64,000 nt of DNA from Pectobacterium punjabense. GTDB lineage: Bacteria; Pseudomonadota; Gammaproteobacteria; Enterobacterales; Enterobacteriaceae. The stretch is from NCBI RefSeq assembly GCF_012427845.1, contig NZ_CP038498.1:2232001-2296000 (forward strand). The letters are read 5' to 3'. The notes beneath the pieces were generated by a model that saw only the letters and a program-made list of their open reading frames with translations, was not told the DNA's origin and did no database searches. Shown in pieces: positions 1-64,000 of this stretch (positions are counted from its first letter, which is position 1; the number at the start of each line of letters is the position of its first letter). Both the position numbers and the translations under genes were made by a program.

Positions 1-644
<644 letters not shown>

Positions 645-658
645 GGCGGGTATACATC

Positions 659-3046
659 ATGAAATTCAGTGAACTCTGGTTACGCGAGTGGGTAAACCCG
701 GCGGTTGACAGTGAAACGTTATCCGAACAAATCACGATGGCTGGGCTGGAAGTGGATGGCGTTGAGCCTGTTGCTGGCGCATTCGACGGAGTGTTTGTCG
801 GTGAAGTGGTTGAATGTGGGCAGCACCCGAATGCAGATAAACTGCGTGTGACAAAAGTCAATGTTGGTGGCGATCGCCTGCTGGACATCGTTTGCGGCGC
901 ACCGAACTGCCGTCAGGGTCTGAAAGTGGCGGTAGCGACGGTAGGTGCCGTGTTGCCAGGCGACTTCAAAATCAAAGCTGCCAAACTGCGTGGCGAGCCG
1001 TCTGAAGGTATGCTGTGCTCATTTTCCGAATTGGGTATTTCCGACGATCACGATGGCATCATCGAGTTGCCAGCAGATGCGCTGATTGGCACGGATATTC
1101 GTGACTACCTGAAGTTAGATGACAACGCGATTGAAATCAGCGTGACACCAAACCGTGCTGATTGCTTAGGTATCATCGGTGTGGCGCGTGATGTGGCGGT
1201 ATTGAATCAAATGGCGTTGAATGAACCGGCTGTTGAGCCCGTTGCCGCGACAATTCAGGATACCTTCCCAATTCAGGTTGATGCGCCACAGGCATGTCCA
1301 CGCTATTTAGGCCGTGTAGTGAAAGGCATCAACGTTAAGGCGGCAACGCCGTTGTGGATGCGTGAAAAACTGCGTCGTTGCGGTATTCGTTCTATCGATC
1401 CCGTGGTTGACGTGACCAACTACGTTCTGCTGGAACTCGGCCAGCCGATGCATGCATTCGATCTTGACCGTCTCAACGGCGGCATTATTGTGCGTATGGC
1501 GAAAGAGGGCGAAACGCTGACGCTGCTGGATGGTAACGAAGCGAAGCTGAACGCCGATACGCTGGTTATTGCCGACCAGCAGAATGCATTGGCAATGGGC
1601 GGTATCTTTGGCGGCGAGCATTCTGGCGTCAATGAAGAAACGCAAAACGTTCTGCTGGAATGTGCCTATTTTAACCCGCTGTCGATTACTGGACGCGCAC
1701 GTCGCCACGGCTTGCACACTGATGCCTCTCACCGTTACGAACGTGGTGTTGATCCGGCGTTGCAACACAAAGCTATTGAACGTGCCACTCGTTTGCTGAT
1801 TGAGATTTGTGGTGGCGAAGCCGGCCCGGTCGTTGATGTCACCAGCGACGCTGATTTGCCAACGCGTGCAACGATTACGTTGCGTCGTGAAAAGCTGAAT
1901 CGTCTGATTGGCCATGTGATTGCCGATGAGCAGGTGAGCGATATCCTGCAACGTTTAGGCTGTAACGTGGTGAGAACTGACACCGGCTGGCAGGCGACTG
2001 CACCGAGCTGGCGCTTTGACATGGAAATCGAAGAAGATCTGGTTGAAGAAGTCGCGCGTATTTACGGCTACAACAACATTCCGAATATTCCTACTCAGGC
2101 TCCGTTGATCATGACCGCGCATCGTGAAGCGTCATTGTCATTGAAGCGCGTTAAGGCACTATTAGTCGATCACGGCTATCAGGAAGCAATTACTTACAGT
2201 TTTGTTGACCCGAAAATTCAGGGGTTAATCCACCCTGAAGAAGCTTCTCTGAGTCTGCCGAGCCCGATTTCAGCAGAGATGTCGGTGATGCGTTTATCAC
2301 TGTGGAGTGGCTTATTAAGCGCCGCTGTGTATAACCAAAACCGTCAACAAAGCCGCCTGCGCCTGTTTGAAAGCGGTCTGCGTTTTGTACCGGACACCAG
2401 TGCTGACCTGGGCATTCGCCAAGATCTGATGCTGGCAGGTGTGATTACGGGCACGCGTTATGAAGAACATTGGGATCTGGCGCGTCAGGCCGTTGACTTC
2501 TATGATTTAAAAGGCGATTTGGAAGCGGTACTGGCATTGACGGGCAAATTGTCTGAGATTGAATTCAAAGCCGAAAATAATCCGGCATTGCATCCAGGAC
2601 AAAGTGCTGCTATTTATCTGTGCGGAGAACGCATTGGATTTATTGGCGTTATTCACCCAGAGCTGGAGCGCAAGTTGGATCTTAACGGGCGCACCGTGGT
2701 GTTCGAATTGTTGTGGGATAAGGTTGCAGACCGCGTATTGCCTGATGCGAACGAGATTTCCCGCTTCCCTGCGAACCGTCGTGATATTGCCGTTGTGGTC
2801 GCTGAAAATGTCCCTGCGGGTGATATTTTGGCCGAGTGTAAGAAAGTTGGCGCAAATCAGTTAGTTGGCGTAAACTTATTCGACGTGTACCGAGGGAAGG
2901 GCGTAGCGGAAGGTTATAAGAGTCTGGCTATCAGCCTGACACTGCAAGATACCACGCGTACACTGGCAGAAGAGGAAATTGCCGCTACCGTTGCTGAGTG
3001 CGTAGCAGCATTAAAACAGCGATTCCAAGCATCCTTGAGGGATTGA
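659..3046 (+). CDS. pheT: Phenylalanyl-tRNA synthetase beta subunit
   Basis: Large subunit of the tRNA-Phe synthetase; it carries tRNA-binding and editing functions. At 795 residues it has the full E. coli length. An EMAP/OB-type tRNA-binding domain lies at about residues 40-150 ([18 protein letters not shown]), B3/B4 editing-type sequence at about 210-400, a B5 domain at about 400-475, and an anticodon-binding ferredoxin-like domain ending the protein ([14 protein letters not shown]). The gene begins 14 bases after pheS and stops 4 bases before ihfA, so the three are co-transcribed. Confidence 0.98.
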
Positions 3047-3050
3047 ACCT

Positions 3051-3347
3051 ATGGCGCTTACTAAAGCTGAAATGTCAGAATACCTGTTTGAGAAGCTCGG
3101 GCTGAGCAAACGGGATGCCAAAGACCTAGTCGAGCTATTTTTTGAAGAAGTTCGTCGCGCTTTGGAAAATGGCGAGCAGGTCAAGTTGTCAGGTTTTGGC
3201 AATTTTGATTTGCGAGACAAGAACCAACGTCCTGGACGTAACCCAAAAACTGGCGAAGATATTCCGATTACGGCGCGCCGTGTGGTCACGTTCCGTCCGG
3301 GGCAAAAGCTGAAAAGCAGGGTAGAGAACGCCTCTCCCAAAGAGTAA
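3051..3347 (+). CDS. ihfA: Integration host factor subunit alpha
   Basis: Small DNA-bending protein that pairs with IhfB; it shapes the nucleoid and assists promoters, recombination and replication. The 98 residues match the HU/IHF family throughout: N-terminal helices [20 protein letters not shown], then the DNA-binding arm with [12 protein letters not shown] including the intercalating proline region. It follows pheT by 4 bases and is closed by a terminator a few bases downstream. Very close to E. coli IhfA. Confidence 0.98.
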
Positions 3348-3358
3348 TTGTGTCACTC

Positions 3359-3384
3359 AAAAAGGCCGCGCAAGCGGCCTTTTC
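3359..3384 (+). terminator. Rho-independent terminator after ihfA
   Basis: Nine-base-pair stem (AAAGGCCGC / GCGGCCTTT) with a GCAA tetraloop followed by Ts, 12 bases past the ihfA stop. It ends the pheST-ihfA transcript. Confidence 0.9.
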
Positions 3385-3414
3385 CTCTTTGAGCCTTGAC
3401 TGATAACACGCTTT

Positions 3415-3861
3415 CTATGAGGAAGTTAGGTGTTCCATGTGAAGAATGGGAAAAGGCTTGCCATACGAATCTTGCTCCGAACGGTGCTTTACGATAAATC
3501 CCATTGTTTCGTAAAATTTTCTGGCTCTTCCATTTTGCTCATTAACATCAACTTTTGTTATCGGAAAGTGTGTGAGCACGAATGTGACCAGTTCACTGCC
3601 AATGCCGTTACCGCTCCAGTGGGGTGCTACAAATAGCATCTCGATGGTGTCATCTGACAGGCCAATAAAGCCCTTTATTTCACTTTTATGTGCTCTTATA
3701 ACCAACACATTCAATGCGGGTAGATAATCGTTCAGAATACGTGGACGAAAAAAATGGATGTCCTCCTCACCGAGAAAAGTATGTGTGGCGCGAACGGATG
3801 ACTCCCAGAGTGCGGTTAATGTGGGAAAGTCTGCTGGTGTGGCCGATTCAATCATGCTCAT
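3415..3861 (-). CDS. GNAT family N-acetyltransferase, YjaB-like
   Basis: Predicted acetyl-CoA-dependent N-acetyltransferase of 148 residues. The acetyl-CoA loop is visible as HWSGNGIGSELV near residue 82, after the MLFVAPHW strand, and the C-terminal VNEQNGRARKFYETMGF is typical of the family. Length and the closing segment (YGKPFPILHMEHL) resemble E. coli YjaB (recalled). The substrate is not readable from sequence. It stands alone, facing the ihfA operon and upstream of the YgbA-like gene in the same orientation. Confidence 0.8.
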   Translation of the reverse strand: MSMIESATPADFPTLTALWESSVRATHTFLGEEDIHFFRPRILNDYLPALNVLVIRAHKSEIKGFIGLSDDTIEMLFVAPHWSGNGIGSELVTFVLTHFPITKVDVNEQNGRARKFYETMGFIVKHRSEQDSYGKPFPILHMEHLTSS

Positions 3862-3908
3862 GAATAATAATGGTACTCTCTGTTGCTGAGTTAATGCGGA
3901 AAAATAGG

Positions 3909-4295
3909 TTATTTAGACGATTTTTTAATATTTTCCGATGTTACACTTTTTGGTCGTGGATAGTCCGGCACGGGGCGATAATCGTCAATTAAGTGGCGTA
4001 TTGCCAAAATAGGGTGACGTAGCAGCATCCGTGGCCCAGACCAGCGCATAATTGCTTTAATTGCTTCACGCCTGGCTGGCTGATAGCAGTGGATAGGGCA
4101 ATGCTTACACGCGGGCTTCTCTTCACCAAAATGACAGCGCTCCAGACGTTTGATGGCGTAGCTAAATAGGTCTTTATACTGTGTGCTGTCGTTGGTTTCT
4201 GGGTGGCGCTTTTCATACAGTTCGATCATCAACCCGACGGTACGAATCTCCCGCTGTCGGTATTTTCCCAGGGGTTTTCTCGCCATGTGCGTCAT
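3909..4295 (-). CDS. ygbA: YgbA-like protein (nitrous-oxide-stimulated-promoter family)
   Basis: A 128-residue soluble protein of the YgbA family; biochemical role unknown. E. coli ygbA is known as a member of the NsrR/nitric-oxide response. Features are a basic N-terminus (MARKPLGKYRQREIRTV) and a cysteine cluster CHFGEEKPACKHCPIHCY at about residues 53-70, which could bind metal. A second ATG three codons in (4286) has better ribosome-binding spacing and may be the true start. I see no NsrR site that I would defend. Confidence 0.75.
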   Translation of the reverse strand: MTHMARKPLGKYRQREIRTVGLMIELYEKRHPETNDSTQYKDLFSYAIKRLERCHFGEEKPACKHCPIHCYQPARREAIKAIMRWSGPRMLLRHPILAIRHLIDDYRPVPDYPRPKSVTSENIKKSSK

Positions 4296-4424
4296 GTCCT
4301 GATGAAATCATAATAGATGTATTTTAAATGCAATTTATGGCAAGGGAAACCTCTTACGTCACATGAACGTGCAAAAGGCGGAGAGAAAAAGGCGAGGAGA
4401 ACCCTCGCCGAAGAAAAGAAGGTA

Positions 4425-6143
4425 TCAGGCCTGACCGAATTGTGCCTGATGCAACGTCGCATAAATGCCACTTTGTTCCAGCAACGCTTGATGACTGCCT
4501 TGCTCAATGATGCTGCCATTATCCACTACCACAATGCGCCCCGCGTTCTGTATGGTTGCCAGTCGATGCGCGATAACCAACGTGGTGCGTCCTGCGGATA
4601 GTTCGCTAAGCGATTGCTGTATCGCCTGCTCCGTCGCCGTATCTAGCGCGGATGTCGCTTCGTCAAGAATCAGGATCGGCGGATTTTTCAGGAAGATCCG
4701 CGCGATGGACAAACGCTGCTTTTGCCCACCCGACAGCTTAACACCGCGTTCGCCGACTACGGTATCCAGCCCTTCAGGCAGATTTTCGATCAGTTCATCT
4801 AATCTGGCCCGTCGTGCAGCTTCCATGATTTCGTCATCGCTGGCACCAAGTTTGCCGTAGGCGATGTTTTCTCGAATGGTGCCGCCGAATAGGAAAACAT
4901 CCTGCTGTACGATGCCAATTTGGCTGCGCAGTGACGCCTGCGTCATCTGGCGGATGTCCATGCCGTCAATAGTGATGGCTCCGCTAGTTAAATCGTAGAA
5001 GCGGGGCAATAGAGAGCAAAGAGTGGTTTTACCTGCACCGGACGGGCCAACAAACGCTACGGTTTCTCCCGCGCGAATTGACAGGTTGATATTGCGCAGA
5101 ATTGGGCGTTCGGCGGAATAACCAAAGCCTACCTGTTTAAACTCGATATTACCTTTCAGAGGCCCTGCATCATGCGCATCAGGGGCATCGGCAATCTCGG
5201 GAACCGTATCGATCAGTTGAGTAAAGCGCTTGAATCCCGCAATGCCCTTGGGATAACTCTCCAGCACAGAGGTAATTTTGGCAACAGGGCGGAAGAAAAC
5301 CTCAATCAGCAGCAGAAAACCGATAAAACCGCCGTAGGTGAGCTCTCCCTGAATGACATACCAGATACCTGCCAGCATCACGATAAGCTGTATCAGGCGC
5401 GTGCTGAGGTAACTGAGCGTCATGCTGGCGGTCATGATGCGGTAGGCCTGCAATTTGGTACGGCGATAGTTTTCGTTGTCGTTAGAGAACAGTTTCTTCT
5501 CATGGGCTTCATTAGCGAAAGCTTTAACGACACGGATACCGCCCACGCTCTCTTCAATGCGGGCGTTGAAGTTGCCCACTTGACCAAAGAGCTGACGCCA
5601 GGTTTCCGTCATTCGTGCGCCATAGCGGCTGACGAGATATCCCATGAAAGGCACGATAACAATCGTTAGCAGCGCCAGATTCAGGTGAACCGTCGCCATC
5701 AGAATAAATGCGCCAATAAACGTCATAATAGCGAGGAACAAGTCTTCCGGGCCGTGGTGGGCGATTTCACCCACTTCTTCCAGATCTTTGGTGACGTGCG
5801 TGATGATATGCCCGGTCTTCATATTATCGTAGTAACGGAACGGCAAATTTTGCAGGTGCTCAAATGCCTGCCGGCGCATGTCGGTTTCAATCCCCACGCC
5901 CAGGGCATGTCCCCAATAGTTGACGATGGCCATCAGCGCGGTATTCAGCAGATAGACTGCCAATAGCGCCACCGACGCTAACAGGATCAGTGACCAATCC
6001 TGCGCCGGTAACAGTTTGTCGATGAACGCTTTAATCGCCATCGGAAACCCTAATTCAAGCAGGCCTGCGATAATGGCACAGCCAAAATCGAGGACGAATA
6101 ACCCTTTATAGGGAGAATAGTACGAAAAGAAACGGCTTAACAT
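4425..6143 (-). CDS. ABC transporter, fused permease/ATPase (exporter type)
   Basis: A 572-residue half-transporter of the MsbA/lipid-and-drug exporter type: a six-helix transmembrane domain (about residues 15-310) followed by a nucleotide-binding domain with Walker A GPSGAGKTT, signature LSGGQKQRLSIAR, Walker B LILDEATSALD and a switch His in VIAHR. Substrate unknown; homodimer expected. The open frame extends further upstream to 6554, but that stretch is antisense to yddG and reads as non-membrane junk, so I place the start at MLSRFFSYYSPYKG. No partner gene is adjacent. Confidence 0.85.
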   Translation of the reverse strand: MLSRFFSYYSPYKGLFVLDFGCAIIAGLLELGFPMAIKAFIDKLLPAQDWSLILLASVALLAVYLLNTALMAIVNYWGHALGVGIETDMRRQAFEHLQNLPFRYYDNMKTGHIITHVTKDLEEVGEIAHHGPEDLFLAIMTFIGAFILMATVHLNLALLTIVIVPFMGYLVSRYGARMTETWRQLFGQVGNFNARIEESVGGIRVVKAFANEAHEKKLFSNDNENYRRTKLQAYRIMTASMTLSYLSTRLIQLIVMLAGIWYVIQGELTYGGFIGFLLLIEVFFRPVAKITSVLESYPKGIAGFKRFTQLIDTVPEIADAPDAHDAGPLKGNIEFKQVGFGYSAERPILRNINLSIRAGETVAFVGPSGAGKTTLCSLLPRFYDLTSGAITIDGMDIRQMTQASLRSQIGIVQQDVFLFGGTIRENIAYGKLGASDDEIMEAARRARLDELIENLPEGLDTVVGERGVKLSGGQKQRLSIARIFLKNPPILILDEATSALDTATEQAIQQSLSELSAGRTTLVIAHRLATIQNAGRIVVVDNGSIIEQGSHQALLEQSGIYATLHQAQFGQA

Positions 6144-6256
6144 GTGGACTTTTTTAGGTAACGAAATGTGAAGGTGACTATAACAGGTTAGTGAGAATAA
6201 TGTGACCGCGAGCAGATTAAGGTTTTTATTGGCCAGAAAGTCTAACCGGAAACGAA

Positions 6257-7144
6257 TTAGCTCGAGGGTGACCGTGTCGCATACCAGCAGAGTAATGAGC
6301 CTGCTGTGACCATTGCGACGCCTTGCCAAAACGAAATGGCGGGCGTGATATTGAGCCAGATCGCCGCCAGCAATGTCGAAAGCACGGGCGTGAAGTAAGA
6401 GGCGGTTGCCAGCAGCGTCAGATTGCCGTATTGAATACCGGCATTCCATGCTGAATAAGCCAACGCGGCTGAGGCCCCCATAAAGAGCAATTCCAGCGAA
6501 CTCGGCAACGTTAATGAAATCGGCCCTTCGGCACTGAAGGCATACTGAATCCATAGCACGAGCGAAGCGATGAAGAAGAACAACGATACACCGCTTTTTC
6601 CCTGCCCGTAACGCTTGGTGATATTGCAGTATAGCGCCCAGGTCAAAGCCGCAGAAAATGCCAAACTGTAGGCCAGTGGGTTAGCAAGAATGTTGTTCCA
6701 CAGGAGCTCGGGTGTCCAGTCACTTTCTCCTTTCATAATCCAGACGATACCACCCAGCGCGAGTGCGAGGCCTGGCCAGAGCAGAAAACGGCTTTTCTGC
6801 TGATTGATAAAAAGAGAAAAAAGGATGGTCAGACTGGGCCACAGATAGTTAATCATCCCGATTTCCATCGCTTGCATGCGGCTATCGGCTAATCCGATAG
6901 ACAGAGACAGAAATATTTCATAGCAGACAAATAGCGCACCGCCCGCGAACAAATAGATTCTGGGTAGCGCGTTAATGCGTGGAAGACCATAAAACGCCAG
7001 TAAGCATAGCGTGCTGGTGGAGTAAATCATTGCCGCTCCCCCAATCGGGCCGAGCGCCTCTGTCAGGCTACGGATAAGCCCAACGGATGTACTCCATAGA
7101 ATGATGGCGAGTAAGCCTGTGAGCGTGGCGCGCTGTGGTGTCAT
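6257..7144 (-). CDS. yddG: Aromatic amino acid exporter YddG (EamA/DMT family)
   Basis: Inner-membrane exporter of aromatic amino acids, a ten-helix drug/metabolite transporter of 295 residues. Strong E. coli YddG signatures: N-terminal RATLTGLLAIILWSTSVGLI, GMINYLWPSLTILF, and the C-terminal repeat SYFTPVLSTLLAA. The start at 7144 is preferred over the in-frame ATG at 7159 because AGGGA sits at good spacing before it and E. coli YddG begins at the same point. Single gene; the ABC exporter lies downstream in the same direction, with a 113-base gap. Confidence 0.93.
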   Translation of the reverse strand: MTPQRATLTGLLAIILWSTSVGLIRSLTEALGPIGGAAMIYSTSTLCLLAFYGLPRINALPRIYLFAGGALFVCYEIFLSLSIGLADSRMQAMEIGMINYLWPSLTILFSLFINQQKSRFLLWPGLALALGGIVWIMKGESDWTPELLWNNILANPLAYSLAFSAALTWALYCNITKRYGQGKSGVSLFFFIASLVLWIQYAFSAEGPISLTLPSSLELLFMGASAALAYSAWNAGIQYGNLTLLATASYFTPVLSTLLAAIWLNITPAISFWQGVAMVTAGSLLCWYATRSPSS

Positions 7145-7360
7145 GTTTATCCCTGCCATCCTTCAAATTGCCTGTACGTTGGTTGCATTGCCTGGTCTTT
7201 CCATGGCTGTGGCCTGATGAACCAACGCTTCACGTTATTCAAAACGCTAATATTTTGTCCTGCCACTTGAATGCGTGACGGTGTCGTAAAGTGCGTACAG
7301 AAGGAATCAAGTTCGAACCGGACGTTATTGTTAGCGCCCGGTGGTGTTTATAGTGATGGT

Positions 7361-8185
7361 TTACTGCCAAAAGTCATCAAACACGGTAATAGGTGGACGA
7401 CGCTTGTGCTCTGTTTTCCGATACCAGTTCTCGATCGTAGCCGCATCTTTAGCGTCGATCTGCTTACCTTCCAGATAATCGTCGATCTTTTCATAGGTCA
7501 CGCCCAGTGCGACTTCATCGGGAAGGGAAGGACGATCTTCTTCCAAATCGGCCGTTGGGGCTTTTGTATAAAGATGAGAAGGGCAGCCCAGTTCGCGCAA
7601 CAGCGCTTTACCCTGACGCTTATTCAGCCGGAAAATAGGGTTGATATCGGTACCCCCATCTCCGTATTTGGTGAAAAAGCCCGTTACTGCTTCTGCTGCA
7701 TGATCGGTGCCAACGACAAGACCTGCATTCATGCCTGCGATGCTGTACTGTGCTTTCATGCGTTCTCTGGCTTTTTCATTACCTTTGACAAAATCAGAAA
7801 GCGCTACGCCAATGGCGCGTAATGTGGCTTCACTGGCTTCGATTGCAGGCTTGATATTTACGGTGAGTACGCGATCGGGTTGGATAAAGGCGATGGCATC
7901 CTGACAGTCAGCTTCATCAGCCTGTACGCCGTAAGGTAGTCGGACCGCGATGAATTGATAGCGAGAATTTCCCGTTTCATTGCGCAATTCCGTGATAGCC
8001 GTCTGGCAGAGTTTGCCTGTCAAGGTAGAATCCTGACCGCCGCTGATGCCCAACACTAACGACGTAACAAACGGGTGAGCATTCAGATAATTCTTTAAAA
8101 AATCAACGCTAACACGGATTTCCTGTGCTGGATCGATGCGACTTTTCACTCCCAGCGCAGCGATAATGTCGTTTTGTAATGACAT
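7361..8185 (-). CDS. nadE: Ammonia-dependent NAD+ synthetase
   Basis: Last step of NAD biosynthesis: amidates nicotinic acid adenine dinucleotide using ammonia and ATP. The 274 residues match the short bacterial NadE with no glutaminase domain. The ATP pyrophosphatase loop [13 protein letters not shown] is at about residues 44-56, and the substrate segments [20 protein letters not shown] and [17 protein letters not shown] are present. It is divergent from osmE, the same pairing as in E. coli. Confidence 0.98.
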
Positions 8186-8411
8186 GCCATCTCCCTCCTG
8201 AACTTATTGATACTGAAAAAGAATTATTACGATTACTTGAGTGTAAAACGAATCGACGTGAAGAAAAAGAGCAAGCTGTCAGGTAGTCATTTTCCCTATA
8301 GATACACCGTTTTTGACTATCGGCCAATATGTTACATATCCACGTTATGATTTGAAAAAGTGGTCGCCGCCGACTAGCCTTAGGGGGACCCATTAATAAT
8401 GAGGTGATGAG

Positions 8412-8741
8412 ATGAAGAATAACAGATTACTGATGTGTATTGCGGCAGCGGGTGCTGTCATGCTGGCGGGATGTTCGGCTTATAACAAAGCAGAAAGCTA
8501 TGTTAATGAGCCCGTGGTGAAAGATGTGAAGGTGGGAATGACGAAGCAGCAGGTCCACCAACTTGCAGGCAGCGGAATGGAGAAACGGCTGGTAAATGCC
8601 AAGGGAACCTGTAGTGATTATCTGCTGAAAAACCGTGATGGGACTGCGCAGAACTATTTTGTGAGCTACAACGATACGGGGCATGTCCTCAACAAAGGTT
8701 TCCAAACCTGTCAGGCTTATGACACAAACCCACAGCGCTAA
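8412..8741 (+). CDS. osmE: Osmotically inducible lipoprotein OsmE
   Basis: Small outer-envelope lipoprotein of the SmpA/OmlA fold, 109 residues. A type II signal peptide ends in the lipobox LAGC (Cys about residue 21). The mature part keeps VVKDVKVGMTKQQV and the C-terminal YDTNPQR seen in E. coli OsmE. Function in E. coli is undefined beyond osmotic and stationary-phase induction. Divergent from nadE; the tandem repeat block lies downstream. Confidence 0.95.
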   Translation: MKNNRLLMCIAAAGAVMLAGCSAYNKAESYVNEPVVKDVKVGMTKQQVHQLAGSGMEKRLVNAKGTCSDYLLKNRDGTAQNYFVSYNDTGHVLNKGFQTCQAYDTNPQR

Positions 8742-8761
8742 GTAACCTGATTGCACGATAT

Positions 8762-8914
8762 CGTCATAAAAAAACGTAGGGAACGTTTTTCAACGTTGCG
8801 CAGCAACGGCCCGCAGGGTGACGGACAAGGATGCCGTCATAAAAAAACGTAGGGAACGTTTTTCAACGTTGCGCAGCAACGGCCCGTAGGGTGACGGACA
8901 AGGATGTCCGTCAT
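8762..8914. repeat. Tandem intergenic repeat, two 73-74 bp units plus the start of a third
   Basis: Two nearly identical units begin with GTCATAAAAAAACG at 8763 and 8836, and a third copy of that opening at 8910 runs into the downstream terminator. Each unit contains a small hairpin CGTTGC-GCA-GCAACG and an imperfect AAAAACG...CGTTTTT stem. The units differ by a C/T change and one inserted T. The block lies in the gap between the convergent osmE and tcyP genes, consistent with a REP-like intergenic element. Confidence 0.85.
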
Positions 8915-8952
8915 AAAAAAACGCCGACAGCATGAGCCGTCGGCGTTTTCTT
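8915..8952. terminator. Bidirectional terminator between osmE and tcyP
   Basis: Stem AACGCCGAC / GTCGGCGTT with A-rich sequence on the left and T-rich sequence on the right, so it has a U-tract in both directions. It sits between two convergent genes and absorbs the third repeat copy. Confidence 0.88.
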
Positions 8953-8969
8953 TTGTGCAGCAACATGGC

Positions 8970-10364
8970 TTAGCGATGTGTCAATTCCGCATCATCCTGC
9001 GCGTTGAAAACCGTTTTATCCGTCTGCTTCATCAGTTGGCTGGTGACGGTTCCTGCTGTCATCGAGCCGCTAACGTTGAGTGCGGTACGACCCATATCGA
9101 TAAGCGGTTCAATGGAGATTAGCAAAGCCACGAGCGTTACTGGTAGCCCCATCGCGGGCAAAACGATTAACGCGGCAAAGGTGGCACCGCCGCCTACGCC
9201 AGCTACGCCAGCGGAACTGATTGTGACGATACCGACCAGCGTCGCGATCCAGACGGGATCGAGCGGGTTAATTCCGACCGTTGGTGCGACCATCACGGCC
9301 AGCATCGCTGGATAAAGACCGGCACAGCCGTTTTGACCGATTGTCGTACCAAAAGACGCCGCGAAGCTGGCGATAGATTGCGGCACACCGATGCGGCGCG
9401 TTTGTGCTTCGATGCTAAGTGGAATGGTTGCCGCACTGGAGCGACTGGTAAACGCGAATGTCAGTACCGGCCAGACTTTGCGATAAAAACGCGCCGGATT
9501 GATACCGGTAAAAGACAAAATCAGCGCATGGACGCCGAACATTATTGCCAACCCCAGATAGGACGCAACAACGAAGCTACCCAGTTTGAGGATGTCTTGC
9601 AGGTTGGAGCTAGCAACCATTTTGGTCATGAGCGCCATGACGCCGTAAGGGGTTAACTTCATCACCAGACGAACAAGCTTCATTACCCAGGATTGCAGTG
9701 TGTCGATGGCGGTTAATACACGTTCGCCTTTCACTGCATCATCTTTTAACAGTTGTAACGCGGCAACGCCAAGGAAAGCCGCGAAAACGACGACGCTGAT
9801 GATCGATGTTGGGTTAGCGCCAGTCAGTTCCGCAAATGGGTTTTTAGGGATGAATGACAGGATAAGCTGAGGAACGTTAAGATCAGCAACTTTGCCTGCG
9901 TAGTTGCTTTCAATTGCCGTTAATCGTGCGGTTTCTTGCGCACCCTGTACCAGTCCGGTTGCCGTCAGGCCAAACAAATTGGTGACAAAAACGCCGACCA
10001 GCGCAGAAATCAGCGTGGTGATCAACAAAGTGGAAAGCGTCAAAACGCTGATTTTCCCTAGTGATGAGGCATCATGCAGTTTGGCAACGGAATTGAGAAT
10101 GGAGATAAATACCAGCGGCATCACGATCATTTGTAGCAGCTGTACATAACCATTACCGACGATGTTAAACCATGAGATGGACTGCTTAACTACCGGGTTG
10201 TCGCCGCCATAAATCAGATGCAGTGCCAGACCAAATAACACCCCAACAACCAAACCCAGCAATACCTTCTTTGCCAGGCTCCAGGATGGATTGCGGTTGG
10301 TATAGCCTAATCCGAGCAGTAATACGACAAATAGCAGAATATTTATGAGTAGCGGAAAATTCAT
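8970..10364 (-). CDS. tcyP: L-cystine symporter TcyP (YdjN)
   Basis: Sodium/dicarboxylate-symporter-family protein (DAACS) for cystine uptake across the inner membrane; 464 residues against about 463 in E. coli. Conserved stretches include [34 protein letters not shown] (hairpin loop 1) and [19 protein letters not shown]. The start at 10364 ([11 protein letters not shown]) has a GGGAG site and matches E. coli; the open frame continues 14 codons upstream without homology. The following minus-strand gene is the unrelated osmE region, so it is probably monocistronic. Confidence 0.95.
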
Positions 10365-10535
10365 CCGACTTTGCTCCCTATCAGTGAATCGCAACACATT
10401 GCCCACGATCCCGCTCAGTAGTGCAGAATGGCGGAGGCGGTGTGATTTTTTGCGATAAAAAATAACAAACGCGCACAGGATAACAGGTCTTTTGCCATCA
10501 TGTTACAGAGATATGTCTGACGGTAGGTAACGCGG

Positions 10536-11111
10536 CTATTTCACGTATTGAAAGAGGTACGTTTGGGCTGACTGTAAAAAGCGAAATGACTGCTCGTAGG
10601 TACAACAATCCAAATTTTTTTGCGGTTGATACAGTGAAAAACCGATGCAAGCAAGACACAGGAAACGCTCCAATTGATTACCTTTTTGGCTGTTTAAAAT
10701 CGGTAAGCGGAAACGCCAGCGGCATGGCCAGAGTAGGGGAACACCGGAGGGGGTCAACATATCGGCGAGAATATGGCTAAGATAACCGACGATCATGGCA
10801 TGATAGGCATCAGTCGGAATCGGCCAACTCGGTGGTAGGCGCGTCTGAATAAAGAAAATACCCGTAGCGATAGCAAGGAGGCTGTGAGTAAATCCCCGAT
10901 GACCAAAAAGCCGCGCAATAGGTGTAGAAAGCCACTTGAGGCGCTGTCCAAGAACGGATTTGGGGTGATCGATATCGGGTAGCAGCGCGGTAAGGAGTGC
11001 TCCAGGGATAATGTGCCACCAATCTCCGGTAGCCAGCGCTGGCGATAACTCAACTTTTTTAGCCAGAATCGCGCAGGCAACAGAAAAAAGCAGGTGTCCT
11101 TCCGCAGTCAT
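10536..11111 (-). CDS. ydjM: YdjM, SOS-regulated inner-membrane metal-dependent hydrolase family
   Basis: A 191-residue membrane protein of the YdjM/LexA-regulated family (DUF457-type, metal-dependent hydrolase fold). Motifs: MTAEGHLLF, LLPDIDHPKS, FGHRGFTHSLL and GYLSHILADMLTPSGVPLLWP, all with conserved His/Asp for metal. The C-terminal 50 residues diverge from E. coli. The ATG at 11111 is used; the upstream TTG at 11123 has no support. A LexA operator of near-perfect form lies 17 bases upstream, so DNA-damage induction is conserved. Molecular function is unknown. Confidence 0.92.
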   Translation of the reverse strand: MTAEGHLLFSVACAILAKKVELSPALATGDWWHIIPGALLTALLPDIDHPKSVLGQRLKWLSTPIARLFGHRGFTHSLLAIATGIFFIQTRLPPSWPIPTDAYHAMIVGYLSHILADMLTPSGVPLLWPCRWRFRLPILNSQKGNQLERFLCLACIGFSLYQPQKNLDCCTYEQSFRFLQSAQTYLFQYVK

Positions 11112-11127
11112 GAAACTTCTCAAATAA

Positions 11128-11147
11128 AACTGTTATTTTATACAGTA
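11128..11147. promoter_or_regulatory. LexA (SOS) operator for ydjM
   Basis: CTGT-TATTTTAT-ACAG at 11130-11145 matches the CTGT-N8-ACAG consensus, with an AT-rich centre and the right-hand TA flank. Located just upstream of ydjM, which LexA represses in E. coli. Confidence 0.85.
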
Positions 11148-11210
11148 TAAGAGATTATCTCTGTCTGCGGAAGCGGTGACAGCGTAACGATTTATTACGC
11201 TACATCTCTA

Positions 11211-12167
11211 TCATGGTACGGCTTTGGGCTGTTCTACGGGTAAAGCTTGCAGCCAATTGTCCAGCAGTTGAGGCCATGCTGCTGCGGGAAGTCCCTTGGT
11301 ACCGCGTAGGCCGAAGCCGTGTTTACCTTTCTCAAAGAGATGCATTTCAACCGGAATTTTTTCCCCTCTCAGTGCACTGAACATGACCAGACTGTTATCA
11401 ACAGAGACTGACGGATCGTCAACGGCATGTACCAGAAACGTAGGGGGCGTTTGAGCCGTAACCTGTTTCTCTGGAGAATAACGAGCCACCTGCGCTTCCG
11501 TTGGCTGTTCACCGATTAATTGTTTGCGTGAACCGGCGTGCGCAATATCGGCTTGCATAGAAATCACGGGATACATCAGCACCATGAAGTCAGGACGTGC
11601 GCTTACGCTATCGATGGCATCCATCGCAGGATAAACGGATTGTGCGAATCGGGTTCCGAGGCTAGCGGCAACATGACCACCAGCAGAGAACCCCATAATA
11701 CCGATGCGCTGTGGGTTAATGTGCCACTTCTCAGCATTGGCTCTCAGTGTCCTTATTGCTCGCTGTGCATCAGCCAGTGGGGCATCTGCGCCTTCTTTAT
11801 GGCCCTCGCCGGGCATGCGATAGGTCATGACGAAAAGGGTGTAACCTTGCTGGTTAAAGAACGGTGCCAAATCGCTGCCTTCTTTATCCAGTACGACACG
11901 TTGATAAGAACCGCCGGGCGTAATGAGCAATGCCATGCCATTGGGTTTCTCTGCCTGATAAACGGTAATTTCGGGGCTGCGAATACCCATCGCCGCTCGG
12001 TCGGGGAGTGAAGCATCTTTACTTCGTTCGACGACTTGCGGCTGTACCGTTGAAGAAGAAGCTCCTGGTGCATCACCGTGTGGCCAGACAGGAAAAACAG
12101 GGTGGGCGTAACTTAATCCATTTACAGACATCATAATGGCCCCGACAAGCAGAGAACGAACAATCAT
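11211..12167 (-). CDS. paeX: Periplasmic pectin acetylesterase PaeX
   Basis: Alpha/beta-hydrolase esterase that removes acetyl groups from oligogalacturonides after their entry through KdgM; Dickeya PaeX is periplasmic and about 322 residues with a 21-residue signal peptide. Here 318 residues with a predicted signal peptide cleaved after SYA (residue 21). The nucleophile elbow is GFSAG with Ser161, followed by a late Asp (HAVDDPS) and His (KGKHGFG) that complete a triad. An oxyanion-type TPGGSY is at about 83-88. It lies downstream of kdgM in the same orientation, the known kdgM-paeX operon; a long stem-loop in the gap may tune read-through. Confidence 0.9.
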   Translation of the reverse strand: MIVRSLLVGAIMMSVNGLSYAHPVFPVWPHGDAPGASSSTVQPQVVERSKDASLPDRAAMGIRSPEITVYQAEKPNGMALLITPGGSYQRVVLDKEGSDLAPFFNQQGYTLFVMTYRMPGEGHKEGADAPLADAQRAIRTLRANAEKWHINPQRIGIMGFSAGGHVAASLGTRFAQSVYPAMDAIDSVSARPDFMVLMYPVISMQADIAHAGSRKQLIGEQPTEAQVARYSPEKQVTAQTPPTFLVHAVDDPSVSVDNSLVMFSALRGEKIPVEMHLFEKGKHGFGLRGTKGLPAAAWPQLLDNWLQALPVEQPKAVP

Positions 12168-12413
12168 GATAGATCACCTGACAAAGGGAAAGGGGGTGGG
12201 CGATGATAAAAAAATAGGGTAGCCATTACATCGGAGAAAAAATGACTACCCTGAACCGCAAAATTTAATAAAGAAGTAACATTCATACACGAAGAGGGTA
12301 AATCAGACACAGCAATTCCAACAGCTAAAACGCATGCAACTAAAAATATTAACTCGATCGTATGTAACAAAGAAACGTAACTAACTTGCTTAACCAACAA
12401 CAGATATCGTAAT

Positions 12414-12471
12414 AAAGGGATGTTAATGATAAAAGAAAAACCAAGTAAACAATTAACAATAACATCCCTTT
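12414..12471 (-). terminator. Long stem-loop between kdgM and paeX (possible attenuator)
   Basis: Perfect 12-base inverted repeat AAAGGGATGTTA / TAACATCCCTTT with a 34-base loop, 39 bases past the kdgM stop. On the minus strand the stem ends in TTTATT, a weak U-tract, so partial termination is plausible. The rest of this 343-base gap is AT-rich and holds no convincing gene. Confidence 0.55.
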
Positions 12472-12510
12472 TTCTAACTAATAACGCTTATTTAAATAAC
12501 AAGGCCGTTA

Positions 12511-13215
12511 TTAGAAGTTGTATTGCACACCAACACGGTAACGAGTCTGACGCTCATCGCTGAGTTTATCAGCAGCAATGTTTCCGACTTCTACATAAGG
12601 AGTCCAGTTTTTATCCCACTTGTAGGAAAGTTTTACGTTGTGATCGATTTTCCATGTTTCATTATCGGCCTGGTAGTTATTAGCTCTGTTTGATTTTTTA
12701 TAATCAGTTTCATAACTGATACCAAAATCTTTCAGGAATTTATAACTTAATGTACCTGTGAGGTTATAACCATTCTCGGATGTATTGGCCTTGCCAATGT
12801 TTCCGCTGGTACGAGTATAGTAAGGGCGATAACGTAATGAGTAAGACAAATCTTTAATGATGTTAACTTTACCGGTTAAGTACGGTTTGTAGGTGCTGCT
12901 CGTGTTGTTTGACTCAAACGTTAAACCTGGTTCAACAGAGAATGTGTCATTGATTTTGTAGGCATAGCTAGCTTTTACTTCTGTGCCGTTACTTACGGGC
13001 TCATTAAGCGGTTTATCTGGTGTTGTGTCACCATTTTTCCATTTAGCTTCGACGGAAATACCAAAGCCATTATCAAAACGGTGAGACATTGAAAGACGAT
13101 CTTTATGATCACCTTTAGCAGTGTCTTGCATTTCATGACGGTAATCGATGGTTACGGCCATTGCATTTACACTAATTAATGAGGTAACTGCCAGAGCTAG
13201 TAATTTAACTTTCAT
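12511..13215 (-). CDS. kdgM: Oligogalacturonate-specific outer-membrane porin KdgM
   Basis: Monomeric beta-barrel porin that lets pectin-derived oligogalacturonides across the outer membrane. 234 residues; Sec signal peptide cleaved after AMA (about residue 20), then alternating-pattern strands and a C-terminal aromatic, YRVGVQYNF, typical of BAM substrates. Sequence such as VTIDYRHEMQD and the C-terminal strand are KdgM-family marks. Its own promoter region lies between it and togB, with a CRP-like site and a KdgR-like box upstream. paeX follows in the same operon. Confidence 0.93.
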   Translation of the reverse strand: MKVKLLALAVTSLISVNAMAVTIDYRHEMQDTAKGDHKDRLSMSHRFDNGFGISVEAKWKNGDTTPDKPLNEPVSNGTEVKASYAYKINDTFSVEPGLTFESNNTSSTYKPYLTGKVNIIKDLSYSLRYRPYYTRTSGNIGKANTSENGYNLTGTLSYKFLKDFGISYETDYKKSNRANNYQADNETWKIDHNVKLSYKWDKNWTPYVEVGNIAADKLSDERQTRYRVGVQYNF

Positions 13216-13310
13216 TGTTATATTCCCTACTGGTTAGGAAGTCGCTTAATAAAAACACGCATTATGATTTTTGGGACAAGTTCTATTCTATTTATTATTA
13301 AATTACGTTC

Positions 13311-13326
13311 TGTGATCGAGATCGTC
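13311..13326 (-). promoter_or_regulatory. Putative CRP site upstream of kdgM
   Basis: TGTGATCGAGATCGTC agrees at 13 of 16 positions with the CRP consensus TGTGATCTAGATCACA. It is about 95 bases upstream of the kdgM ATG, fitting the known catabolite activation of kdgM-paeX in Dickeya. Confidence 0.6.
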
Positions 13327-13338
13327 TTGGGTAACAAA

Positions 13339-13359
13339 AAGTAAAATAGGGTTTCAAAT
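13339..13359. promoter_or_regulatory. Putative KdgR box upstream of kdgM
   Basis: AAGTAAAATAGGGTTTCAAAT matches most of the KdgR consensus (AAATRAAAYRNYRTTTYATTT), weaker at the outer positions. Sits about 125 bases upstream of kdgM, next to the CRP-like site. KdgR is the established repressor of pectin genes in this group. Confidence 0.5.
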
Positions 13360-13405
13360 TGTGAGGGAGATCGAATTGAATATAGCGGATGTTTTAATTT
13401 AAATG

Positions 13406-13435
13406 AAAAATCCCTGCCGGCGGTGCGGCAGGGAT
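13406..13435 (-). terminator. Terminator after togB
   Basis: Ten-base stem ATCCCTGCCG / CGGCAGGGAT with a six-base loop, followed on the minus strand by TTTTC. It ends the pelW-togMNAB transcript 27 bases past the togB stop. Confidence 0.88.
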
Positions 13436-13462
13436 GAATTACAGTCTAAAACGGGTGCAACA

Positions 13463-14752
13463 TTATTTCATTGCGCGTTTCAGAATACGCTCAGATTGAC
13501 GCTGGAAATATTTCGCTGCGTCTTCAACAGATTTCTGACCGTAATCGATAGACTGGATGGTATCACCAAACAGAGAAACGATTTGCGGATCGTCGAAATA
13601 AGGAGAAACGGCAACGTCATGCGGCAGAGACAGCGCCAGCTTCAACCCGGCAACCGCTGGTGCATCATCTTTGATGACGCCATCAGCAGTCAACTGAGCC
13701 ACAGCGGCTTTACTCAACGGTACACCACGCTCCAGACCCAGCGCCTGAGCGCCTTCTTTGCTGTTCAGCAGGAAGTTGATCAACTGAGCAGACTCTTTAG
13801 GATGCTTGGTTGACTTACCGATAGACAGCATCTGTGCAGGCTTGAAGAACAGGCCGGCGTCTTTCGCACTTGGCAGCATTGGGTAGTTACCCAATTCCAG
13901 TTTCGCTGGTGGTTGCAGGTTGTCAGAGTACTTGGTAATGGTGGAGTTCCACATGTAAGTACCAGACCATTCACCATTGATCCATGGCTTCATTTCATAC
14001 ATGTTGCTCTTGCCGAAAGAGGCATAGTACTTCGCATCAGGCATGACATGGCTGTCGATCAGCTTTTTATACATGCCAAAGAATTCAGCCCATTGTGCAT
14101 CGGTATAGGCGAATTTCTGACCTTTTACATCAATCGCTGGAATGTTGTACTTCTGAACCATATAAGAGTTCAGCAGCGCCAGAGAATCCTGGTGTTCCAA
14201 TACGATAGGGTAGTATTGGTCGCCCAGTTTTTCTTTGAACACTTTACCGGCGTTCAGCAGCTCGTCCCACGTTTTCGGATATTCCAGACCGGCTTTTTTC
14301 CAGCTTTCGGTGTTGAAATAGAACACGCGAGCAGTAACGGAAATCGGAATACCGTTCAGTTTGCCGTTGACCGTGGTGTTTTGCAGTTCTTTGGATTCGA
14401 ACTGGGTCAGATCCAGAGAATCTTTAACCTTGTTCAGATCGTAAAAACCGTCGCCGTTTTTAGAGAAAATCGGCAGCCAGTTCCAGTTGGTCTGCATCAC
14501 ATCTGGCTCGGTATTACCGGCAATCTGCGTTGTCAGACGAGACAGGTGACCATCCCAACCTGTGTATTCCGCTTTCACGGTGATATTTGGATGCTGCTTA
14601 TGGAACTCTTCAATTGCCTTGAGCGTCTGCTGGTGACGGCTGTTGCCGCCCCACCAGGACATTCTCAATTCAACCTGATCGGCTGCCAGAGACGGCATTG
14701 CCACTAACGCCAGAGATGAAGCTATTAACGTGTGTAGGATCGCTTTTTTCAT
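13463..14752 (-). CDS. togB: Oligogalacturonide-binding periplasmic protein TogB
   Basis: Solute-binding component of the TogMNAB importer (family 1 extracellular solute-binding protein), 429 residues. Sec signal peptide cleaved after SLA (residue 23), mature N-terminus ADQVELRMSWWGG. Aromatic residues and the DVMQTNWNWLPIF and EWSGTYMWNS segments are typical of sugar-binding clefts. It is last in pelW-togM-togN-togA-togB, 15 bases after togA, and is followed by a terminator. In Dickeya, TogB also links to chemotaxis toward oligogalacturonides (recalled). Confidence 0.93.
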   Translation of the reverse strand: MKKAILHTLIASSLALVAMPSLAADQVELRMSWWGGNSRHQQTLKAIEEFHKQHPNITVKAEYTGWDGHLSRLTTQIAGNTEPDVMQTNWNWLPIFSKNGDGFYDLNKVKDSLDLTQFESKELQNTTVNGKLNGIPISVTARVFYFNTESWKKAGLEYPKTWDELLNAGKVFKEKLGDQYYPIVLEHQDSLALLNSYMVQKYNIPAIDVKGQKFAYTDAQWAEFFGMYKKLIDSHVMPDAKYYASFGKSNMYEMKPWINGEWSGTYMWNSTITKYSDNLQPPAKLELGNYPMLPSAKDAGLFFKPAQMLSIGKSTKHPKESAQLINFLLNSKEGAQALGLERGVPLSKAAVAQLTADGVIKDDAPAVAGLKLALSLPHDVAVSPYFDDPQIVSLFGDTIQSIDYGQKSVEDAAKYFQRQSERILKRAMK

Positions 14753-14767
14753 CGGTTACTACTCCTG

Positions 14768-15895
14768 TTAAAGAGAGATATTTTTTTCTGTTTTTGCATC
14801 AAAAATATGGCATTTTTCCATGTCGAACTGGAAATATACCGGACGATGCAGTCCCTTCTCGATAATCAGCCGACCTTCGTCATAAGGAATGCGGCTGGTT
14901 AATTCAAAGCCATCGACTTTAATGTACATAAAGAATTCGTGACCCATGTTTTCTACGCGAACCAGCTCACCCTGTGAGTGGCTGCCTTCAAATGGCGTAT
15001 CTGACACGGAAACATAGTCTGGGCGAACACCGAAGAATACGTCTTGTCCGATATAGCCGCGCACTTTATCTTGTTTTTCAGCATTTAACACAAGCGCGTT
15101 ATTACCCACAACAACGCCAACCTGACCGTCTTTCTCGACCAGTTTGCACGGCTTAATGTTCATTTCTGGTGAGCCAATGAAGCCAGCAACGAACATGTTG
15201 ACAGGGAAGTGGTACAGGTTATCCGGCGTATCGACCTGCATGATGTGACCGAGTTTCATCACGCAGATACGGTCACCCATGGTCATTGCTTCAGTCTGAT
15301 CGTGGGTAACATATACGCTTGTCGCCGCTTTACCGCTTTTCTTCAACTGCTTATGCAAGTCGGAAATACGGATACGCATGGAAGCACGCAGTTTGGCATC
15401 CAGGTTAGACAACGGTTCGTCAAACAGGAACACATCTGGTTTTTTAACGATGGCGCGGCCTACGGCCACACGCTGTGCCTGACCACCAGACAGCTGGCGC
15501 GGCAGACGATCCATCAGTTCTTCCAGCTCCAGAATTTTGGCCGCTTCTGCTACCTGGGCTTCGATTTGCTCTTTAGGAATTTTGCTCAGTTTCAGACCAA
15601 ACGCCAGGTTCTCTTTTACCGTCATGTGCGGGTAGAGGGCATAGTTCTGGAACACCATCGCAATCCCACGCTCTTTTGGCGCCAGATTGTTAACAACGCG
15701 CTCACCGATGCGAACTTCACCGCCGCTAATGGTTTCCAGGCCTGCCAGCATGCGCAGCGTGGTGGATTTCGCACAGCCAGACGGGCCGACGATAACCATG
15801 AACTCGCCGTCTTTAATCGTCAGGTCGATGCCGTGAACAGCTTTGAAACCGTTGGAGTATACTTTTTCCAGTTTATTGAAAATAACTTCAGCCAT
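14768..15895 (-). CDS. togA: Oligogalacturonide ABC transporter ATPase TogA
   Basis: MalK/UgpC-type ATPase that powers TogMN; 375 residues. Nucleotide-binding domain: Walker A GPSGCAKSTT, Q-loop MVFQNYALYPHM, signature LSGGQAQRVAVGR, Walker B VFLFDEPLSNLDAK, switch VTHDQTEAM. A C-terminal TOBE-type regulatory domain follows residue ~235 (FFGVRPDYVSV). Unusual: the normally invariant glycine just before the Walker A lysine is alanine (GCG codon). Lies 13 bases after togN. Confidence 0.93.
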   Translation of the reverse strand: MAEVIFNKLEKVYSNGFKAVHGIDLTIKDGEFMVIVGPSGCAKSTTLRMLAGLETISGGEVRIGERVVNNLAPKERGIAMVFQNYALYPHMTVKENLAFGLKLSKIPKEQIEAQVAEAAKILELEELMDRLPRQLSGGQAQRVAVGRAIVKKPDVFLFDEPLSNLDAKLRASMRIRISDLHKQLKKSGKAATSVYVTHDQTEAMTMGDRICVMKLGHIMQVDTPDNLYHFPVNMFVAGFIGSPEMNIKPCKLVEKDGQVGVVVGNNALVLNAEKQDKVRGYIGQDVFFGVRPDYVSVSDTPFEGSHSQGELVRVENMGHEFFMYIKVDGFELTSRIPYDEGRLIIEKGLHRPVYFQFDMEKCHIFDAKTEKNISL

Positions 15896-15908
15896 GATAA
15901 ATCCTCTA

Positions 15909-16814
15909 TTAACCTTTAATTCCGCTGCTGGTCACGCCTTGTACGAAGTAGCGCTGTGCCAGGAAGAAAACAATAATGGATGGCAGAATGGAGATGCTGG
16001 ACATGGCCAGAATTTCATTCCACGGAGCGCCTTCAGTAACGTCGATAGACATTTTCAGCGCCAGCGCAATCGGATATTTATCCACGCTATAAACATAAAT
16101 CAGCGGACCGATGAAGTCGTTCATTGACCACATGAACTGGAACAGCGCAACAGAGATGATGGCTGGTTTCAAAATCGGTACGACCACATACCACAGAACC
16201 TGGAAGGAGTTACAGCCATCGATCTGAGCGGCTTCTTCCATATCACGTGGTACACCACGCAGGAACTGGATCAGCATGAACACAAAGAACCCTTGTGTTG
16301 CAAACGCCAGCGGTAAGTACAGTGGCAGATAGCTGTTCAGCATGCCCATTTCGCGGAACATAAGGTACTGAGGAATCAACAGTACGGTGCTTGGCAGCAG
16401 CATGGTGGTGATCAGTGTCGCGAACCAGAAGCCTTTCCACGGAATATCAAAGCGAGCGAAGCCATAAGCCACAATCACTGAGGAAATAACGGTCAGAACC
16501 ACTTTCGGAATCACGTACTGGAAAGTGTTAATCATGTAGTGACCGAAATTGTATTCCGTACCGGTTTTCCAACCGTTAACGAAACCGTCCCATGTGGCGT
16601 GTTCTGGCCACAGGCCCAGTGTCGTGAAGATCTCATGGTTCGGTTTGAACGAGGCTGAGAACATCCACGCCAGTGGGTAAAGCATCAGTAAACCAACGAA
16701 CAGCAGTATCACGTAACGGATAACGGCACTGATTTTTTCTTTACGCAGCGTGCGGCGTACTTCTGCAGCAGCAATTTCTTGTGCTGTAGTCAGGTTTGAA
16801 TGCATGTCAGCCAT
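15909..16814 (-). CDS. togN: Oligogalacturonide ABC transporter permease TogN
   Basis: MalG-type inner-membrane permease, 301 residues with six predicted helices. The EAA loop that contacts TogA is visible as EEAAQIDGCNSFQVLW. Start set at MADMHSNLT (16814), preceded by a strong AAGGAGG at good spacing; the open frame goes back to 17000 but that part is antisense-like sequence inside togM. The start overlaps the togM stop by 8 bases, indicating translational coupling. Confidence 0.93.
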   Translation of the reverse strand: MADMHSNLTTAQEIAAAEVRRTLRKEKISAVIRYVILLFVGLLMLYPLAWMFSASFKPNHEIFTTLGLWPEHATWDGFVNGWKTGTEYNFGHYMINTFQYVIPKVVLTVISSVIVAYGFARFDIPWKGFWFATLITTMLLPSTVLLIPQYLMFREMGMLNSYLPLYLPLAFATQGFFVFMLIQFLRGVPRDMEEAAQIDGCNSFQVLWYVVVPILKPAIISVALFQFMWSMNDFIGPLIYVYSVDKYPIALALKMSIDVTEGAPWNEILAMSSISILPSIIVFFLAQRYFVQGVTSSGIKG

Positions 16815-17697
16815 TTTTTCCTCCTTTATCAGCGGAGTAGAACACCCAGTATTTCGACGACTTAAAGGAGATAGACGCAAATACTGCAACAACCAAGAAC
16901 AGAACCCATGCCAACGCAGCACCGTAACCCATATCGAAATACTTGAACGCCGTATCGTAGATATAGAGCGAGAACAGGTAGGTGTAGTGTGTTGGTCCAC
17001 CGCCAGTGATGACGTAAGGTGCCGTAAACTCCTGGAATGCTTGGGTTGTCTGCATGATAAAGTTAAAGAAGATAACTGGTGTAATCAGCGGTACCGTTAC
17101 TTTCAGGAACATTTGCCATTTGGATGCGCCGTCGATCATGGCTGCTTCATACTGTGATTGCGGAACGTTCTGCAATGCAGCCAGGAAGATAACCATCGCG
17201 GAACCGAACTGCCATACGCGCAGCAGGGTGACCGACATCAGTGCCAGAGACGGTTCGCCCAGCCAGTTGATGGCGTCAAAGCCAAACACGCCGAGGAAGC
17301 TGTTTAACAAACCATCGATGGCGAACAGTGCACGCCACAATACGGCAATTGCCACGCTGCTGCCCAGAATAGAAGGCACATAGTAAGCAGTACGGAAGAA
17401 GCCGATACCACGTAATTTGAAATTAAGTACAAACGCAATTAACAGCGCAAAGATTAATTTCAATGGAATGGTCAGAAATACATAGGCAAAGGTGACGCCC
17501 ATTGATTTCCAAAAGAGATCATCCTCCAGGAACATGCGGTGATAGTTTTCTAGCCCCGTAAATTCAGGCGGATTTATCAAATCATACTCAGTAAAACTGA
17601 GGATAAATGACGAAACAAAGGGGAAAGCGGTAAAAACTATCAGCCCTATAATATAGGGGGAGATATAGGCTAACCCCAGCATTCTGTTTTCATTCAT
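16807..17697 (-). CDS. togM: Oligogalacturonide ABC transporter permease TogM
   Basis: MalF-type permease, 296 residues, six predicted helices. N-terminal LAYISPYIIGLIVFTAFPF and the EAA loop YEAAMIDGASKWQMF are diagnostic of the CUT1 sugar importer class. It pairs with TogN as the membrane channel. Begins 46 bases after pelW and overlaps togN, so it is the first transporter gene in the operon. Confidence 0.93.
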   Translation of the reverse strand: MNENRMLGLAYISPYIIGLIVFTAFPFVSSFILSFTEYDLINPPEFTGLENYHRMFLEDDLFWKSMGVTFAYVFLTIPLKLIFALLIAFVLNFKLRGIGFFRTAYYVPSILGSSVAIAVLWRALFAIDGLLNSFLGVFGFDAINWLGEPSLALMSVTLLRVWQFGSAMVIFLAALQNVPQSQYEAAMIDGASKWQMFLKVTVPLITPVIFFNFIMQTTQAFQEFTAPYVITGGGPTHYTYLFSLYIYDTAFKYFDMGYGAALAWVLFLVVAVFASISFKSSKYWVFYSADKGGKNG

Positions 17698-17743
17698 AAT
17701 GCTTACCTATTTGTAATTGTGAATCATTAAAAAAAATATAAAA

Positions 17744-19375
17744 TCAAGCCGTTAATAACTCTGGATAAATTAACTCCACGTCATAAACAATTCTATTTTC
17801 CCCGTTAACGCAAAAATCACCGTGAACATATCCACCTTGCGTCAAGAACGGTGGAATAGCGTTTAATTTGTTGCGACAAGCGGCAACGAAAGTCAGTAAA
17901 GCCAGCGGATAAGTATCATCCAGACGAACATAACGATGCTGTGCAGAGCGAACAAACAAGCCATGATGGAAGTGTTGTTCAAACAGAACGCTCGCCAACT
18001 GCGCGGCGTAATGTGCCCAGGATTCTGATTGTTTGTGATCGGCCAGTTCAATAACGGTCAACAGCAGCATTGGACTGGCGATGTGCTGAATATTTTCTTT
18101 GTTCAGCCGCGTCAGCATTGTGTTAACCAGTGCATACAGGTCTTCATCGCCGCTTAGACGATAAGCACGAACCAGCGGTAATAAATAATCGCCTTCTAAT
18201 GCAAACGGTTTTAATTCTGTTCCCGCTTTGCCGTAATAGCCATCGCGTTGAAAACGGTAACCTGTCATGTCTTGACCGTTGTTCCACATTGGACGCAGCG
18301 TATTGCTAGTGACATCGTAGGCATACTGATAATAATTTTTTAACCCAGAAATCACCCAATCCAGCATTTCAGCATCAGGCTGGGTACGGAGGATATCCAG
18401 CATTGCCAGTGGGTTATCAATCAGCAGTGGGCGCATATCACGAAACAGCACATTGGCTTCACGCGCAATTTCGCCGAACTCTGGGCCAAACTGGCGTTGC
18501 GCGCGATCGCCAAACCAGGATTGTGTCTGGTTATCATCTTCCGGCACGGGCTGGCGTTGCTGTGGTGAGCTGAACTGATACACCGGCATACCGGTTTCTG
18601 GGTTGCGAGCCAGAACATATTGGCGATAAAGGTGTTTACCCCAAGCCGCGGCATGGCTATCACCCGTGTATTCTGCGTATTTGAATGCGGCGTAAATCAG
18701 ATCAGTGCCAGCGTTAACAAACGTCAACCCTTTCGTTAATGGCAGAGCAGGCCACTTTGCTGGATCGACGACGTCATGACGGTTATGCAGGAACACATTA
18801 GGATCGCGTTTTTTGCTGTAATCGCCATGGCGACCTAAGTCCAATGATTCCCAGTTTTCAACGTGCGCGTTCCAGAAGCCCTGAAAGAAATTCAGCGTCT
18901 TTTCCGCATTAACACGATGCAATAGCGAATAATAAGGCAGGTGATGCTTTAATTCATGCACCTGAGCTTTAGATTCTGGGCCTTCACCGTCTAATGTATC
19001 CAGATTAATAAAGCGATGGCCGCCCCAGTAGAACAGGCCGCTATTATTATCAACAAAGTGTTCCAGAAAATATTCGCTTTGTGCGATAGCGTATTGTTGA
19101 TAACTATCATCATCGGTAACGACGCTCATGGCGCACAGCGTTCTTAGCCAATTCTGCTGGCTGGCAAAATTAGAAATAGGTGCGCTATGTCCATTAGGGA
19201 ATTGCCAGACTACAGGCGCATAATTTTCCACATCAAAGCCATCTGCCAATAACGGCGTAGGTTGACTCTGGCTGCGACCTTTATCCCGTACGCAAGCTAT
19301 GTGGCTATCAAGTGCTGCAACCCATTCGTCGAGCTGCGATTTCCTGCTGGTGTATAAGTTTTCAAAAATACTCAT
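17744..19375 (-). CDS. pelW: Cytoplasmic exopolygalacturonate lyase PelW (PL2)
   Basis: Polysaccharide lyase family 2 enzyme that shortens imported oligogalacturonides to unsaturated disaccharide inside the cell. 543 residues with no signal peptide, as expected for PelW as opposed to extracellular Pel enzymes. Conserved PL2 segments: YWGGHRFINLDTLDG, VHELKHHLPYY, DVTSNTLRPMWNNGQD and PFALEGDYLLPLVRAYRLSG. AAGAAGG precedes the ATG at good spacing. It heads the togMNAB operon (46-base gap to togM) under a KdgR-like box and a CRP-like half-site. Confidence 0.93.
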   Translation of the reverse strand: MSIFENLYTSRKSQLDEWVAALDSHIACVRDKGRSQSQPTPLLADGFDVENYAPVVWQFPNGHSAPISNFASQQNWLRTLCAMSVVTDDDSYQQYAIAQSEYFLEHFVDNNSGLFYWGGHRFINLDTLDGEGPESKAQVHELKHHLPYYSLLHRVNAEKTLNFFQGFWNAHVENWESLDLGRHGDYSKKRDPNVFLHNRHDVVDPAKWPALPLTKGLTFVNAGTDLIYAAFKYAEYTGDSHAAAWGKHLYRQYVLARNPETGMPVYQFSSPQQRQPVPEDDNQTQSWFGDRAQRQFGPEFGEIAREANVLFRDMRPLLIDNPLAMLDILRTQPDAEMLDWVISGLKNYYQYAYDVTSNTLRPMWNNGQDMTGYRFQRDGYYGKAGTELKPFALEGDYLLPLVRAYRLSGDEDLYALVNTMLTRLNKENIQHIASPMLLLTVIELADHKQSESWAHYAAQLASVLFEQHFHHGLFVRSAQHRYVRLDDTYPLALLTFVAACRNKLNAIPPFLTQGGYVHGDFCVNGENRIVYDVELIYPELLTA

Positions 19376-19413
19376 GGAGTACCTTCTTATGGAACCGTGG
19401 AACAGTTCCTTAT

Positions 19414-19435
19414 AAATAGAAACACTGTTTTGATT
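19414..19435. promoter_or_regulatory. KdgR box upstream of pelW-togMNAB
   Basis: AAATAGAAACACTGTTTTGATT carries the GAAAC-N3-GTTTT dyad core of the KdgR consensus, 39-60 bases upstream of the pelW start where a repressor would cover the promoter or early leader. Confidence 0.65.
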
Positions 19436-19481
19436 GATTATATTGCGCTATTAACCTTGTCGTCATGCACGCAATCTCGAA

Positions 19482-19501
19482 AGTGTGATCAAAGTCGGAA
19501 C
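19482..19501 (-). promoter_or_regulatory. Candidate CRP site upstream of pelW
   Basis: TGTGATCAAAGTCGGA: a perfect left half-site TGTGA and a weak right half, about 110 bases upstream of pelW. Fits known CRP activation of pectin genes, but the right half is poor. Confidence 0.4.
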
Positions 19502-19581
19502 GTTGTTTTGATTTTTTTTAAGAAAGGATTTTGGCAGGAAAAAGAATGATGAAAAACGAAATAACAAATTGAAAAATAAAT

Positions 19582-19611
19582 AAAAAGCACAACCGAAATT
19601 GTGCTTTTTAT
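19582..19611 (-). terminator. Terminator after kduD
   Basis: Eleven-base stem AAAAAGCACAA / TTGTGCTTTTT with a six-base loop, followed on the minus strand by TATTTATTTTTC. It separates kduI-kduD from pelW-togMNAB. The rest of the 272-base gap is the pelW control region. Confidence 0.88.
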
Positions 19612-19647
19612 CGCAGATTGGCGAAATGCCGCTAAGAAAAATTACAC

Positions 19648-20409
19648 TTAGCGAGCCAACCAGCCACCGTCAACGGCAATCGTGTAGCCATTGATGTAGT
19701 CAGATGCGCTGGATGCCAGGAAGACGGATGGACCCATCAGATCCTGCGGCAAACCCCAACGGCCAGCGGGGATACGATCCAGAATTTCTTTGCTGCGGTC
19801 TTCATCGGCGCGCAGTTGCTGGGTATTGTTGGTAGCCATGTATCCTGGAGCAATCGCGTTGACGTTGATGCCGTGTTTTGCCCATTCGTTAGCCAACAGA
19901 CGGGTCACACCCATAACGGCGCTTTTTGATGCGGTGTAAGAAGGCACGCGGATACCGCCCTGGAAGGACAGCATAGAAGCGATGTTGATGATCTTGCCGC
20001 CTTTACCTTGTTTGATGAACTGGCGCGCAACGGTCTGAGACATAAAGAAAACGCTCTTAATGTTCAGGTTCATGACGTCGTCCCAGTTTTTCTCGCTGAA
20101 CTCGATAGCATCTTCGCGACGAATGATACCGGCGTTGTTGACCAGAATGTCAACGTGGCCAAATTCAGCAACGGCTTTTTCTACCAGTTCGGCATGGCCA
20201 GATACATTGCTCATGTCAGCAGTCAGGCTCAGGAAACGACGTCCCAGTGCGGTGACTTTTTCGATGGTGTCTTTCGGTTCAACGATGTTGACGCCGACGA
20301 TATCACAGCCTGCTTGTGCCAGACCGATAGCCATACCCTGACCCAAACCGGTATCACAACCAGTGATAAGAGCAACTTTACCTTGCAAATCAAAAGAATT
20401 TAAAATCAT
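19648..20409 (-). CDS. kduD: 2-dehydro-3-deoxy-D-gluconate 5-dehydrogenase KduD
   Basis: NAD(H)-dependent short-chain dehydrogenase that reduces 2,5-diketo-3-deoxygluconate to 2-keto-3-deoxygluconate in pectin breakdown. 253 residues: cofactor motif TGCDTGLGQG, NNAG at about 88-91, catalytic Ser in IASMLSF and YTASK (Tyr/Lys). Ends in DGGWLAR as in E. coli KduD. It is 81 bases downstream of kduI in the same direction and followed by a terminator, so the two form an operon. Confidence 0.96.
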   Translation of the reverse strand: MILNSFDLQGKVALITGCDTGLGQGMAIGLAQAGCDIVGVNIVEPKDTIEKVTALGRRFLSLTADMSNVSGHAELVEKAVAEFGHVDILVNNAGIIRREDAIEFSEKNWDDVMNLNIKSVFFMSQTVARQFIKQGKGGKIINIASMLSFQGGIRVPSYTASKSAVMGVTRLLANEWAKHGINVNAIAPGYMATNNTQQLRADEDRSKEILDRIPAGRWGLPQDLMGPSVFLASSASDYINGYTIAVDGGWLAR

Positions 20410-20490
20410 ATCTATAATCTCTCTGTAAGCGACAATACTTAGTCGTTAGCTGTTACTGTAGGGAACGCCGGTAATTCCGGTTGAAAGCGA

Positions 20491-21327
20491 TTAACGTAAC
20501 TCGCTAACCTTGACGTGATCCATGTCATCGAAAACTTGATTTTCGCCAACCATGCCCCAGATAAAGGTGTAGCGTCTGGTGCCAACACCGGAATGAATTG
20601 ACCAGCTCGGTGAAATCACCGCCTGCTCGTTTTTTATAACTATGTGACGGGTTTCCTGTGGCTGCCCCATCATGTGAAAAACGGCCGTTTCTTCATCCAT
20701 ATCGAAATAGAAATAGACTTCCATCCGGCGCTCATGCGTATGACAAGGCATGGTATTCCACAGGCTGCCTTCAGCCAGCTTGGTTAACCCCATTGTGAGC
20801 TGGCAGGTCGGCAATACATCAGGAACAATGTATTTGTTAATTGTGCGACGATTACAGCTGGCATCCTCTCCCACGGTTTGTGGCGATGCGTCAGCTTGGG
20901 TAATCTTGCGAGTAGGGTATGCGGTATGTGCTGGCGCACTGTTGTAGTAGAATTTGGCTGGGTTAGCCGCATCGACGCTGGTGAACTGCACATTTTTCAC
21001 GCCCATACCCACATAGATGGCTTCTTCATTACCTACGTCGTAGCGTTTCCCATCGATAGTTACGATGCCCGCCCCACCAATGTTGATGGCACCGAGTTCG
21101 CGACGCTCAAGGAAATAGCTGACGCCGAGTTGCTTGCCTACTTCAGTGCCAATTGCCACAGCACTGTGTACAGGCATGATGCCACCGACGATGATCCGGT
21201 CGATGTGGCTATAGGTCATCGTGTAGGCATCGGCAGAAAAAATCTGTTCGATAAGAAATTCACGACGCAGGCCAGCGGTATCTAGCTGCTTCGCATGATC
21301 GCTGTGAATGCTTTGACGAACTTGCAT
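20491..21327 (-). CDS. kduI: 5-dehydro-4-deoxy-D-glucuronate isomerase KduI
   Basis: Cupin-fold isomerase that converts 5-keto-4-deoxyuronate to 2,5-diketo-3-deoxygluconate. 278 residues. Metal-binding cupin residues are in [17 protein letters not shown] (two His and Glu), with a further His in [16 protein letters not shown] lies before the ATG. First gene of kduI-kduD, divergent from kdgF across a 360-base regulatory region holding a strong KdgR box. Confidence 0.97.
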
Positions 21328-21515
21328 TTCTTAGCCTCTCTTTCAGAGAAAAACAAAAATCAGGCGTTGTTCCTGAAACAGGAATCGTTCCTGGCGAAAG
21401 CGCCGGGCGAAACAGATGATGTTGCGTGGCAGTGACAACGTCACCTATTCCTCAACATGCCCGGTTCTTTCTTGTTATGCGGGATGATAGTTTGGATGGG
21501 ATGTGAATTCAATAA

Positions 21516-21536
21516 AAATGAAATAATGTTTTATTT
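21516..21536. promoter_or_regulatory. KdgR box between kduI and kdgF
   Basis: AAATGAAATAATGTTTTATTT is close to an exact palindromic KdgR consensus and the best of the three boxes in the cluster. It lies about 190 bases from kduI and 150 from kdgF, placed to control both divergent units. A possible CRP half-site TGTGA is adjacent at 21502. Confidence 0.75.
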
Positions 21537-21687
21537 ATTTCTTGAGGGCCGTCATGGTTTTGCTTATTTTATGTTTCTTCTGGTACTGATGTGGCTAAAA
21601 TGTCGCAATCCATAGTCATACACTCGTTGTCGTGCACAGTTTGTTGGCGCAATAGAAGGTATGGGCAATAAAAGCGTTAGAGGAGAG

Positions 21688-22026
21688 ATGATGATGAGAA
21701 GATACTTTATTGATGATGAAACGCCATGGGAAGAGCTGGGCGGTGGCATTAAACGTAAAATCATGACGTGGAGCGATGAGCTGATGATGGTTTACGTGCA
21801 CTTTGATAAAGGTGCGATTGGTACGCCGCACTTCCATGAAATTCACGATCAGATTGCTTATGTTGCTGCTGGCAGCTTTGAAGTGGAGATCGAAGGCGAT
21901 AAGCGTATCCTGAAAGCAGGCGACGCTTATCTGGCGGTGAAACCCGAAATGCATGGCGTAGTTGCGCTGGAAGACGGCAGCGTTCTGATCGATGCTTTCT
22001 CGCCTAAGCGAGCTGATTTCCTGTAA
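21688..22026 (+). CDS. kdgF: Uronate-linearising cupin KdgF
   Basis: Small cupin that converts unsaturated uronate monomers from pectin or alginate to the open-chain keto form for KduI. About 112 residues; the cupin metal motif is TPHFHEIHDQIAYV with a later His in PEMHGVV. AGAGGAGAG precedes three consecutive ATGs (21688, 21691, 21694); spacing favours the second or third, so the exact start is uncertain by two residues. An in-frame ATG at 21661 has no site. Divergent from kduI with a shared KdgR box. Confidence 0.92.
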   Translation: MMMRRYFIDDETPWEELGGGIKRKIMTWSDELMMVYVHFDKGAIGTPHFHEIHDQIAYVAAGSFEVEIEGDKRILKAGDAYLAVKPEMHGVVALEDGSVLIDAFSPKRADFL

Positions 22027-22116
22027 TGCCTCAACGCGTGGCCGGTATTATATAGTCGGCTACGCTTTCGCAATATCCCGCGATTCCTACCGTTCTACTC
22101 TTCTACTTTGCTGCCC

Positions 22117-22782
22117 CTATACCAAATGCTCAGCAGTCAGTTGATTCAGTGAGTCCAGCTTATAGTCGGCCAACACCCAGCGTGCGTCAGCACGAAATTC
22201 AGTCTGTGGAATAACGATGGAGCGCATACGCGCCGCTTTGGTTGCAATCATGCCATTCACCGAATCTTCCAGCGTAACGCATTGTGCGGGAGAAACGCCG
22301 AGTCCGTGTGCTGCATTTAAATACACTTCGGGATGAGGTTTGCTATAAGGCAGTGTCTCGGCTGACATCAGTACATCAAAGTAGTGATCCAGGTTAAACA
22401 TGCGCAGCACCTGCCGTTGCATGTGGAGCGGTGAAGCGGAAGCCAGTCCAATTTTAAGATCCAGCCTACGACACAGTTGCAGAGCATGTTCTACGCCGGG
22501 CAGGAGAGGTCGCTGCTCAGCAACGAGTTCGATGGCGCGATCAATAATGCGACGAACAACTTCATCTCGACCAGGTGCCGCCCAGGGAGAGCGTTGATAC
22601 CAGAGTTCGACCACCATATCGATGCGTAAGCCCAGCGTATCTTTCATTGACTCTCGTAGTGAGATATCGACGCCTAGCGAAGCGATAACCTCCAGCTCTG
22701 CTTTATCCCACAGTGGTTCTGAATCAATCAGCAGGCCATCCATATCGAAAATCGCCGCTCGTATAGAAGAATCAAAGGACAT
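22117..22782 (-). CDS. hxpB: Hexitol phosphatase HxpB (YniC), HAD family
   Basis: HAD-superfamily phosphatase of 221 residues acting on hexitol phosphates and 2-deoxyglucose-6-phosphate in E. coli. Motif I DMDGLLIDSEPLW (nucleophile Asp in FDMDG), motif II SASP, motif III YSKPHPEVY (Lys), motif IV TLEDSVNGM. N-terminus and LGLRIDMVVELWY are strongly YniC-like. It neighbours yniB and yniA, the same grouping as in E. coli. Confidence 0.94.
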   Translation of the reverse strand: MSFDSSIRAAIFDMDGLLIDSEPLWDKAELEVIASLGVDISLRESMKDTLGLRIDMVVELWYQRSPWAAPGRDEVVRRIIDRAIELVAEQRPLLPGVEHALQLCRRLDLKIGLASASPLHMQRQVLRMFNLDHYFDVLMSAETLPYSKPHPEVYLNAAHGLGVSPAQCVTLEDSVNGMIATKAARMRSIVIPQTEFRADARWVLADYKLDSLNQLTAEHLV

Positions 22783-23066
22783 ACCACGGGCTCCGTCAGC
22801 AAAGAAAAGAGTGTTTAGTGATAAACTATACCCTAATAAGTCGAGTGGCAGGATAAAACACTAGCCCTTTGAACAAGGCGCGGTTCATGCAAGGGCTGAG
22901 TCATCGCCAGCACAGGTAACTTGAAGCAGAGTGGATGACAAATTGCTATTGTGGCTTATCTGGCGGTGTGGGAGATAAAGTATTGACTGCACGTAAACTT
23001 ACAGTAGGCTACCCGTCGTACTAAAACGATATATTATCGATGTTGCGTCGCTAAGAAGGGGTTCTC

Positions 23067-23615
23067 ATGACGTATCAACAGGCTGGCCGTATTGCCATGG
23101 TTAAACGCCTTGCTGGATGGATACTTTTTATCCCCGCGCTGCTTTCAACTTTCGTCTCGCTGGCTAACTATCTCTACGCCTATACCCAGAAAAAACAGGG
23201 TATCGATGCTGTACTGCTGGATTTTCTGCATTTAATGCTCGATATGGTGCGCTTTAATACGCCTTTCCTGAACATTTTTTGGTTCAACTCGCCAATTCCG
23301 GATTTTACGCGCTTTTTCAGTGCAGCGACGCTGATGTTTTTGTTGATCTACATCCTGATTTTTATTGGTCTTGCGTTGCAGGTTTCGGGTGCCCGGATGT
23401 CTCGTCAGGCGAAGGCAATTAAGGAAGGCATTGAGGATCAACTCATTCTGGAAAAAATGAAGGGAGAGGGGGGGAACACGCGTGAGACTCTGGAGTCACG
23501 TGTCATTGTTCCTACGCATACAATATTTGTGCAATTTTTCCCGCTTTATGTTCTGCCGCTCATTATCGCGGGTATTGGGTACCTGGCGTTGCGTTTATTA
23601 GGATTGCCAGTCTGA
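23067..23615 (+). CDS. yniB: YniB family membrane protein
   Basis: A 182-residue inner-membrane protein with about four predicted helices (residues ~15-35, 65-80, 85-105, 150-178) and a charged loop at 110-140. Function unknown. AAGAAGGGG lies just before the ATG. Divergent from hxpB and convergent with yniA, as for E. coli yniB in the yniABC neighbourhood. Confidence 0.85.
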   Translation: MTYQQAGRIAMVKRLAGWILFIPALLSTFVSLANYLYAYTQKKQGIDAVLLDFLHLMLDMVRFNTPFLNIFWFNSPIPDFTRFFSAATLMFLLIYILIFIGLALQVSGARMSRQAKAIKEGIEDQLILEKMKGEGGNTRETLESRVIVPTHTIFVQFFPLYVLPLIIAGIGYLALRLLGLPV

Positions 23616-23704
23616 GTAACGCTCTGGCGCAGAGAGTGCGCCAGACGCTGAAACCTCTTTCCTGGCTTAGATTAAACATCCAGGCTTTGAGTAAACACCT
23701 CGCC

Positions 23705-24565
23705 TTAAATCAAAAGCTGCCGTTCGATGAGCTGCTGCGCTTCAACAATATGTTTGCCACCGAAAAGATTGGCGCGGTTAAGCAGATAGTAAATCTGGTA
23801 AATGGGTTGGCGCTCGATAAAGCCTTTATCCAGCGGCCATACACTCTGGTAGCCATCATAAATCTGCGCCGGTAGCGCGGGATAGCGTGGCAGCATCGCT
23901 AAATCACACTCTCTGTCCCCCCAATAGCAGGCCGGATCGAACAAATAACTACCATCCTGGCTATTTGCACAATTATCTGGCCACAGGTCGCCGTGCAAGA
24001 GTGATGGTTGGGGCTGGTGCCCAGCCAGACGTTCCTCAACGCGCGCGATCAGCGTTTCAACGTGACCAAAATGCATTCCTTTTTCTGCCGCCAGTTGTAA
24101 CTGCCACCCAATACGCTGTTCGGCAAAAAAGGTCGCCCAGCGCCGCTGCCAGCTGTTTGGTTGCGGCGTTGTCGAGAGGTCATTATCAAAATCCAGCCCA
24201 AACTGCGGTTGATCGCTCCACTGGTGCAGGCGTGCTAACTGTTCGCCCAGACACCACGCGCTGTGGGCATCCAACGGTTTGACAGGCAGATATTGTAGAA
24301 GCAGGAAGCTGTGATCGCGTGAACTACCGACACCGTAGACGGCGGGTACGCGCACGGTATTACTGCGGCTCAGTAAGTGAAGCTGATCGGCTTCAGCGGT
24401 GAACTTGGCTAGCATTTCACGGCTATCGCATTTTACGAAGACGTCATGCTCGCCGTAGCGGACGTACCAGGCTGGATGTATTTCACCGCCGGACAATTCG
24501 CGATGTTCCTGAATCTCCGCAGCACCGTGATGCTCTTCCAAAAGTCGGCTGATAGCTTGCCACAT
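23705..24565 (-). CDS. yniA: YniA, fructosamine-kinase-family protein
   Basis: Aminoglycoside-phosphotransferase/fructosamine-3-kinase fold, 286 residues. Kinase landmarks: lysine in YGEHDVFVKCD, HRD-like loop LLHGDLWPDNCA, and DPACYWGDRECDLAM (DxD metal loop). Proposed role is repair of glycated amines, but the physiological substrate is not established. Stands alone on the minus strand. Confidence 0.92.
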   Translation of the reverse strand: MWQAISRLLEEHHGAAEIQEHRELSGGEIHPAWYVRYGEHDVFVKCDSREMLAKFTAEADQLHLLSRSNTVRVPAVYGVGSSRDHSFLLLQYLPVKPLDAHSAWCLGEQLARLHQWSDQPQFGLDFDNDLSTTPQPNSWQRRWATFFAEQRIGWQLQLAAEKGMHFGHVETLIARVEERLAGHQPQPSLLHGDLWPDNCANSQDGSYLFDPACYWGDRECDLAMLPRYPALPAQIYDGYQSVWPLDKGFIERQPIYQIYYLLNRANLFGGKHIVEAQQLIERQLLI

Positions 24566-24670
24566 AAGGTCATCCTCCCGTTGATGTTGCCGATACCCTG
24601 CTGTTCACTGGGGTGATTCGTTTACGGTAACCCATTGAGCGCAATAAAAATGGAATCTATACCTCAAATA

Positions 24671-24726
24671 ATTCGGGTGAGTGAACGCAGCCAACACACA
24701 TGCAGCTTGACGTATTACAGGTATAC
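24671..24726. repeat. Interspersed intergenic repeat, copy 1
   Basis: A stretch of about 56 bases starting ATTCGGGTGAGTGAACGCAG is about 84% identical by eye to 48857-48912, sharing ATTCGGGTGA, TGAACGCAG, ACATGCA and CTTGA blocks. It occupies the 312-base gap between yniA and sitD. No gene is seen in the rest of the gap. Confidence 0.7.
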
Positions 24727-24877
24727 AGCACAGTGATAACCGATAGGTAGAGATGCGAGAGACAAGTATAGTCGGAATTAAAAATAACGACGTTAGGATG
24801 ACGGACAATCCGTTAGATAATGGCGTAACCGGCAGTTGCGTTCCGGTTACGCCAGGTTGGGGCAGAGAAGCAAAGCA

Positions 24878-25735
24878 CTACAGCGCATTAGTGACAATCT
24901 GGGATGCTGCCTGACGGCGTAGTTTGAGCTGGTGGTAAGTTAGGGCTAATGTGAAGAACAGCGCTTGAACGATGACGATGCAAGGACCGGTCGCTCCATC
25001 GATGTAAAAACTGATCAGGGTGCCAGCAATACAGGAAATGACGGAAACCAGTGTGGCAACAAGAACCATATAATCGAAGCGCTTGCAGACCATAAAAGCA
25101 ATGATTCCAGGCGCAATCAGCATCGCGATCACCAAAATAACGCCGACGGCCTGTAATGATGCGACGATGGTCATTGCCAGCAGGCTCAGTAATCCGTAGT
25201 GCAGTAGCTTAACGGGTAGGCCAATGACGCGGGCATGATTGGGATCGAAGCAGTACAGCATGAAATCTCGCCGTTTTAACAAGATGACGGCCAATGTCAC
25301 CCCTGCAATCAGTAATATTTGCGTCAGTTCTTGCTGAGTGATGCCTAGCACGTTACCAAACAAAATATGGTTCAGGTGCTGATCGGTATCGATACGCGCA
25401 AACATGACGAGCCCCAGCGCAAACATGCCGGAAAAAATGATCCCCATTACCGTATCTTCTTTGACTCGGCTGTGCTCTTTTACATATCCCGTCGCTATCG
25501 CACAGAAAATACCGGAAACAAAAGCGCCGATGACCAGCGGAATCCCCAGTAGAAACGCGACAACGATACCAGGCAACACGGCGTGCGAAATGGCATCACC
25601 CATTAGCGACCAGCCTTTCAACACCAGATAGCAGGATAATACTGCGCAAACCGTACCCGTGACGACGGCGGCGAGTAATGCTCGCTGCATGAACGGATAA
25701 GAGAGGGGGTCGGTTAGCCAGCTAATTAGCATCAT
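24878..25735 (-). CDS. sitD: Mn/Fe ABC transporter permease SitD
   Basis: Second membrane subunit of the SitABCD/YfeABCD metal importer, 285 residues, about eight to nine predicted helices, ABC-3 family. Typical LKGWSLMGDAISHAVLPGIV and FDPNHARVIGLP are present. Its start overlaps the sitC stop by 4 bases, so it is the last gene of sitABCD. Confidence 0.93.
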   Translation of the reverse strand: MMLISWLTDPLSYPFMQRALLAAVVTGTVCAVLSCYLVLKGWSLMGDAISHAVLPGIVVAFLLGIPLVIGAFVSGIFCAIATGYVKEHSRVKEDTVMGIIFSGMFALGLVMFARIDTDQHLNHILFGNVLGITQQELTQILLIAGVTLAVILLKRRDFMLYCFDPNHARVIGLPVKLLHYGLLSLLAMTIVASLQAVGVILVIAMLIAPGIIAFMVCKRFDYMVLVATLVSVISCIAGTLISFYIDGATGPCIVIVQALFFTLALTYHQLKLRRQAASQIVTNAL

Positions 25736-26595
25736 AAAGCATCTCCTGATTGATCGCGTAATCGCAGACGGCGTGATGCCAGCAACCCATGCTTGGGAGC
25801 AAAGACAAACGCCAACAGGAAGACAACGGTTTGCAACGTGACAATCACACCGCCCGTCGCGCCATCAAGGAAAAAGCTCAAATAGGCTCCCACCGCACTG
25901 GTTAGTGCGCCGAGCACAATGGAAATCACAACCAGACGACCAAACCGGTCGGTAAGCAGGTAAGCCGTGGCCCCCGGCGTAATCACCATCGCGATAACCA
26001 AAATCGCGCCGACGGTTTGCAATGCGGCGACAGTACAGGCGCTTAGCAGCGTAAAAAAGAGGATTTTCAGCTTCAGCGGAGAAAGGCCAATCGAACGCGC
26101 ATGGTTCTCATCAAAAAACACGGCCAGTAAATCCTTCCACAGTAAACAGAGAATCACGAACGTCACGCCAATGATGATCTCAACTTGCAGAATATCTTCG
26201 TCGGCAATCCCCAAAATATTACCGAAAATGATGGATTGCACGTTAACGGATGTTGGATTGAGGGAAATAATCAGCAGACCGACAGCGAAAAACGTTGAGA
26301 AAATAAAGCCGATAATCGCATCTTCGCGCAATCGGGTAATGTGACGAATCAGGGTCATCGCCAGCGCGGCTAGCATACCAGTAAAAAATGCGCCGGCAGC
26401 GTAGGGCAGGCCCAAGGCATAGGCACCTGCGACGCCGGGGACGACGGAATGTGAGAGTGCATCCCCCATCAGCGACCAACCTTTCAGCATCAGGTACGCC
26501 GAAAGAAAAGCGCACACGCCACCGACAATGGCGCTGACCCAGATCGCTTTGACCATGTAGTTATAGCTGAATGGCTGTAGCAGGATATCGATCAT
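25732..26595 (-). CDS. sitC: Mn/Fe ABC transporter permease SitC
   Basis: ABC-3 family permease of 287 residues, paralogous to SitD: LKGWSLMGDALSHSVVPGVAGAY and FDENHARSIGLS recur. Eight to nine helices. Its first base touches the sitB stop (one-base overlap), showing tight translational coupling in sitABCD. Transports manganese and iron in characterised homologues. Confidence 0.93.
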   Translation of the reverse strand: MIDILLQPFSYNYMVKAIWVSAIVGGVCAFLSAYLMLKGWSLMGDALSHSVVPGVAGAYALGLPYAAGAFFTGMLAALAMTLIRHITRLREDAIIGFIFSTFFAVGLLIISLNPTSVNVQSIIFGNILGIADEDILQVEIIIGVTFVILCLLWKDLLAVFFDENHARSIGLSPLKLKILFFTLLSACTVAALQTVGAILVIAMVITPGATAYLLTDRFGRLVVISIVLGALTSAVGAYLSFFLDGATGGVIVTLQTVVFLLAFVFAPKHGLLASRRLRLRDQSGDAL

Positions 26596-27485
26596 CAGGG
26601 CTTTTTCTCCTCCGGTATCGTGCGTGATGCAGGAGGGTCACTTTTAGTCGAACCATAGAACACTGCCGGACGTTCATCGTCAGTCAATACGGTCACTGAG
26701 CGAACGTCATCGTCATCGTGAAGATGAGATCCCCCGAGGTTGATATGCCGCAGGACGCCCCCGAACGTTTTCTCCAAATTACTTTGGGTAAAGGTGCTGT
26801 GCGTCGGTCCAGCGGCTAGCACAGTGCGATTGACCAAAATAACATTGTCGCAAAATTCTGGAACGCTGCCGAGGTTATGGGTTGCCACCAGAATCAAATG
26901 TCCTTCATCGCGCAGAGTGCGAAGTAGCTCGATGATGGCATTCTCCGTTTTGACGTCTACCCCCGTAAAAGGCTCATCCAGCAGTAAAACACTGCCTTGT
27001 TGAGCCAGCGCACGGGCCAGAAAGACCCGTTTTTTCTGGCCGCCGGACAACTCCCCAATTTGGCGATGTTGCAGCGTCGACAGCCCGACGCGCTCCAATG
27101 ACTCTGCTACAATGGCGCGATCTTGTTTACTGGGTATACGTAGGAAATTCATCCGTCCGTAGCGTCCCATCATGACCACGTCGGCAACCAGAACGGGAAA
27201 ATTCCAGTCGACGTCTTCTGTTTGCGGAACGTAGGCCACCAGATTTTGTTTCAGCGCCTGGTAGATGGGCTGCTGATTGAGCAGAACCTGTCCTGAGGTT
27301 GGCTTGACTAATCCCATGATACTTTTGAACAACGTGGATTTCCCACTGCCATTTACGCCGACTAAGGCGCAAATCGTACCGCCTGTCAGAGAAAAAGAGG
27401 CGTGGCGAATAGCCTGATGCCCGTTGCTGTAAGTAACCGAAACATCATTGACTTCTAATGATTGTCCTGCTCGATCACCACTCAT
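26595..27485 (-). CDS. sitB: Mn/Fe ABC transporter ATPase SitB
   Basis: ATPase of the metal importer, 296 residues. Walker [12 protein letters not shown], signature [13 protein letters not shown], Walker [13 protein letters not shown], switch VATHNLG. The C-terminal tail after ~245 is His/Asp-rich ([13 protein letters not shown]), which could sense or bind metal. Overlaps sitA by 4 bases. Confidence 0.93.
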
Positions 27486-28396
27486 TGATTAAATCCTTTC
27501 GCGATGGTTTCCACCGTCACTTGTAACAGGTCGATGTAAGTTGGCACAGGACCTTTTTCTGTCGACAGTGAATCAACATACAGCACGCCGCCATATTTCG
27601 CGCCCGTTTCTTTGCTGACCTGTTTTGCTGGCTTATCGGAAATGGTGCTTTCACTGAACACAACAGGAATCGCCTTTTCACGTACGGTATCAATCACCCG
27701 GCGCACCTGTTGTGGTGAACCTTGTTCATCAGCGTTGATTGGCCAGAGATAGACTTCACTAAATTGATAATCTTTCGCCAAATAGCTGAATGCGCCTTCG
27801 CTGGTGACTAACCACCGCTGCTGCTCAGGGATACGGGAGAGGCGTTCACGCAGTGGTGCATCGAGAGCCTTAATTTTTTCAGCATAGGCCTTGGCGTTAC
27901 GGTTATATGTCTCCGCATTGGCAGGATCGGCTTGAACCAGACCTTTGCGGATATTCTCAATATAGATTAACGCATTGGAAGGGGACATCCAGGCATGCGG
28001 ATTTGGATTGCCATTATAGGCACCCTCGCGAATAGGGAGGGGAGTGATACCTTCCGTCACTACGACGGCGGGCACGTTTTTTACATTTTCGAAAAAGCGC
28101 GTGAACCAGCGCTCAAGGTTCATACCATTCCACAGCACCAACTGTGCAGACTGTGTTTTAACAATATCGCGTGGCGTCGGTTGATAATCATGAATCTCTG
28201 CACCCGGTTTGGTGATGGATTCGACGGTTGCGGCATCACCTGCTATGTTTTGTGCGATATCCTGAATAATGGTAAAGGTAGTGATTACTTTTAGTTTTTC
28301 AGCCGCCTGCGCGGATGTGCTGGCTAAAAGCAGTAAGGCGCACGGTAGCGCAATGCGGCGGAACAAGGCAGATAAAGGGGCGTGAAAACCAATCAT
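27482..28396 (-). CDS. sitA: Mn/Fe-binding periplasmic protein SitA
   Basis: Cluster A-I (ZnuA/TroA-type) solute-binding protein of 304 residues that delivers Mn2+/Fe2+ to SitCD. Signal peptide cleaved after AQA (residue 31). Metal ligands expected in [13 protein letters not shown] (His) and NPHAWMSP (His), with a Glu in SEGAF and Asp later in the C-lobe. First gene of sitABCD, with a Fur-like box 35 bases upstream of the ATG. Confidence 0.93.
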
Positions 28397-28430
28397 GCAG
28401 ATATCCTTACAAACCGTGAAAATATTATTT

Positions 28431-28449
28431 GAGAATAATTATCAATATC
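28431..28449. promoter_or_regulatory. Fur box upstream of sitABCD
   Basis: GAGAATAATTATCAATATC matches the 19-base Fur consensus at 15 positions. Fits iron repression of sit/yfe operons. I did not find a convincing MntR palindrome beside it. Confidence 0.7.
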
Positions 28450-28806
28450 ATTTAAGTCAAGGGGCAAAAAAGCGCGGAGGGTTAGTAATCGAGGGGGGCT
28501 CATGAGACAAGCAATCGCTGTTCGCTGGCTTGTCGTATGTACTTGTGCAGATAAGGAACGCATTATGCTCCTTTTGTAACAAAACTGTTGCTTTAATTTA
28601 ATGAATCGTACTTAAGGTTACAATGAAAGTCTAACGGTAACGAGGGCGAACTGTCGTGTGGCTATACATAGATATACACATGGTTAAATTTACGCCAGAA
28701 AAAGGGAAAAATCTGAAGTAACCTTAAAAATATCGTGGTGGCTGCCGATAAACCATAAAGAATGTGAAAGATGTCTCTATTTTTATATGAAAGGACTGTG
28801 AATGGT

Positions 28807-28902
28807 ATGAGCACAAAATCAGAGCGACGCTGGAAATTGGCGAGTGTATTTTTATTGACTTTCCTGGTGGCATTATTAGTTCTGCTGGTTCAAACAAGTT
28901 AA
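28807..28902 (+). CDS. Putative 31-residue single-span membrane peptide
   Basis: A short ORF encoding a basic head (MSTKSERRWK) and a hydrophobic helix (residues 11-28), ending QTS. AAGGA lies 11 bases upstream. A two-codon ORF (ATG GTA TGA) at 28802 overlaps its start, with better spacing to the same site, so translation may be coupled. It resembles in kind, not in sequence, the small membrane proteins found near cspC in E. coli. Not recognised. The surrounding 0.9 kb (28450-29336) holds no other supported gene. Confidence 0.4.
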   Translation: MSTKSERRWKLASVFLLTFLVALLVLLVQTS

Positions 28903-29336
28903 TTTCTGGTACAACGAGAAGCTAGATAATATCTATTATGTAATGAATTAATGCAAAGGATATAGATAGCATAAAAATGATAATTGATTTTAAACATTGA
29001 TATAAGCGTAACTGATGTGGGTCACGCTTCTCGTTAATGTTCAATCTCTCTTGATGGTAGAAGGCTAATTATAGCTTTTTGTTATGACTGTTGGTCCGCT
29101 GTGCCAGAAATGCGACATTTGTCGCGTATTTTGTGCGTAATAAAATCTGAAATGTACTTATTGTGTAATGTCAGAACTGGCTTGTTAATATAGGCGTCAA
29201 TGTGCGCTATCGTGTATTAATGAATCAGTGATGATGTGAATTTGTGCGGCGTGTCCATGACTGGTAAAAAAGGCCTTGCCATCGTTTGCATAGTGTGTAA
29301 TAACGCTTCTGGGTAAAACGAGGTACAGTTCTGTAT

Positions 29337-29453
29337 ATGAATGGCATTTTCAGTAAAGAAGACTTAGGTACAACCTTTAGCGTTGCATGCTACTTCTCTG
29401 CCGATCCTTATCTTAGTGCCTCAAGCAGTAACGACTTTGGTTTGTCTGTATAA
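29337..29453 (+). CDS. yobF: YobF-like small protein (DUF2627 family)
   Basis: A 38-residue ORF starting [11 protein letters not shown] and continuing [13 protein letters not shown], which parallels E. coli YobF (starting MCGIFSKE, with FSAEPYIGASCSN), though the C-terminus is shorter. It sits 41 bases upstream of cspC in the same direction, exactly the E. coli yobF-cspC arrangement; yobF is heat- and stress-responsive there. The ribosome binding site (GAGG, 13 bases off) is weak. Confidence 0.75.
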
Positions 29454-29494
29454 CGCCTTTTGGGCGGTTTAAACAATTAAAGGAAATATTAGAA

Positions 29495-29704
29495 ATGGCA
29501 AAGATTAAAGGTCAGGTTAAGTGGTTCAACGAGTCTAAAGGCTTTGGTTTCATCACTCCTGCTGACGGCAGCAAAGATGTATTCGTACACTTCTCTGCAA
29601 TTCAAGGCAACGGCTTCAAAACTCTGGCTGAAGGCCAGAACGTAGAGTTCGAAATTCAGGATGGCCAGAAAGGTCCTTCTGCAGTAAACGTCACTGCGCT
29701 GTAA
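29495..29704 (+). CDS. cspC: Cold-shock-family RNA-binding protein CspC
   Basis: A 69-residue cold-shock-domain protein that binds single-stranded RNA and affects transcript stability; in E. coli CspC is constitutive and supports rpoS and stress mRNAs. RNP1 KGFGFI and RNP2 VFVHF are intact. The N-terminus [16 protein letters not shown] is E. coli CspC-like rather than CspE-like. AAGGA precedes the ATG and a strong terminator follows. Confidence 0.97.
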
Positions 29705-29721
29705 TTTTACAGCTCTGTTGC

Positions 29722-29748
29722 AAAACCCGCCATGGTGCGGGTTTTTTG
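29722..29748 (+). terminator. Terminator after cspC
   Basis: Stem AAAACCCGC / GCGGGTTTT with a CATGGT loop and a T-run, 17 bases past the cspC stop. Confidence 0.92.
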
Positions 29749-29811
29749 TTGTCTGCGTTTTATCTGCACCTGTAATGCAATGAAGACGTGTTTAATGAGG
29801 AAAATGTGCCG

Positions 29812-30642
29812 ATGAGTTATCAGTGTCCGCTATGCCAGTTACCTCTGGAGCGACACCCGCGGCAATGGACGTGTGGTAAACATAGCTTTGACTGTGCGAA
29901 AGAAGGGTACGTTAACCTGTTGCCAGTACAGTTTAAGCGCTCAAAACAGCCCGGTGATAGTGCTGAAATGATGCAAGCCAGGCGCAGTTTTCTGGAAGCC
30001 GGTCACTATCAACCGCTACGCGATGCTGTTGCACAGCATATTGATAATCTTGTGCCGGATGACGCGTCAGCACTGCTGGATATCGGCTGTGGCGAAGGGT
30101 ATTACACCGCAGAATTGGCCCATCGTCTCATATCGCGCAAGGAGATGGCGATATACGGACTGGATGTTTCCAAAGCAGCGATTCAACGTGCGGCAAAGCG
30201 GTATGATCACGTTGAGTTTTGCGTTGCATCCAGCCAGCGGCTACCTTTTCGCGACGCATCCCTTGATGCTGTGGTGAAAATCTATGCGCCATGCAATGAC
30301 GCCGAATTACGGCGTACGGTTAAGATTGGTGGCTGGGTGGTGACGGTGTCTCCAGGGCCGCGGCATCTTTATCAGTTAAAGGCGGAAGTCTACGATGAGG
30401 TGCTATTGCATCCAAGCAAAGATGAAGTGCTCGCGGGCTTTCAACTTATAGATCAGCAAACGCTGGCGTATCCGATGCAGTTATCCGGAAACGAGGCATC
30501 TGCATTATTGCAAATGACGCCTTTTGCCTGGCGAGCCACGCCTGACGTGAGCGAACGGTTGCAGGCAACTATGCAGTTTAGTTGTGAAACGGATTTTATT
30601 ATCCGTTTGCATCAGCGCGTTGAGATCGATGCTGGCATGTGA
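29812..30642 (+). CDS. rlmA: 23S rRNA (guanine745-N1)-methyltransferase RlmA
   Basis: Methylates G745 of 23S rRNA using S-adenosylmethionine. 276 residues; an N-terminal zinc site (CPLCQLPL, then CGKH) precedes the Rossmann methyltransferase with [12 protein letters not shown] as SAM motif I. ATG at 29812 (MSYQCPL) matches the E. coli start; the upstream in-frame GTG at 29788 is not supported by homology. Follows cspC as in E. coli. Confidence 0.95.
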
Positions 30643-30708
30643 CCAGGAAGAGTAAAAACGGGCTGCGTGATGATAGCCGGGCTGCCCGTTGCTATAGATG
30701 CGTTTTTA

Positions 30709-31281
30709 TCAAGCAGAGTAGCCGAGGTGTTCATACAAGATATTACAGCCGATACCAATCAGAACCAATCCACCCATAATTTCTGCTTTTTTACCGAGAA
30801 TTGGACCGATATAGCGGCCAATCATCATCCCAAGCGTAACCATAATCATGGTGGCACAGCCAATGACCATCGCGGTATGGAAAATATTAACCTGAAGAAA
30901 CGCTAAACCGACACCAATTGCCATGGCATCCAGACTTGTGGCAATCGCTGTGCAGATTAACAGGGCAAGGCTATGGTTTTTGACTTTTTCGCAGCGACAA
31001 TCTGAAGAACCCTTGAACCCCTCAATGACCATGCGGCCACCGAGAATCAATAACAGCGTAAAAGCAACCCAATGATCCCATTCGAGAATATACTGGCTGG
31101 CAAAAAAACCGAGCGCCCAACCGATGAGTGGAGTAATTGCTTCAATAACGCCAAAAATGAGGCCTGTGCGTATCGCATCACGAAAACGGGGATTATGCAG
31201 GACGGCACCTTTACCGATTGACGCGGCGAAGGCATCCATTGACATGCCAAATGCTAGGATAAGTGTTGCTGACGTATTCAT
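30709..31281 (-). CDS. mntP: Manganese efflux pump MntP
   Basis: Six-helix inner-membrane Mn2+ exporter, 190 residues. The two conserved repeats carry membrane Asp residues: [15 protein letters not shown] and [13 protein letters not shown]. Convergent with rlmA. A Mn-sensing riboswitch lies in its leader, so it is induced by excess manganese, balancing the SitABCD importer elsewhere in the window. Confidence 0.95.
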
Positions 31282-31334
31282 TGTAAAATAGCCTCGGCTG
31301 GACGATTAACCATATACACGCAGATCATCCCCAA

Positions 31335-31500
31335 CCCGAATGACGATACTACGTGTCTATGGTCTCGCCTGCCAATCATGCTTGGCCGCCCGCACCACGT
31401 TTTATGCTCCGATAATATGGAGATAGAACGAGTATGTTGATACGAGCATTTCTGAATGTTTACTAATCAGAAATCGGCTACTCCCCAATGACGGCGCAAC
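31335..31500 (-). promoter_or_regulatory. yybP-ykoY manganese riboswitch in the mntP leader
   Basis: On the minus strand the leader reads GGGGAGTAGCCG near 31480, then GGCAGGCGAGACC near 31370, the conserved parts of the yybP-ykoY aptamer found before mntP in E. coli. The element ends about 55 bases before the mntP ATG. Boundaries are approximate. Confidence 0.82.
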
Positions 31501-31693
31501 CTTACCATATTATTTAGGTTGCAAACAACACCAAAAGTTTTAAGTGTTAATAATGCAATTGATAATTATTTTCATTTACTCGTGAGGGATGAAAATCGTA
31601 TAAAACAACGTCAAGATTGTTGTGGTTAAATTATCATCGAGATAGGGAGAGTATATTGAGAACTATTTAAATAATTTGAATGATAATTTTATT

Positions 31694-32152
31694 TCATTGA
31701 TTGTTAATCATAAATTTATATATTTTTTCTAAATCATCGAGCTGTGTAACCTGTATCAATAAGCGACGTTTTTCAAGTTCGATGACCAATACGCCATCCT
31801 CAGATAAATTCATATTCTTAATTTTGGTATAAGGAATGAATATATTTGCATAAAAGAAACCGGTTGGTTTAAAAACCAGTTTGGGGCGGCGAATATAGGC
31901 CAGATAGCATGCCATGAAGGCCAGTGAAATCAAAAGATAGGTTGTGATAACAGTGCCATTATTCACTACATTTTGATAAATAAGAATACCCACTAAGCCG
32001 ATAAAAATCAGCGTGTCGAGTCGATTGATCCGCTTCAGGGGGATGAGAAGTTGTGTTTTCCCTTTAAGTTTATCCATGATGAATTCGTCATAGATGGCAT
32101 AAATCAGTGCTAAAGCAATCAATCCCACCAGCGTGATATCTGTCATCGTCAT
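31694..32152 (-). CDS. yobD: YobD, UPF0266 membrane protein
   Basis: A 152-residue protein with about three N-terminal helices and a cytoplasmic C-terminal domain ([22 protein letters not shown]). Function unknown. Start chosen at MTMTDITL (32152), with GGGGA before it and matching E. coli YobD; the frame is open 18 codons further. It follows manZ in the order manXYZ-yobD-mntP, as in E. coli. Confidence 0.9.
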
Positions 32153-32227
32153 CCGTATTCCCCTGTCCGTTGTGTCTCCGTTGATAAATACTAGTCGGGC
32201 ACACATTGTGCCCGACTAGTATAAACA

Positions 32228-33070
32228 TTACACGCCGAGCAGACCGATCCAATATCCGAAGATACCGATGGCAAAGAAGCCCATAATCAACCACAGCGCG
32301 TTCACCTTACGTCGCAATAGCCACATGCAGCCAAACGTCAGCAGTAGCGGAACGAGCCCAGGCATGAGCTGATCGAGGATGGATTGAACGGTGGTTACCG
32401 TGGTTTCCCCATTCTGGTTCGTCACTGTCGACACCACCATCGGAATGTTGACGTGAGTCCATTTATTAACCAAGGCTCCCATAACGAACAAACCGAGGAT
32501 AGACGCCGCCTCGGTCATTTTTTGCAGGAAGCCGCCGCCCATATCGCTAACGATATCGATCCCTTTACGGTAGCCGTAAGCGACGCCATAGTAGCGCACC
32601 AGCAGGCGAACCAAATTGAACAGGAGGAAGAAGAGGACAGGCCCTAACAGGCTGCCGCTCATGGCGATCCCGGCACCCAGCGCAGCGAACACCGGACGGG
32701 CGGTACCCCAGAATATCGGGTCGCCGACGCCAGCCAGTGGCCCCATCAACCCGACTTTCAGGCCGTTTATTGCCGCGTCATCAATAGGCGCGCCATTAGC
32801 GCGTTGCTCTTCCATTGCCATCGTTACGCCGAGTATCGGAGCTGCAACAAAGGGCTGTGTATTGAAGAACTCCAGATGGCGCTTGATCGCCTGTTTACGC
32901 TCTTCTGAGTTTTCAGGATAAAGACGGCGAATTACCGGCACCATGGAAAAACAGAAACCGAGTGCCTGCATACGTTCAAAGTTCCAGGAGCCTTGAAACA
33001 GGTTGGAACGGATAAACACCGCACGGATGTCGCTGTCAGTGAGTTTTTTAACATTCGTATTTTCGACCAT
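32228..33070 (-). CDS. manZ: PTS mannose/glucose-family EIID component ManZ
   Basis: Membrane EIID subunit of the mannose PTS, 280 residues, strongly like E. coli ManZ (SNLFQGSWNFERMQALGF, GLMGPLAGVGDPIFWGT). Start at MVENTN (33070) has AGGAG eight bases upstream; the GTG three codons earlier is less likely. Begins 14 bases after manY. Confidence 0.96.
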   Translation of the reverse strand: MVENTNVKKLTDSDIRAVFIRSNLFQGSWNFERMQALGFCFSMVPVIRRLYPENSEERKQAIKRHLEFFNTQPFVAAPILGVTMAMEEQRANGAPIDDAAINGLKVGLMGPLAGVGDPIFWGTARPVFAALGAGIAMSGSLLGPVLFFLLFNLVRLLVRYYGVAYGYRKGIDIVSDMGGGFLQKMTEAASILGLFVMGALVNKWTHVNIPMVVSTVTNQNGETTVTTVQSILDQLMPGLVPLLLTFGCMWLLRRKVNALWLIMGFFAIGIFGYWIGLLGV

Positions 33071-33084
33071 TTTTCTCACTCCTG

Positions 33085-33882
33085 TTAATCCAGTTCGTTA
33101 TCAAGGCTGTTATTGCCTGATGCAACAGACTGGCCTTGAACCTTGTTATATTTCGGGCTGAGCTGGATATACAGCACCGCCATCACAATACCAATTACGC
33201 CCAGCGCCACCAGATTGAACTCAGTGAACGCGGCAGTAACGAAGCCGAGATAGAAGAATGGCATCAGGTAGCCTGCGCGCATCATGTTGATGACCATCGC
33301 GTAACCGACGACGACAATCATCCCACCGGCGATATTCAGGCCGTTGGTGACCACCTCTGGGATGGAGTTGAGCAGGGCGTGAACGGCGTCAGTACCGACG
33401 GAGACCGCGACAATAACCGCAGGAATCGCAATACGCATGGCTTGAAGCAGTAGCGCGGAGACGTGAATCCAACTGATGGCCGTCAGGTTACCTCGCTCTG
33501 CCGCGCTGTCTGCCGCATGCTGAAACGCGACCGTGATGGTACGAACAATGATGGTTAATACTTGCCCGGCGGCAGCGAGCGGAATCGCCAGGGCAATCCC
33601 GGCACCGATTCCCTGACCACCAGCAATAACCAGAATGGTTGAAATAATGGAGGCCAGCGCCGCATCGGGTGCGACTGCCGCACCGATGTTCATCCAGCCT
33701 AATGCGATCATCTCCAGCGTACCGCCAATAATGATCCCGGTTTTTAAATCACCTAATACTGCGCCAATTAGCGTACAAGCGACGAGTGGACGGTGGAACT
33801 GGAATTCATCGAGAATCGAACCCATCCCCGAAACACACGCGACGAGAAATATCAGCACAATTTGAAGTGTGGTAATCTCCAT
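33085..33882 (-). CDS. manY: PTS mannose-family EIIC component ManY
   Basis: EIIC channel subunit of the mannose PTS, 265 residues. Nearly E. coli-like: GMGSILDEFQFHRPL, GMIVVVGYAMVINMM, ending NSLDNELD. Start at MEITTL (33882) with AGGAG at good spacing. Separated from manX by 177 AT-rich bases carrying three TCGACATA repeats. Confidence 0.96.
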   Translation of the reverse strand: MEITTLQIVLIFLVACVSGMGSILDEFQFHRPLVACTLIGAVLGDLKTGIIIGGTLEMIALGWMNIGAAVAPDAALASIISTILVIAGGQGIGAGIALAIPLAAAGQVLTIIVRTITVAFQHAADSAAERGNLTAISWIHVSALLLQAMRIAIPAVIVAVSVGTDAVHALLNSIPEVVTNGLNIAGGMIVVVGYAMVINMMRAGYLMPFFYLGFVTAAFTEFNLVALGVIGIVMAVLYIQLSPKYNKVQGQSVASGNNSLDNELD

Positions 33883-33920
33883 CGTACTTCTCCTATAAAA
33901 TGTGTCTGAGTAAAAATAAA

Positions 33921-33974
33921 TCGACATACCCGTTGATTTCCTATGTCGACATAAAGCTTTTCAATATCGACATA
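33921..33974. repeat. Three direct TCGACATA repeats between manX and manY
   Basis: TCGACATA occurs at 33921, 33946 and 33967; the last two are extended to TCGACATAAAG. Spacings of 25 and 21 bases, roughly two DNA turns. They lie in an unusually long manX-manY spacer; could be incidental. Confidence 0.45.
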
Positions 33975-34059
33975 AAGGCATATCTTGAAAATCGTCAGGT
34001 CTATAAAACTATTATTGATGGTGATGTGAGTGTTAATACCTTTCACATTGCGACAGGTA

Positions 34060-35022
34060 TCAACGCGGCATTTTGTTAATCAAATCCATCATTTTAATCC
34101 GGGAATCGGTTGATACTTTCCGAACCTCCAGTTCAATACCGCGTTTATCTAATTCACGGAATGCCGCAATATCTTTTTCATCAATAGAGACAGCATTATT
34201 GACCTGTGTTTTCCCCTGTTTAAATGCCATCCCACCAATATTGACTGAGGTGATCTTTACGCCATTCTCGATCAGCGTTAATACATCGGTTGGATTAGTG
34301 AATAGCAACATTACGCGATCGGCGGCATATTTCGGGTTGTCATAAACGCGAACGGCTTTTGCCACATCCACGACGTGTGCGGTAACGCCCGGTGGCGCAA
34401 CCTGAGTCAGCAACGTTTTACGCACGTGATCGGCGGCGACTTCATCGCTGACAACAATAATGCGCGAAACATTGGTTTCTTTCGTCCAGCGGGTGGCGAC
34501 CTGACCATGAATCAGACGATCATCTATACGTGCCAACCCGATATTCATATGTTCACCGGGTCCTGCCGGTGTGGGAACCGTGTTGGCTTTTGGTATTGGA
34601 GAGGAAAGGGGAGCTTTGGCTTTCTCCTGATGTTTTAACGCTTTTACACCCTCTCTGCCAGTTTCCAGAGCGATAGCAACCAGATCGGAAAAGGACGGAT
34701 TATCATCCCTAGCCATAAAGGTTTCCGCTAGCATGGGAATATTCACGCCGGCGATAACATCATGGTTTTCTTTGTCGGTGACGAGGCGGCTGGCGGCGTT
34801 GAACGGGCTGCCGCCCCAGGTATCAACGAGAAACAGCACGCCTTGCGATGTATCTAACTGCGTGAGTTTTTCCTGATATTTTTCTATCAATGTTTCGGCG
34901 TTTTCTCCAGGAACGAAATCAATCCAGGCGACATTACGTTGTTCACCAAGAATCATTTCTGCTGTCTTTAACAGCGGTCCCGCAGTGGCGCCGTGAGTGC
35001 ATAACAGTATGGCAATACTCAC
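34060..35022 (-). CDS. manX: PTS mannose-family EIIAB component ManX
   Basis: Cytoplasmic phosphotransfer protein of the mannose PTS, 320 residues. EIIA domain with phospho-His10 in LCTHGATAG; a Pro/Ala-rich hinge about 137-156; EIIB domain with phospho-His172 in IDDRLIHGQV. Heads manXYZ-yobD. A Mlc-like dyad lies about 180 bases upstream, fitting Mlc control of man in E. coli. Confidence 0.96.
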   Translation of the reverse strand: MSIAILLCTHGATAGPLLKTAEMILGEQRNVAWIDFVPGENAETLIEKYQEKLTQLDTSQGVLFLVDTWGGSPFNAASRLVTDKENHDVIAGVNIPMLAETFMARDDNPSFSDLVAIALETGREGVKALKHQEKAKAPLSSPIPKANTVPTPAGPGEHMNIGLARIDDRLIHGQVATRWTKETNVSRIIVVSDEVAADHVRKTLLTQVAPPGVTAHVVDVAKAVRVYDNPKYAADRVMLLFTNPTDVLTLIENGVKITSVNIGGMAFKQGKTQVNNAVSIDEKDIAAFRELDKRGIELEVRKVSTDSRIKMMDLINKMPR

Positions 35023-35204
35023 TTGCTACCTCCTCACGTTCACGATCAAAAAGAGTCAATGTGTCAGGAAACAGGGTCAACGCTTAGTCGTTCAACGTTA
35101 ACCGTCGCGGTATTAGTATGGCTGCAAGAAAAATTTTTACCGTGGATTCATGACATTTCACTGTGTTCCTCCAGGTTGTCAGGCGAGAAATCGTGACTGA
35201 CAGA

Positions 35205-35231
35205 TTTATTTTAGTTATCGAAAAAATAAAT
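35205..35231. promoter_or_regulatory. Candidate Mlc operator upstream of manX
   Basis: TTTATTTTAGTTATCGAAAAA followed by ATAAAT forms the AT-rich dyad TTATTTT...AAAATAA typical of Mlc sites. A CRP-like half TGTGA follows at 35234. The match is to shape and composition; neither protein site is certain. Confidence 0.4.
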
Positions 35232-35412
35232 AGTGTGATGATGCTCTAATGCTGACCAGTTAAGCAGGGGGGCAAAACGGTGTGGAATCACAAAATTTGA
35301 GCGCGTTATCAATGCGAAGCCAGTCTAAGAAATTCTTTGTGAAAAATGGTAACAACCTGTTAGAGTAAACATCCCTTAAATTGCTTAGGAGCACCGGGCA
35401 TCAGCCCTTCCC

Positions 35413-35589
35413 ATGGACTGTCACCGACAAAACGTTCTCTGTTTCCCCGCTAATGCTGGCGGTTTTCTGCACTCAGTTGGTCACTCAGACCACATTCAGA
35501 ATCTCTCTGATTCACACCCACTCTTTTTATTACCATTCAATGCGGTTCATGCATTGATGTCATTTGCTCGTTCATTTTCTGGAGTCTGA
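35413..35589 (+). CDS. Putative 58-residue upstream ORF abutting yoaE
   Basis: An uninterrupted ORF starting [17 protein letters not shown], rich in His, Ser and Leu, and ending SFSGV one base before the yoaE ATG. Its last codons contain the yoaE ribosome binding site (GGAG), so translation of this ORF could control access to yoaE. The only nearby Shine-Dalgarno-like sequence (AGGAG at 35387) is too far, which weakens the case. E. coli is annotated with a small ORF, yoaL, at the same place (recalled). Confidence 0.4.
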
Positions 35590-35590
35590 C

Positions 35591-37147
35591 ATGGAATTTT
35601 TGCTAGATCCTTCAATCTGGGCAGGCCTATTGACGCTGGTGGTACTTGAAATTGTTCTGGGTATCGACAATTTGGTGTTTATCGCCATTTTGGCGGATAA
35701 ATTACCTCCCAAGCAGCGAGATAAAGCCCGCATTATCGGTTTAAGCCTGGCGTTATTAATGCGTCTGGGTCTGTTGTCTTTGATTTCCTGGATGGTCACC
35801 CTGACGCGTCCACTGTTTAGCGTTGGCGATTTTAGCTTCTCAGGTCGAGACCTGATTCTGCTATTCGGCGGTATGTTCCTCTTGTTCAAAGCCACGATGG
35901 AATTGCATGAACGGCTAGAGAATAAAACGCACGACGGCAATGGTAATCGCGCGCATGCCAGCTTCTGGGCTGTGGTAGCGCAGATTGTCGTGCTGGACGC
36001 CGTGTTCTCGCTGGATGCCGTCATTACCGCCGTGGGGATGGTGGATCACCTGGGCGTCATGATGACGGCGGTGATCATTGCGATGGGTGTCATGCTGATT
36101 GCCTCTAAGCCACTGACCAACTTCGTCAACGAGCACCCAACGGTGGTTGTCCTGTGCCTCAGCTTCTTGCTGATGATTGGTCTGAGCCTAATGGCGGAAG
36201 GTTTTGGCTTCCACATACCGAAAGGCTATCTGTATGCAGCGATTGGTTTCTCTATCCTGATCGAACTGTTTAACCAAATTGCCCGTCATAACTTTATGAA
36301 GCATCAGTCGCACCGCCCTTTGCGTGAACGTACCGCAGAGGCCATTCTGCGCTTGATGGGCTCACGGAAAAATACGGACGATGCGGATGCGGATGAACCG
36401 CAGAAGAAACTCACGACAGAGGAATTCGCCGAAGAAGAGCGCAATATGATCAGCGGTGTGCTGACGTTAGCCTCACGTTCGCTGCGTAGCGTGATGACGC
36501 CGCGTACTGAAATTTCCTGGGTGGATAGCGCGAGTTCTGTCGAACAGATCCGTATGCAATTGCTAGATACGCCTCACAGCCTGTTCCCAATATGTCGCGG
36601 TTCTCTGGATGAAATTATCGGTGTCGTCCGTGCCAAAGATCTGCTGGTAGCGCTGGAAACGCAAACCGATGTGGAAAGCTTTGCCGCGGCTAATCCGCCG
36701 ATTGTCGTACCCGAAACGCTGGATGTCATTAACCTGCTGCCGGTTTTGCGTCGTGCGAAAGGCAGCCTGGTTATCATCACCAACGAGTTTGGCGTGGTAC
36801 AAGGGTTGGTTACGCCGCTGGATGTGCTGGAAGCCATCGCGGGTGAGTTCCCGGATGAAGACGAAACGCTGGATATCATCCCAGATGGCGAAGGCTGGTT
36901 AGTGAAAGGCGGAACAGATCTGCACGCTCTGCAACAGGTAGTGGATAGTAGCGATCTGGTTGATCCAAAGGAAGAGTATGCGTCGTTGGCAGGCATGTTG
37001 TTGGCGCACAGCGATGAATTCCCGAAAGTCGGTGAGATCATCGAGTTGCACCGCCTGCGTTTCCATATCATCGATGTTTCCGAATACCGTATTGAACTGG
37101 TGCGTGTAGAACGCATTGTCGATCGGGAAGAGGATAAAGACGCGTAA
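35591..37147 (+). CDS. yoaE: YoaE, TerC-family membrane protein with CBS and CorC/HlyC domains
   Basis: A 518-residue inner-membrane protein. TerC domain of about seven helices at residues 1-235 with paired acidic motifs [11 protein letters not shown] and [12 protein letters not shown]; a linker; two CBS-type repeats ([11 protein letters not shown], and [15 protein letters not shown] at about 300-425); a C-terminal CorC/HlyC transporter-associated domain. Metal-ion efflux or homeostasis is suggested by the family, not proven. The start has GGAG eight bases upstream and agrees with E. coli length. Confidence 0.94.
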
Positions 37148-37177
37148 GCACGATATTGTGTGTGATCGATGAATAAG

Positions 37178-37205
37178 AAAGCCCCGCCAATTTGGCGGGG
37201 CTTTT
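37178..37205 (+). terminator. Terminator after yoaE
   Basis: GC-rich stem AAAGCCCCGCC / GGCGGGGCTTT closed by an AATTT-type loop and followed by T, 30 bases past the yoaE stop. Works against sdaA too, which is convergent. Confidence 0.9.
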
Positions 37206-37242
37206 GATGATGAAAGTCAGCAGGAGTCAGGTGAAATAGATG

Positions 37243-37275
37243 AATCGCACTGTACTTTTAATCGCACTGTACTTT
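37243..37275. repeat. 17-base tandem duplication at the sdaA stop
   Basis: AATCGCACTGTACTTT occurs at 37243 and 37260, period 17. The second copy covers the final sdaA codons; the join supplies the stop codon (37258-37260). Confidence 0.85.
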
Positions 37276-38622
37276 GATCGCCAACCCGCCTCGTGAGGTT
37301 TCGCGGTATTTGGCGTTCATGTCTTTCCCTGTTTCGTACATGGTTTCAATCACCTTATCTAGCGAAACGCGTGGTTCACTGGTGCGTCGGGTGGCCATAC
37401 GCGCGGCGTTAATCGCCTTAACGGAAGCAATCGCGTTACGTTCGATGCACGGAACCTGTACCTGACCTGCAACAGGATCGCAGGTTAAGCCTAAGTTGTG
37501 TTCCATACCGATCTCGGCGGCGATGCAAACCTGTTCAGGACTCGCGCCCATCAGCTCTGCCAGCCCAGCCGCGGCCATGGAGCAGGCCACGCCCACTTCG
37601 CCTTGACAACCCACTTCGGCACCGGAGATAGAGGCGTTCATTTTGTACAAAATGCCGACCGCACCAGCAGCGAGGAAATAACGAATATAAATGGTCGGGC
37701 TAACGGGTTCGATGAAGTGATCGTAATAGGCAAGAACAGCAGGAACGATACCGCACGCGCCGTTTGTTGGTGCTGTAACCACTCGGCCACCTGCGGCGTT
37801 TTCTTCGTTCACTGCTAGCGCGAACATATTAACCCAGTCGACGACGTTCATCGGATCGTTGGACAACTTATCGGAAGACACCAGCATACGACGCAGCGCA
37901 GAGGCGCGGCGTGGTACGCGCAGTGGCCCGGGCAAAACGCCTTCGGTGTTGATACCGCGATCGATACAGGCACGCATTGTTTGCCAAATATCGGCAAAGT
38001 ACGCATCAATATCCTGGCGGCTGTGCAACGCCAGCTCGTTACGCATTACCATGCCGGAAAGTGACAGGCCGCTCTGCTTGCAGTGTTCCAACATCTCTTT
38101 GGCAGAATGGAAGGTATAAGGCACGGAGACGTCGGTGGTGGCGTCTTTACCAAAATTCTCTGCATCGACGATGAAACCGCCACCGATGGAGTAATAGGTT
38201 TTGCTATAAATTTCTTTATTGCTGGCAAAGGCGGTGATCGTCATGCCATTTTCGTGCAGCGGCAAATTCTCGCTGCGAAAAACCATGCCGCCTTCACGAG
38301 GGAAATCCACCTCGTGCTGCCCGTTAGCCAGCAGCAGACGTTCGCGTTGCTCAACATCGCGGATAAAGCCGGGGATGGCATCAATATCAACGGTATCTGG
38401 CATGTTACCCGCCAGACCCATGATGATAGCGATATCCGTATGGTGGCCTTTACCCGTCAGCGACAGCGATCCATAAACGTCAACGGCAATGCGCGTGGTC
38501 GCGGTCAGTAAATTTTGGTTGATCAATTCATCGACAAATTGCTTACCGGCTTTCATAGGTCCAACCGTATGAGAGCTAGAGGGGCCAATACCGATCTTAA
38601 ACATGTCGAAAACACTTATCAC
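37258..38622 (-). CDS. sdaA: L-serine dehydratase (deaminase) 1
   Basis: Iron-sulfur L-serine ammonia-lyase giving pyruvate and ammonia; 454 residues, as E. coli SdaA. N-terminal beta domain with GIGPSSSHTVGPM; catalytic alpha domain with TAPTNGACGIVPAV. Cluster cysteines likely in VGCQGEVG, GLTCDPVAG and VPCIERN. The last codons are part of a 17-base tandem duplication whose junction creates the TAA stop. Order sdaA-nudL-pabB matches E. coli. The 340-base gap upstream (38623-38962) shows only promoter-like AT-rich sequence and a nudL terminator. Confidence 0.96.
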   Translation of the reverse strand: MISVFDMFKIGIGPSSSHTVGPMKAGKQFVDELINQNLLTATTRIAVDVYGSLSLTGKGHHTDIAIIMGLAGNMPDTVDIDAIPGFIRDVEQRERLLLANGQHEVDFPREGGMVFRSENLPLHENGMTITAFASNKEIYSKTYYSIGGGFIVDAENFGKDATTDVSVPYTFHSAKEMLEHCKQSGLSLSGMVMRNELALHSRQDIDAYFADIWQTMRACIDRGINTEGVLPGPLRVPRRASALRRMLVSSDKLSNDPMNVVDWVNMFALAVNEENAAGGRVVTAPTNGACGIVPAVLAYYDHFIEPVSPTIYIRYFLAAGAVGILYKMNASISGAEVGCQGEVGVACSMAAAGLAELMGASPEQVCIAAEIGMEHNLGLTCDPVAGQVQVPCIERNAIASVKAINAARMATRRTSEPRVSLDKVIETMYETGKDMNAKYRETSRGGLAIKVQCD

Positions 38623-38936
38623 ACCAAACTCCTCAAAGAGTCAGGGCAGTATCCACAATTCTCTGGCTGCCAGTTTTTGGCTCTGGCGAAACATGATCTG
38701 AATTGTAGTGGATATATACCCAAAGATTAGAATAAAACTCGTCAAATCGCGCTATTGTAGTGTGGAATATGTCGTGTGGCTTTCTTTTTCGCATGAAATA
38801 AACTTATGCCAATACATAATTTAACTTATCTCAAATGTGAGATAAGTCATTGTAAAATCTATACCTGAATGGTTTTTGTCCGGCGAAAATGTTTTTAAAG
38901 TAGAGATAATTAGTGGGGGAAAAGAAGTGTTGCGCT

Positions 38937-38957
38937 AAAAGCCGCCAGCGGCGGCCT
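38937..38957 (-). terminator. Terminator after nudL
   Basis: On the minus strand GCCGCC-GCT-GGCGGC is followed by TTTTAG, immediately past the nudL stop. Confidence 0.7.
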
Positions 38958-38962
38958 TGGAC

Positions 38963-39556
38963 TTAGGGGCTGTCGGAGATCTGTAACGCAAGCTGGTGGA
39001 TGATGGCGGCGGTCAATCCCCAGACAAACTGCTGCTGATACCAGGAGAGATAAACCCGATGCCGTTGCTGTTTACGCTCGATATCCAACGGGTAATAGCG
39101 CGTTAGCGCGAAAGCTTCGTCCAGTGGCATTTCAAACAGCTCGGAGACTTCATCTTCATTAGGGTGAAAGCGAGTTTGTGCTGTGATCAACCCGATGACT
39201 GGCGTGACCTGAAAGCCACTGACGCTGTCCAACGGCGGTAAGACGCCCAACACCTGAACATTCTCCGGTGGGATTGCCACTTCTTCCTGCGCTTCACGCA
39301 GCGCGGTTTCGATAATCGAACGATCCGTTTTATCTGCCGCACCGCCGGGGAACGCCACTTGCCCGGCATGCTTACGCAGGTCGACAGACCGCCGGGTCAA
39401 GAGCAGAGTGGGGGCAGGGTGACAGATAATCGGCACCAGAACCGCCGCCTGACGTTGTTGATGCACTGGCCGTAGCGGTGGAGGAAGCTGTAACTGAAAG
39501 CGCGTAATAAAGTCATTCAACGCAAACGCCGCTGGCGGCAAGGCGATCTCACTCAT
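38963..39556 (-). CDS. nudL: CoA pyrophosphatase NudL (Nudix family)
   Basis: Nudix hydrolase of 197 residues, E. coli NudL/YeaB type, thought to hydrolyse coenzyme A and derivatives. The UPF0035-type CoA motif [20 protein letters not shown] and Nudix core [10 protein letters not shown] are clear; the first Nudix acidic position is replaced, as in E. coli NudL. Its ATG overlaps the pabB stop by 4 bases, indicating co-translation. Confidence 0.94.
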
Positions 39557-40983
39557 TTGTTTAGTACCTGAATTATCTGGGAATCCTCCAGCAGGGGAAG
39601 AATACGACCCACTTTATCAAACGTTTCCTGATATTCCGCCTGTTCCTGACTGTCGGCAACAATACCGCCACCCGCCCAGCAGTAGATTCTGCCGCGTTCT
39701 GTCAATAACGTCCTGATGGTGATGTTGGTATCCATCGTTCCGCACTGGCTAATGTAGCCGACACTGCCGCAGTAGGCATTGCGTCGCTGAGGCTCTAGTT
39801 CCTCAATAACCTGCATGGCGCGGATTTTTGGTGCCCCAGTGATCGACCCTCCGGGGAAACAGGCACGTAGCAACGTGGTTGCGGGGCAATCTTCGGGTAG
39901 TTGTGCTTCAATCGTGCTGACCAGATGGTGCACTGCGGGAAAAGGCTCGACGACGAACAGCTCAGGTACGCGAACGCTGCCCGGAACCGCCACGCGACCG
40001 ATATCATTACGCAGGAGATCGACAATCATCAGGTTTTCTGCGCGATCTTTCTCTGAATTGGCAAGCCGCGCCGCCTGCTGTTTATCAGCGTCTGAATCTG
40101 CGAGACGCGGTAATGTGCCTTTAATCGGACGCGTTTGAATATGGTTGTTTTCAAGCCAGAGAAAGCGTTCCGGCGACACGCTGATCACGGTATTCTCTGG
40201 CAAGCGTAGAAAGGCAGAGAAGGGCGCTTTATTTCCTGCGGATAGCTGTAAAAACGCCTGCCATTCATCGCCTTCGTAAGCTGTAGAAAAACGCTGTGCC
40301 AGATTAACCTGATAACAATCCCCCGCCAGAAGATAGTCCTGTATTTTGCGGAATTTCTCTCCGTACGCGCTGCGTGACATATTCGACTGCCAGGCGTCGG
40401 TGAGTTTGAAATCGGCTTTCGGGGCGTTAACTGGCGGGTTAGCTAGCCAGTCGAGCCGTGTCTGAAGGGAATGATGTACGATCAGCGTTAACGTTTTCCG
40501 ATGATGATCGGCAACCAGCGCCCAGTCATATAGACCCACAGCCATATCTGGCAAATCAATGTCCCGTTCGGCCTGTACGGGCAGCGTTTCAATCTGGCGT
40601 CCCAAATCATAGCCGAACAGACCTAACACGCCGCCCTGAAAGGGAAAATCAGGGTGTGATTCGACGGGTAACGACAGCGTATCCAACTGCTGTTGCAGCA
40701 GGATAAACGGATCACCCTCGATGGTTTTCGTTACACTGTCACTTATAATTTCCGTTTTGTCTCCGCGCGTACACAGCGTGATGCGCGGGTCAGCGACCAT
40801 GATGTCAAAGCGATTGTGCGGATGATCGGCAAACCCAGAATGCAGTAGCATAGCCCACGGTTGTTGGGAAAAAGGGGCAAAGCGATCGAGCAGCACATTC
40901 GGGTAATATGGCAGCGCGTGATAGAGAACGGCGGAGCCCGAATCGCTGGTATTGATCTCGTGAATCGTGTTGGCGGCAATCAT
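39553..40983 (-). CDS. pabB: Aminodeoxychorismate synthase component I
   Basis: Makes 4-amino-4-deoxychorismate from chorismate with ammonia from PabA, toward folate. 476 residues of the chorismate-binding family. The PabB signature RPIKGTLPR contains the catalytic Lys; [18 protein letters not shown] and [12 protein letters not shown] form the active site. Divergent from yoaH, upstream of nudL. Confidence 0.95.
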
Positions 40984-41113
40984 GTTTTCGTGTGGTATCT
41001 ATAGAGTGTCGTGTCGATTTTACTGCCTACAGCGTACCATAAAGCAGAAATACTGGTGTATCTCAAAGCGGGCGTGCGATGATACGCGTGAATTTATTAA
41101 TCAGGAAATAATC

Positions 41114-41356
41114 ATGATTACAGGTATGCCCGCGCTGACACATAAACAACAGCAAGATGCCGTAGAGCGCATTCAGGAACTGATGTCTGAGGGCATGAGC
41201 AGTGGTCAGGCTATCGCGCTCGTTGCAGCCGAAATCCGCGAAAATCATCAGGGTGGCAGCGTCGCGGTGATGTTTGACGAAGACGATGACGACACAGTTA
41301 ATGACAACGATGATGAACATCATTTTGACGATGGTGAAGAGGAGGATGAGCAGTAA
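41114..41356 (+). CDS. yoaH: YoaH family protein (UPF0181) with acidic tail
   Basis: An 80-residue protein; the N-terminal half [20 protein letters not shown] and [17 protein letters not shown] is YoaH-like. The C-terminal 27 residues are almost all Asp/Glu with two His (for example [20 protein letters not shown]) and are longer than in E. coli (about 59 residues in total). AGGAAA lies before ATG 41114; the open frame upstream to 40967 is pabB antisense. Function unknown. Confidence 0.88.
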
Positions 41357-41395
41357 CTGCCATCCTCTTCGTTAGGGTATTAATGATAGGGCGGT

Positions 41396-41740
41396 TTATA
41401 CCGCGGCAATCGCTTTTATTTCGACTTTAAATTTCGGATGCATCAACTTCGCCTGCACGGTGCAGCGCACCGGCGCGCTGCCAGCCACGATCCAGGCATC
41501 CCACGCTGCGTTCATCGCGGCGAAATCATCGGCGTCGGCGAGAAAAATCGTCACATCCAGCAGTTGGCTCTTATCTGTTCCCGCGTGTGCCAGGATCGCA
41601 TCCAACGCGCCCAGCGCGTTTTCCGTCTGTGACTGAGCGTCGTCATCCAGATTCTCTGGCACACTGGTGTAATAGAGCGTGTTGTTATAGATAACGGCGT
41701 CTGACCAGCGTGCTTCAGGATGAATTCGTGTGATCGCCAT
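41396..41740 (-). CDS. yoaB: RidA/YjgF-family protein YoaB
   Basis: A 114-residue RidA-superfamily protein, trimeric in homologues and associated with reactive enamine/imine chemistry. Family marks: NTLYYTSVPEN, LLDVTIFLADADDFAAMN and a late APVRCTVQAKL with Arg105-type position. E. coli YoaB neighbours yoaA likewise. Divergent from yoaA. Confidence 0.92.
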   Translation of the reverse strand: MAITRIHPEARWSDAVIYNNTLYYTSVPENLDDDAQSQTENALGALDAILAHAGTDKSQLLDVTIFLADADDFAAMNAAWDAWIVAGSAPVRCTVQAKLMHPKFKVEIKAIAAV

Positions 41741-41926
41741 GGGTGAAGTTTCTCCTAACGTAATAAAAGCGAATTGCCAAGCCTAACACAGCGGGCGTCG
41801 GCCCGCTTTCCTGATTTAAGGTGGTAGCGCCGAGCGACTCTTGGCATAATCAGCGCGATATTTTTGCCGCGACCAGAAACGGTTAGGGGCGACAGAGAAC
41901 GTATTCCTTTGAGAAAGAGAGTTGGC

Positions 41927-43846
41927 GTGACGAACGATCGGGTAATCGATGATTTTGCTAATGACGGCGCGCTGGCGAAAGCGATCACTGGCTTCAGGCC
42001 TCGTGAACCACAGCGACAGATGGCGCAGGCCGTCATGCGGGCCATCGATGACAAAACGGCACTGGTGGTGGAAGCGGGAACCGGAACGGGTAAAACCTAT
42101 GCTTACCTCGCGCCCGCCTTGCGATCAGATAAAAAAGTCATCATTTCAACCGGGTCTAAAGCGTTACAGGATCAACTCTATAGCCGCGATTTGCCGACGA
42201 TTGCGCAGGCGCTGAAGTACAAAGGCAAGTTAGCGCTACTGAAAGGCCGCTCGAATTATCTCTGTCTGGAACGGCTCGAACAGCAGTCGCTGGGGGGCGG
42301 TGATTTACCCGCCGAAACATTGAGCGAACTGGTCAGGCTGCGAGGATGGTCGTCGGAAACAACGGAAGGTGATGTCACGACCTGTTCGGGCGTAGCGGAA
42401 GACAGCGTGATTTGGCCATTAGTGACCAGCACCAACGATAACTGTCTGGGTAGCGACTGCCCGCATTATAAAGAGTGCTTCGTGGTGAAAGCGCGACGCA
42501 AAGCGATGGATGCCGATATCGTGGTGGTTAACCATCATCTTTATTTGGCAGACATGGTGGTGAAGGAAACCGGTTTTGCGGAGCTGATCCCAGAAAGTGA
42601 CGTCGTGATTTTCGATGAAGCCCATCAAATTCCTGATATCGCCAGTCAATATTTCGGTCAGCAACTTTCCAGCCGTCAACTGCTGGATTTGGCAAAAGAC
42701 ATCATCATTGCATACCGCACCGAAGTGCGCGACGCCTCTCAGCTACAGAAAAGTGCCGATCGCCTGACGCAAAGTACGCAGGATTTTCGGTTGGCGCTGG
42801 GCGATCCGGGGTTTCGCGGTAACTTACGCGATGTGCTCGAACAGCCGTCGCTTCAGCGTGCTTTGGTACTGCTAGATGATGCGCTGGAGCTGTGTTACGA
42901 CGTCGCGAAACTATCACTGGGGCGTTCTGCGTTGCTGGATGCCGCCTTTGAACGTGCCACGCTTTACCGCAATCGACTAAAACGGCTGAAAGACGTACAG
43001 TTACCGGGCTACAGCTACTGGTATGAATGTAATTCGCGTCATTTTGTGTTGGCACTGACGCCGTTGTCCGTCGCCGATCGTTTTCGTGAATTGATAAAAG
43101 AGAAACCTGCGGCCTGGGTATTTACCTCTGCGACCTTGTCTGTTAACGATCAACTCTTTCACTTCACGGATAGACTGGGGTTGGATAACGCGAACACGCT
43201 CCTGTTACCTAGCCCGTTTGACTATGCCAATCAGGCACTGCTCTGTGTTCCTCGGAACTTGCCGGAAACCAATCGCCCCGGTGCGGCGAAAAGGCTGGCG
43301 ACGATGCTGCGGCCGCTGATTGAAGCGAATCAGGGGCGCTGCTTTATGCTATGCACCTCGCATCAGATGATGCGCGATTTAGCCGCCGAGTTCCGTGCTA
43401 TGCTGACGCTACCGGTGCTGTTGCAGGGTGAAACGGGCAAGGCGCAGTTGCTGTCGCAGTTTGTGTCGGCGGGAAATGCGTTGCTGGTGGCGACCAGCAG
43501 CTTCTGGGAAGGGGTGGATGTGCGCGGTGATACGCTCTCCTGCGTTATTATCGATAAACTGCCGTTTACTTCACCGGATGACCCGCTGCTGAAAGCGCGT
43601 ATAGAAGACTGTCGCCTGCGCGGCGGTGAGCCGTTCGACGATGTACAGGTTCCCGATGCGGTGATTACGTTGAAACAGGGCGTAGGCCGCCTCATCCGTG
43701 ATGTTGAGGATCGCGGAGTGATTGTGATTTGTGATAATCGACTGGTGATGCGGCCGTATGGTGCCGTATTTCTTAACAGCTTACCGCCGACACCGCGTAC
43801 CCGCGATATTCAGCAAGCGATTACTTTCCTGACGAGTAGCACCTAA
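41927..43846 (+). CDS. yoaA: DinG/XPD-type iron-sulfur DNA helicase YoaA
   Basis: SF2 helicase of 639 residues implicated in DNA repair with the Pol III chi subunit in E. coli. Walker A VEAGTGTGKT; four cysteines for a 4Fe-4S cluster in TTCSGVA...NCLGSDCPHYKECF (about 145-190); DEAH box FDEAHQI; motifs V/VI SSFWEGVD and QGVGRLIRD. The start is GTG at 41927, matching E. coli; the frame extends 21 codons upstream without homology. No LexA box was found here. Confidence 0.94.
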   Translation: MTNDRVIDDFANDGALAKAITGFRPREPQRQMAQAVMRAIDDKTALVVEAGTGTGKTYAYLAPALRSDKKVIISTGSKALQDQLYSRDLPTIAQALKYKGKLALLKGRSNYLCLERLEQQSLGGGDLPAETLSELVRLRGWSSETTEGDVTTCSGVAEDSVIWPLVTSTNDNCLGSDCPHYKECFVVKARRKAMDADIVVVNHHLYLADMVVKETGFAELIPESDVVIFDEAHQIPDIASQYFGQQLSSRQLLDLAKDIIIAYRTEVRDASQLQKSADRLTQSTQDFRLALGDPGFRGNLRDVLEQPSLQRALVLLDDALELCYDVAKLSLGRSALLDAAFERATLYRNRLKRLKDVQLPGYSYWYECNSRHFVLALTPLSVADRFRELIKEKPAAWVFTSATLSVNDQLFHFTDRLGLDNANTLLLPSPFDYANQALLCVPRNLPETNRPGAAKRLATMLRPLIEANQGRCFMLCTSHQMMRDLAAEFRAMLTLPVLLQGETGKAQLLSQFVSAGNALLVATSSFWEGVDVRGDTLSCVIIDKLPFTSPDDPLLKARIEDCRLRGGEPFDDVQVPDAVITLKQGVGRLIRDVEDRGVIVICDNRLVMRPYGAVFLNSLPPTPRTRDIQQAITFLTSST

Positions 43847-43960
43847 TCTCCGTTGATGATTGCCGTATGGCCTGACTGGTGGCGGGAAGGGCTGCGGCGC
43901 GACAGGGGCTTATGCTATGATGCGGGTTATTAAGATTTATTTATCCTGCCTGAGGTTGGC

Positions 43961-44662
43961 ATGTCTACGCGAATTCTAGCGCTTGATACCGCAACGGAAG
44001 CCTGTTCCGTCGCACTCTGGAATGATGGTGAAATTCATTCCCTGTTTGAAATTTGTCCCCGTGAACACACACAACGTATTCTGCCGATGGTTCAGCAGGT
44101 GCTGGCCGACAGCGGCCTGACGCTCAAGGATCTTGATGCGCTGGCCTTTGGTCAGGGGCCGGGAAGTTTTACCGGTGTGCGGATTGGTATCGGCATTGCA
44201 CAAGGGTTGGCGCTGGGCGCAGATTTACCGCTGCTCGGCGTATCGTCACTGGCGGCGATGGCGCAGGGCGCTTTTCGCCAGAGGCAGGCGACCCACGTGC
44301 TGGCTGCCATCGATGCGCGGATGGGAGAAGTCTACTGGGGCTGTTATCAGCGCGATGCTGACGGCAGTTGGCAGGGCGAGTCCGAAGAAGCGGTATTGAA
44401 ACCTGAACAGGTGCAGGCGTTAACGGTTGCGCTGTCAGGCGAATGGACCACGGTAGGAACCGGATGGGAAACCTATCCAGAATTGGTCAAACATCCATCG
44501 TTGGTATTAACGACGGGGGGTGTGCTGCTGCCGCAGGCACAGGACATGCTGCCGTTGGCCTGTCAGCTATGGCAGGCAGGAAAAGCGGTCAGCGTCGAGA
44601 ATGCGCAACCCCGCTACCTGCGCAATGAAGTGACCTGGAAAAAGCTGCCTGGCCGCGAGTAG
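43961..44662 (+). CDS. tsaB: tRNA threonylcarbamoyladenosine complex dimerisation subunit TsaB
   Basis: Partner of TsaD and TsaE in making t6A37 of ANN-decoding tRNAs. 233 residues of the ASKHA fold without catalytic metal site: [16 protein letters not shown]-terminus, [19 protein letters not shown]. Follows yoaA (114-base gap) in the same direction, and precedes the Slp lipoprotein gene, as in E. coli. Confidence 0.96.
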
Positions 44663-44763
44663 GTCGAGCGTACATTTTTGCGTGACGTATAACGGGAATA
44701 AACAGCAACTTATTCGATGCCGAGCAGTCTAACTATCAGATGTCTGGTAGAGGGGGTTGCGCC

Positions 44764-45387
44764 ATGCGTGTACAGATAAAAAGTATGCAAATGAAAAGTC
44801 TGTATCTGAATCAGAAAAAAGCACGCCTCTGTATAGTGGCGGCTACAGCGCTGCTGTTGTCAGGCTGTGTCACAGTGCCGGATGCCATTAAAGGCACGTC
44901 GCCAACGCCGCAGGATGATCTGGTGCGCGTGATGAATGCGCCGCAGATTTATGTTGGTCAGGAGTCACGCTTTGGTGGGCGAGTGGTCAGCATCCGCAAT
45001 GAAGCGAATAAAACGCGCCTGGAAATTGCCAGTATGCCGCTGGATAGCGGGGCGAAACCGCTGTTGGATATGCCGTCAGAAGGCCGCTTTATTGCTTATG
45101 TGAATCGCTTTCTGGAACCTGTCGATTTTAAAGAGCAACTGGTGACCGTGGTTGGGCCGATTGTTGGTACCGAACAGGGCGCGATTGGTGATAAACCTTA
45201 TCGCTATGTCGTGGTCGATGCGCAAGGCTACAAACGCTGGAATGTCGTGCAGCGTCTGATGGTGCCGCCCGGTGGTTATGGCCCGTGGGGATGGCGTGCA
45301 GGTTACCGTTATGGCTGGGGGCCAGGATGGGGATTTGACGGCGGTTGGCCCGGTCCGGCGCGGATTGAGAATATCGTGACAGAATAA
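44764..45387 (+). CDS. yeaY: Slp-family outer-membrane lipoprotein YeaY
   Basis: Starvation-lipoprotein family member of 207 residues. Lipobox LSGC (Cys about residue 37), giving an unusually long pre-peptide because the start used is 44764; alternative Met codons closer to the signal exist. The mature protein keeps [13 protein letters not shown] and [13 protein letters not shown] and ends with a Gly/Trp/Tyr-rich segment and IENIVTE. AGAGGGGG precedes the ATG. Function unclear; Slp proteins respond to stationary phase. Confidence 0.88.
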
Positions 45388-45457
45388 GCGTAGGGCTATT
45401 TTACTTGTCATTTTGAACCTGGGTAGGCTCTAAAATTATTTCGTTCGACGTAAAGAG

Positions 45458-45488
45458 ATCAGGCGACGCAGGTCGCCTGATTTTTTTT
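45458..45488 (+). terminator. Terminator after yeaY
   Basis: Stem ATCAGGCGAC / GTCGCCTGAT, tetraloop GCAG, then eight Ts. Strong Rho-independent terminator separating yeaY from fadD. Confidence 0.93.
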
Positions 45489-45542
45489 GAATAAAGAATA
45501 AATTAGTGATCGTTCTCGCAACCTTAACATTGTTTGTTAGCT

Positions 45543-45559
45543 AACTGGTAGGCTGAGTT
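45543..45559. promoter_or_regulatory. FadR operator upstream of fadD
   Basis: AACTGGTAGGCTGAGTT closely resembles the E. coli fadD FadR site (CTGGTATGATGAGTT-type). The regulator gene fadR is itself in the window at 56042. Confidence 0.78.
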
Positions 45560-45633
45560 AAAATAATGTTAATAACTATATGCCTATGAGGGCGACGACG
45601 ATGCCACTAAAAAAATATCTCGGGAGTGACGTC

Positions 45634-47319
45634 TTGGAAAAAATTTGGTTATCACGTTATCCGGCGGACGTACCGGCGGAAATCGATCCAGATCGCTATT
45701 CGTCGTTGGTTGAAATGTTTGAAAATAACGTAAGGCGTTATGCCGATCGACCTGCATTCATCAACATGGGTGAGGTGATGACGTTTCGCAAGTTGGAAGA
45801 GCGGAGCCGGGCGTTTGCGGCCTATCTTCAAAATCAGCTTAAATTGCAGAAAGGCGATCGCGTGGCGCTGATGATGCCCAATCTGCTGCAATACCCTGTT
45901 GCACTGTTTGGTGTGCTGCGTGCGGGTATGGTGGTCGTCAACGTCAACCCGCTGTACACGCCACGGGAACTGGAACACCAACTAAAAGATAGCGGTGCCA
46001 GCACGATTGTGATCGTCTCGAACTTTGCGCATACGCTGGAAAAAATTGTCCATAACACGGCGGTGAAGCACGTTATCCTGACCCGCATGGGCGACCAGCT
46101 ATCCACGGCAAAAGGCACGCTGGTTAACTTCGTAGTGAAATACATTAAGCGACTGGTGCCCAAGTACCATCTGCCGGATGCCATCTCGTTTCGTCGTGTT
46201 TTGCAAGAAGGACGGCGTCAGCAATATGTGCGGCCTGATATCATCAATAGCGATCTGGCCTTTCTGCAATATACTGGCGGTACGACGGGCGTCGCCAAAG
46301 GTGCGATGCTCACGCACCGCAATATGCAGGCGAATGTGGCACAGTGTCTTGCGGCTTATGGCCCGGTGTTGAGGGAAGGAAATGAATGGGTGGTCACGGC
46401 GTTGCCGCTGTACCACATTTTTGCGTTGACGGCTAACTGTCTGCTTTTCTTTGAGTTGGGCGGACAGAATTTATTGATCACCAATCCCCGAGATATCCCC
46501 GCGGTGGTAAAAGAACTGAAGCAATATCCTTTTACTGCGATTACTGGCGTCAATACGCTGTTTAATGCGTTGCTCAATAATAAAGAATTCCATGAGCTTG
46601 ATTTCTCGACACTGCGGTTATCCGTTGGCGGAGGCGCGTCAGTGCAACGGGCAGTGGCAGAACGCTGGGAGAAACTCACGGGTAAACATCTGCTTGAAGG
46701 ATATGGCTTAACAGAAAGTTCCCCTCTGGTGGCCGTGAATCCCTACGATCTCAAGCATTACAGCGGCAGTATCGGGCTGCCAGTCGCATCAACGGATGTC
46801 AGAATCATTGACGATAACGGCAACGATGTGGGGCCGGGCGAATCCGGTGAACTGTGGGTGCGCGGGCCGCAGGTGATGTTAGGATACTGGCAGCAGCCTG
46901 CTGCCACGGATGACGTATTAAAAGACGGCTGGCTGGCGACAGGTGACATTGTCACGGCTGATGACGAAGGATTCCTGCGGGTGATCGATCGCAAGAAGGA
47001 TATGATTCTGGTTTCCGGTTTTAACGTCTATCCTACGGAGATTGAAGACGTCATTAGTCGTCATCCCAAAGTCTCCGAGTCGGCAGTGATTGGGGTCGAA
47101 AATGAAGTATCCGGTGAGGCAGTTAAAGCCTTTGTGGTAAGGCGCGATCGCACGTTAACGAAAGAAGAACTCATCACCCACTGTCGCCGTAATCTTACGG
47201 GCTATAAAGTGCCGAAAGAGATCGAATTTTGTGAGGATTTGCCGAAATCCAACGTCGGGAAAATCCTGCGCCGCGAATTACGTGAAGATAAGAAGGCGAA
47301 GAAAGACGCTGCCGCTTGA
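45634..47319 (+). CDS. fadD: Long-chain fatty acid-CoA ligase FadD
   Basis: Activates long-chain fatty acids to acyl-CoA for beta-oxidation; cytoplasmic, membrane-associated adenylate-forming enzyme. With the TTG start at 45634 it is 561 residues, the E. coli size; E. coli fadD also uses TTG. GGGAG lies eight bases upstream; the ATG at 45580 lacks support. ATP loop [18 protein letters not shown] motif NGWLATGD-like segment DGWLATGDI, and catalytic Lys near the end ([12 protein letters not shown]). Confidence 0.95.
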
Positions 47320-47375
47320 CGATTTTCCGCGAAAAACGACTGCCAGAGAGAGGCAGGACGCGATATGATGTTTTC

Positions 47376-47402
47376 ACGCCGGTTTATCCGGCGTTCTTTT
47401 TT
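47376..47402 (+). terminator. Terminator after fadD
   Basis: Stem ACGCCGG / CCGGCGT with TTTAT loop, then TCTTTTTT, about 55 bases past the fadD stop. Confidence 0.9.
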
Positions 47403-47450
47403 ATGACGGATTTATTCGTCGTTACCCCATGGGCCGTCGCTTGCGACGTT

Positions 47451-47474
47451 AAAAATTTCCGCCGGGAATTTTTT
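47451..47474 (+). promoter_or_regulatory. Hairpin and U-run in the rnd leader
   Basis: AAAAATTTCC-GCC-GGGAATTTTTT forms a stem with an unbroken T-run 58 bases before the rnd TTG. E. coli rnd is known to need a U-rich stretch following a terminator-like stem for its translation, so this looks like a conserved leader element. Confidence 0.6.
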
Positions 47475-47532
47475 ACGGCGATACGGATTTGACCCAGAAC
47501 CGTAAAGTAAAAACAACCAAGAGAATGACGTT

Positions 47533-48657
47533 TTGAATTATCAGTTGATCACTTCCGACATCGGGTTACAACAGGTCTGCGCCCAGGCGCGGCGCTTTCC
47601 GCAGGTGGCATTGGACACGGAGTTCGTCAGAACCCGCACGTATTACCCGCAATTAGGGTTGATTCAATTGTATGACGGTGAACAGCTTTCGCTTATCGAC
47701 CCGTTAACGATTAAAGACTGGGCTCCTTTTCAGGCATTACTGCGTGACGAACAGGTCACTAAATTCCTGCATGCGGGCAGCGAAGATCTGGAAGTCTTTC
47801 TCAATACGTTTGGAACACTACCGACGCCTTTCATTGATACACAGATTCTGGCCGCATTTTTAGGCAAGCCACTTTCTTATGGCTTTGCTGCGCTGGTGGC
47901 TGACTACATGGACGTGATGCTGGATAAAAGTGAGTCGAGAACGGACTGGCTTGCCCGTCCACTGAGTGAAAAACAGTGCGACTACGCGGCCGCTGATGTG
48001 TTCTATCTGTTACCGATGGCGATCCAACTGGTGGCGGATACAGAAGCCGCGGGCTGGATGAATGCCGCGTTGGACGAGTGCTTCCTGCTTTGTCAGCGTA
48101 AACAGGATATTTTGTCCCCGGCGCTGGCCTATCGTGAATTTGGCAACGCCTGGCAACTGCGTGGACGACATCTGGCATGTCTTCAGCGTTTGGCTGAGTG
48201 GCGTTTACGTAAAGCGCGTGAGCGGGACAGCGCGGTGAATTTTGTCGTACGTGAAGAGAACCTTTTGCAGGTTGCACGCTGTCTGCCGTCTTCGCTGGGG
48301 GAACTGAGTTCTCTGGGGCTGAGCGGCCCTGAAATCCGTTATCACGGCAAAACGCTGCTGGATTGTGTTGCGCAGACGGAAGGCATTGCTGATGTGGATT
48401 GCCCACCACCAGTAATTAATTTGATCGACCATCCCAGCTATAAGAAAGCATTTAAAGATATCAAGGCGTTGGTGCAGCGCGCCAGTGAACAGAGTGGCTT
48501 ATCCGCCGAATTATTGGCATCACGTCGTCAAATTAATCGCCTGCTGAACTGGCACTGGAAATTAACGGGGCAAGATGCCAGTACACCAGAAATGCTATCT
48601 GGCTGGCGTGGTCAGTTATATGGCGATGAACTGCGCGAAATTGTGCAGGGCTATTAA
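47533..48657 (+). CDS. rnd: Ribonuclease D
   Basis: 3'-5' exoribonuclease of tRNA and small RNA maturation, 374 residues. DEDD catalytic residues: Asp28 and Glu30 in ALDTEFVRT, an Asp in AGSEDLEVF, and YAAADV late in the domain (DEDDy type). Two HRDC domains occupy about 210-374. TTG start, the same unusual codon as E. coli rnd. Convergent with minCDE. Confidence 0.96.
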   Translation: MNYQLITSDIGLQQVCAQARRFPQVALDTEFVRTRTYYPQLGLIQLYDGEQLSLIDPLTIKDWAPFQALLRDEQVTKFLHAGSEDLEVFLNTFGTLPTPFIDTQILAAFLGKPLSYGFAALVADYMDVMLDKSESRTDWLARPLSEKQCDYAAADVFYLLPMAIQLVADTEAAGWMNAALDECFLLCQRKQDILSPALAYREFGNAWQLRGRHLACLQRLAEWRLRKARERDSAVNFVVREENLLQVARCLPSSLGELSSLGLSGPEIRYHGKTLLDCVAQTEGIADVDCPPPVINLIDHPSYKKAFKDIKALVQRASEQSGLSAELLASRRQINRLLNWHWKLTGQDASTPEMLSGWRGQLYGDELREIVQGY

Positions 48658-48856
48658 TCACTGGCAAACGAGTATTCTTAAGACGCCTTATTTGTTGCGA
48701 TGTTCAATTAGAGAAAAGCAGCAAATAGGGTGAGAAGAATGTGGTGAAAAACAGAATAAAAATAAATACTGGCTAAATATACAGTTTATTTTAAACGATT
48801 CGAGTTTTAGAAAGGTCACAAAAGAAAGAGTCTTAATGAGTTTACTCAGGTAAGTG

Positions 48857-48912
48857 ATTCGGGTGAATGAACGCAGACAATGCACATGCAACTTGAAGTA
48901 TGACCGGAATAT
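48857..48912. repeat. Interspersed intergenic repeat, copy 2
   Basis: ATTCGGGTGAATGAACGCAG and following bases are about 84% identical by eye to 24671-24726. It lies in the 296-base gap between rnd and minE, abutting the hairpin after minE; nothing else is recognised in the gap. Confidence 0.7.
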
Positions 48913-48940
48913 ATATCCCCTGCGTGAAAGCAGGGGATAT
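48913..48940 (-). terminator. Stem-loop after minE, likely minCDE terminator
   Basis: Eleven-base stem ATATCCCCTGC / GCAGGGGATAT with GTGAAA-type loop. On the minus strand it is followed by ATATATTCC rather than a clean U-run, so efficiency is uncertain. Confidence 0.6.
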
Positions 48941-48953
48941 CACAGCAGAAAAA

Positions 48954-49223
48954 TCATTTAGGCGTTTCTTCCGCTTCCGGTAATGTCACGTTTAACTCAA
49001 GCACGGAAATATCATCTCCTTTTTGCTCAAGTTGAACTGTCACCATCTCAGGATCAATCTGTACATATCTACAGATAACCTCAAGAATGTCTCGCTTTAA
49101 TTGCGGCAGATAATGGGGTTCACTGTCACCCCGGCGTCGCTCCGCGACAATAATTTGCAGCCGTTCCTTGGCAATATTGGCTGTCGTTTTTTTGCGGGAC
49201 AGAAAGAAGTCCAGTAAAGCCAT
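48954..49223 (-). CDS. minE: Cell division topological factor MinE
   Basis: 89-residue protein that stimulates MinD ATPase and drives Min oscillation, keeping the division site at midcell. N-terminal amphipathic membrane helix [12 protein letters not shown], anti-MinCD region [17 protein letters not shown]-terminal dimerisation part. Starts 3 bases after the minD stop. Confidence 0.97.
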
Positions 49224-49226
49224 AAT

Positions 49227-50039
49227 TTATCCCCCAAAAAGTCGTTTAAGGAAACCCTTCTTCTCTTCTTCAATAAAACGGAAAGGACGCTCTTCGCCAA
49301 GCAAACGTTCAACGGTATCCGCGTAGGCTTTACCTGCATCGGCTTCCGCATCCAGAATAACGGGTTCGCCCTGGTTAGAGGCGCGTAGCACGGATTGGTC
49401 TTCAGGAATAACGCCAACCAGCGGAATCCGCAGGATCTCAAGGACGTCTTCCATACTCAACATATCACCACGGCTCACCCGCCCTGGGTTGTAGCGCGTC
49501 AACAGCAGATGCTCTTTAATCGGATCTTCAGAACGTTCCGCACGACGTGATTTAGAGGACAGAATGCCCAGAATACGGTCGGAATCGCGAACGGAAGACA
49601 CTTCCGGGTTAGTGGTGATAATCGCTTCGTCGGCGAAATAGAGTGCCATCAATGCACCTGTTTCAATCCCGGCTGGCGAATCACACACGATAAAATCGAA
49701 CGCCATATCGCTCAGGTCGTTGAGTATTTTTTCAACGCCCTCATGCGTTAACGCATCCTTATCGCGTGTTTGTGATGCAGGCAGAATATAGAGATTGTCC
49801 GTTCTCTTATCTTTGATCAGCGCTTGATTCAGTGTGGCATCACCCTGAATCACGTTCACGAAGTCATACACCACGCGACGCTCACATCCCATGATCAGGT
49901 CGAGGTTACGTAGACCGATATCAAAATCGATGACAACCGTTTTTTTTCCTTTCTGGGCTAAACCGGTAGCAATGGCCGCGCTTGATGTGGTCTTGCCAAC
50001 GCCCCCTTTACCCGATGTAACAACAATGATGCGTGCCAT
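49227..50039 (-). CDS. minD: Septum-site-determining ATPase MinD
   Basis: Membrane-bound deviant Walker ATPase, 270 residues, that recruits MinC and MinE. Deviant Walker A SGKGGVGKTT with Lys11 and Lys16; C-terminal amphipathic targeting helix GFLKRLFGG. Lies between minC (20-base gap) and minE. Confidence 0.98.
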   Translation of the reverse strand: MARIIVVTSGKGGVGKTTSSAAIATGLAQKGKKTVVIDFDIGLRNLDLIMGCERRVVYDFVNVIQGDATLNQALIKDKRTDNLYILPASQTRDKDALTHEGVEKILNDLSDMAFDFIVCDSPAGIETGALMALYFADEAIITTNPEVSSVRDSDRILGILSSKSRRAERSEDPIKEHLLLTRYNPGRVSRGDMLSMEDVLEILRIPLVGVIPEDQSVLRASNQGEPVILDAEADAGKAYADTVERLLGEERPFRFIEEEKKGFLKRLFGG

Positions 50040-50059
50040 AAATGTTTCCTTGGGAGATT

Positions 50060-50746
50060 CTAGTCTAGAGGTTTTATCGTTAACACATTGTCCAGCTGGT
50101 TCAGGTTGATCCGTGCTGGTTGCCCAAAATACGCTTCAGGAATCTGGTCGCTCAGCCAGTAACGTCCGGCAATAGAGACCAGTTCTGCGGCCAGATGCGT
50201 ACAGAATATCTGGCTTTGAACATCGCCAGAAACGCCCGCGAGGGCTCGGCCGCGCATCATGCCGTAAATATGAATATTGCCATCAGCAATCACCTCTGCC
50301 CCTGCGCTAACGCTGCTCATGACGATTAAGTCACTGTTTCGAGCATAGATCTGTTGGCCGGAGCGAACAGGGGTGTTGATGACTTTCGTTTTCACCGCGG
50401 TAGGAACAGCCGCAACGGGTTCGATTGCCCGACGTTGTGCTTTGCCTTCACTCAAAAGAGGAAGCCCCGCCTGCGCAATGGCTTGTTTTAATACGTCGTC
50501 GGTGCATCCGCTGACGCCAACGACATGCAGGCCTGTTGATGAAATGGCCTGCTGCAATTTTATCCAGTCGGTTTCCGCTGTTAATGCAGCAACATTAATG
50601 ACAACGGGGGCATTTTTCAGGAAAGCAGGCGCTTGCTCTATTTTTTCCTGTAGTGCCTGGTAAATTACCTCGGGTTGGGAATCATGCAAATGAACAACCG
50701 ATAAGGTAAAGCTGCTGCCTTTTAGCTCTATTGGCGTTTGTGACAT
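50060..50746 (-). CDS. minC: Septum formation inhibitor MinC
   Basis: FtsZ polymerisation inhibitor, 228 residues: N-terminal FtsZ-interacting domain (to about residue 105), variable linker, C-terminal beta-helix for MinD binding and septum targeting ([29 protein letters not shown]). First gene of minCDE, divergent from ycgL. Confidence 0.97.
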
Positions 50747-50882
50747 CTATCCTGACTCAGTTTCAGCATCTTTTAATCCCTAGAGTAACATTTAAGGCAT
50801 GATATTCCAGAGCGCTGTAAGCATGTTATAGTTACAATTATATACAGGCAAGATGGCATTCCCATCAAATAGAGTAAAAAAA

Positions 50883-51140
50883 ATGTTTTGTGTGATCTAT
50901 CGAAGTGCTAAACGCGATCAGACCTATCTTTATGTTGAAAAAAAAGACGATTTTTCACGCGTGCCTGAAGAATTAATGAAAAGTTTTGGTGCGCCGCAGT
51001 TGGCCATGGTTTTACCGCTGGATGGGCGTAAAAAATTGGCGAATGCCGATATAGAAAAAGTAAAACTTGCGCTTCAGGAACAGGGCTTTTATCTACAGGT
51101 TCCGCCGCCGGTTGAAAGCTTATTAACCACGCCGGTGTAA
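50883..51140 (+). CDS. ycgL: YcgL family protein
   Basis: Small protein of 85 residues (from [20 protein letters not shown]); YcgL domain, function unknown. An in-frame ATG ten codons upstream (50853) would add [10 protein letters not shown] and cannot be ruled out; E. coli YcgL also has N-terminal extension in annotation. Divergent from minC. Confidence 0.88.
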
Positions 51141-51199
51141 ATGTAAAAAAATAATACTAAGGCGTAATTTCAGATAAAGCCGAACACATAATTTGGTGT

Positions 51200-51398
51200 G
51201 GAATATCTCGACGGTTTACATGATATTCCGCACGATAAATATTCATCTTTCGAGTTTTAGCCCGTCATAATTTAATGGTTTCTATTCTTGATAGGCTATG
51301 GTGCCTTCTTCAGACCACGCGATCGGTAACCTTGCGCTCCTGAAATCTGTTGGGAGAACCCCTGCTGCGATGATATAACGATGGTTTTGCACCATCGT
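51200..51398. other. Two inverted repeats in the ycgL-ycgM gap
   Basis: GGAATATC / GATATTCC (51200-51229, arms extendable to about 12 bases with a mismatch) and ACGATGGT / ACCATCGT (51378-51398). Neither has a T-run, so they are not typical terminators. The rest of the 342-base gap shows no gene. Confidence 0.45.
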
Positions 51399-51482
51399 GT
51401 TCTTATATAGCGGCTTTCTTTTTGGGCATATTCTGCGCCATGAAAGCAGCGATAATCCAACAGACAGGGCAGGAGAATACCC

Positions 51483-52139
51483 ATGTATCAACACAGAGAC
51501 TGGCAGGGCGCGCTGCTTGATTTCCCAGTAAATAAAGTCGTTTGCGTCGGAAGCAACTACTCAGAACATATCAAAGAAATGGGAAGTGCAACCCCGAGTG
51601 AGCCAGTGTTATTCATCAAGCCTGAAACCGCATTGTGTGATTTACGCCAGCCCGTCGCCATTCCCAAAAACCTGGGATCGGTACACCATGAAGTCGAGCT
51701 GGCGGTGCTGATTGGCACGCCGTTAAAGCAGGCGAATGAAGAACGCGTCGCTCGTGCAATCGCGGGTTATGGCGTAGCGCTGGATTTGACGCTGCGTGAT
51801 TTGCAGTCTGAATTCAAAAAAGCGGGTCAGCCGTGGGAAAAAGCCAAAGCATTTGATGGCTCTTGCCCGATCTCCGGTTTTATTCCGGTCGCTGAGTTTG
51901 GCGATCCGCAGCAAACCGAACTGGGTGTAAAAGTGAATGATGAAGTACGCCAGCAGGGCAACACGCGTGATATGATTACGCCGATTCTGCCGCTGATTGC
52001 CTATATGAGCCGTTTCTTTACGCTGCGTGCGGGCGATATTATTTTGACGGGTACGCCAAAAGGGGTTGGTCCGATCCTGTCTGGCGATATGCTGACGATT
52101 ACGGTCAATGACCGGACGCTGAGCACACGTATTATTTAA
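51483..52139 (+). CDS. ycgM: Fumarylacetoacetate hydrolase family protein YcgM
   Basis: FAH-fold enzyme, 218 residues, probable oxaloacetate tautomerase or acylpyruvase type as for homologues. Metal residues in [12 protein letters not shown] (two Glu) and a following Asp in [22 protein letters not shown] and [10 protein letters not shown] are family marks. GGCAGGAG precedes the ATG. Same order as E. coli ycgL-ycgM-ycgN. Confidence 0.92.
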
Positions 52140-52246
52140 CGCTCTGGCTGCCCGTATCGAACGACGGGCAGCAACACTTCCCCGCAGTGCCTGCCAGAAT
52201 CACGTATCTTTATTTACAACGCTATAGATTTACAACAGGAAGAAAC

Positions 52247-52693
52247 ATGACTGAACGCCCTTTTTGGCAGCAAAAAACGTTGTCTGAGATGTCTGACGAT
52301 GAATGGGAGTCGCTGTGCGATGGCTGCGGTCAGTGCTGTTTGCATAAACTGATTGATGAGGATACGGAGGAGATCTACTTTACCAACGTCGCCTGTAATC
52401 AACTGAATATTAAAAGCTGCCAGTGCCGTAACTATGAGAAACGCTTCGAGTATGAGCCGGACTGTATCAAGCTCACGCGAGAAAACCTGCTGACGTTTAA
52501 CTGGCTACCGGCGACCTGTGCTTATCGTCTAGTTCATGAGCGTGAGGATTTACCGCAGTGGCATCCGTTGGTCTGTGGTACCAAGACAGCCATGCACCGC
52601 GAACGTATCTCGGTGCGCCATATTGCCGTGCGCGAAAGCGAAGTGGTGGACTGGCAAGACCATATTTTGAACAAACCAGAATGGGCGCGATAA
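52247..52693 (+). CDS. ycgN: YcgN, cysteine-rich (YkgJ-type) protein
   Basis: A 148-residue protein of the UPF0260 family, with cysteines in [25 protein letters not shown] and PDCIKL that would bind Zn or Fe. Function unknown. AGGAAG lies before ATG 52247, matching E. coli; the frame is open 20 codons further upstream without support. A terminator follows. Confidence 0.92.
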
Positions 52694-52749
52694 TTTTTGT
52701 TCGGCGCGGGTTGTTGTATGACGAAAACAAGTTGCATGCCTAAAACAAG

Positions 52750-52788
52750 AAGCCCCTCAATCTGAATCTCTCAGAAGAGGGGCTTTTT
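52750..52788 (+). terminator. Terminator after ycgN
   Basis: Stem AAGCCCCTC / GAGGGGCTT with an 18-base loop and a T5 tail. Confidence 0.87.
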
Positions 52789-52811
52789 ATCGGGGGGAGA
52801 GTCAGTGCTCA

Positions 52812-52907
52812 TTAGTCATCCCATTTGGGGCTCAGGTACGCCGCCAGAAAGCTAAGAAAGAGGATGCCGCCCAATACGGCGATGAAAATATTGATATTGC
52901 CTAACAT
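52812..52907 (-). CDS. Putative 31-residue single-span membrane peptide
   Basis: Encodes MLGNINIFIAVLGGILFL and continues with SFLAAYLSPKWDD: one strongly hydrophobic helix (residues 5-24) and a charged tail. A strong AGGAG lies eight bases before the ATG, the best support for any of the micro-ORFs here. The ycgN terminator lies on the far side, so it is an independent unit. I do not recognise the family. Confidence 0.6.
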   Translation of the reverse strand: MLGNINIFIAVLGGILFLSFLAAYLSPKWDD

Positions 52908-53077
52908 GATTGTTTCTCCTGAATACATTAATTGCGCTAGAAATACCTCATAGGGTGAGAAGTCGTTGTTGACCTGCGATACCTACTATAGGCATGAGTG
53001 GGGTTGTAATGAAGAAAAAGTGCTCAAAAAGGGGCGTGTGGTTTAAATACCATTGAGGAAGAAAACACCGCACTTCA

Positions 53078-53146
53078 CTACTGAAACCGAAACATCCATT
53101 TTTTTGCCCACCACTTCACATTTTTCTTTTTCCTTGTGCGAATCAT
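53078..53146 (-). CDS. Putative 22-residue basic, Trp-rich peptide
   Basis: MIRTRKKKNVKWWAKKWMFR plus FQ: nine Lys/Arg and three Trp in 22 residues. GGAG sits eight bases upstream of the ATG. Could be a small membrane-active or nucleic-acid-binding peptide, or a chance ORF; the length alone cannot decide. Lies between the membrane micro-ORF and the 65-residue gene. Confidence 0.35.
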   Translation of the reverse strand: MIRTRKKKNVKWWAKKWMFRFQ

Positions 53147-53220
53147 GCTGTCGTCTCCGGCATAAATCGTGACGTGTTGTATAATTTTAGAGCAGTTAAA
53201 CCAGCAGAGGGGGAGAGCAT

Positions 53221-53418
53221 GTGATTAACTTTGAGAAAATCATCCTTGAATACAGCGAGCAGTACACCGACTTTGCTGCCTCCACGATTGCTTTCATGGA
53301 AAGTCAGGAAAAAAAGATCGACGCAGATGAAATATCACGAAGAATCCCGCAAGAAAAAAGGCCTTTCTTCAACGAGCGATTAGGCCATTATCGGGATATC
53401 TACAGGCCACAGCAGTGA
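53221..53418 (+). CDS. Hypothetical 65-residue protein
   Basis: Charged, helical protein starting (V/M)INFEKIILEYSEQYTDFAA and ending RDIYRPQQ; no signal peptide or membrane helix. GTG start with AGGGGGAG directly upstream, and a terminator 41 bases downstream, both supporting a real gene. Family not recognised. It replaces the umuDC/hlyE region found here in E. coli between ycgN and dsbB. Confidence 0.65.
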   Translation: MINFEKIILEYSEQYTDFAASTIAFMESQEKKIDADEISRRIPQEKRPFFNERLGHYRDIYRPQQ

Positions 53419-53458
53419 CGGTTGGCGTGAGTCTGTGAAGTGCAGAAACGGTTACCAG

Positions 53459-53484
53459 AAGCCCGACATATTGTCGGGCTTTTC
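53459..53484 (+). terminator. Terminator after the 65-residue gene
   Basis: Ten-base stem AAGCCCGACA / TGTCGGGCTT with a 3-base loop and TTT; faces convergent dsbB. Confidence 0.85.
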
Positions 53485-53505
53485 GGTTTCTTAACAGATT
53501 ATGTA

Positions 53506-54036
53506 TTAACGGCTGAAGAGGTCGCGGCGCTTGGGACGGAAGGGCTGAGCGATCAGTACCAGCGCAGCAATCAACAGATAAGCAGCAAAGATGCCGAGCA
53601 GCCATTGTGGCATTTCCATCGAAAGGAACGACCATTGACGCTCTGAGCAATCCCCTGTCGCATTGAAAATGGCGGGAAGCCATTTGTCCAAAGGCAGCCA
53701 TGACGGGAAGCTGACAAAGAAATCACAGGTGTTAAACGGCGACGGATTCAACAAGATATCCGTATGCTTCCATGCCAATCGAACCCCTTCGTACGAGCTG
53801 TATATCCAGAGCGCAATGGCAGGGTAACGCAACGGTGTTGATGGTGCGATGGCACCGACAATACCTGCCGCGAAAACGCCCCATAGTGCACAGCGCTGAT
53901 AGATACACAGCACGCACGGTTTTAATAGCATAACGTGCTGAAAATAGAGCGCAGTCAATTCCAACGCTAAAGCGGTAAACGCCAGCAGCAGCCACGCACC
54001 ACGTCCGCGTGAGCAACGATTAAGAAATCGCAACAT
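53506..54036 (-). CDS. dsbB: Disulfide bond formation protein DsbB
   Basis: Four-helix inner-membrane quinone reductase that reoxidises DsbA. 176 residues as in E. coli, with all four functional cysteines at the same positions: Cys41/Cys44 (KPCVLCIY) and Cys104/Cys130 (NTCDFF, TGDCSER). Next upstream gene on this strand is nhaB, 195 bases away. Confidence 0.97.
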
Positions 54037-54231
54037 AAAAATATTCCATGCTAAACATGATTAAAGCAGCAGTGTAAACCGTTCTGGCTTCACTGCCATC
54101 ATTTCACTGTGCAAAACGTAACGATATGTTTATTTGATGCTTTTCTGTCATTTTTTCGGCGACAATGTCCCTGTGGATAGGAGCATCAACAGGGACATTG
54201 CCACCACCGTAATGACTATACACGATCGTGA

Positions 54232-55812
54232 TTATGAGTGACTGCCCGATAGGGTCAAATTTGGCAAAGAAATCCAGTGATTATTCAGCAAAAAGTCAGT
54301 GAACGGCACCAGCGCGAATTCAACGCAAAGCAACCCGACCAGCGTCATCACTATGGTGTAAGGCAGCGCCATGATCACCATACGCCCGTAAGAGAGGCGG
54401 ATAAGCGGTGCTAGCGCGGATGTCAGCAAGAACAGAAACGCAGCTTGCCCATTCGGCGTAGCAACCGAAGGCAGGTTGGTGCCGGTATTGATCGCCACGG
54501 CGAGCAGTTCGAACTGAGAATACGAGATCTGTCCATTTTTAAATGCATTGTGGGCTTCGTTAATGTAAACCGACCCCACAAAGACATTATCCGATATCGA
54601 TGATAGCAGGCCGTTGAACAGATAAAACTGTGTTAACTGGGCGCTATCCGAAGATTGCAGGACGTAATGGATAATCGGTGAGAACAGGTGCTGATCGATA
54701 ATGACGGCGACGATGGCAAAGAAGACTGTCAACAGCGCGGTAAACGGCATGGCATCTTGAAACGCTTTTCCGATAGCGTGTTCTTCGCTTACGCCGCAGA
54801 ACGTTGTGGCCATAATAATCACGGAAAGACCAATCAACCCGACTTCAGCCAGATGGAACGCCAGCGCGATGATGAGCCAAACGCCAATCAGCGCCTGCAC
54901 GAGTAAACGCACGTTATCCTGCGGCGTACGTTTTTCTGTCATGTCCCGATCATAATCCTCAAGTACACGGCGTACGCTGTCCGGCAGGTTTACCCCATAG
55001 CCGAACAGTTTAAAACGTTCGACCAGCACGCAGGTCAGGATGCCGCAAATAAACACGGGGACGGTGACTGGTGACATGCGCAGGAAAAAATTGACGAAAT
55101 CCCAGCCAGCGCTTTTCGCGATAATCAGGTTTTGAGGTTCGCCGACCATCGTCATCACCCCACCCAACGCTGTGCCGACGCCAGCGTGCATGAGCAGGCT
55201 GCGTAAGAAGGCGCGAAACTGTTCCAACGTGGACCGATGCTCCTCGCTGCTTAATGCACTGTCATCGCTGATGTCGGCATCACTTTCACCCTGTTGGGAC
55301 GCGAAACGGTGATAAATACCGTAAAACCCGATGGCGACGCTGATCACGACGGCAATTACCGTCAACGCGTCTAAAAACGCGGAGAGAAACGCTGCCGCTA
55401 TACAGAAGGCGAGTGAGAGTAGCGTTTTGGAGTGAATGCGCAGCAGCAGTTTGGTAAACACAAACAGCAGCAGTTGCTTCATGAAGTAGATGCCTGCCAC
55501 CATAAATACCAGCAGCATGAGCACTTCAATATTCCCTGTGACTTCATGCCACACCTGCTGTGGGCTGGTCATGCCGATGAGAATCGCCTCCAGCGCCAGC
55601 AGACCGCCTGGCTGTAGCGGATAGCATTTCAGCGCCATACCGAGCGTAAAAATAAACTCCACGACCAATAACCAGCCTGCCCAGAACGGACTAATAAAAT
55701 AGAACAGCAGTGGATTAATCAGCAAGAAGCAAAAAATAGTCAACTTATACCAGTTTGGTGACTGCCCAAGAAAGTTTTTAAACAGTGCGTGGTGAAGGGG
55801 CATGCCAATCAT
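54232..55812 (-). CDS. nhaB: Na+/H+ antiporter NhaB
   Basis: Sodium-proton antiporter of 526 residues with about 12 or more helices; helps pH and sodium homeostasis. E. coli NhaB marks: [33 protein letters not shown] and [19 protein letters not shown]. Start could be 55812 or the Met three codons in; the ribosome binding site is poor. Divergent from fadR, as in E. coli. Confidence 0.95.
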
Positions 55813-56041
55813 GATGAGAAGAGAATCCTTATTCGTTAGAATAGTTTGATGGTTTTTATCATACCGTAAAAACTTTACAAATGGTCATAAGTCTACCGTT
55901 CGTCGCAGTGAGGGGCGGTTTGCAGTCACAATTTTTCATTGAAATGGTTCGGGGTCTGAGTACGGCGCTATATCATGATTCTTTCGTCTGGTATTATGGT
56001 TCGGCTTTTTTCGGCAATCACCGCTACGGATTATCAAACAC

Positions 56042-56761
56042 ATGGTTATAAAGGCGCAAAGTCCGGCTGGATTCGCGGAAGAATACATTATCGAAAGTAT
56101 ATGGAATAACCGTTTTCCACCAGGCTCTATTTTGCCCGCGGAAAGAGAGCTTTCCGAACTGATCGGCGTGACCCGTACTACCCTGCGCGAGGTGCTTCAG
56201 CGCTTAGCCCGCGATGGCTGGCTGACGATACAGCACGGGAAACCAACCAAGATTAACAATTTTTGGGAAACTTCTGGGCTTAACATTCTGGAAACATTGG
56301 CTCGGCTCGATCACGATAGCGTCCCGCAACTGATCGATAACCTGCTGGCTGTGCGTACCAATATCGCCGCAATTTTTATTCGGACGGCGTTACGACATAA
56401 TCCTGAAAAGGTGCGCGATGTGCTGACCCAGTCAAACGCGGTTGATGACAGCGCAGAAGCCTTTGCGCTACTTGACTATAACGTGTTCCGTGGTTTGGCT
56501 TTTGCTTCTGGCAACCCGATTTATGGCCTGATCCTGAACGGTTTGAAAGGATTATATATTCGCGTAGGGCGATATTATTTCTCCAACCCAGAAGCCCGTA
56601 AGCTGGCGGTGAATTTTTACGGTCGGTTGGAAACGTTACGCAGCGAAGAGCTGTACGATCAGGTTATGGATGTCGTCAGACATTACGGTAAAGAAAGTGG
56701 AGCGATCTGGCACAGTATGCAGAGCGCCATCCCGCGAGATATCGCGGAAGTGCGCCGCTAA
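56042..56761 (+). CDS. fadR: Fatty acid metabolism regulator FadR
   Basis: GntR-family regulator of 239 residues that represses beta-oxidation and activates unsaturated fatty acid synthesis; released from DNA by long-chain acyl-CoA. Winged-helix N-terminus with [20 protein letters not shown], acyl-CoA-binding C-terminal domain from about residue 80. Its target fadD with a matching operator is in this window. A terminator follows. Confidence 0.96.
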
Positions 56762-56791
56762 GACGTCATTCGCTTCATCGTGAAAACGTGA

Positions 56792-56831
56792 AAAGGGGAT
56801 TCAGGTACTGCCTGAATCCCCTTTGTCTTTT
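56792..56831. terminator. Terminator between fadR and ycgB
   Basis: Fourteen-base stem AAAGGGGATTCAGG / CCTGAATCCCCTTT with TACTG loop; flanked by A-rich sequence on the left and T-rich on the right, so it can serve both convergent genes. Confidence 0.88.
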
Positions 56832-56858
56832 ATTGGCGAAGCTTTTTACCTGTGCCCG

Positions 56859-58400
56859 CTATGCGGATGCCGCCCCGTTACGCGGCGGGCAGCGCTCAAT
56901 TAGCTCAATGCTGCCATCTGAGTTAGCCTGCTCCAGATAAACATCAAACCCCCACAGGCGATGGACGTGTTTTAACACTTCCTGACTGCTTTTATCTAAG
57001 GGCGCGCGGTTATGCGGAACGTATCGCAGTGTCAGCGCTCGGTTGCCGCGCAAATCCACGTTCCAGACCTGAATATTTGGCTCCAAATGGCTCAGATTGT
57101 ACTGCGCGGACAACTCTTGCCGAATTAAACGATAACCTTCTTCGTCGTGAATCGCGGCAATTTCCAGATAGTTGTTTCGATCATCGTCCAGCACGGTAAA
57201 TAGCCGGAAATCGCGCATCAATTTAGGTGATAAGAACTGGCTGATGAAGCTCTCATCCTTGAAATTCTGCATTGCGAAATGCAGCGTATCAAGCCAGTCC
57301 TTACCCGCGATATCGGGGAACCAGTAGCGGTCTTCCTCTGTCGGTGACTGACAAATACGCTTGATGTCCTGAAACATTGCGAAGCCCAGCGCATAGGGGT
57401 TGATGCCGCTGTAATACGGGCTGTTATACGGCGGCTGATAAATCACGTTGGTATGGCTGTGCAGGAATTCCAGCATGAAACGCTCAGAGACTCGACCCTC
57501 ATCATAAAGATGGTTCAGGATGGTGTAGTGCCAGAAGGTGGCCCAGCCTTCATTCATCACCTGAGTCTGCTTCTGTGGATAGAAATACTGGCTGACTTTC
57601 CGCACGATACGCAACACCTCTCGTTGCCAAGGCTCGAGCAGCGGGGCGTTTTTCTCCATAAAGTAGAGCAGGTTTTCCTGCGGTTCTTGCGGAAAGCGTC
57701 TTGCTTGTTCTGGTGCCGTCCCCTGTTCGCGGCGCGGTAAGGTTTTCCAAAGGTCGTTGACCTGGCTTTGCAGATAGGCCTCGCGGCTTTTCTGGCGAGA
57801 TTTTTCCTCTTCGAGCGAGATTTTCTGCGGACGCTTATAGCGGTCAACGCCGTAATTCATGAGCGCATGGCAGGAGTCTAACAGGTGCTCGACCTCATCC
57901 ACGCCATAACGTTCTTCACATTGCGCAATATACTGCCGGGCAAAGAGCAAATAATCGACGATAGAGCTGGCGTCGGTCCAACTGCGGAACAGATAGTTGC
58001 CTTTGAAGAACGAATTGTGTCCGTAGCAGGCGTGTGCCATGACGAGTGCCTGCATCGGTAGCGTATTTTCTTCCATCAAGTACGCGATACAGGGATCGGA
58101 GTTAATGACGATTTCATATGCCAGCCCCTGCTGCCCGTGCTTGTACCGCTGTTCGGTTTCGATAAATTTTTTCCCGAACGACCAGTGGGCATAGTTGATC
58201 GGCATACCTATGCTGGAATAGGCATCCATCATTTGTTCTGAGGTGATTACCTCGATCTGATGAGGATAGGTTGCCAGACGATACAGCTTGGCTACCCGAT
58301 CAATCTCGTCGAGATAAACCCGCAATAACTCAAATGTCCAGTCCGGTCCATCACTCAGGCGAAGTGTTTTTTTTACCTGATTATCCGTCGATATAGCCAT
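56859..58400 (-). CDS. ycgB: SpoVR family protein YcgB
   Basis: A 513-residue SpoVR-family protein, strongly conserved with E. coli YcgB (LSDGPDWTFELLRVYLDEID, MAHACYGHNSFFKGNYLF, HSHTNVIYQPPYNSP). Function remains unclear; E. coli ycgB is a stationary-phase, RpoS-linked gene often grouped with yeaG/yeaH. Start at MAISTDN (58400) with AGGGGG before it. The 241 bases upstream (58401-58641) hold no gene. Confidence 0.94.
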   Translation of the reverse strand: MAISTDNQVKKTLRLSDGPDWTFELLRVYLDEIDRVAKLYRLATYPHQIEVITSEQMMDAYSSIGMPINYAHWSFGKKFIETEQRYKHGQQGLAYEIVINSDPCIAYLMEENTLPMQALVMAHACYGHNSFFKGNYLFRSWTDASSIVDYLLFARQYIAQCEERYGVDEVEHLLDSCHALMNYGVDRYKRPQKISLEEEKSRQKSREAYLQSQVNDLWKTLPRREQGTAPEQARRFPQEPQENLLYFMEKNAPLLEPWQREVLRIVRKVSQYFYPQKQTQVMNEGWATFWHYTILNHLYDEGRVSERFMLEFLHSHTNVIYQPPYNSPYYSGINPYALGFAMFQDIKRICQSPTEEDRYWFPDIAGKDWLDTLHFAMQNFKDESFISQFLSPKLMRDFRLFTVLDDDRNNYLEIAAIHDEEGYRLIRQELSAQYNLSHLEPNIQVWNVDLRGNRALTLRYVPHNRAPLDKSSQEVLKHVHRLWGFDVYLEQANSDGSIELIERCPPRNGAASA

Positions 58401-58641
58401 CAGCGCGCCCCCTAGCATAACAAGCCTGTAGATGAGATCCCGTGTGCTGCCTTCCCGTTGGCTCCTGTCAAAAAATCATCGTGGTTCATTTAGTTATAGC
58501 TGAGCTTTGGAGACGCGGCAATTGACTAATTGAGCGTATTCAGTGGATAAATATCGCTGATGGGATAAAAAAGAACGGTGTTTGCACTGTCTATCAATCG
58601 GAGAGTGCGCTCCCCTGAGAGAGCGCAACATGCCGTCTGAA

Positions 58642-59541
58642 CTAGGGGCGCTGATACCGTTTTAACAGCACCTGAATATCGTTGAGGCGAGACACGGCGA
58701 GCGTGGACAATTTCTCTTTAGAAATGTTGCGATCGAGTGAGATGCAATCCTTCCAGAGGGAACGTCCTGCAATCACACCAGAGGCACCATTTTTCAACGC
58801 GCTCTCTACCTGAGGGAGAAAAGTGGCGTGATCGACGCCCGCAGACAGGACAGCCCAAGGTATTTCACCACAGAGCGTGGTCACGCGCGCGCAGGCTTCA
58901 TCCGATCCAGGATAAGGGATCTTCAACACTTTTGCGCCTTGCTCAATACAGGCCTGACAGCCCGCTGGAATGAGCTCGGGCAGGAGATGGGTATAGGCTT
59001 CGCGAGATTCATTTTCCAGAGAATAGGTGAGGAACTCGACGACGAGCAGCAAGTCTTCCTGTGCAAAGTCCTGAATCACGGCACGAAGTGTTTCAAGATT
59101 ACGGGTATTGGCGTCTGTGATATCTGGGCGAAGATAGATCATAATTTTTCCGCCAGTGGCACCCCATTCACGCACTTTACGGGCCGTTACGCCCTCAACC
59201 ATCGTGGAGATCCGATAGCCTTCCGGGCTCGTTTCCCAGCCAGAGGCATCCAGGCCGATGAGTAGGCCGGTATCGCGAGGCAAAATATTGTCGTCTATCA
59301 GGCCTGGTATGGCGCAGATCGGGTCAACCAGCACACAGCCCGCCTCAGCCGCTAGATAGCGTGTGATATCATATTTTGTTTTACCTAATGTTTCATTGGA
59401 AATGGCAGCTTGTGCCTCTGATGTTGGCGCTAATAGTGTGCGCATACCGCCACGTTGATCGCAGGCAATGACCATCATGGCGCCCGTCTCGTCACAAATT
59501 AATTGATATCCCCGGTGTTCAGCTGTTGTCATGGTGTTCAT
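58642..59541 (-). CDS. LacD/YihT-like class I aldolase
   Basis: TIM-barrel class I aldolase (DeoC/FbaB/LacD superfamily), 299 residues. N-terminal VIACDQRGGMRTLL and the Schiff-base Lys region AKVLKIPYPG are as in tagatose-bisphosphate and sulfofructose-phosphate aldolases; GASGVIAGRSLWKD forms the phosphate site. Likely splits a ketose bisphosphate or phosphate into triose phosphates. Start at 59541 has GAGGAT before it; an upstream ATG (59556) is weaker. Last gene of the PTS operon. Confidence 0.82.
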   Translation of the reverse strand: MNTMTTAEHRGYQLICDETGAMMVIACDQRGGMRTLLAPTSEAQAAISNETLGKTKYDITRYLAAEAGCVLVDPICAIPGLIDDNILPRDTGLLIGLDASGWETSPEGYRISTMVEGVTARKVREWGATGGKIMIYLRPDITDANTRNLETLRAVIQDFAQEDLLLVVEFLTYSLENESREAYTHLLPELIPAGCQACIEQGAKVLKIPYPGSDEACARVTTLCGEIPWAVLSAGVDHATFLPQVESALKNGASGVIAGRSLWKDCISLDRNISKEKLSTLAVSRLNDIQVLLKRYQRP

Positions 59542-59578
59542 GATAATTATCCTCATAAAAATTAATGTAAATAAGCGA

Positions 59579-60112
59579 TTAACCCAGATGTGTTTTGATC
59601 CATTGAATTAATTCCTGATGATTAATTTCCTTATCCTGATCAACCGTGTAACACTTTCCAATGCACATTGGCCGTGCCTGATGCGCGAGTGAAATTAATT
59701 CCGGGAGATACTCATCACCGGGATGGCCCTTTATTCTTTCATTCATTCTTTTTTGATACCGTTCCACAACCCGTTCAGGTGAGATAGCATTCCATATTTC
59801 AAGCGAATGCTTGACGCCACACGACGTGAGATATTCTTGTAATATCGACTTCTCACGGAATCCGAACCAGGCATCAAGTATGAAAATGTTATTTTCTGGA
59901 GCCTGTTGAACGATATTAAACATCGCCTGATACGCGGCGTATCCCAGCTTTCTATTTAACGTCCTGTCAATGACATCGCAGAACTGCATCATGAACGGCT
60001 CTTTTATTTCATCGAGGCTTAATCGTGGGAGATACAATTCGTCAGAAATAATACGTGCTACCGTGCTTTTCCCTGATGCTGGTATGCCATTTACTAAAAT
60101 AAGCGTTTTCAT
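59579..60112 (-). CDS. Small P-loop kinase (AAA_33 / gluconokinase-like)
   Basis: A 177-residue NTP-binding kinase: Walker A NGIPASGKSTVA at residues ~8-19, LSLDEIKEPF, lid-like RYQKRMNERIKGHPG. Could phosphorylate the sugar product or a nucleoside/small molecule; substrate not readable. Its ATG overlaps the EIIA stop by 4 bases, so it is coupled to the PTS genes. Context makes sugar metabolism likeliest. Confidence 0.72.
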   Translation of the reverse strand: MKTLILVNGIPASGKSTVARIISDELYLPRLSLDEIKEPFMMQFCDVIDRTLNRKLGYAAYQAMFNIVQQAPENNIFILDAWFGFREKSILQEYLTSCGVKHSLEIWNAISPERVVERYQKRMNERIKGHPGDEYLPELISLAHQARPMCIGKCYTVDQDKEINHQELIQWIKTHLG

Positions 60113-60546
60113 AATACCCCGACAATATCATCTGCTGTGGTGGCACATCGAATACGAGAAAGCATGTCGTCCTGTTCTAATAAACTGACGATGGAGGCAA
60201 TACCTTCTGTAATATGTGCATCGCTGTTAACACCACCGAACATAATTAAAATATCCACCGGCTCACTTCCCTGAATAGAAAGTGGTGTTTGCAACGTCAG
60301 TAAACTAAAGCAATTCTCAATGACGCCGCACTCAGGGCGTGCATGAGGAATAGCGATGCCTTCATCAAAAACATAATAAGGACCGTATTCCTTCGTGCTG
60401 TTTATTACAGCAAGCGGATAGCTCTTTGTAATACACCCTGCGCTGATTAATGGTTTTGCGGCACAATAAATAGCCTCTTCCCATGTTTCACATATCACGC
60501 CGAGTTGAATGCAATTGTGCTGCAAAAGGAAATTTTTTATGCTCAT
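60109..60546 (-). CDS. PTS EIIA component, fructose/Ntr-type (PTS_EIIA_2)
   Basis: 145-residue EIIA with active His in DEGIAIPHARPECGV at about residue 68. Accepts phosphate from HPr and passes it to EIIB. Placement in this operon with UlaB/UlaA-like EIIB and EIIC indicates it is their partner. Overlaps the P-loop kinase. Confidence 0.87.
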   Translation of the reverse strand: MSIKNFLLQHNCIQLGVICETWEEAIYCAAKPLISAGCITKSYPLAVINSTKEYGPYYVFDEGIAIPHARPECGVIENCFSLLTLQTPLSIQGSEPVDILIMFGGVNSDAHITEGIASIVSLLEQDDMLSRIRCATTADDIVGVL

Positions 60547-60552
60547 AAAGCC

Positions 60553-60831
60553 TCATATATTTTTCCGAATGGTGTTCCTGAGTTCATCTATCTGAATGAA
60601 AATAGTATCAACGCGATCCCGATAGTCAGGATGGGAAGAAAATAATTGAATGGCCTGGTTGTATTTAATCATTAGCGTTTTTTGTGTTTCACTATGGGTT
60701 GGATCTTGTGCTAAACGAGATTCAAGTTCAGCTAATTCCTCCTCAATTTCCCTGACGCGGTTGTTATCCGTATTATCACGACGGCCGGAAGAGGCGGTTG
60801 GCAATAAAAAACGTTTGAGTGAAGAAAACAT
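60553..60831 (-). CDS. Hypothetical 92-residue coiled-coil protein
   Basis: Not recognised. Basic N-terminus MFSSLKRFLLPTASSGRRD, then an acidic heptad-rich helix VREIEEELAELESRLAQDP (about 26-44) and a second helical region 50-92. No membrane segment. AAGGAG is well spaced before the ATG. Being inside the operon between EIIC and EIIA suggests a regulatory or PTS-associated role, but nothing in the sequence proves it. Confidence 0.75.
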   Translation of the reverse strand: MFSSLKRFLLPTASSGRRDNTDNNRVREIEEELAELESRLAQDPTHSETQKTLMIKYNQAIQLFSSHPDYRDRVDTIFIQIDELRNTIRKNI

Positions 60832-60895
60832 AGTGACTCCTTAACAATCTACACCATGACATTAATGACGACAGGACATGCGATGTGTTTATGCG

Positions 60896-62232
60896 TTATT
60901 GCGATAGTTTACGATTCGCAATAAAGGCAATGGCTGCAACAAACGCGATAAATACGGCGACAAATAACCAGTCTTGCTGGAAGGCGTGTCCTAATATCAA
61001 CCCTGTACCGATGACATCAGAATCACTGAAGGTGACGCCAGTAAATCCGAAGACTTCCAGTAATGGCACCAGAATGGCGGGTAACAAGGTAATGAAAAGG
61101 CCATGAACCACACCGCCGATAATTGCGCCACGCCGTCCTCCCATCGCGTTACCGAAAATACCCGCCGTTCCGCCCGCAAAGAAGTTGGTCAATAACCCTG
61201 GCAAAATCATCGCCAATCCAAACATGGGGAAGATCAGCATTCCCAGGATTGAACCGACGGTGGTGGCGAGGAAGCCAACAATCACGGCGTTGGGAGCATA
61301 GGGGAAGAGCACCGGGCAATCCAACGCGGGTTTAGCGTTAGGCACCAGACGCATGGCGATACCTCGAAATGCAGGTACCAGCTCATTAAGCAGCAGGCGT
61401 ACGCCGCTGTAGAGAACGAAAACGCCCGCCACAAACTGCATCGACTGCATGAAGGAATACATCAGATAGTTGACGCCATTGGCATACTGCGCGATGTAGG
61501 CGGGTCCCGCAGCCAAGGCGGGGATAAGGTACATTGGCACCATGACGACGGCCATCGACAGGTAGGTATCCTGCAAGAATTTGAAGTTATCGGGCAGCGT
61601 TAAATCTTCTGTAGATTTGGAGTTTTACCGACTAGCCGAGCGACGGCAGCCTGCACCAGATATCCAATGGTACAAAAATGGCCCAGTGCAACATCATCCG
61701 AATTCGTGATTTTACGGACAATCGGCTGCGCCAGCGCAGGCATCAGCACGGCCATCACGCCGCCAAATATGCCTCCGGTGAGGATCAACGTCGCGCCGCT
61801 CAAGCCCGACTTATAGCCGATCACAGTACCGATGGTTGCCATCCACAGCAGAGCCTGCCCCGTCAGGAAGATATATTTAAAGGGAGTAATCCGCGCAATC
61901 AGGATGTTGACGGCAAAGATCACCATCAGCGTCAATGCGACTTCGGACCCAAGTTCGCGGTTTGCCAATCCGGCGATGGCGGCGACATCGGTGATGTAAC
62001 CCTTCATGCCGAAACCGTGGGTAAAGATGCTGTTCAAGTACGTCAGGGCATCGACGATAATGTTAATCCCTGCCATCATGATGAGGAAACCAAGCAGTGT
62101 CTTGAACGTCCCCTCTGCAATTTTCCCTACCGATTTTTTCTGTAAAATCAACCCGATCATGGCGATCAGCGCGATTAGTATGGAGGCCTGGCCTAATAAA
62201 TCTTTCACAATGAAATTGATAACGGTGTTCAT
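60896..62232 (-). pseudogene. PTS EIIC component, ascorbate (UlaA) family, split by a frameshift
   Basis: Inner-membrane sugar channel of the UlaA/SgaT family. Part one (62232-61600, 210 residues) is the N-terminal half ending GKTPNLQKI then stop; part two (60896-61576 from its first Met, open back to about 61614) continues with EDLTLPDNFKFLQDTYLSMA and the C-terminal half to NRKLSQ. Both halves align in order with E. coli UlaA; one base missing (or two added) near 61600-61615 joins them. No slippery heptamer is present, so a mutation or sequencing error is likelier than programmed frameshifting. Confidence 0.8.
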
Positions 62233-62245
62233 TTTTCACCTCATG

Positions 62246-62539
62246 CTATTTATGAGCCTGGATGTAGGCTAAAATTTTTTCTTCTATTTCATCTTTGTCG
62301 GTAAGTTTATTAAGAATGATGACTCTTTTTTTCTCATCTTCACTGGCGTCGCTATTCAGGATCTCCGCAAATATTTTCTGGGTTAGAATGACGTCATAAT
62401 TAAAGGCTGAGGCTTCTGAAATCGTGGTATGATTGATTTCTGCATCAATTCCCAATTTTTTCAGTACGGATTTCGCACTCATTTCGATAGCGAAACTGGA
62501 ACCTAATCCACAGCCGCAAACGCAAAGTACTTTCAACAT
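62246..62539 (-). CDS. PTS EIIB component, ascorbate/lactose-like
   Basis: 97-residue EIIB with phospho-Cys in LCVCGCGLGSSFAIEM near the N-terminus, characteristic of SgaB/UlaB-type EIIB. Start at 62539 with GAGG nine bases upstream; longer open frame lies in the pfk-like gene. Follows the kinase by 10 bases. Confidence 0.88.
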   Translation of the reverse strand: MLKVLCVCGCGLGSSFAIEMSAKSVLKKLGIDAEINHTTISEASAFNYDVILTQKIFAEILNSDASEDEKKRVIILNKLTDKDEIEEKILAYIQAHK

Positions 62540-62549
62540 GATAATGGCC

Positions 62550-63530
62550 TCATATAAGGTGATGAGCTTTCGCGAGCTTATAAAAATGGCTTTCGACATC
62601 AACCAAACGTCGTTCGGAATCCTCCAGGTCAATAGGGATGGCTTTATTGTTGTTATTAATAATGATAATTTTATTGGTCAGCCCGGCGTTAATGCACCGG
62701 ACCATTTCTTCTGCTAATAGTGTGCCCTGAATAATTTCTTCCCCGGTGGGCGCGCCATTTCGTAAACCGTACCCTAAAATGGTTTTTCGGATGCGGATTC
62801 CAACCTTATGCTCAATTTTCTTGATAATCGTGTCTATGGCACCCTGAAAGCCAGGCGTATATTCCTGAGTGTATCCTTCAGAGCATAAAATAATGACGCT
62901 ATTCTGTTCTGCGATTTTCTCGCGAATACGTTGCGATAATGTATCAATGCTCCACGGTGATTCTGGAATGAGTGCGATATCGGCATTGCTCTTTAATGCT
63001 GCCTGTAGTGTTAGTTCACCGCAATAGCCACCGAGTAATTCAATCATAAAGACCCGACCTTGTAATCCCCGACCCGTATTGCGTAATTTCTCCACTTCAC
63101 TCATTACCTGCTCGCAGGCGGTAGAAAAACCAATCGTATAGCTGTTCCCTGAAATATCATTATCGATTGTCATTCCTACACCGTAACAATGAATGCCATA
63201 GTGGCTTAACTTTTTTAGAAATTGAAATGAACCATCTCCTCCCGCCATAATGAGCGCATCGAGTTTTTGTTTTTGGATGTTTTTAACGATGTGCTCGTAG
63301 TCTGTTTTTCTACATTTTCCATTTTTTCGCCCTGATGCAATCAGCGGCATTGATGAAATGGAGTAATCTACCAAATCTCGACGAGTGAGGATTTTACAGC
63401 AATTATCGATAAGGCCATTAATTCCCCCATCGAAAATGACGATGTCAGCGGCAGTCATTCTATTCACCTGATAGATGAAGTTATTTATTCCGCTAACGTC
63501 GCCGCCGCTAATGACTAATCCAATTTTCAT
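62550..63530 (-). CDS. Divergent phosphofructokinase-family sugar kinase
   Basis: PfkA-family enzyme of 326 residues. Conserved: GGDGS (97-101), catalytic TIDND (121-125), an Arg equivalent to R162, Glu equivalent to E222, and Arg in GLRNG. Changed relative to E. coli PfkA: the residue before TIDND is Met (Gly in ATP-PFK, Lys in PPi-PFK), MGR becomes LGG, and His249 becomes Tyr (ILGYGLRNGAP). These are fructose-6-phosphate contacts, so a different sugar phosphate is likely. GGDG favours ATP. Start at 63530 (second ATG) with GAGGG at good spacing. First gene of the operon. Confidence 0.82.
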   Translation of the reverse strand: MKIGLVISGGDVSGINNFIYQVNRMTAADIVIFDGGINGLIDNCCKILTRRDLVDYSISSMPLIASGRKNGKCRKTDYEHIVKNIQKQKLDALIMAGGDGSFQFLKKLSHYGIHCYGVGMTIDNDISGNSYTIGFSTACEQVMSEVEKLRNTGRGLQGRVFMIELLGGYCGELTLQAALKSNADIALIPESPWSIDTLSQRIREKIAEQNSVIILCSEGYTQEYTPGFQGAIDTIIKKIEHKVGIRIRKTILGYGLRNGAPTGEEIIQGTLLAEEMVRCINAGLTNKIIIINNNNKAIPIDLEDSERRLVDVESHFYKLAKAHHLI

Positions 63531-63792
63531 CATCGCCCTCGAAAATATGAATAACCGTCGTGTGAACACAATGTTATTAAACTGATAAGGCGTTTTTTTG
63601 ATGGATGTCGCAATTTTGTATTTAATTACGCGTAAGCATGTCTTGACAGCAAGATTGTTGCTTCTATTTGTGTGATGATGGTCATAATTTAAAAACAAGC
63701 AATCTAACTAACGTGTTAATTAAACTGGGATTTAACATTTCTATCTTTTTTACTTTTCCTTCTCTTTTTTGCGAAAAAACGAAAGCGTATTT

Positions 63793-63808
63793 TGTGAATG
63801 GTTTCACA
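63793..63808. promoter_or_regulatory. CRP site upstream of the PTS operon
   Basis: TGTGA-ATGGTT-TCACA exactly matches the CRP consensus half-sites. It is 263 bases from the pfk-like start and may serve this operon, a divergent gene beyond the window, or both. The rest of 63534-64000 is AT-rich with no recognised gene; an AATGA-N5-TCATT dyad is at 63954-63968. Confidence 0.7.
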
Positions 63809-64000
63809 GTTATTTCGTTATGATTTCAGTGAAGAATCAACGGGACAAAAACATAACAATAAATAAATGTTATCGTCGAGGCAGGTGACAATTGCTTCCC
63901 AAATGCTAGAGTAGTCTTCAGTTTTACCTGTTAACTAGTGTTTTATTCCAGTGAATGAGTGATTCATTAGCAGATTAAATGGTCTTTAACGGTGCAAAAG

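Follow-up and report, generated by a model that had tools for sequence, protein, structure and literature searches.

The operon described here probably encodes a CRP-controlled, PTS-type catabolic system for a ketose, which would pass through a bisphosphate and be split by aldol cleavage; we assign this reading a probability of about 0.7. It lies on the minus strand of the window, the whole 64,000-nucleotide stretch of Pectobacterium punjabense DNA that was analysed. The original prediction was a seven-gene accessory PTS operon for an unidentified sugar. For six of the genes, the PFK-like kinase, EIIB, a 92-residue protein (X92), EIIA, a P-loop kinase (PLK) and a LacD/DeoC-type aldolase, the predicted order, strand, family and coordinates were confirmed. 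The seventh, EIIC, was found as two open frames and not as the single gene that had been proposed. The gene set therefore stood, but the broken EIIC, a second version of the operon and a rhizobial counterpart with a fusion of ROK and P-loop kinase had been missed. According to the gene coordinates, gaps within the operon are 6-64 bases, and EIIA and the P-loop kinase overlap by 4 bases. The features are as follows.

62550..63533, minus strand: PFK-A-like kinase, 327 aa; second ATG at 63530; Pfam PFK 211 bits
62246..62539, minus strand: PTS EIIB, UlaB-like, 97 aa; PTS_IIB 48 bits
61600..62232, minus strand: PTS EIIC, N-terminal half; EIIC-GAT positions 2-199; stop after the frame break
60896..61624, minus strand: PTS EIIC, C-terminal half, in the other frame, open between stops; EIIC-GAT positions 200-394
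60553..60831, minus strand: X92, 92-residue protein; no family match over cut-off
60109..60546, minus strand: PTS EIIA, 145 aa; PTS_EIIA_2 90 bits; nearest curated model UlaC
59579..60112, minus strand: P-loop (AAA_33-type) kinase, PLK, 177 aa; AAA_33 30.7 bits, cut-off 27
58642..59541, minus strand: class I LacD/DeoC-type aldolase, 299 aa; alternative start 59556; DeoC/LacD 53 bits
63793..63808, no strand: CRP-like site, exact TGTGA-N6-TCACA
63671..63686, no strand: second, weaker CRP-like site, 1 mismatch

The EIIA, EIIB and EIIC proteins all scored over the Pfam cut-offs of their PTS families (PF00359, PF02302 and PF03611, respectively; EIIC in two frames). The EIIB motif CVCGCGLGSS and the EIIA motif PHARPE were both kept in 11 of 11 aligned sequences; the Cys of the former and the His of the latter are taken to be the phospho-accepting residues. 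The two EIIC frames (62232-61600, 210 aa; 61624-60896, 242 codons between stops) meet near 61,600-61,624. Both halves are 98% identical to the matching halves of the intact P. polonicum EIIC, so the break is either recent or an assembly error. The gene is intact (444-445 aa) in all nine named Pectobacterium and Samsonia loci. An assembly error, with the operon intact and active in this organism, would agree with this identity, with the open frames of all the other operon genes, and with the neighbours dsbB, nhaB, fadR and spoVR, which have the same length as in relatives (176, 526, 239 and 519 aa). However, the assembly listing gives the genome as one contig, 100% complete. Broken operon genes were also found elsewhere (the PFK of L072 and the EIIC of L099), and therefore real losses are plausible. 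The chance of an assembly error is put at slightly below one half. Because EIIC is broken and no second EIIC-GAT (PF03611) gene was found in this genome, the sugar route is probably off in this P. punjabense genome.

Eighty named loci were fetched by the P-loop kinase alone. The order PFK-EIIB-EIIC-X92-EIIA-P-loop kinase was kept in 77 of them, far more than chance would give, although loci and upstream sites share descent and their counts are not independent. The three exceptions were L037 (contig edge), L051 (incomplete) and L097 (rearranged operon). Linkage was conserved across the Enterobacterales and reached Vibrio and Celerinatantimonas, and the neighbourhood check proposed with the original prediction thus found linkage present in relatives and not absent. 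Within Pectobacterium the operon is patchy (17 of 25 genomes, this one included), which fits the term accessory. The description as a PTS operon for an unidentified sugar also held, since the gene set was undescribed in the open-access literature searched: no characterised operon with the same genes and a known substrate was found there, which is not proof of absence, and open-access searches for hamamelose and for tagatose in Pectobacterium gave no description of it. Many carriers belong to plant-associated genera, judged from the names in the list. A HAD phosphatase occurs in 12 class I aldolase loci (L014 included) and in one rhizobial locus (38-46%). The SDR family c71 was not used as a general link because, while L015 and L034 share 49%, the remaining two of its four members show no more than 27-34% likeness to the others.

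The operon occurs in two versions. The version here ends in a class I LacD-like aldolase; in the other (56 of the 80 loci), a class II bisphosphate aldolase lies between EIIC and X92, and the rest is unchanged. The one class II member scanned, from K. pneumoniae (L091), matched F_bP_aldolase with 299 bits and exceeded the ketose-bisphosphate aldolase subfamily cut-off (262 vs 216). In the PLK tree of 81 rows, 23 of the 24 class I rows formed one clade (100/98), which joined the Vibrio/Celerinatantimonas class II rows (96/93); L097 was the sole class I row outside. This exchange of aldolases is the strongest argument that a sugar is taken up, converted to a ketose bisphosphate and cleaved by an aldolase, and it supports the predicted sequence of import-phosphorylation, second phosphorylation and aldol cleavage. 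The motifs DQR(G), GGK, VVEFLTY, KVLKIPYP, LSAG and AGRS of the window aldolase align with LacD or YihT and are kept in relatives. At the positions aligned with LacD, this aldolase keeps DQR, Lys and Glu; it also keeps the Lys aligned with YihT, which presumably forms the Schiff base. In LacD, residue roles are given for Lys126 and Glu164 in the accessible part of PMC9007349. A 3.6-kb piece of the Klebsiella class II version (EIIC to PLK) had no blastn match in 5,426 E. coli genomes. The window region had megablast matches in 405 E. coli genomes; all of the 20 listed were ycgB/spoVR.

The CRP-like site was exact in 48 of 79 upstream regions and within one mismatch in 72, compared with means of 0.01 and 0.82 in shuffled upstream regions. 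Sites with at most one mismatch lie at -296 to -276 in 34 of the 79 regions (cf. 63793..63808) and at -160 to -143 in 62 (cf. 63671..63686). These sites suggest that the operon is under CRP control. No regulator linked across most loci was seen in the locus comparison, and promoter and terminator scans gave fewer matches than in shuffled sequence.

In rhizobia, the partners of the same aldolase were an ABC importer and a fusion of a ROK kinase with the same P-loop kinase. Matches were present in 23 genomes, from which 20 regions were fetched: 18 contain the aldolase, 17 the ROK-PLK fusion, three ROK and PLK as separate genes, and 19 a CUT2 binding protein. No PFK-like gene was seen in the 20 regions by phmmer with the window PFK, so the rhizobial version would run without the phosphorylation step assigned to PFK. 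The rhizobial binding protein is the orthologue of PDB 5dkv (546.5, 535.8 and 554.8 bits), with the next best entry at 132.1 and 126.9 bits (vs 546.5 and 535.8). The structural match of P0151 to 5dkv had 76% identity; the model, of intermediate confidence (pLDDT 65), was used only to reach PDB entry titles. The 5dkv ligand is taken to be alpha-D-tagatopyranose (D-tagatose). PfkB genes lie nearby in 6 and PF08013 genes in 7 of the 20 regions, one member of each having been checked by Pfam. PF08013 is the GatZ/KbaZ family, which includes T6P C4-epimerases according to the accessible part of PMC11907403.

The PFK paralogue of the window keeps the GGDGS and TIDND motifs (catalytic and ATP motifs), but scored only 169 on the NCBIfam PfkA equivalog (TIGR02482, cut-off 371). 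The genome has a second, better PFK (Pfam PFK 374 vs 211.5 bits). At the positions of R171 and H249, which we take as E. coli PFK numbering and as sugar-phosphate contacts, the window PFK has G and Y, the residues of 6 of the 8 operon PFKs compared; L044 and L097 have A and F instead. The PfkA effector site also appears to be lost in part. For PLK, PASGKS was invariant in 22 of 22 aligned sequences, and a protein search gave 766 relatives. X92 had no Pfam or NCBIfam match over cut-off; its 55 relatives in a protein search, where named, come from genera in which the P-loop kinase occurs as well, and it is present in 79 of the 80 loci. The changed contacts and effector site might indicate that the PFK paralogue and PLK are regulators or act elsewhere, the cluster being a PTS with bystander genes. 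Such a reading is very improbable, given the catalytic motifs kept in the PFK, the order fixed in 77 of 80 loci and, in 17 of the 20 regions from rhizobia, the fusion of PLK with a ROK kinase. PLK is kept when the transporter, the first kinase and the lineage change, and would thus belong to the same route; it is most likely a sugar- or aldose-phosphorylating enzyme. X92 may be an accessory of the PTS version.

In the proposed catabolic route, EIIA, EIIB and EIIC would import a 2-keto sugar and add the first phosphate, and the PFK paralogue would add a second at C1. Cleavage of the resulting ketose bisphosphate by the aldolase would release dihydroxyacetone phosphate and an aldose phosphate for glycolysis, with PLK acting in the same route. 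The substrate class, the order of phosphorylation, and the roles of PLK and X92 are our interpretation of sequence comparisons. The three phosphorylating parts (EII, PFK and PLK) count against the route, as a plain hexulose bisphosphate would need one fewer.

D-tagatose is the first candidate substrate, because the rhizobial binding protein beside the same aldolase is a 5dkv orthologue. The PTS would yield tagatose-6-phosphate and the PFK the 1,6-bisphosphate, to be cleaved by the LacD- or GatY-like aldolase; the PfkB and PF08013 genes nearby in some of the rhizobial regions, and the tagatose-bisphosphate aldolases in both aldolase families, agree with this. Intact class II versions are carried by L076 (R. 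terrigena), L064 (R. planticola) and L057 (R. ornithinolytica), and intact operons by L024 (P. carotovorum) and L025 (P. brasiliense); strain identity with published phenotypes was assumed from collection numbers. However, within the parts of the sources available, the type strains of these three Raoultella species are D-tagatose negative by API 50 (PMC11096500), and isolates of P. punjabense, P. carotovorum and P. brasiliense gave no acid from D-tagatose in VITEK (PMC9503840). The known enteric tagatose genes, tagKTH-gatY, also differ from the operon in the available part of PMC10101011. D-tagatose is therefore unlikely. Counted neither for nor against this sugar, available portions of published descriptions give D-tagatose as positive for Raoultella lignicola, the R. 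scottia type strain, Dryocola baronae and Silvania confinis, and as negative for Dryocola mayonis, D. sharpae, Brenneria izbisi, Erwinia psychrophila and E. magellanica.

Another plant ketose near tagatose in shape, such as D-mannoheptulose, sedoheptulose, psicose or the branched hamamelose, has not quite an even chance of being the substrate. It would reconcile the tagatose-type binding protein with the negative results for tagatose, and would fit the many carriers with names of plant-associated genera. D-mannoheptulose has the same C3-C5 configuration as tagatose, and its cleavage gives DHAP and erythrose-4-phosphate; bisphosphate cleavage fits heptuloses too. However, direct evidence singles out no one candidate. 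For psicose, a possible counterargument is that K. pneumoniae NTUH-K2044 grows poorly on this sugar when a different locus is mutated (PMC6020474, accessible part); that locus was rejected as a match because it has other genes (permease, ribokinase-type kinase, epimerase). Ascorbate was rejected because of the genes that accompany the transporter in the operon.

Tentatively, and at somewhat worse than even odds, the Enterobacterales, Vibrionaceae and Rhizobiales might share an undescribed route, in which PLK (ROK-fused in rhizobia) would represent a new sugar-kinase family and, together with a bisphosphate aldolase, would process a plant ketose other than tagatose, e.g. a heptulose, and PTS and ABC versions would feed the same core. 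That so widely conserved a gene set has no known substrate in the open-access literature searched marks a gap in what is known of sugar use by plant-associated and clinical enterics. With its two aldolase versions and its counterpart in rhizobia, the operon points to ketose-like sugars as substrate, a list short enough for purified enzymes.

Several known systems share parts of this operon. The ula L-ascorbate PTS (UlaA/B/C) has the same EIIC family and provides the nearest curated EIIA and EIIB models, but EIIB (25 vs 138 bits) and EIIA (103 vs 187) are far below the equivalog cut-offs here. On the ascorbate EIIC model PRK09410.1-1 (cut-off 380), the halves apart scored 203.8 and 268 bits, a likeness at family level only, and the intact Klebsiella EIIC of the class II version 478 bits; the EIIC here is best on PRK12997.1-3, 'PTS sugar transporter subunit IIC'. 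The ula catabolic genes are not in the operon, which has PFK, PLK and aldolase instead. The lac tagatose-6-phosphate pathway likewise has a class I aldolase of the LacD family, and catalytic residues are common to both, but the window aldolase scored 48 on the lacD equivalog (TIGR01232, cut-off 432) and was best on PRK12858.1 (147, cut-off 184). LacC is PfkB-like, unlike the PFK-A-like kinase here. The sulfofructosephosphate aldolase YihT belongs to the same superfamily, with the Schiff-base Lys and DQR aligned, at only 51-52 bits; the other genes of the operon here are not known from sulfoglycolysis, and a PTS is present. The Agrobacterium altritol/galactitol route, said to come from Wichelecki 2015, reportedly uses a PfkB tagatose kinase and a PF08013 epimerase. 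Both families occur near the rhizobial counterpart (6 and 7 of 20 regions). No PF08013 match was found in this genome; that route depends on epimerisation, in contrast to the cleavage here. In the available part of PMC10101011, tagKTH-gatY of Klebsiella, with a Bacillus licheniformis relative, has an EII compared to that of the fructose PTS, with TagK as kinase, whereas the EIIC here is not of the fructose type but EIIC-GAT (PF03611), with a PFK-A paralogue and the extra PLK and X92. As in the route proposed here, it combines PTS import, a second kinase and an aldolase, for tagatose-1,6-bisphosphate, with triose products.

The accessory PTS operon of P. punjabense, originally predicted to carry out import-phosphorylation, a second phosphorylation and aldol cleavage of a sugar, is real, conserved, accessory and catabolic. 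The genome is a single contig of 4.79 Mb, and protein comparison placed the nearest named relatives of the window proteins in Pectobacterium. The operon is flanked by spoVR on one side and, just past the window end, by a divergent dadA-like gene on the other, which was seen in the fetched locus L001 and named from its sequence.

56,859-58,418: spoVR, flank of the operon
58642-63533, minus strand: operon encoding a PFK-A-like kinase (PFK), EIIB, EIIC, a 92-residue protein (X92), EIIA, a P-loop kinase (PLK) and a LacD/DeoC-type (class I) aldolase
62232-61600, minus strand: EIIC first frame, EIIC-GAT model positions 2-199
61624-60896, minus strand: EIIC second frame, EIIC-GAT model positions 200-394

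The presence of the operon in the genus is patchy. The PLK was found in 17 of 25 genomes, this one included; the aldolase adjoins spoVR in 15 of the 25, and something else intervenes there in two carriers. Among the eight PLK-less genomes, five have the dadA-like gene beside spoVR, an empty site; the other three lack both aldolase and dadA-like gene within the fetched spoVR flank. Elsewhere in the window, translations indicated a cluster with what we take to be kdgM-like porin and tog-like pectin-oligomer uptake genes (12511-21327), and mannose-type PTS genes are grouped at 32228-35022, one ORF appearing by eye to encode a fused EIIAB.

Named genomes were searched with an alignment of the PLK alone, leaving the neighbours outside the query. 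The search found 312 places with a PLK relative, and the best 80 were fetched; these top-scoring loci share kinship and are not 80 independent events, and remoter loci may be less regular. The order PFK>EIIB>EIIC>X92>EIIA>PLK on a single strand was found in 77 of these 80 (PFK in 78, EIIB 79, EIIC 80, X92 79, EIIA 80, PLK 80). The exceptions are L037, cut by a contig edge; L051, in which PFK is missing along with most of EIIB; and L097 (Sodalis sp. dw_96), with a different order and no X92. For X92, the protein database held 55 relatives, and the named ones fall in PLK-bearing genera.

The 80 loci contain two aldolase versions. The class I aldolase occurs in 23, directly 3' of the PLK in 22 and ahead of it in L097. 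In 56 loci it is replaced by an aldolase of another cluster, located between EIIC and X92. The one member of this class-II cluster scanned, from K. pneumoniae (L091), matched Pfam F_bP_aldolase (299 bits) and an NCBIfam ketose-bisphosphate aldolase subfamily (262 bits, cut-off 216), and was under cut-off on the remaining models (e.g., TIGR01859, 288 vs 343). Gene calling of the Pantoea brenneri locus L099 found no aldolase of either class. The swap of aldolase families is the strongest sign that aldol cleavage of a ketose bisphosphate would be the operon's job. Of the 24 class-I rows in the 81-row PLK tree, 23 group in a single clade (support 100/98) adjoining the Vibrio/Celerinatantimonas class-II rows (96/93); L097 stands apart on a long branch. 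This is as expected if class II was replaced by class I once, a direction that we infer from a midpoint-drawn tree for which the tool warns of long Vibrio branches.

The EIIC gene is broken in this genome, through mutation or assembly error. EIIC is whole (444-445 aa) in all nine named Pectobacterium and Samsonia loci. A PF03611 (EIIC-GAT family) search of the whole genome matched only the two pieces at 60896-62232 and found no further gene; therefore, there is no same-family substitute. EIIC is likewise split over two frames in L099, and the PFK is in two pieces in L072 (Enterobacter sp. R1(2018)); from these two loci, the operon seems to decay occasionally.

Eight operon PFKs were aligned with the other PFK of this genome, using residue numbers and roles presumed to be those of E. 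coli PfkA. GGDGS and TIDND are present in the window PFK, and R162, E222, R243, and R252 are retained in all eight. R171 is changed to G in six and A in two (L044 and L097), and H249 to Y in six and F in the same two; the effector site is partly missing. L097 has GGGGS and SIDND at the two motifs, and L044 has TVDND. From these kept motifs and changed residues, the window PFK resembles an active ATP kinase whose sugar-phosphate pocket has changed. In the aldolase, DQR(G), Lys, Glu, the Schiff-base Lys, LSAG and AGR have aligned counterparts in LacD or YihT. PHARPE of EIIA and CVCGCGLGSS of EIIB are conserved in 11 of 11 aligned sequences each. In the PLK, there is a Walker A motif, and about 50 residues are invariant across 22 relatives; the structure search found no characterised relative, the best match being 2rhm, a 'putative kinase' (36.5 bits).

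Upstream regions (350 bases) were compared for 79 loci with PFK above 300 bits, the window included. TGTGA-N6-TCACA, which we take to be the CRP consensus, occurs exactly in 48 and with at most one mismatch in 72; sites of the latter kind lie at -160 to -143 in 62 and at -296 to -276 in 34. In 100 rounds of dinucleotide shuffling, the mean counts were 0.01 for exact sites, 0.82 for at most one mismatch and 0.05 for the -160 to -143 place. No regulator gene common to most loci was seen among the fetched loci.

The aldolase is 65.6-73.7% identical to Agrobacterium, Rhizobium, and Aureimonas plasmid proteins (20 listed of 123 matching records). In five rhizobial regions read, its neighbours are a SorC-type regulator, a 'ROK family' protein and an ABC importer, the importer being of the CUT2 kind in four regions and of a different kind in L015. 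The 'ROK family' protein is a fusion of a ROK kinase and an operon-type PLK. The ~480-aa 'ROK family' proteins of L015-L019 and L140-L156 are such fusions, a domain pair unnamed in the L015-L019 annotation. Of 297 genomes in the family of genome G075, presumably Rhizobiaceae, 23 gave a match (E <= 1e-40). Twenty fetched rhizobial regions contained the aldolase in 18, the fusion in 17, separate ROK and PLK in three, SorC in 15, and a binding protein in 19; nearby PfkB (six) and PF08013 (seven) genes were assigned by Pfam confirmation of one member each. The PLK and the aldolase thus stay together although the transporter changes. In Agrobacterium rubi (L015:5221-7473), genes for an SDR, a HAD phosphatase and a PdxJ-like protein adjoin the aldolase and fusion; the HAD is 38-46% identical to 12 HADs near enteric class-I operons, and the SDR 49% identical to one ahead of PFK in L034. 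L097 has a divergent PTS operon that lacks X92 and runs SorC-ALD-PLK-EIIA-PFK-EIIB-EIIC (ALD, aldolase); it may link the enteric layout with the rhizobial one.

The rhizobial binding protein is an orthologue of PDB 5dkv (546 bits vs 132 for the next entry; 536 vs 127 with a second query), titled as Agrobacterium vitis Avis_5339 'bound w', the ligand name falling beyond the printed title. The ligand is presumably alpha-D-tagatopyranose. The PF08013 family, according to the portion of PMC11907403 consulted, takes in tagatose-6-phosphate C4-epimerases. D-tagatose is thus the first candidate substrate. However, phenotypes argue against it. L076, L064, and L057 come from what we take to be Raoultella type strains of a published table, under other collection numbers. 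They have the class-II version, despite negative API 50 results for D-tagatose in the R. terrigena, R. planticola, and R. ornithinolytica type strains (PMC11096500, table 2, the part used here). Isolates of P. punjabense, P. carotovorum, and P. brasiliense produced no acid from D-tagatose in the part of PMC9503840 consulted, whereas P. carotovorum L024 and P. brasiliense L025, strains different from those isolates, have an intact class-I version. Strain differences, short tests or silent genes could cause these negative phenotypes. The evidence to hand favours another ketose over tagatose; heptulose, psicose or hamamelose are guesses from the chemistry. Possible targets for phosphorylation by the PLK are the aldehyde product, a second position and a further sugar that enters the route. 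With EII, PFK and PLK, the operon has three phosphorylating parts, whereas a hexulose requires one fewer.
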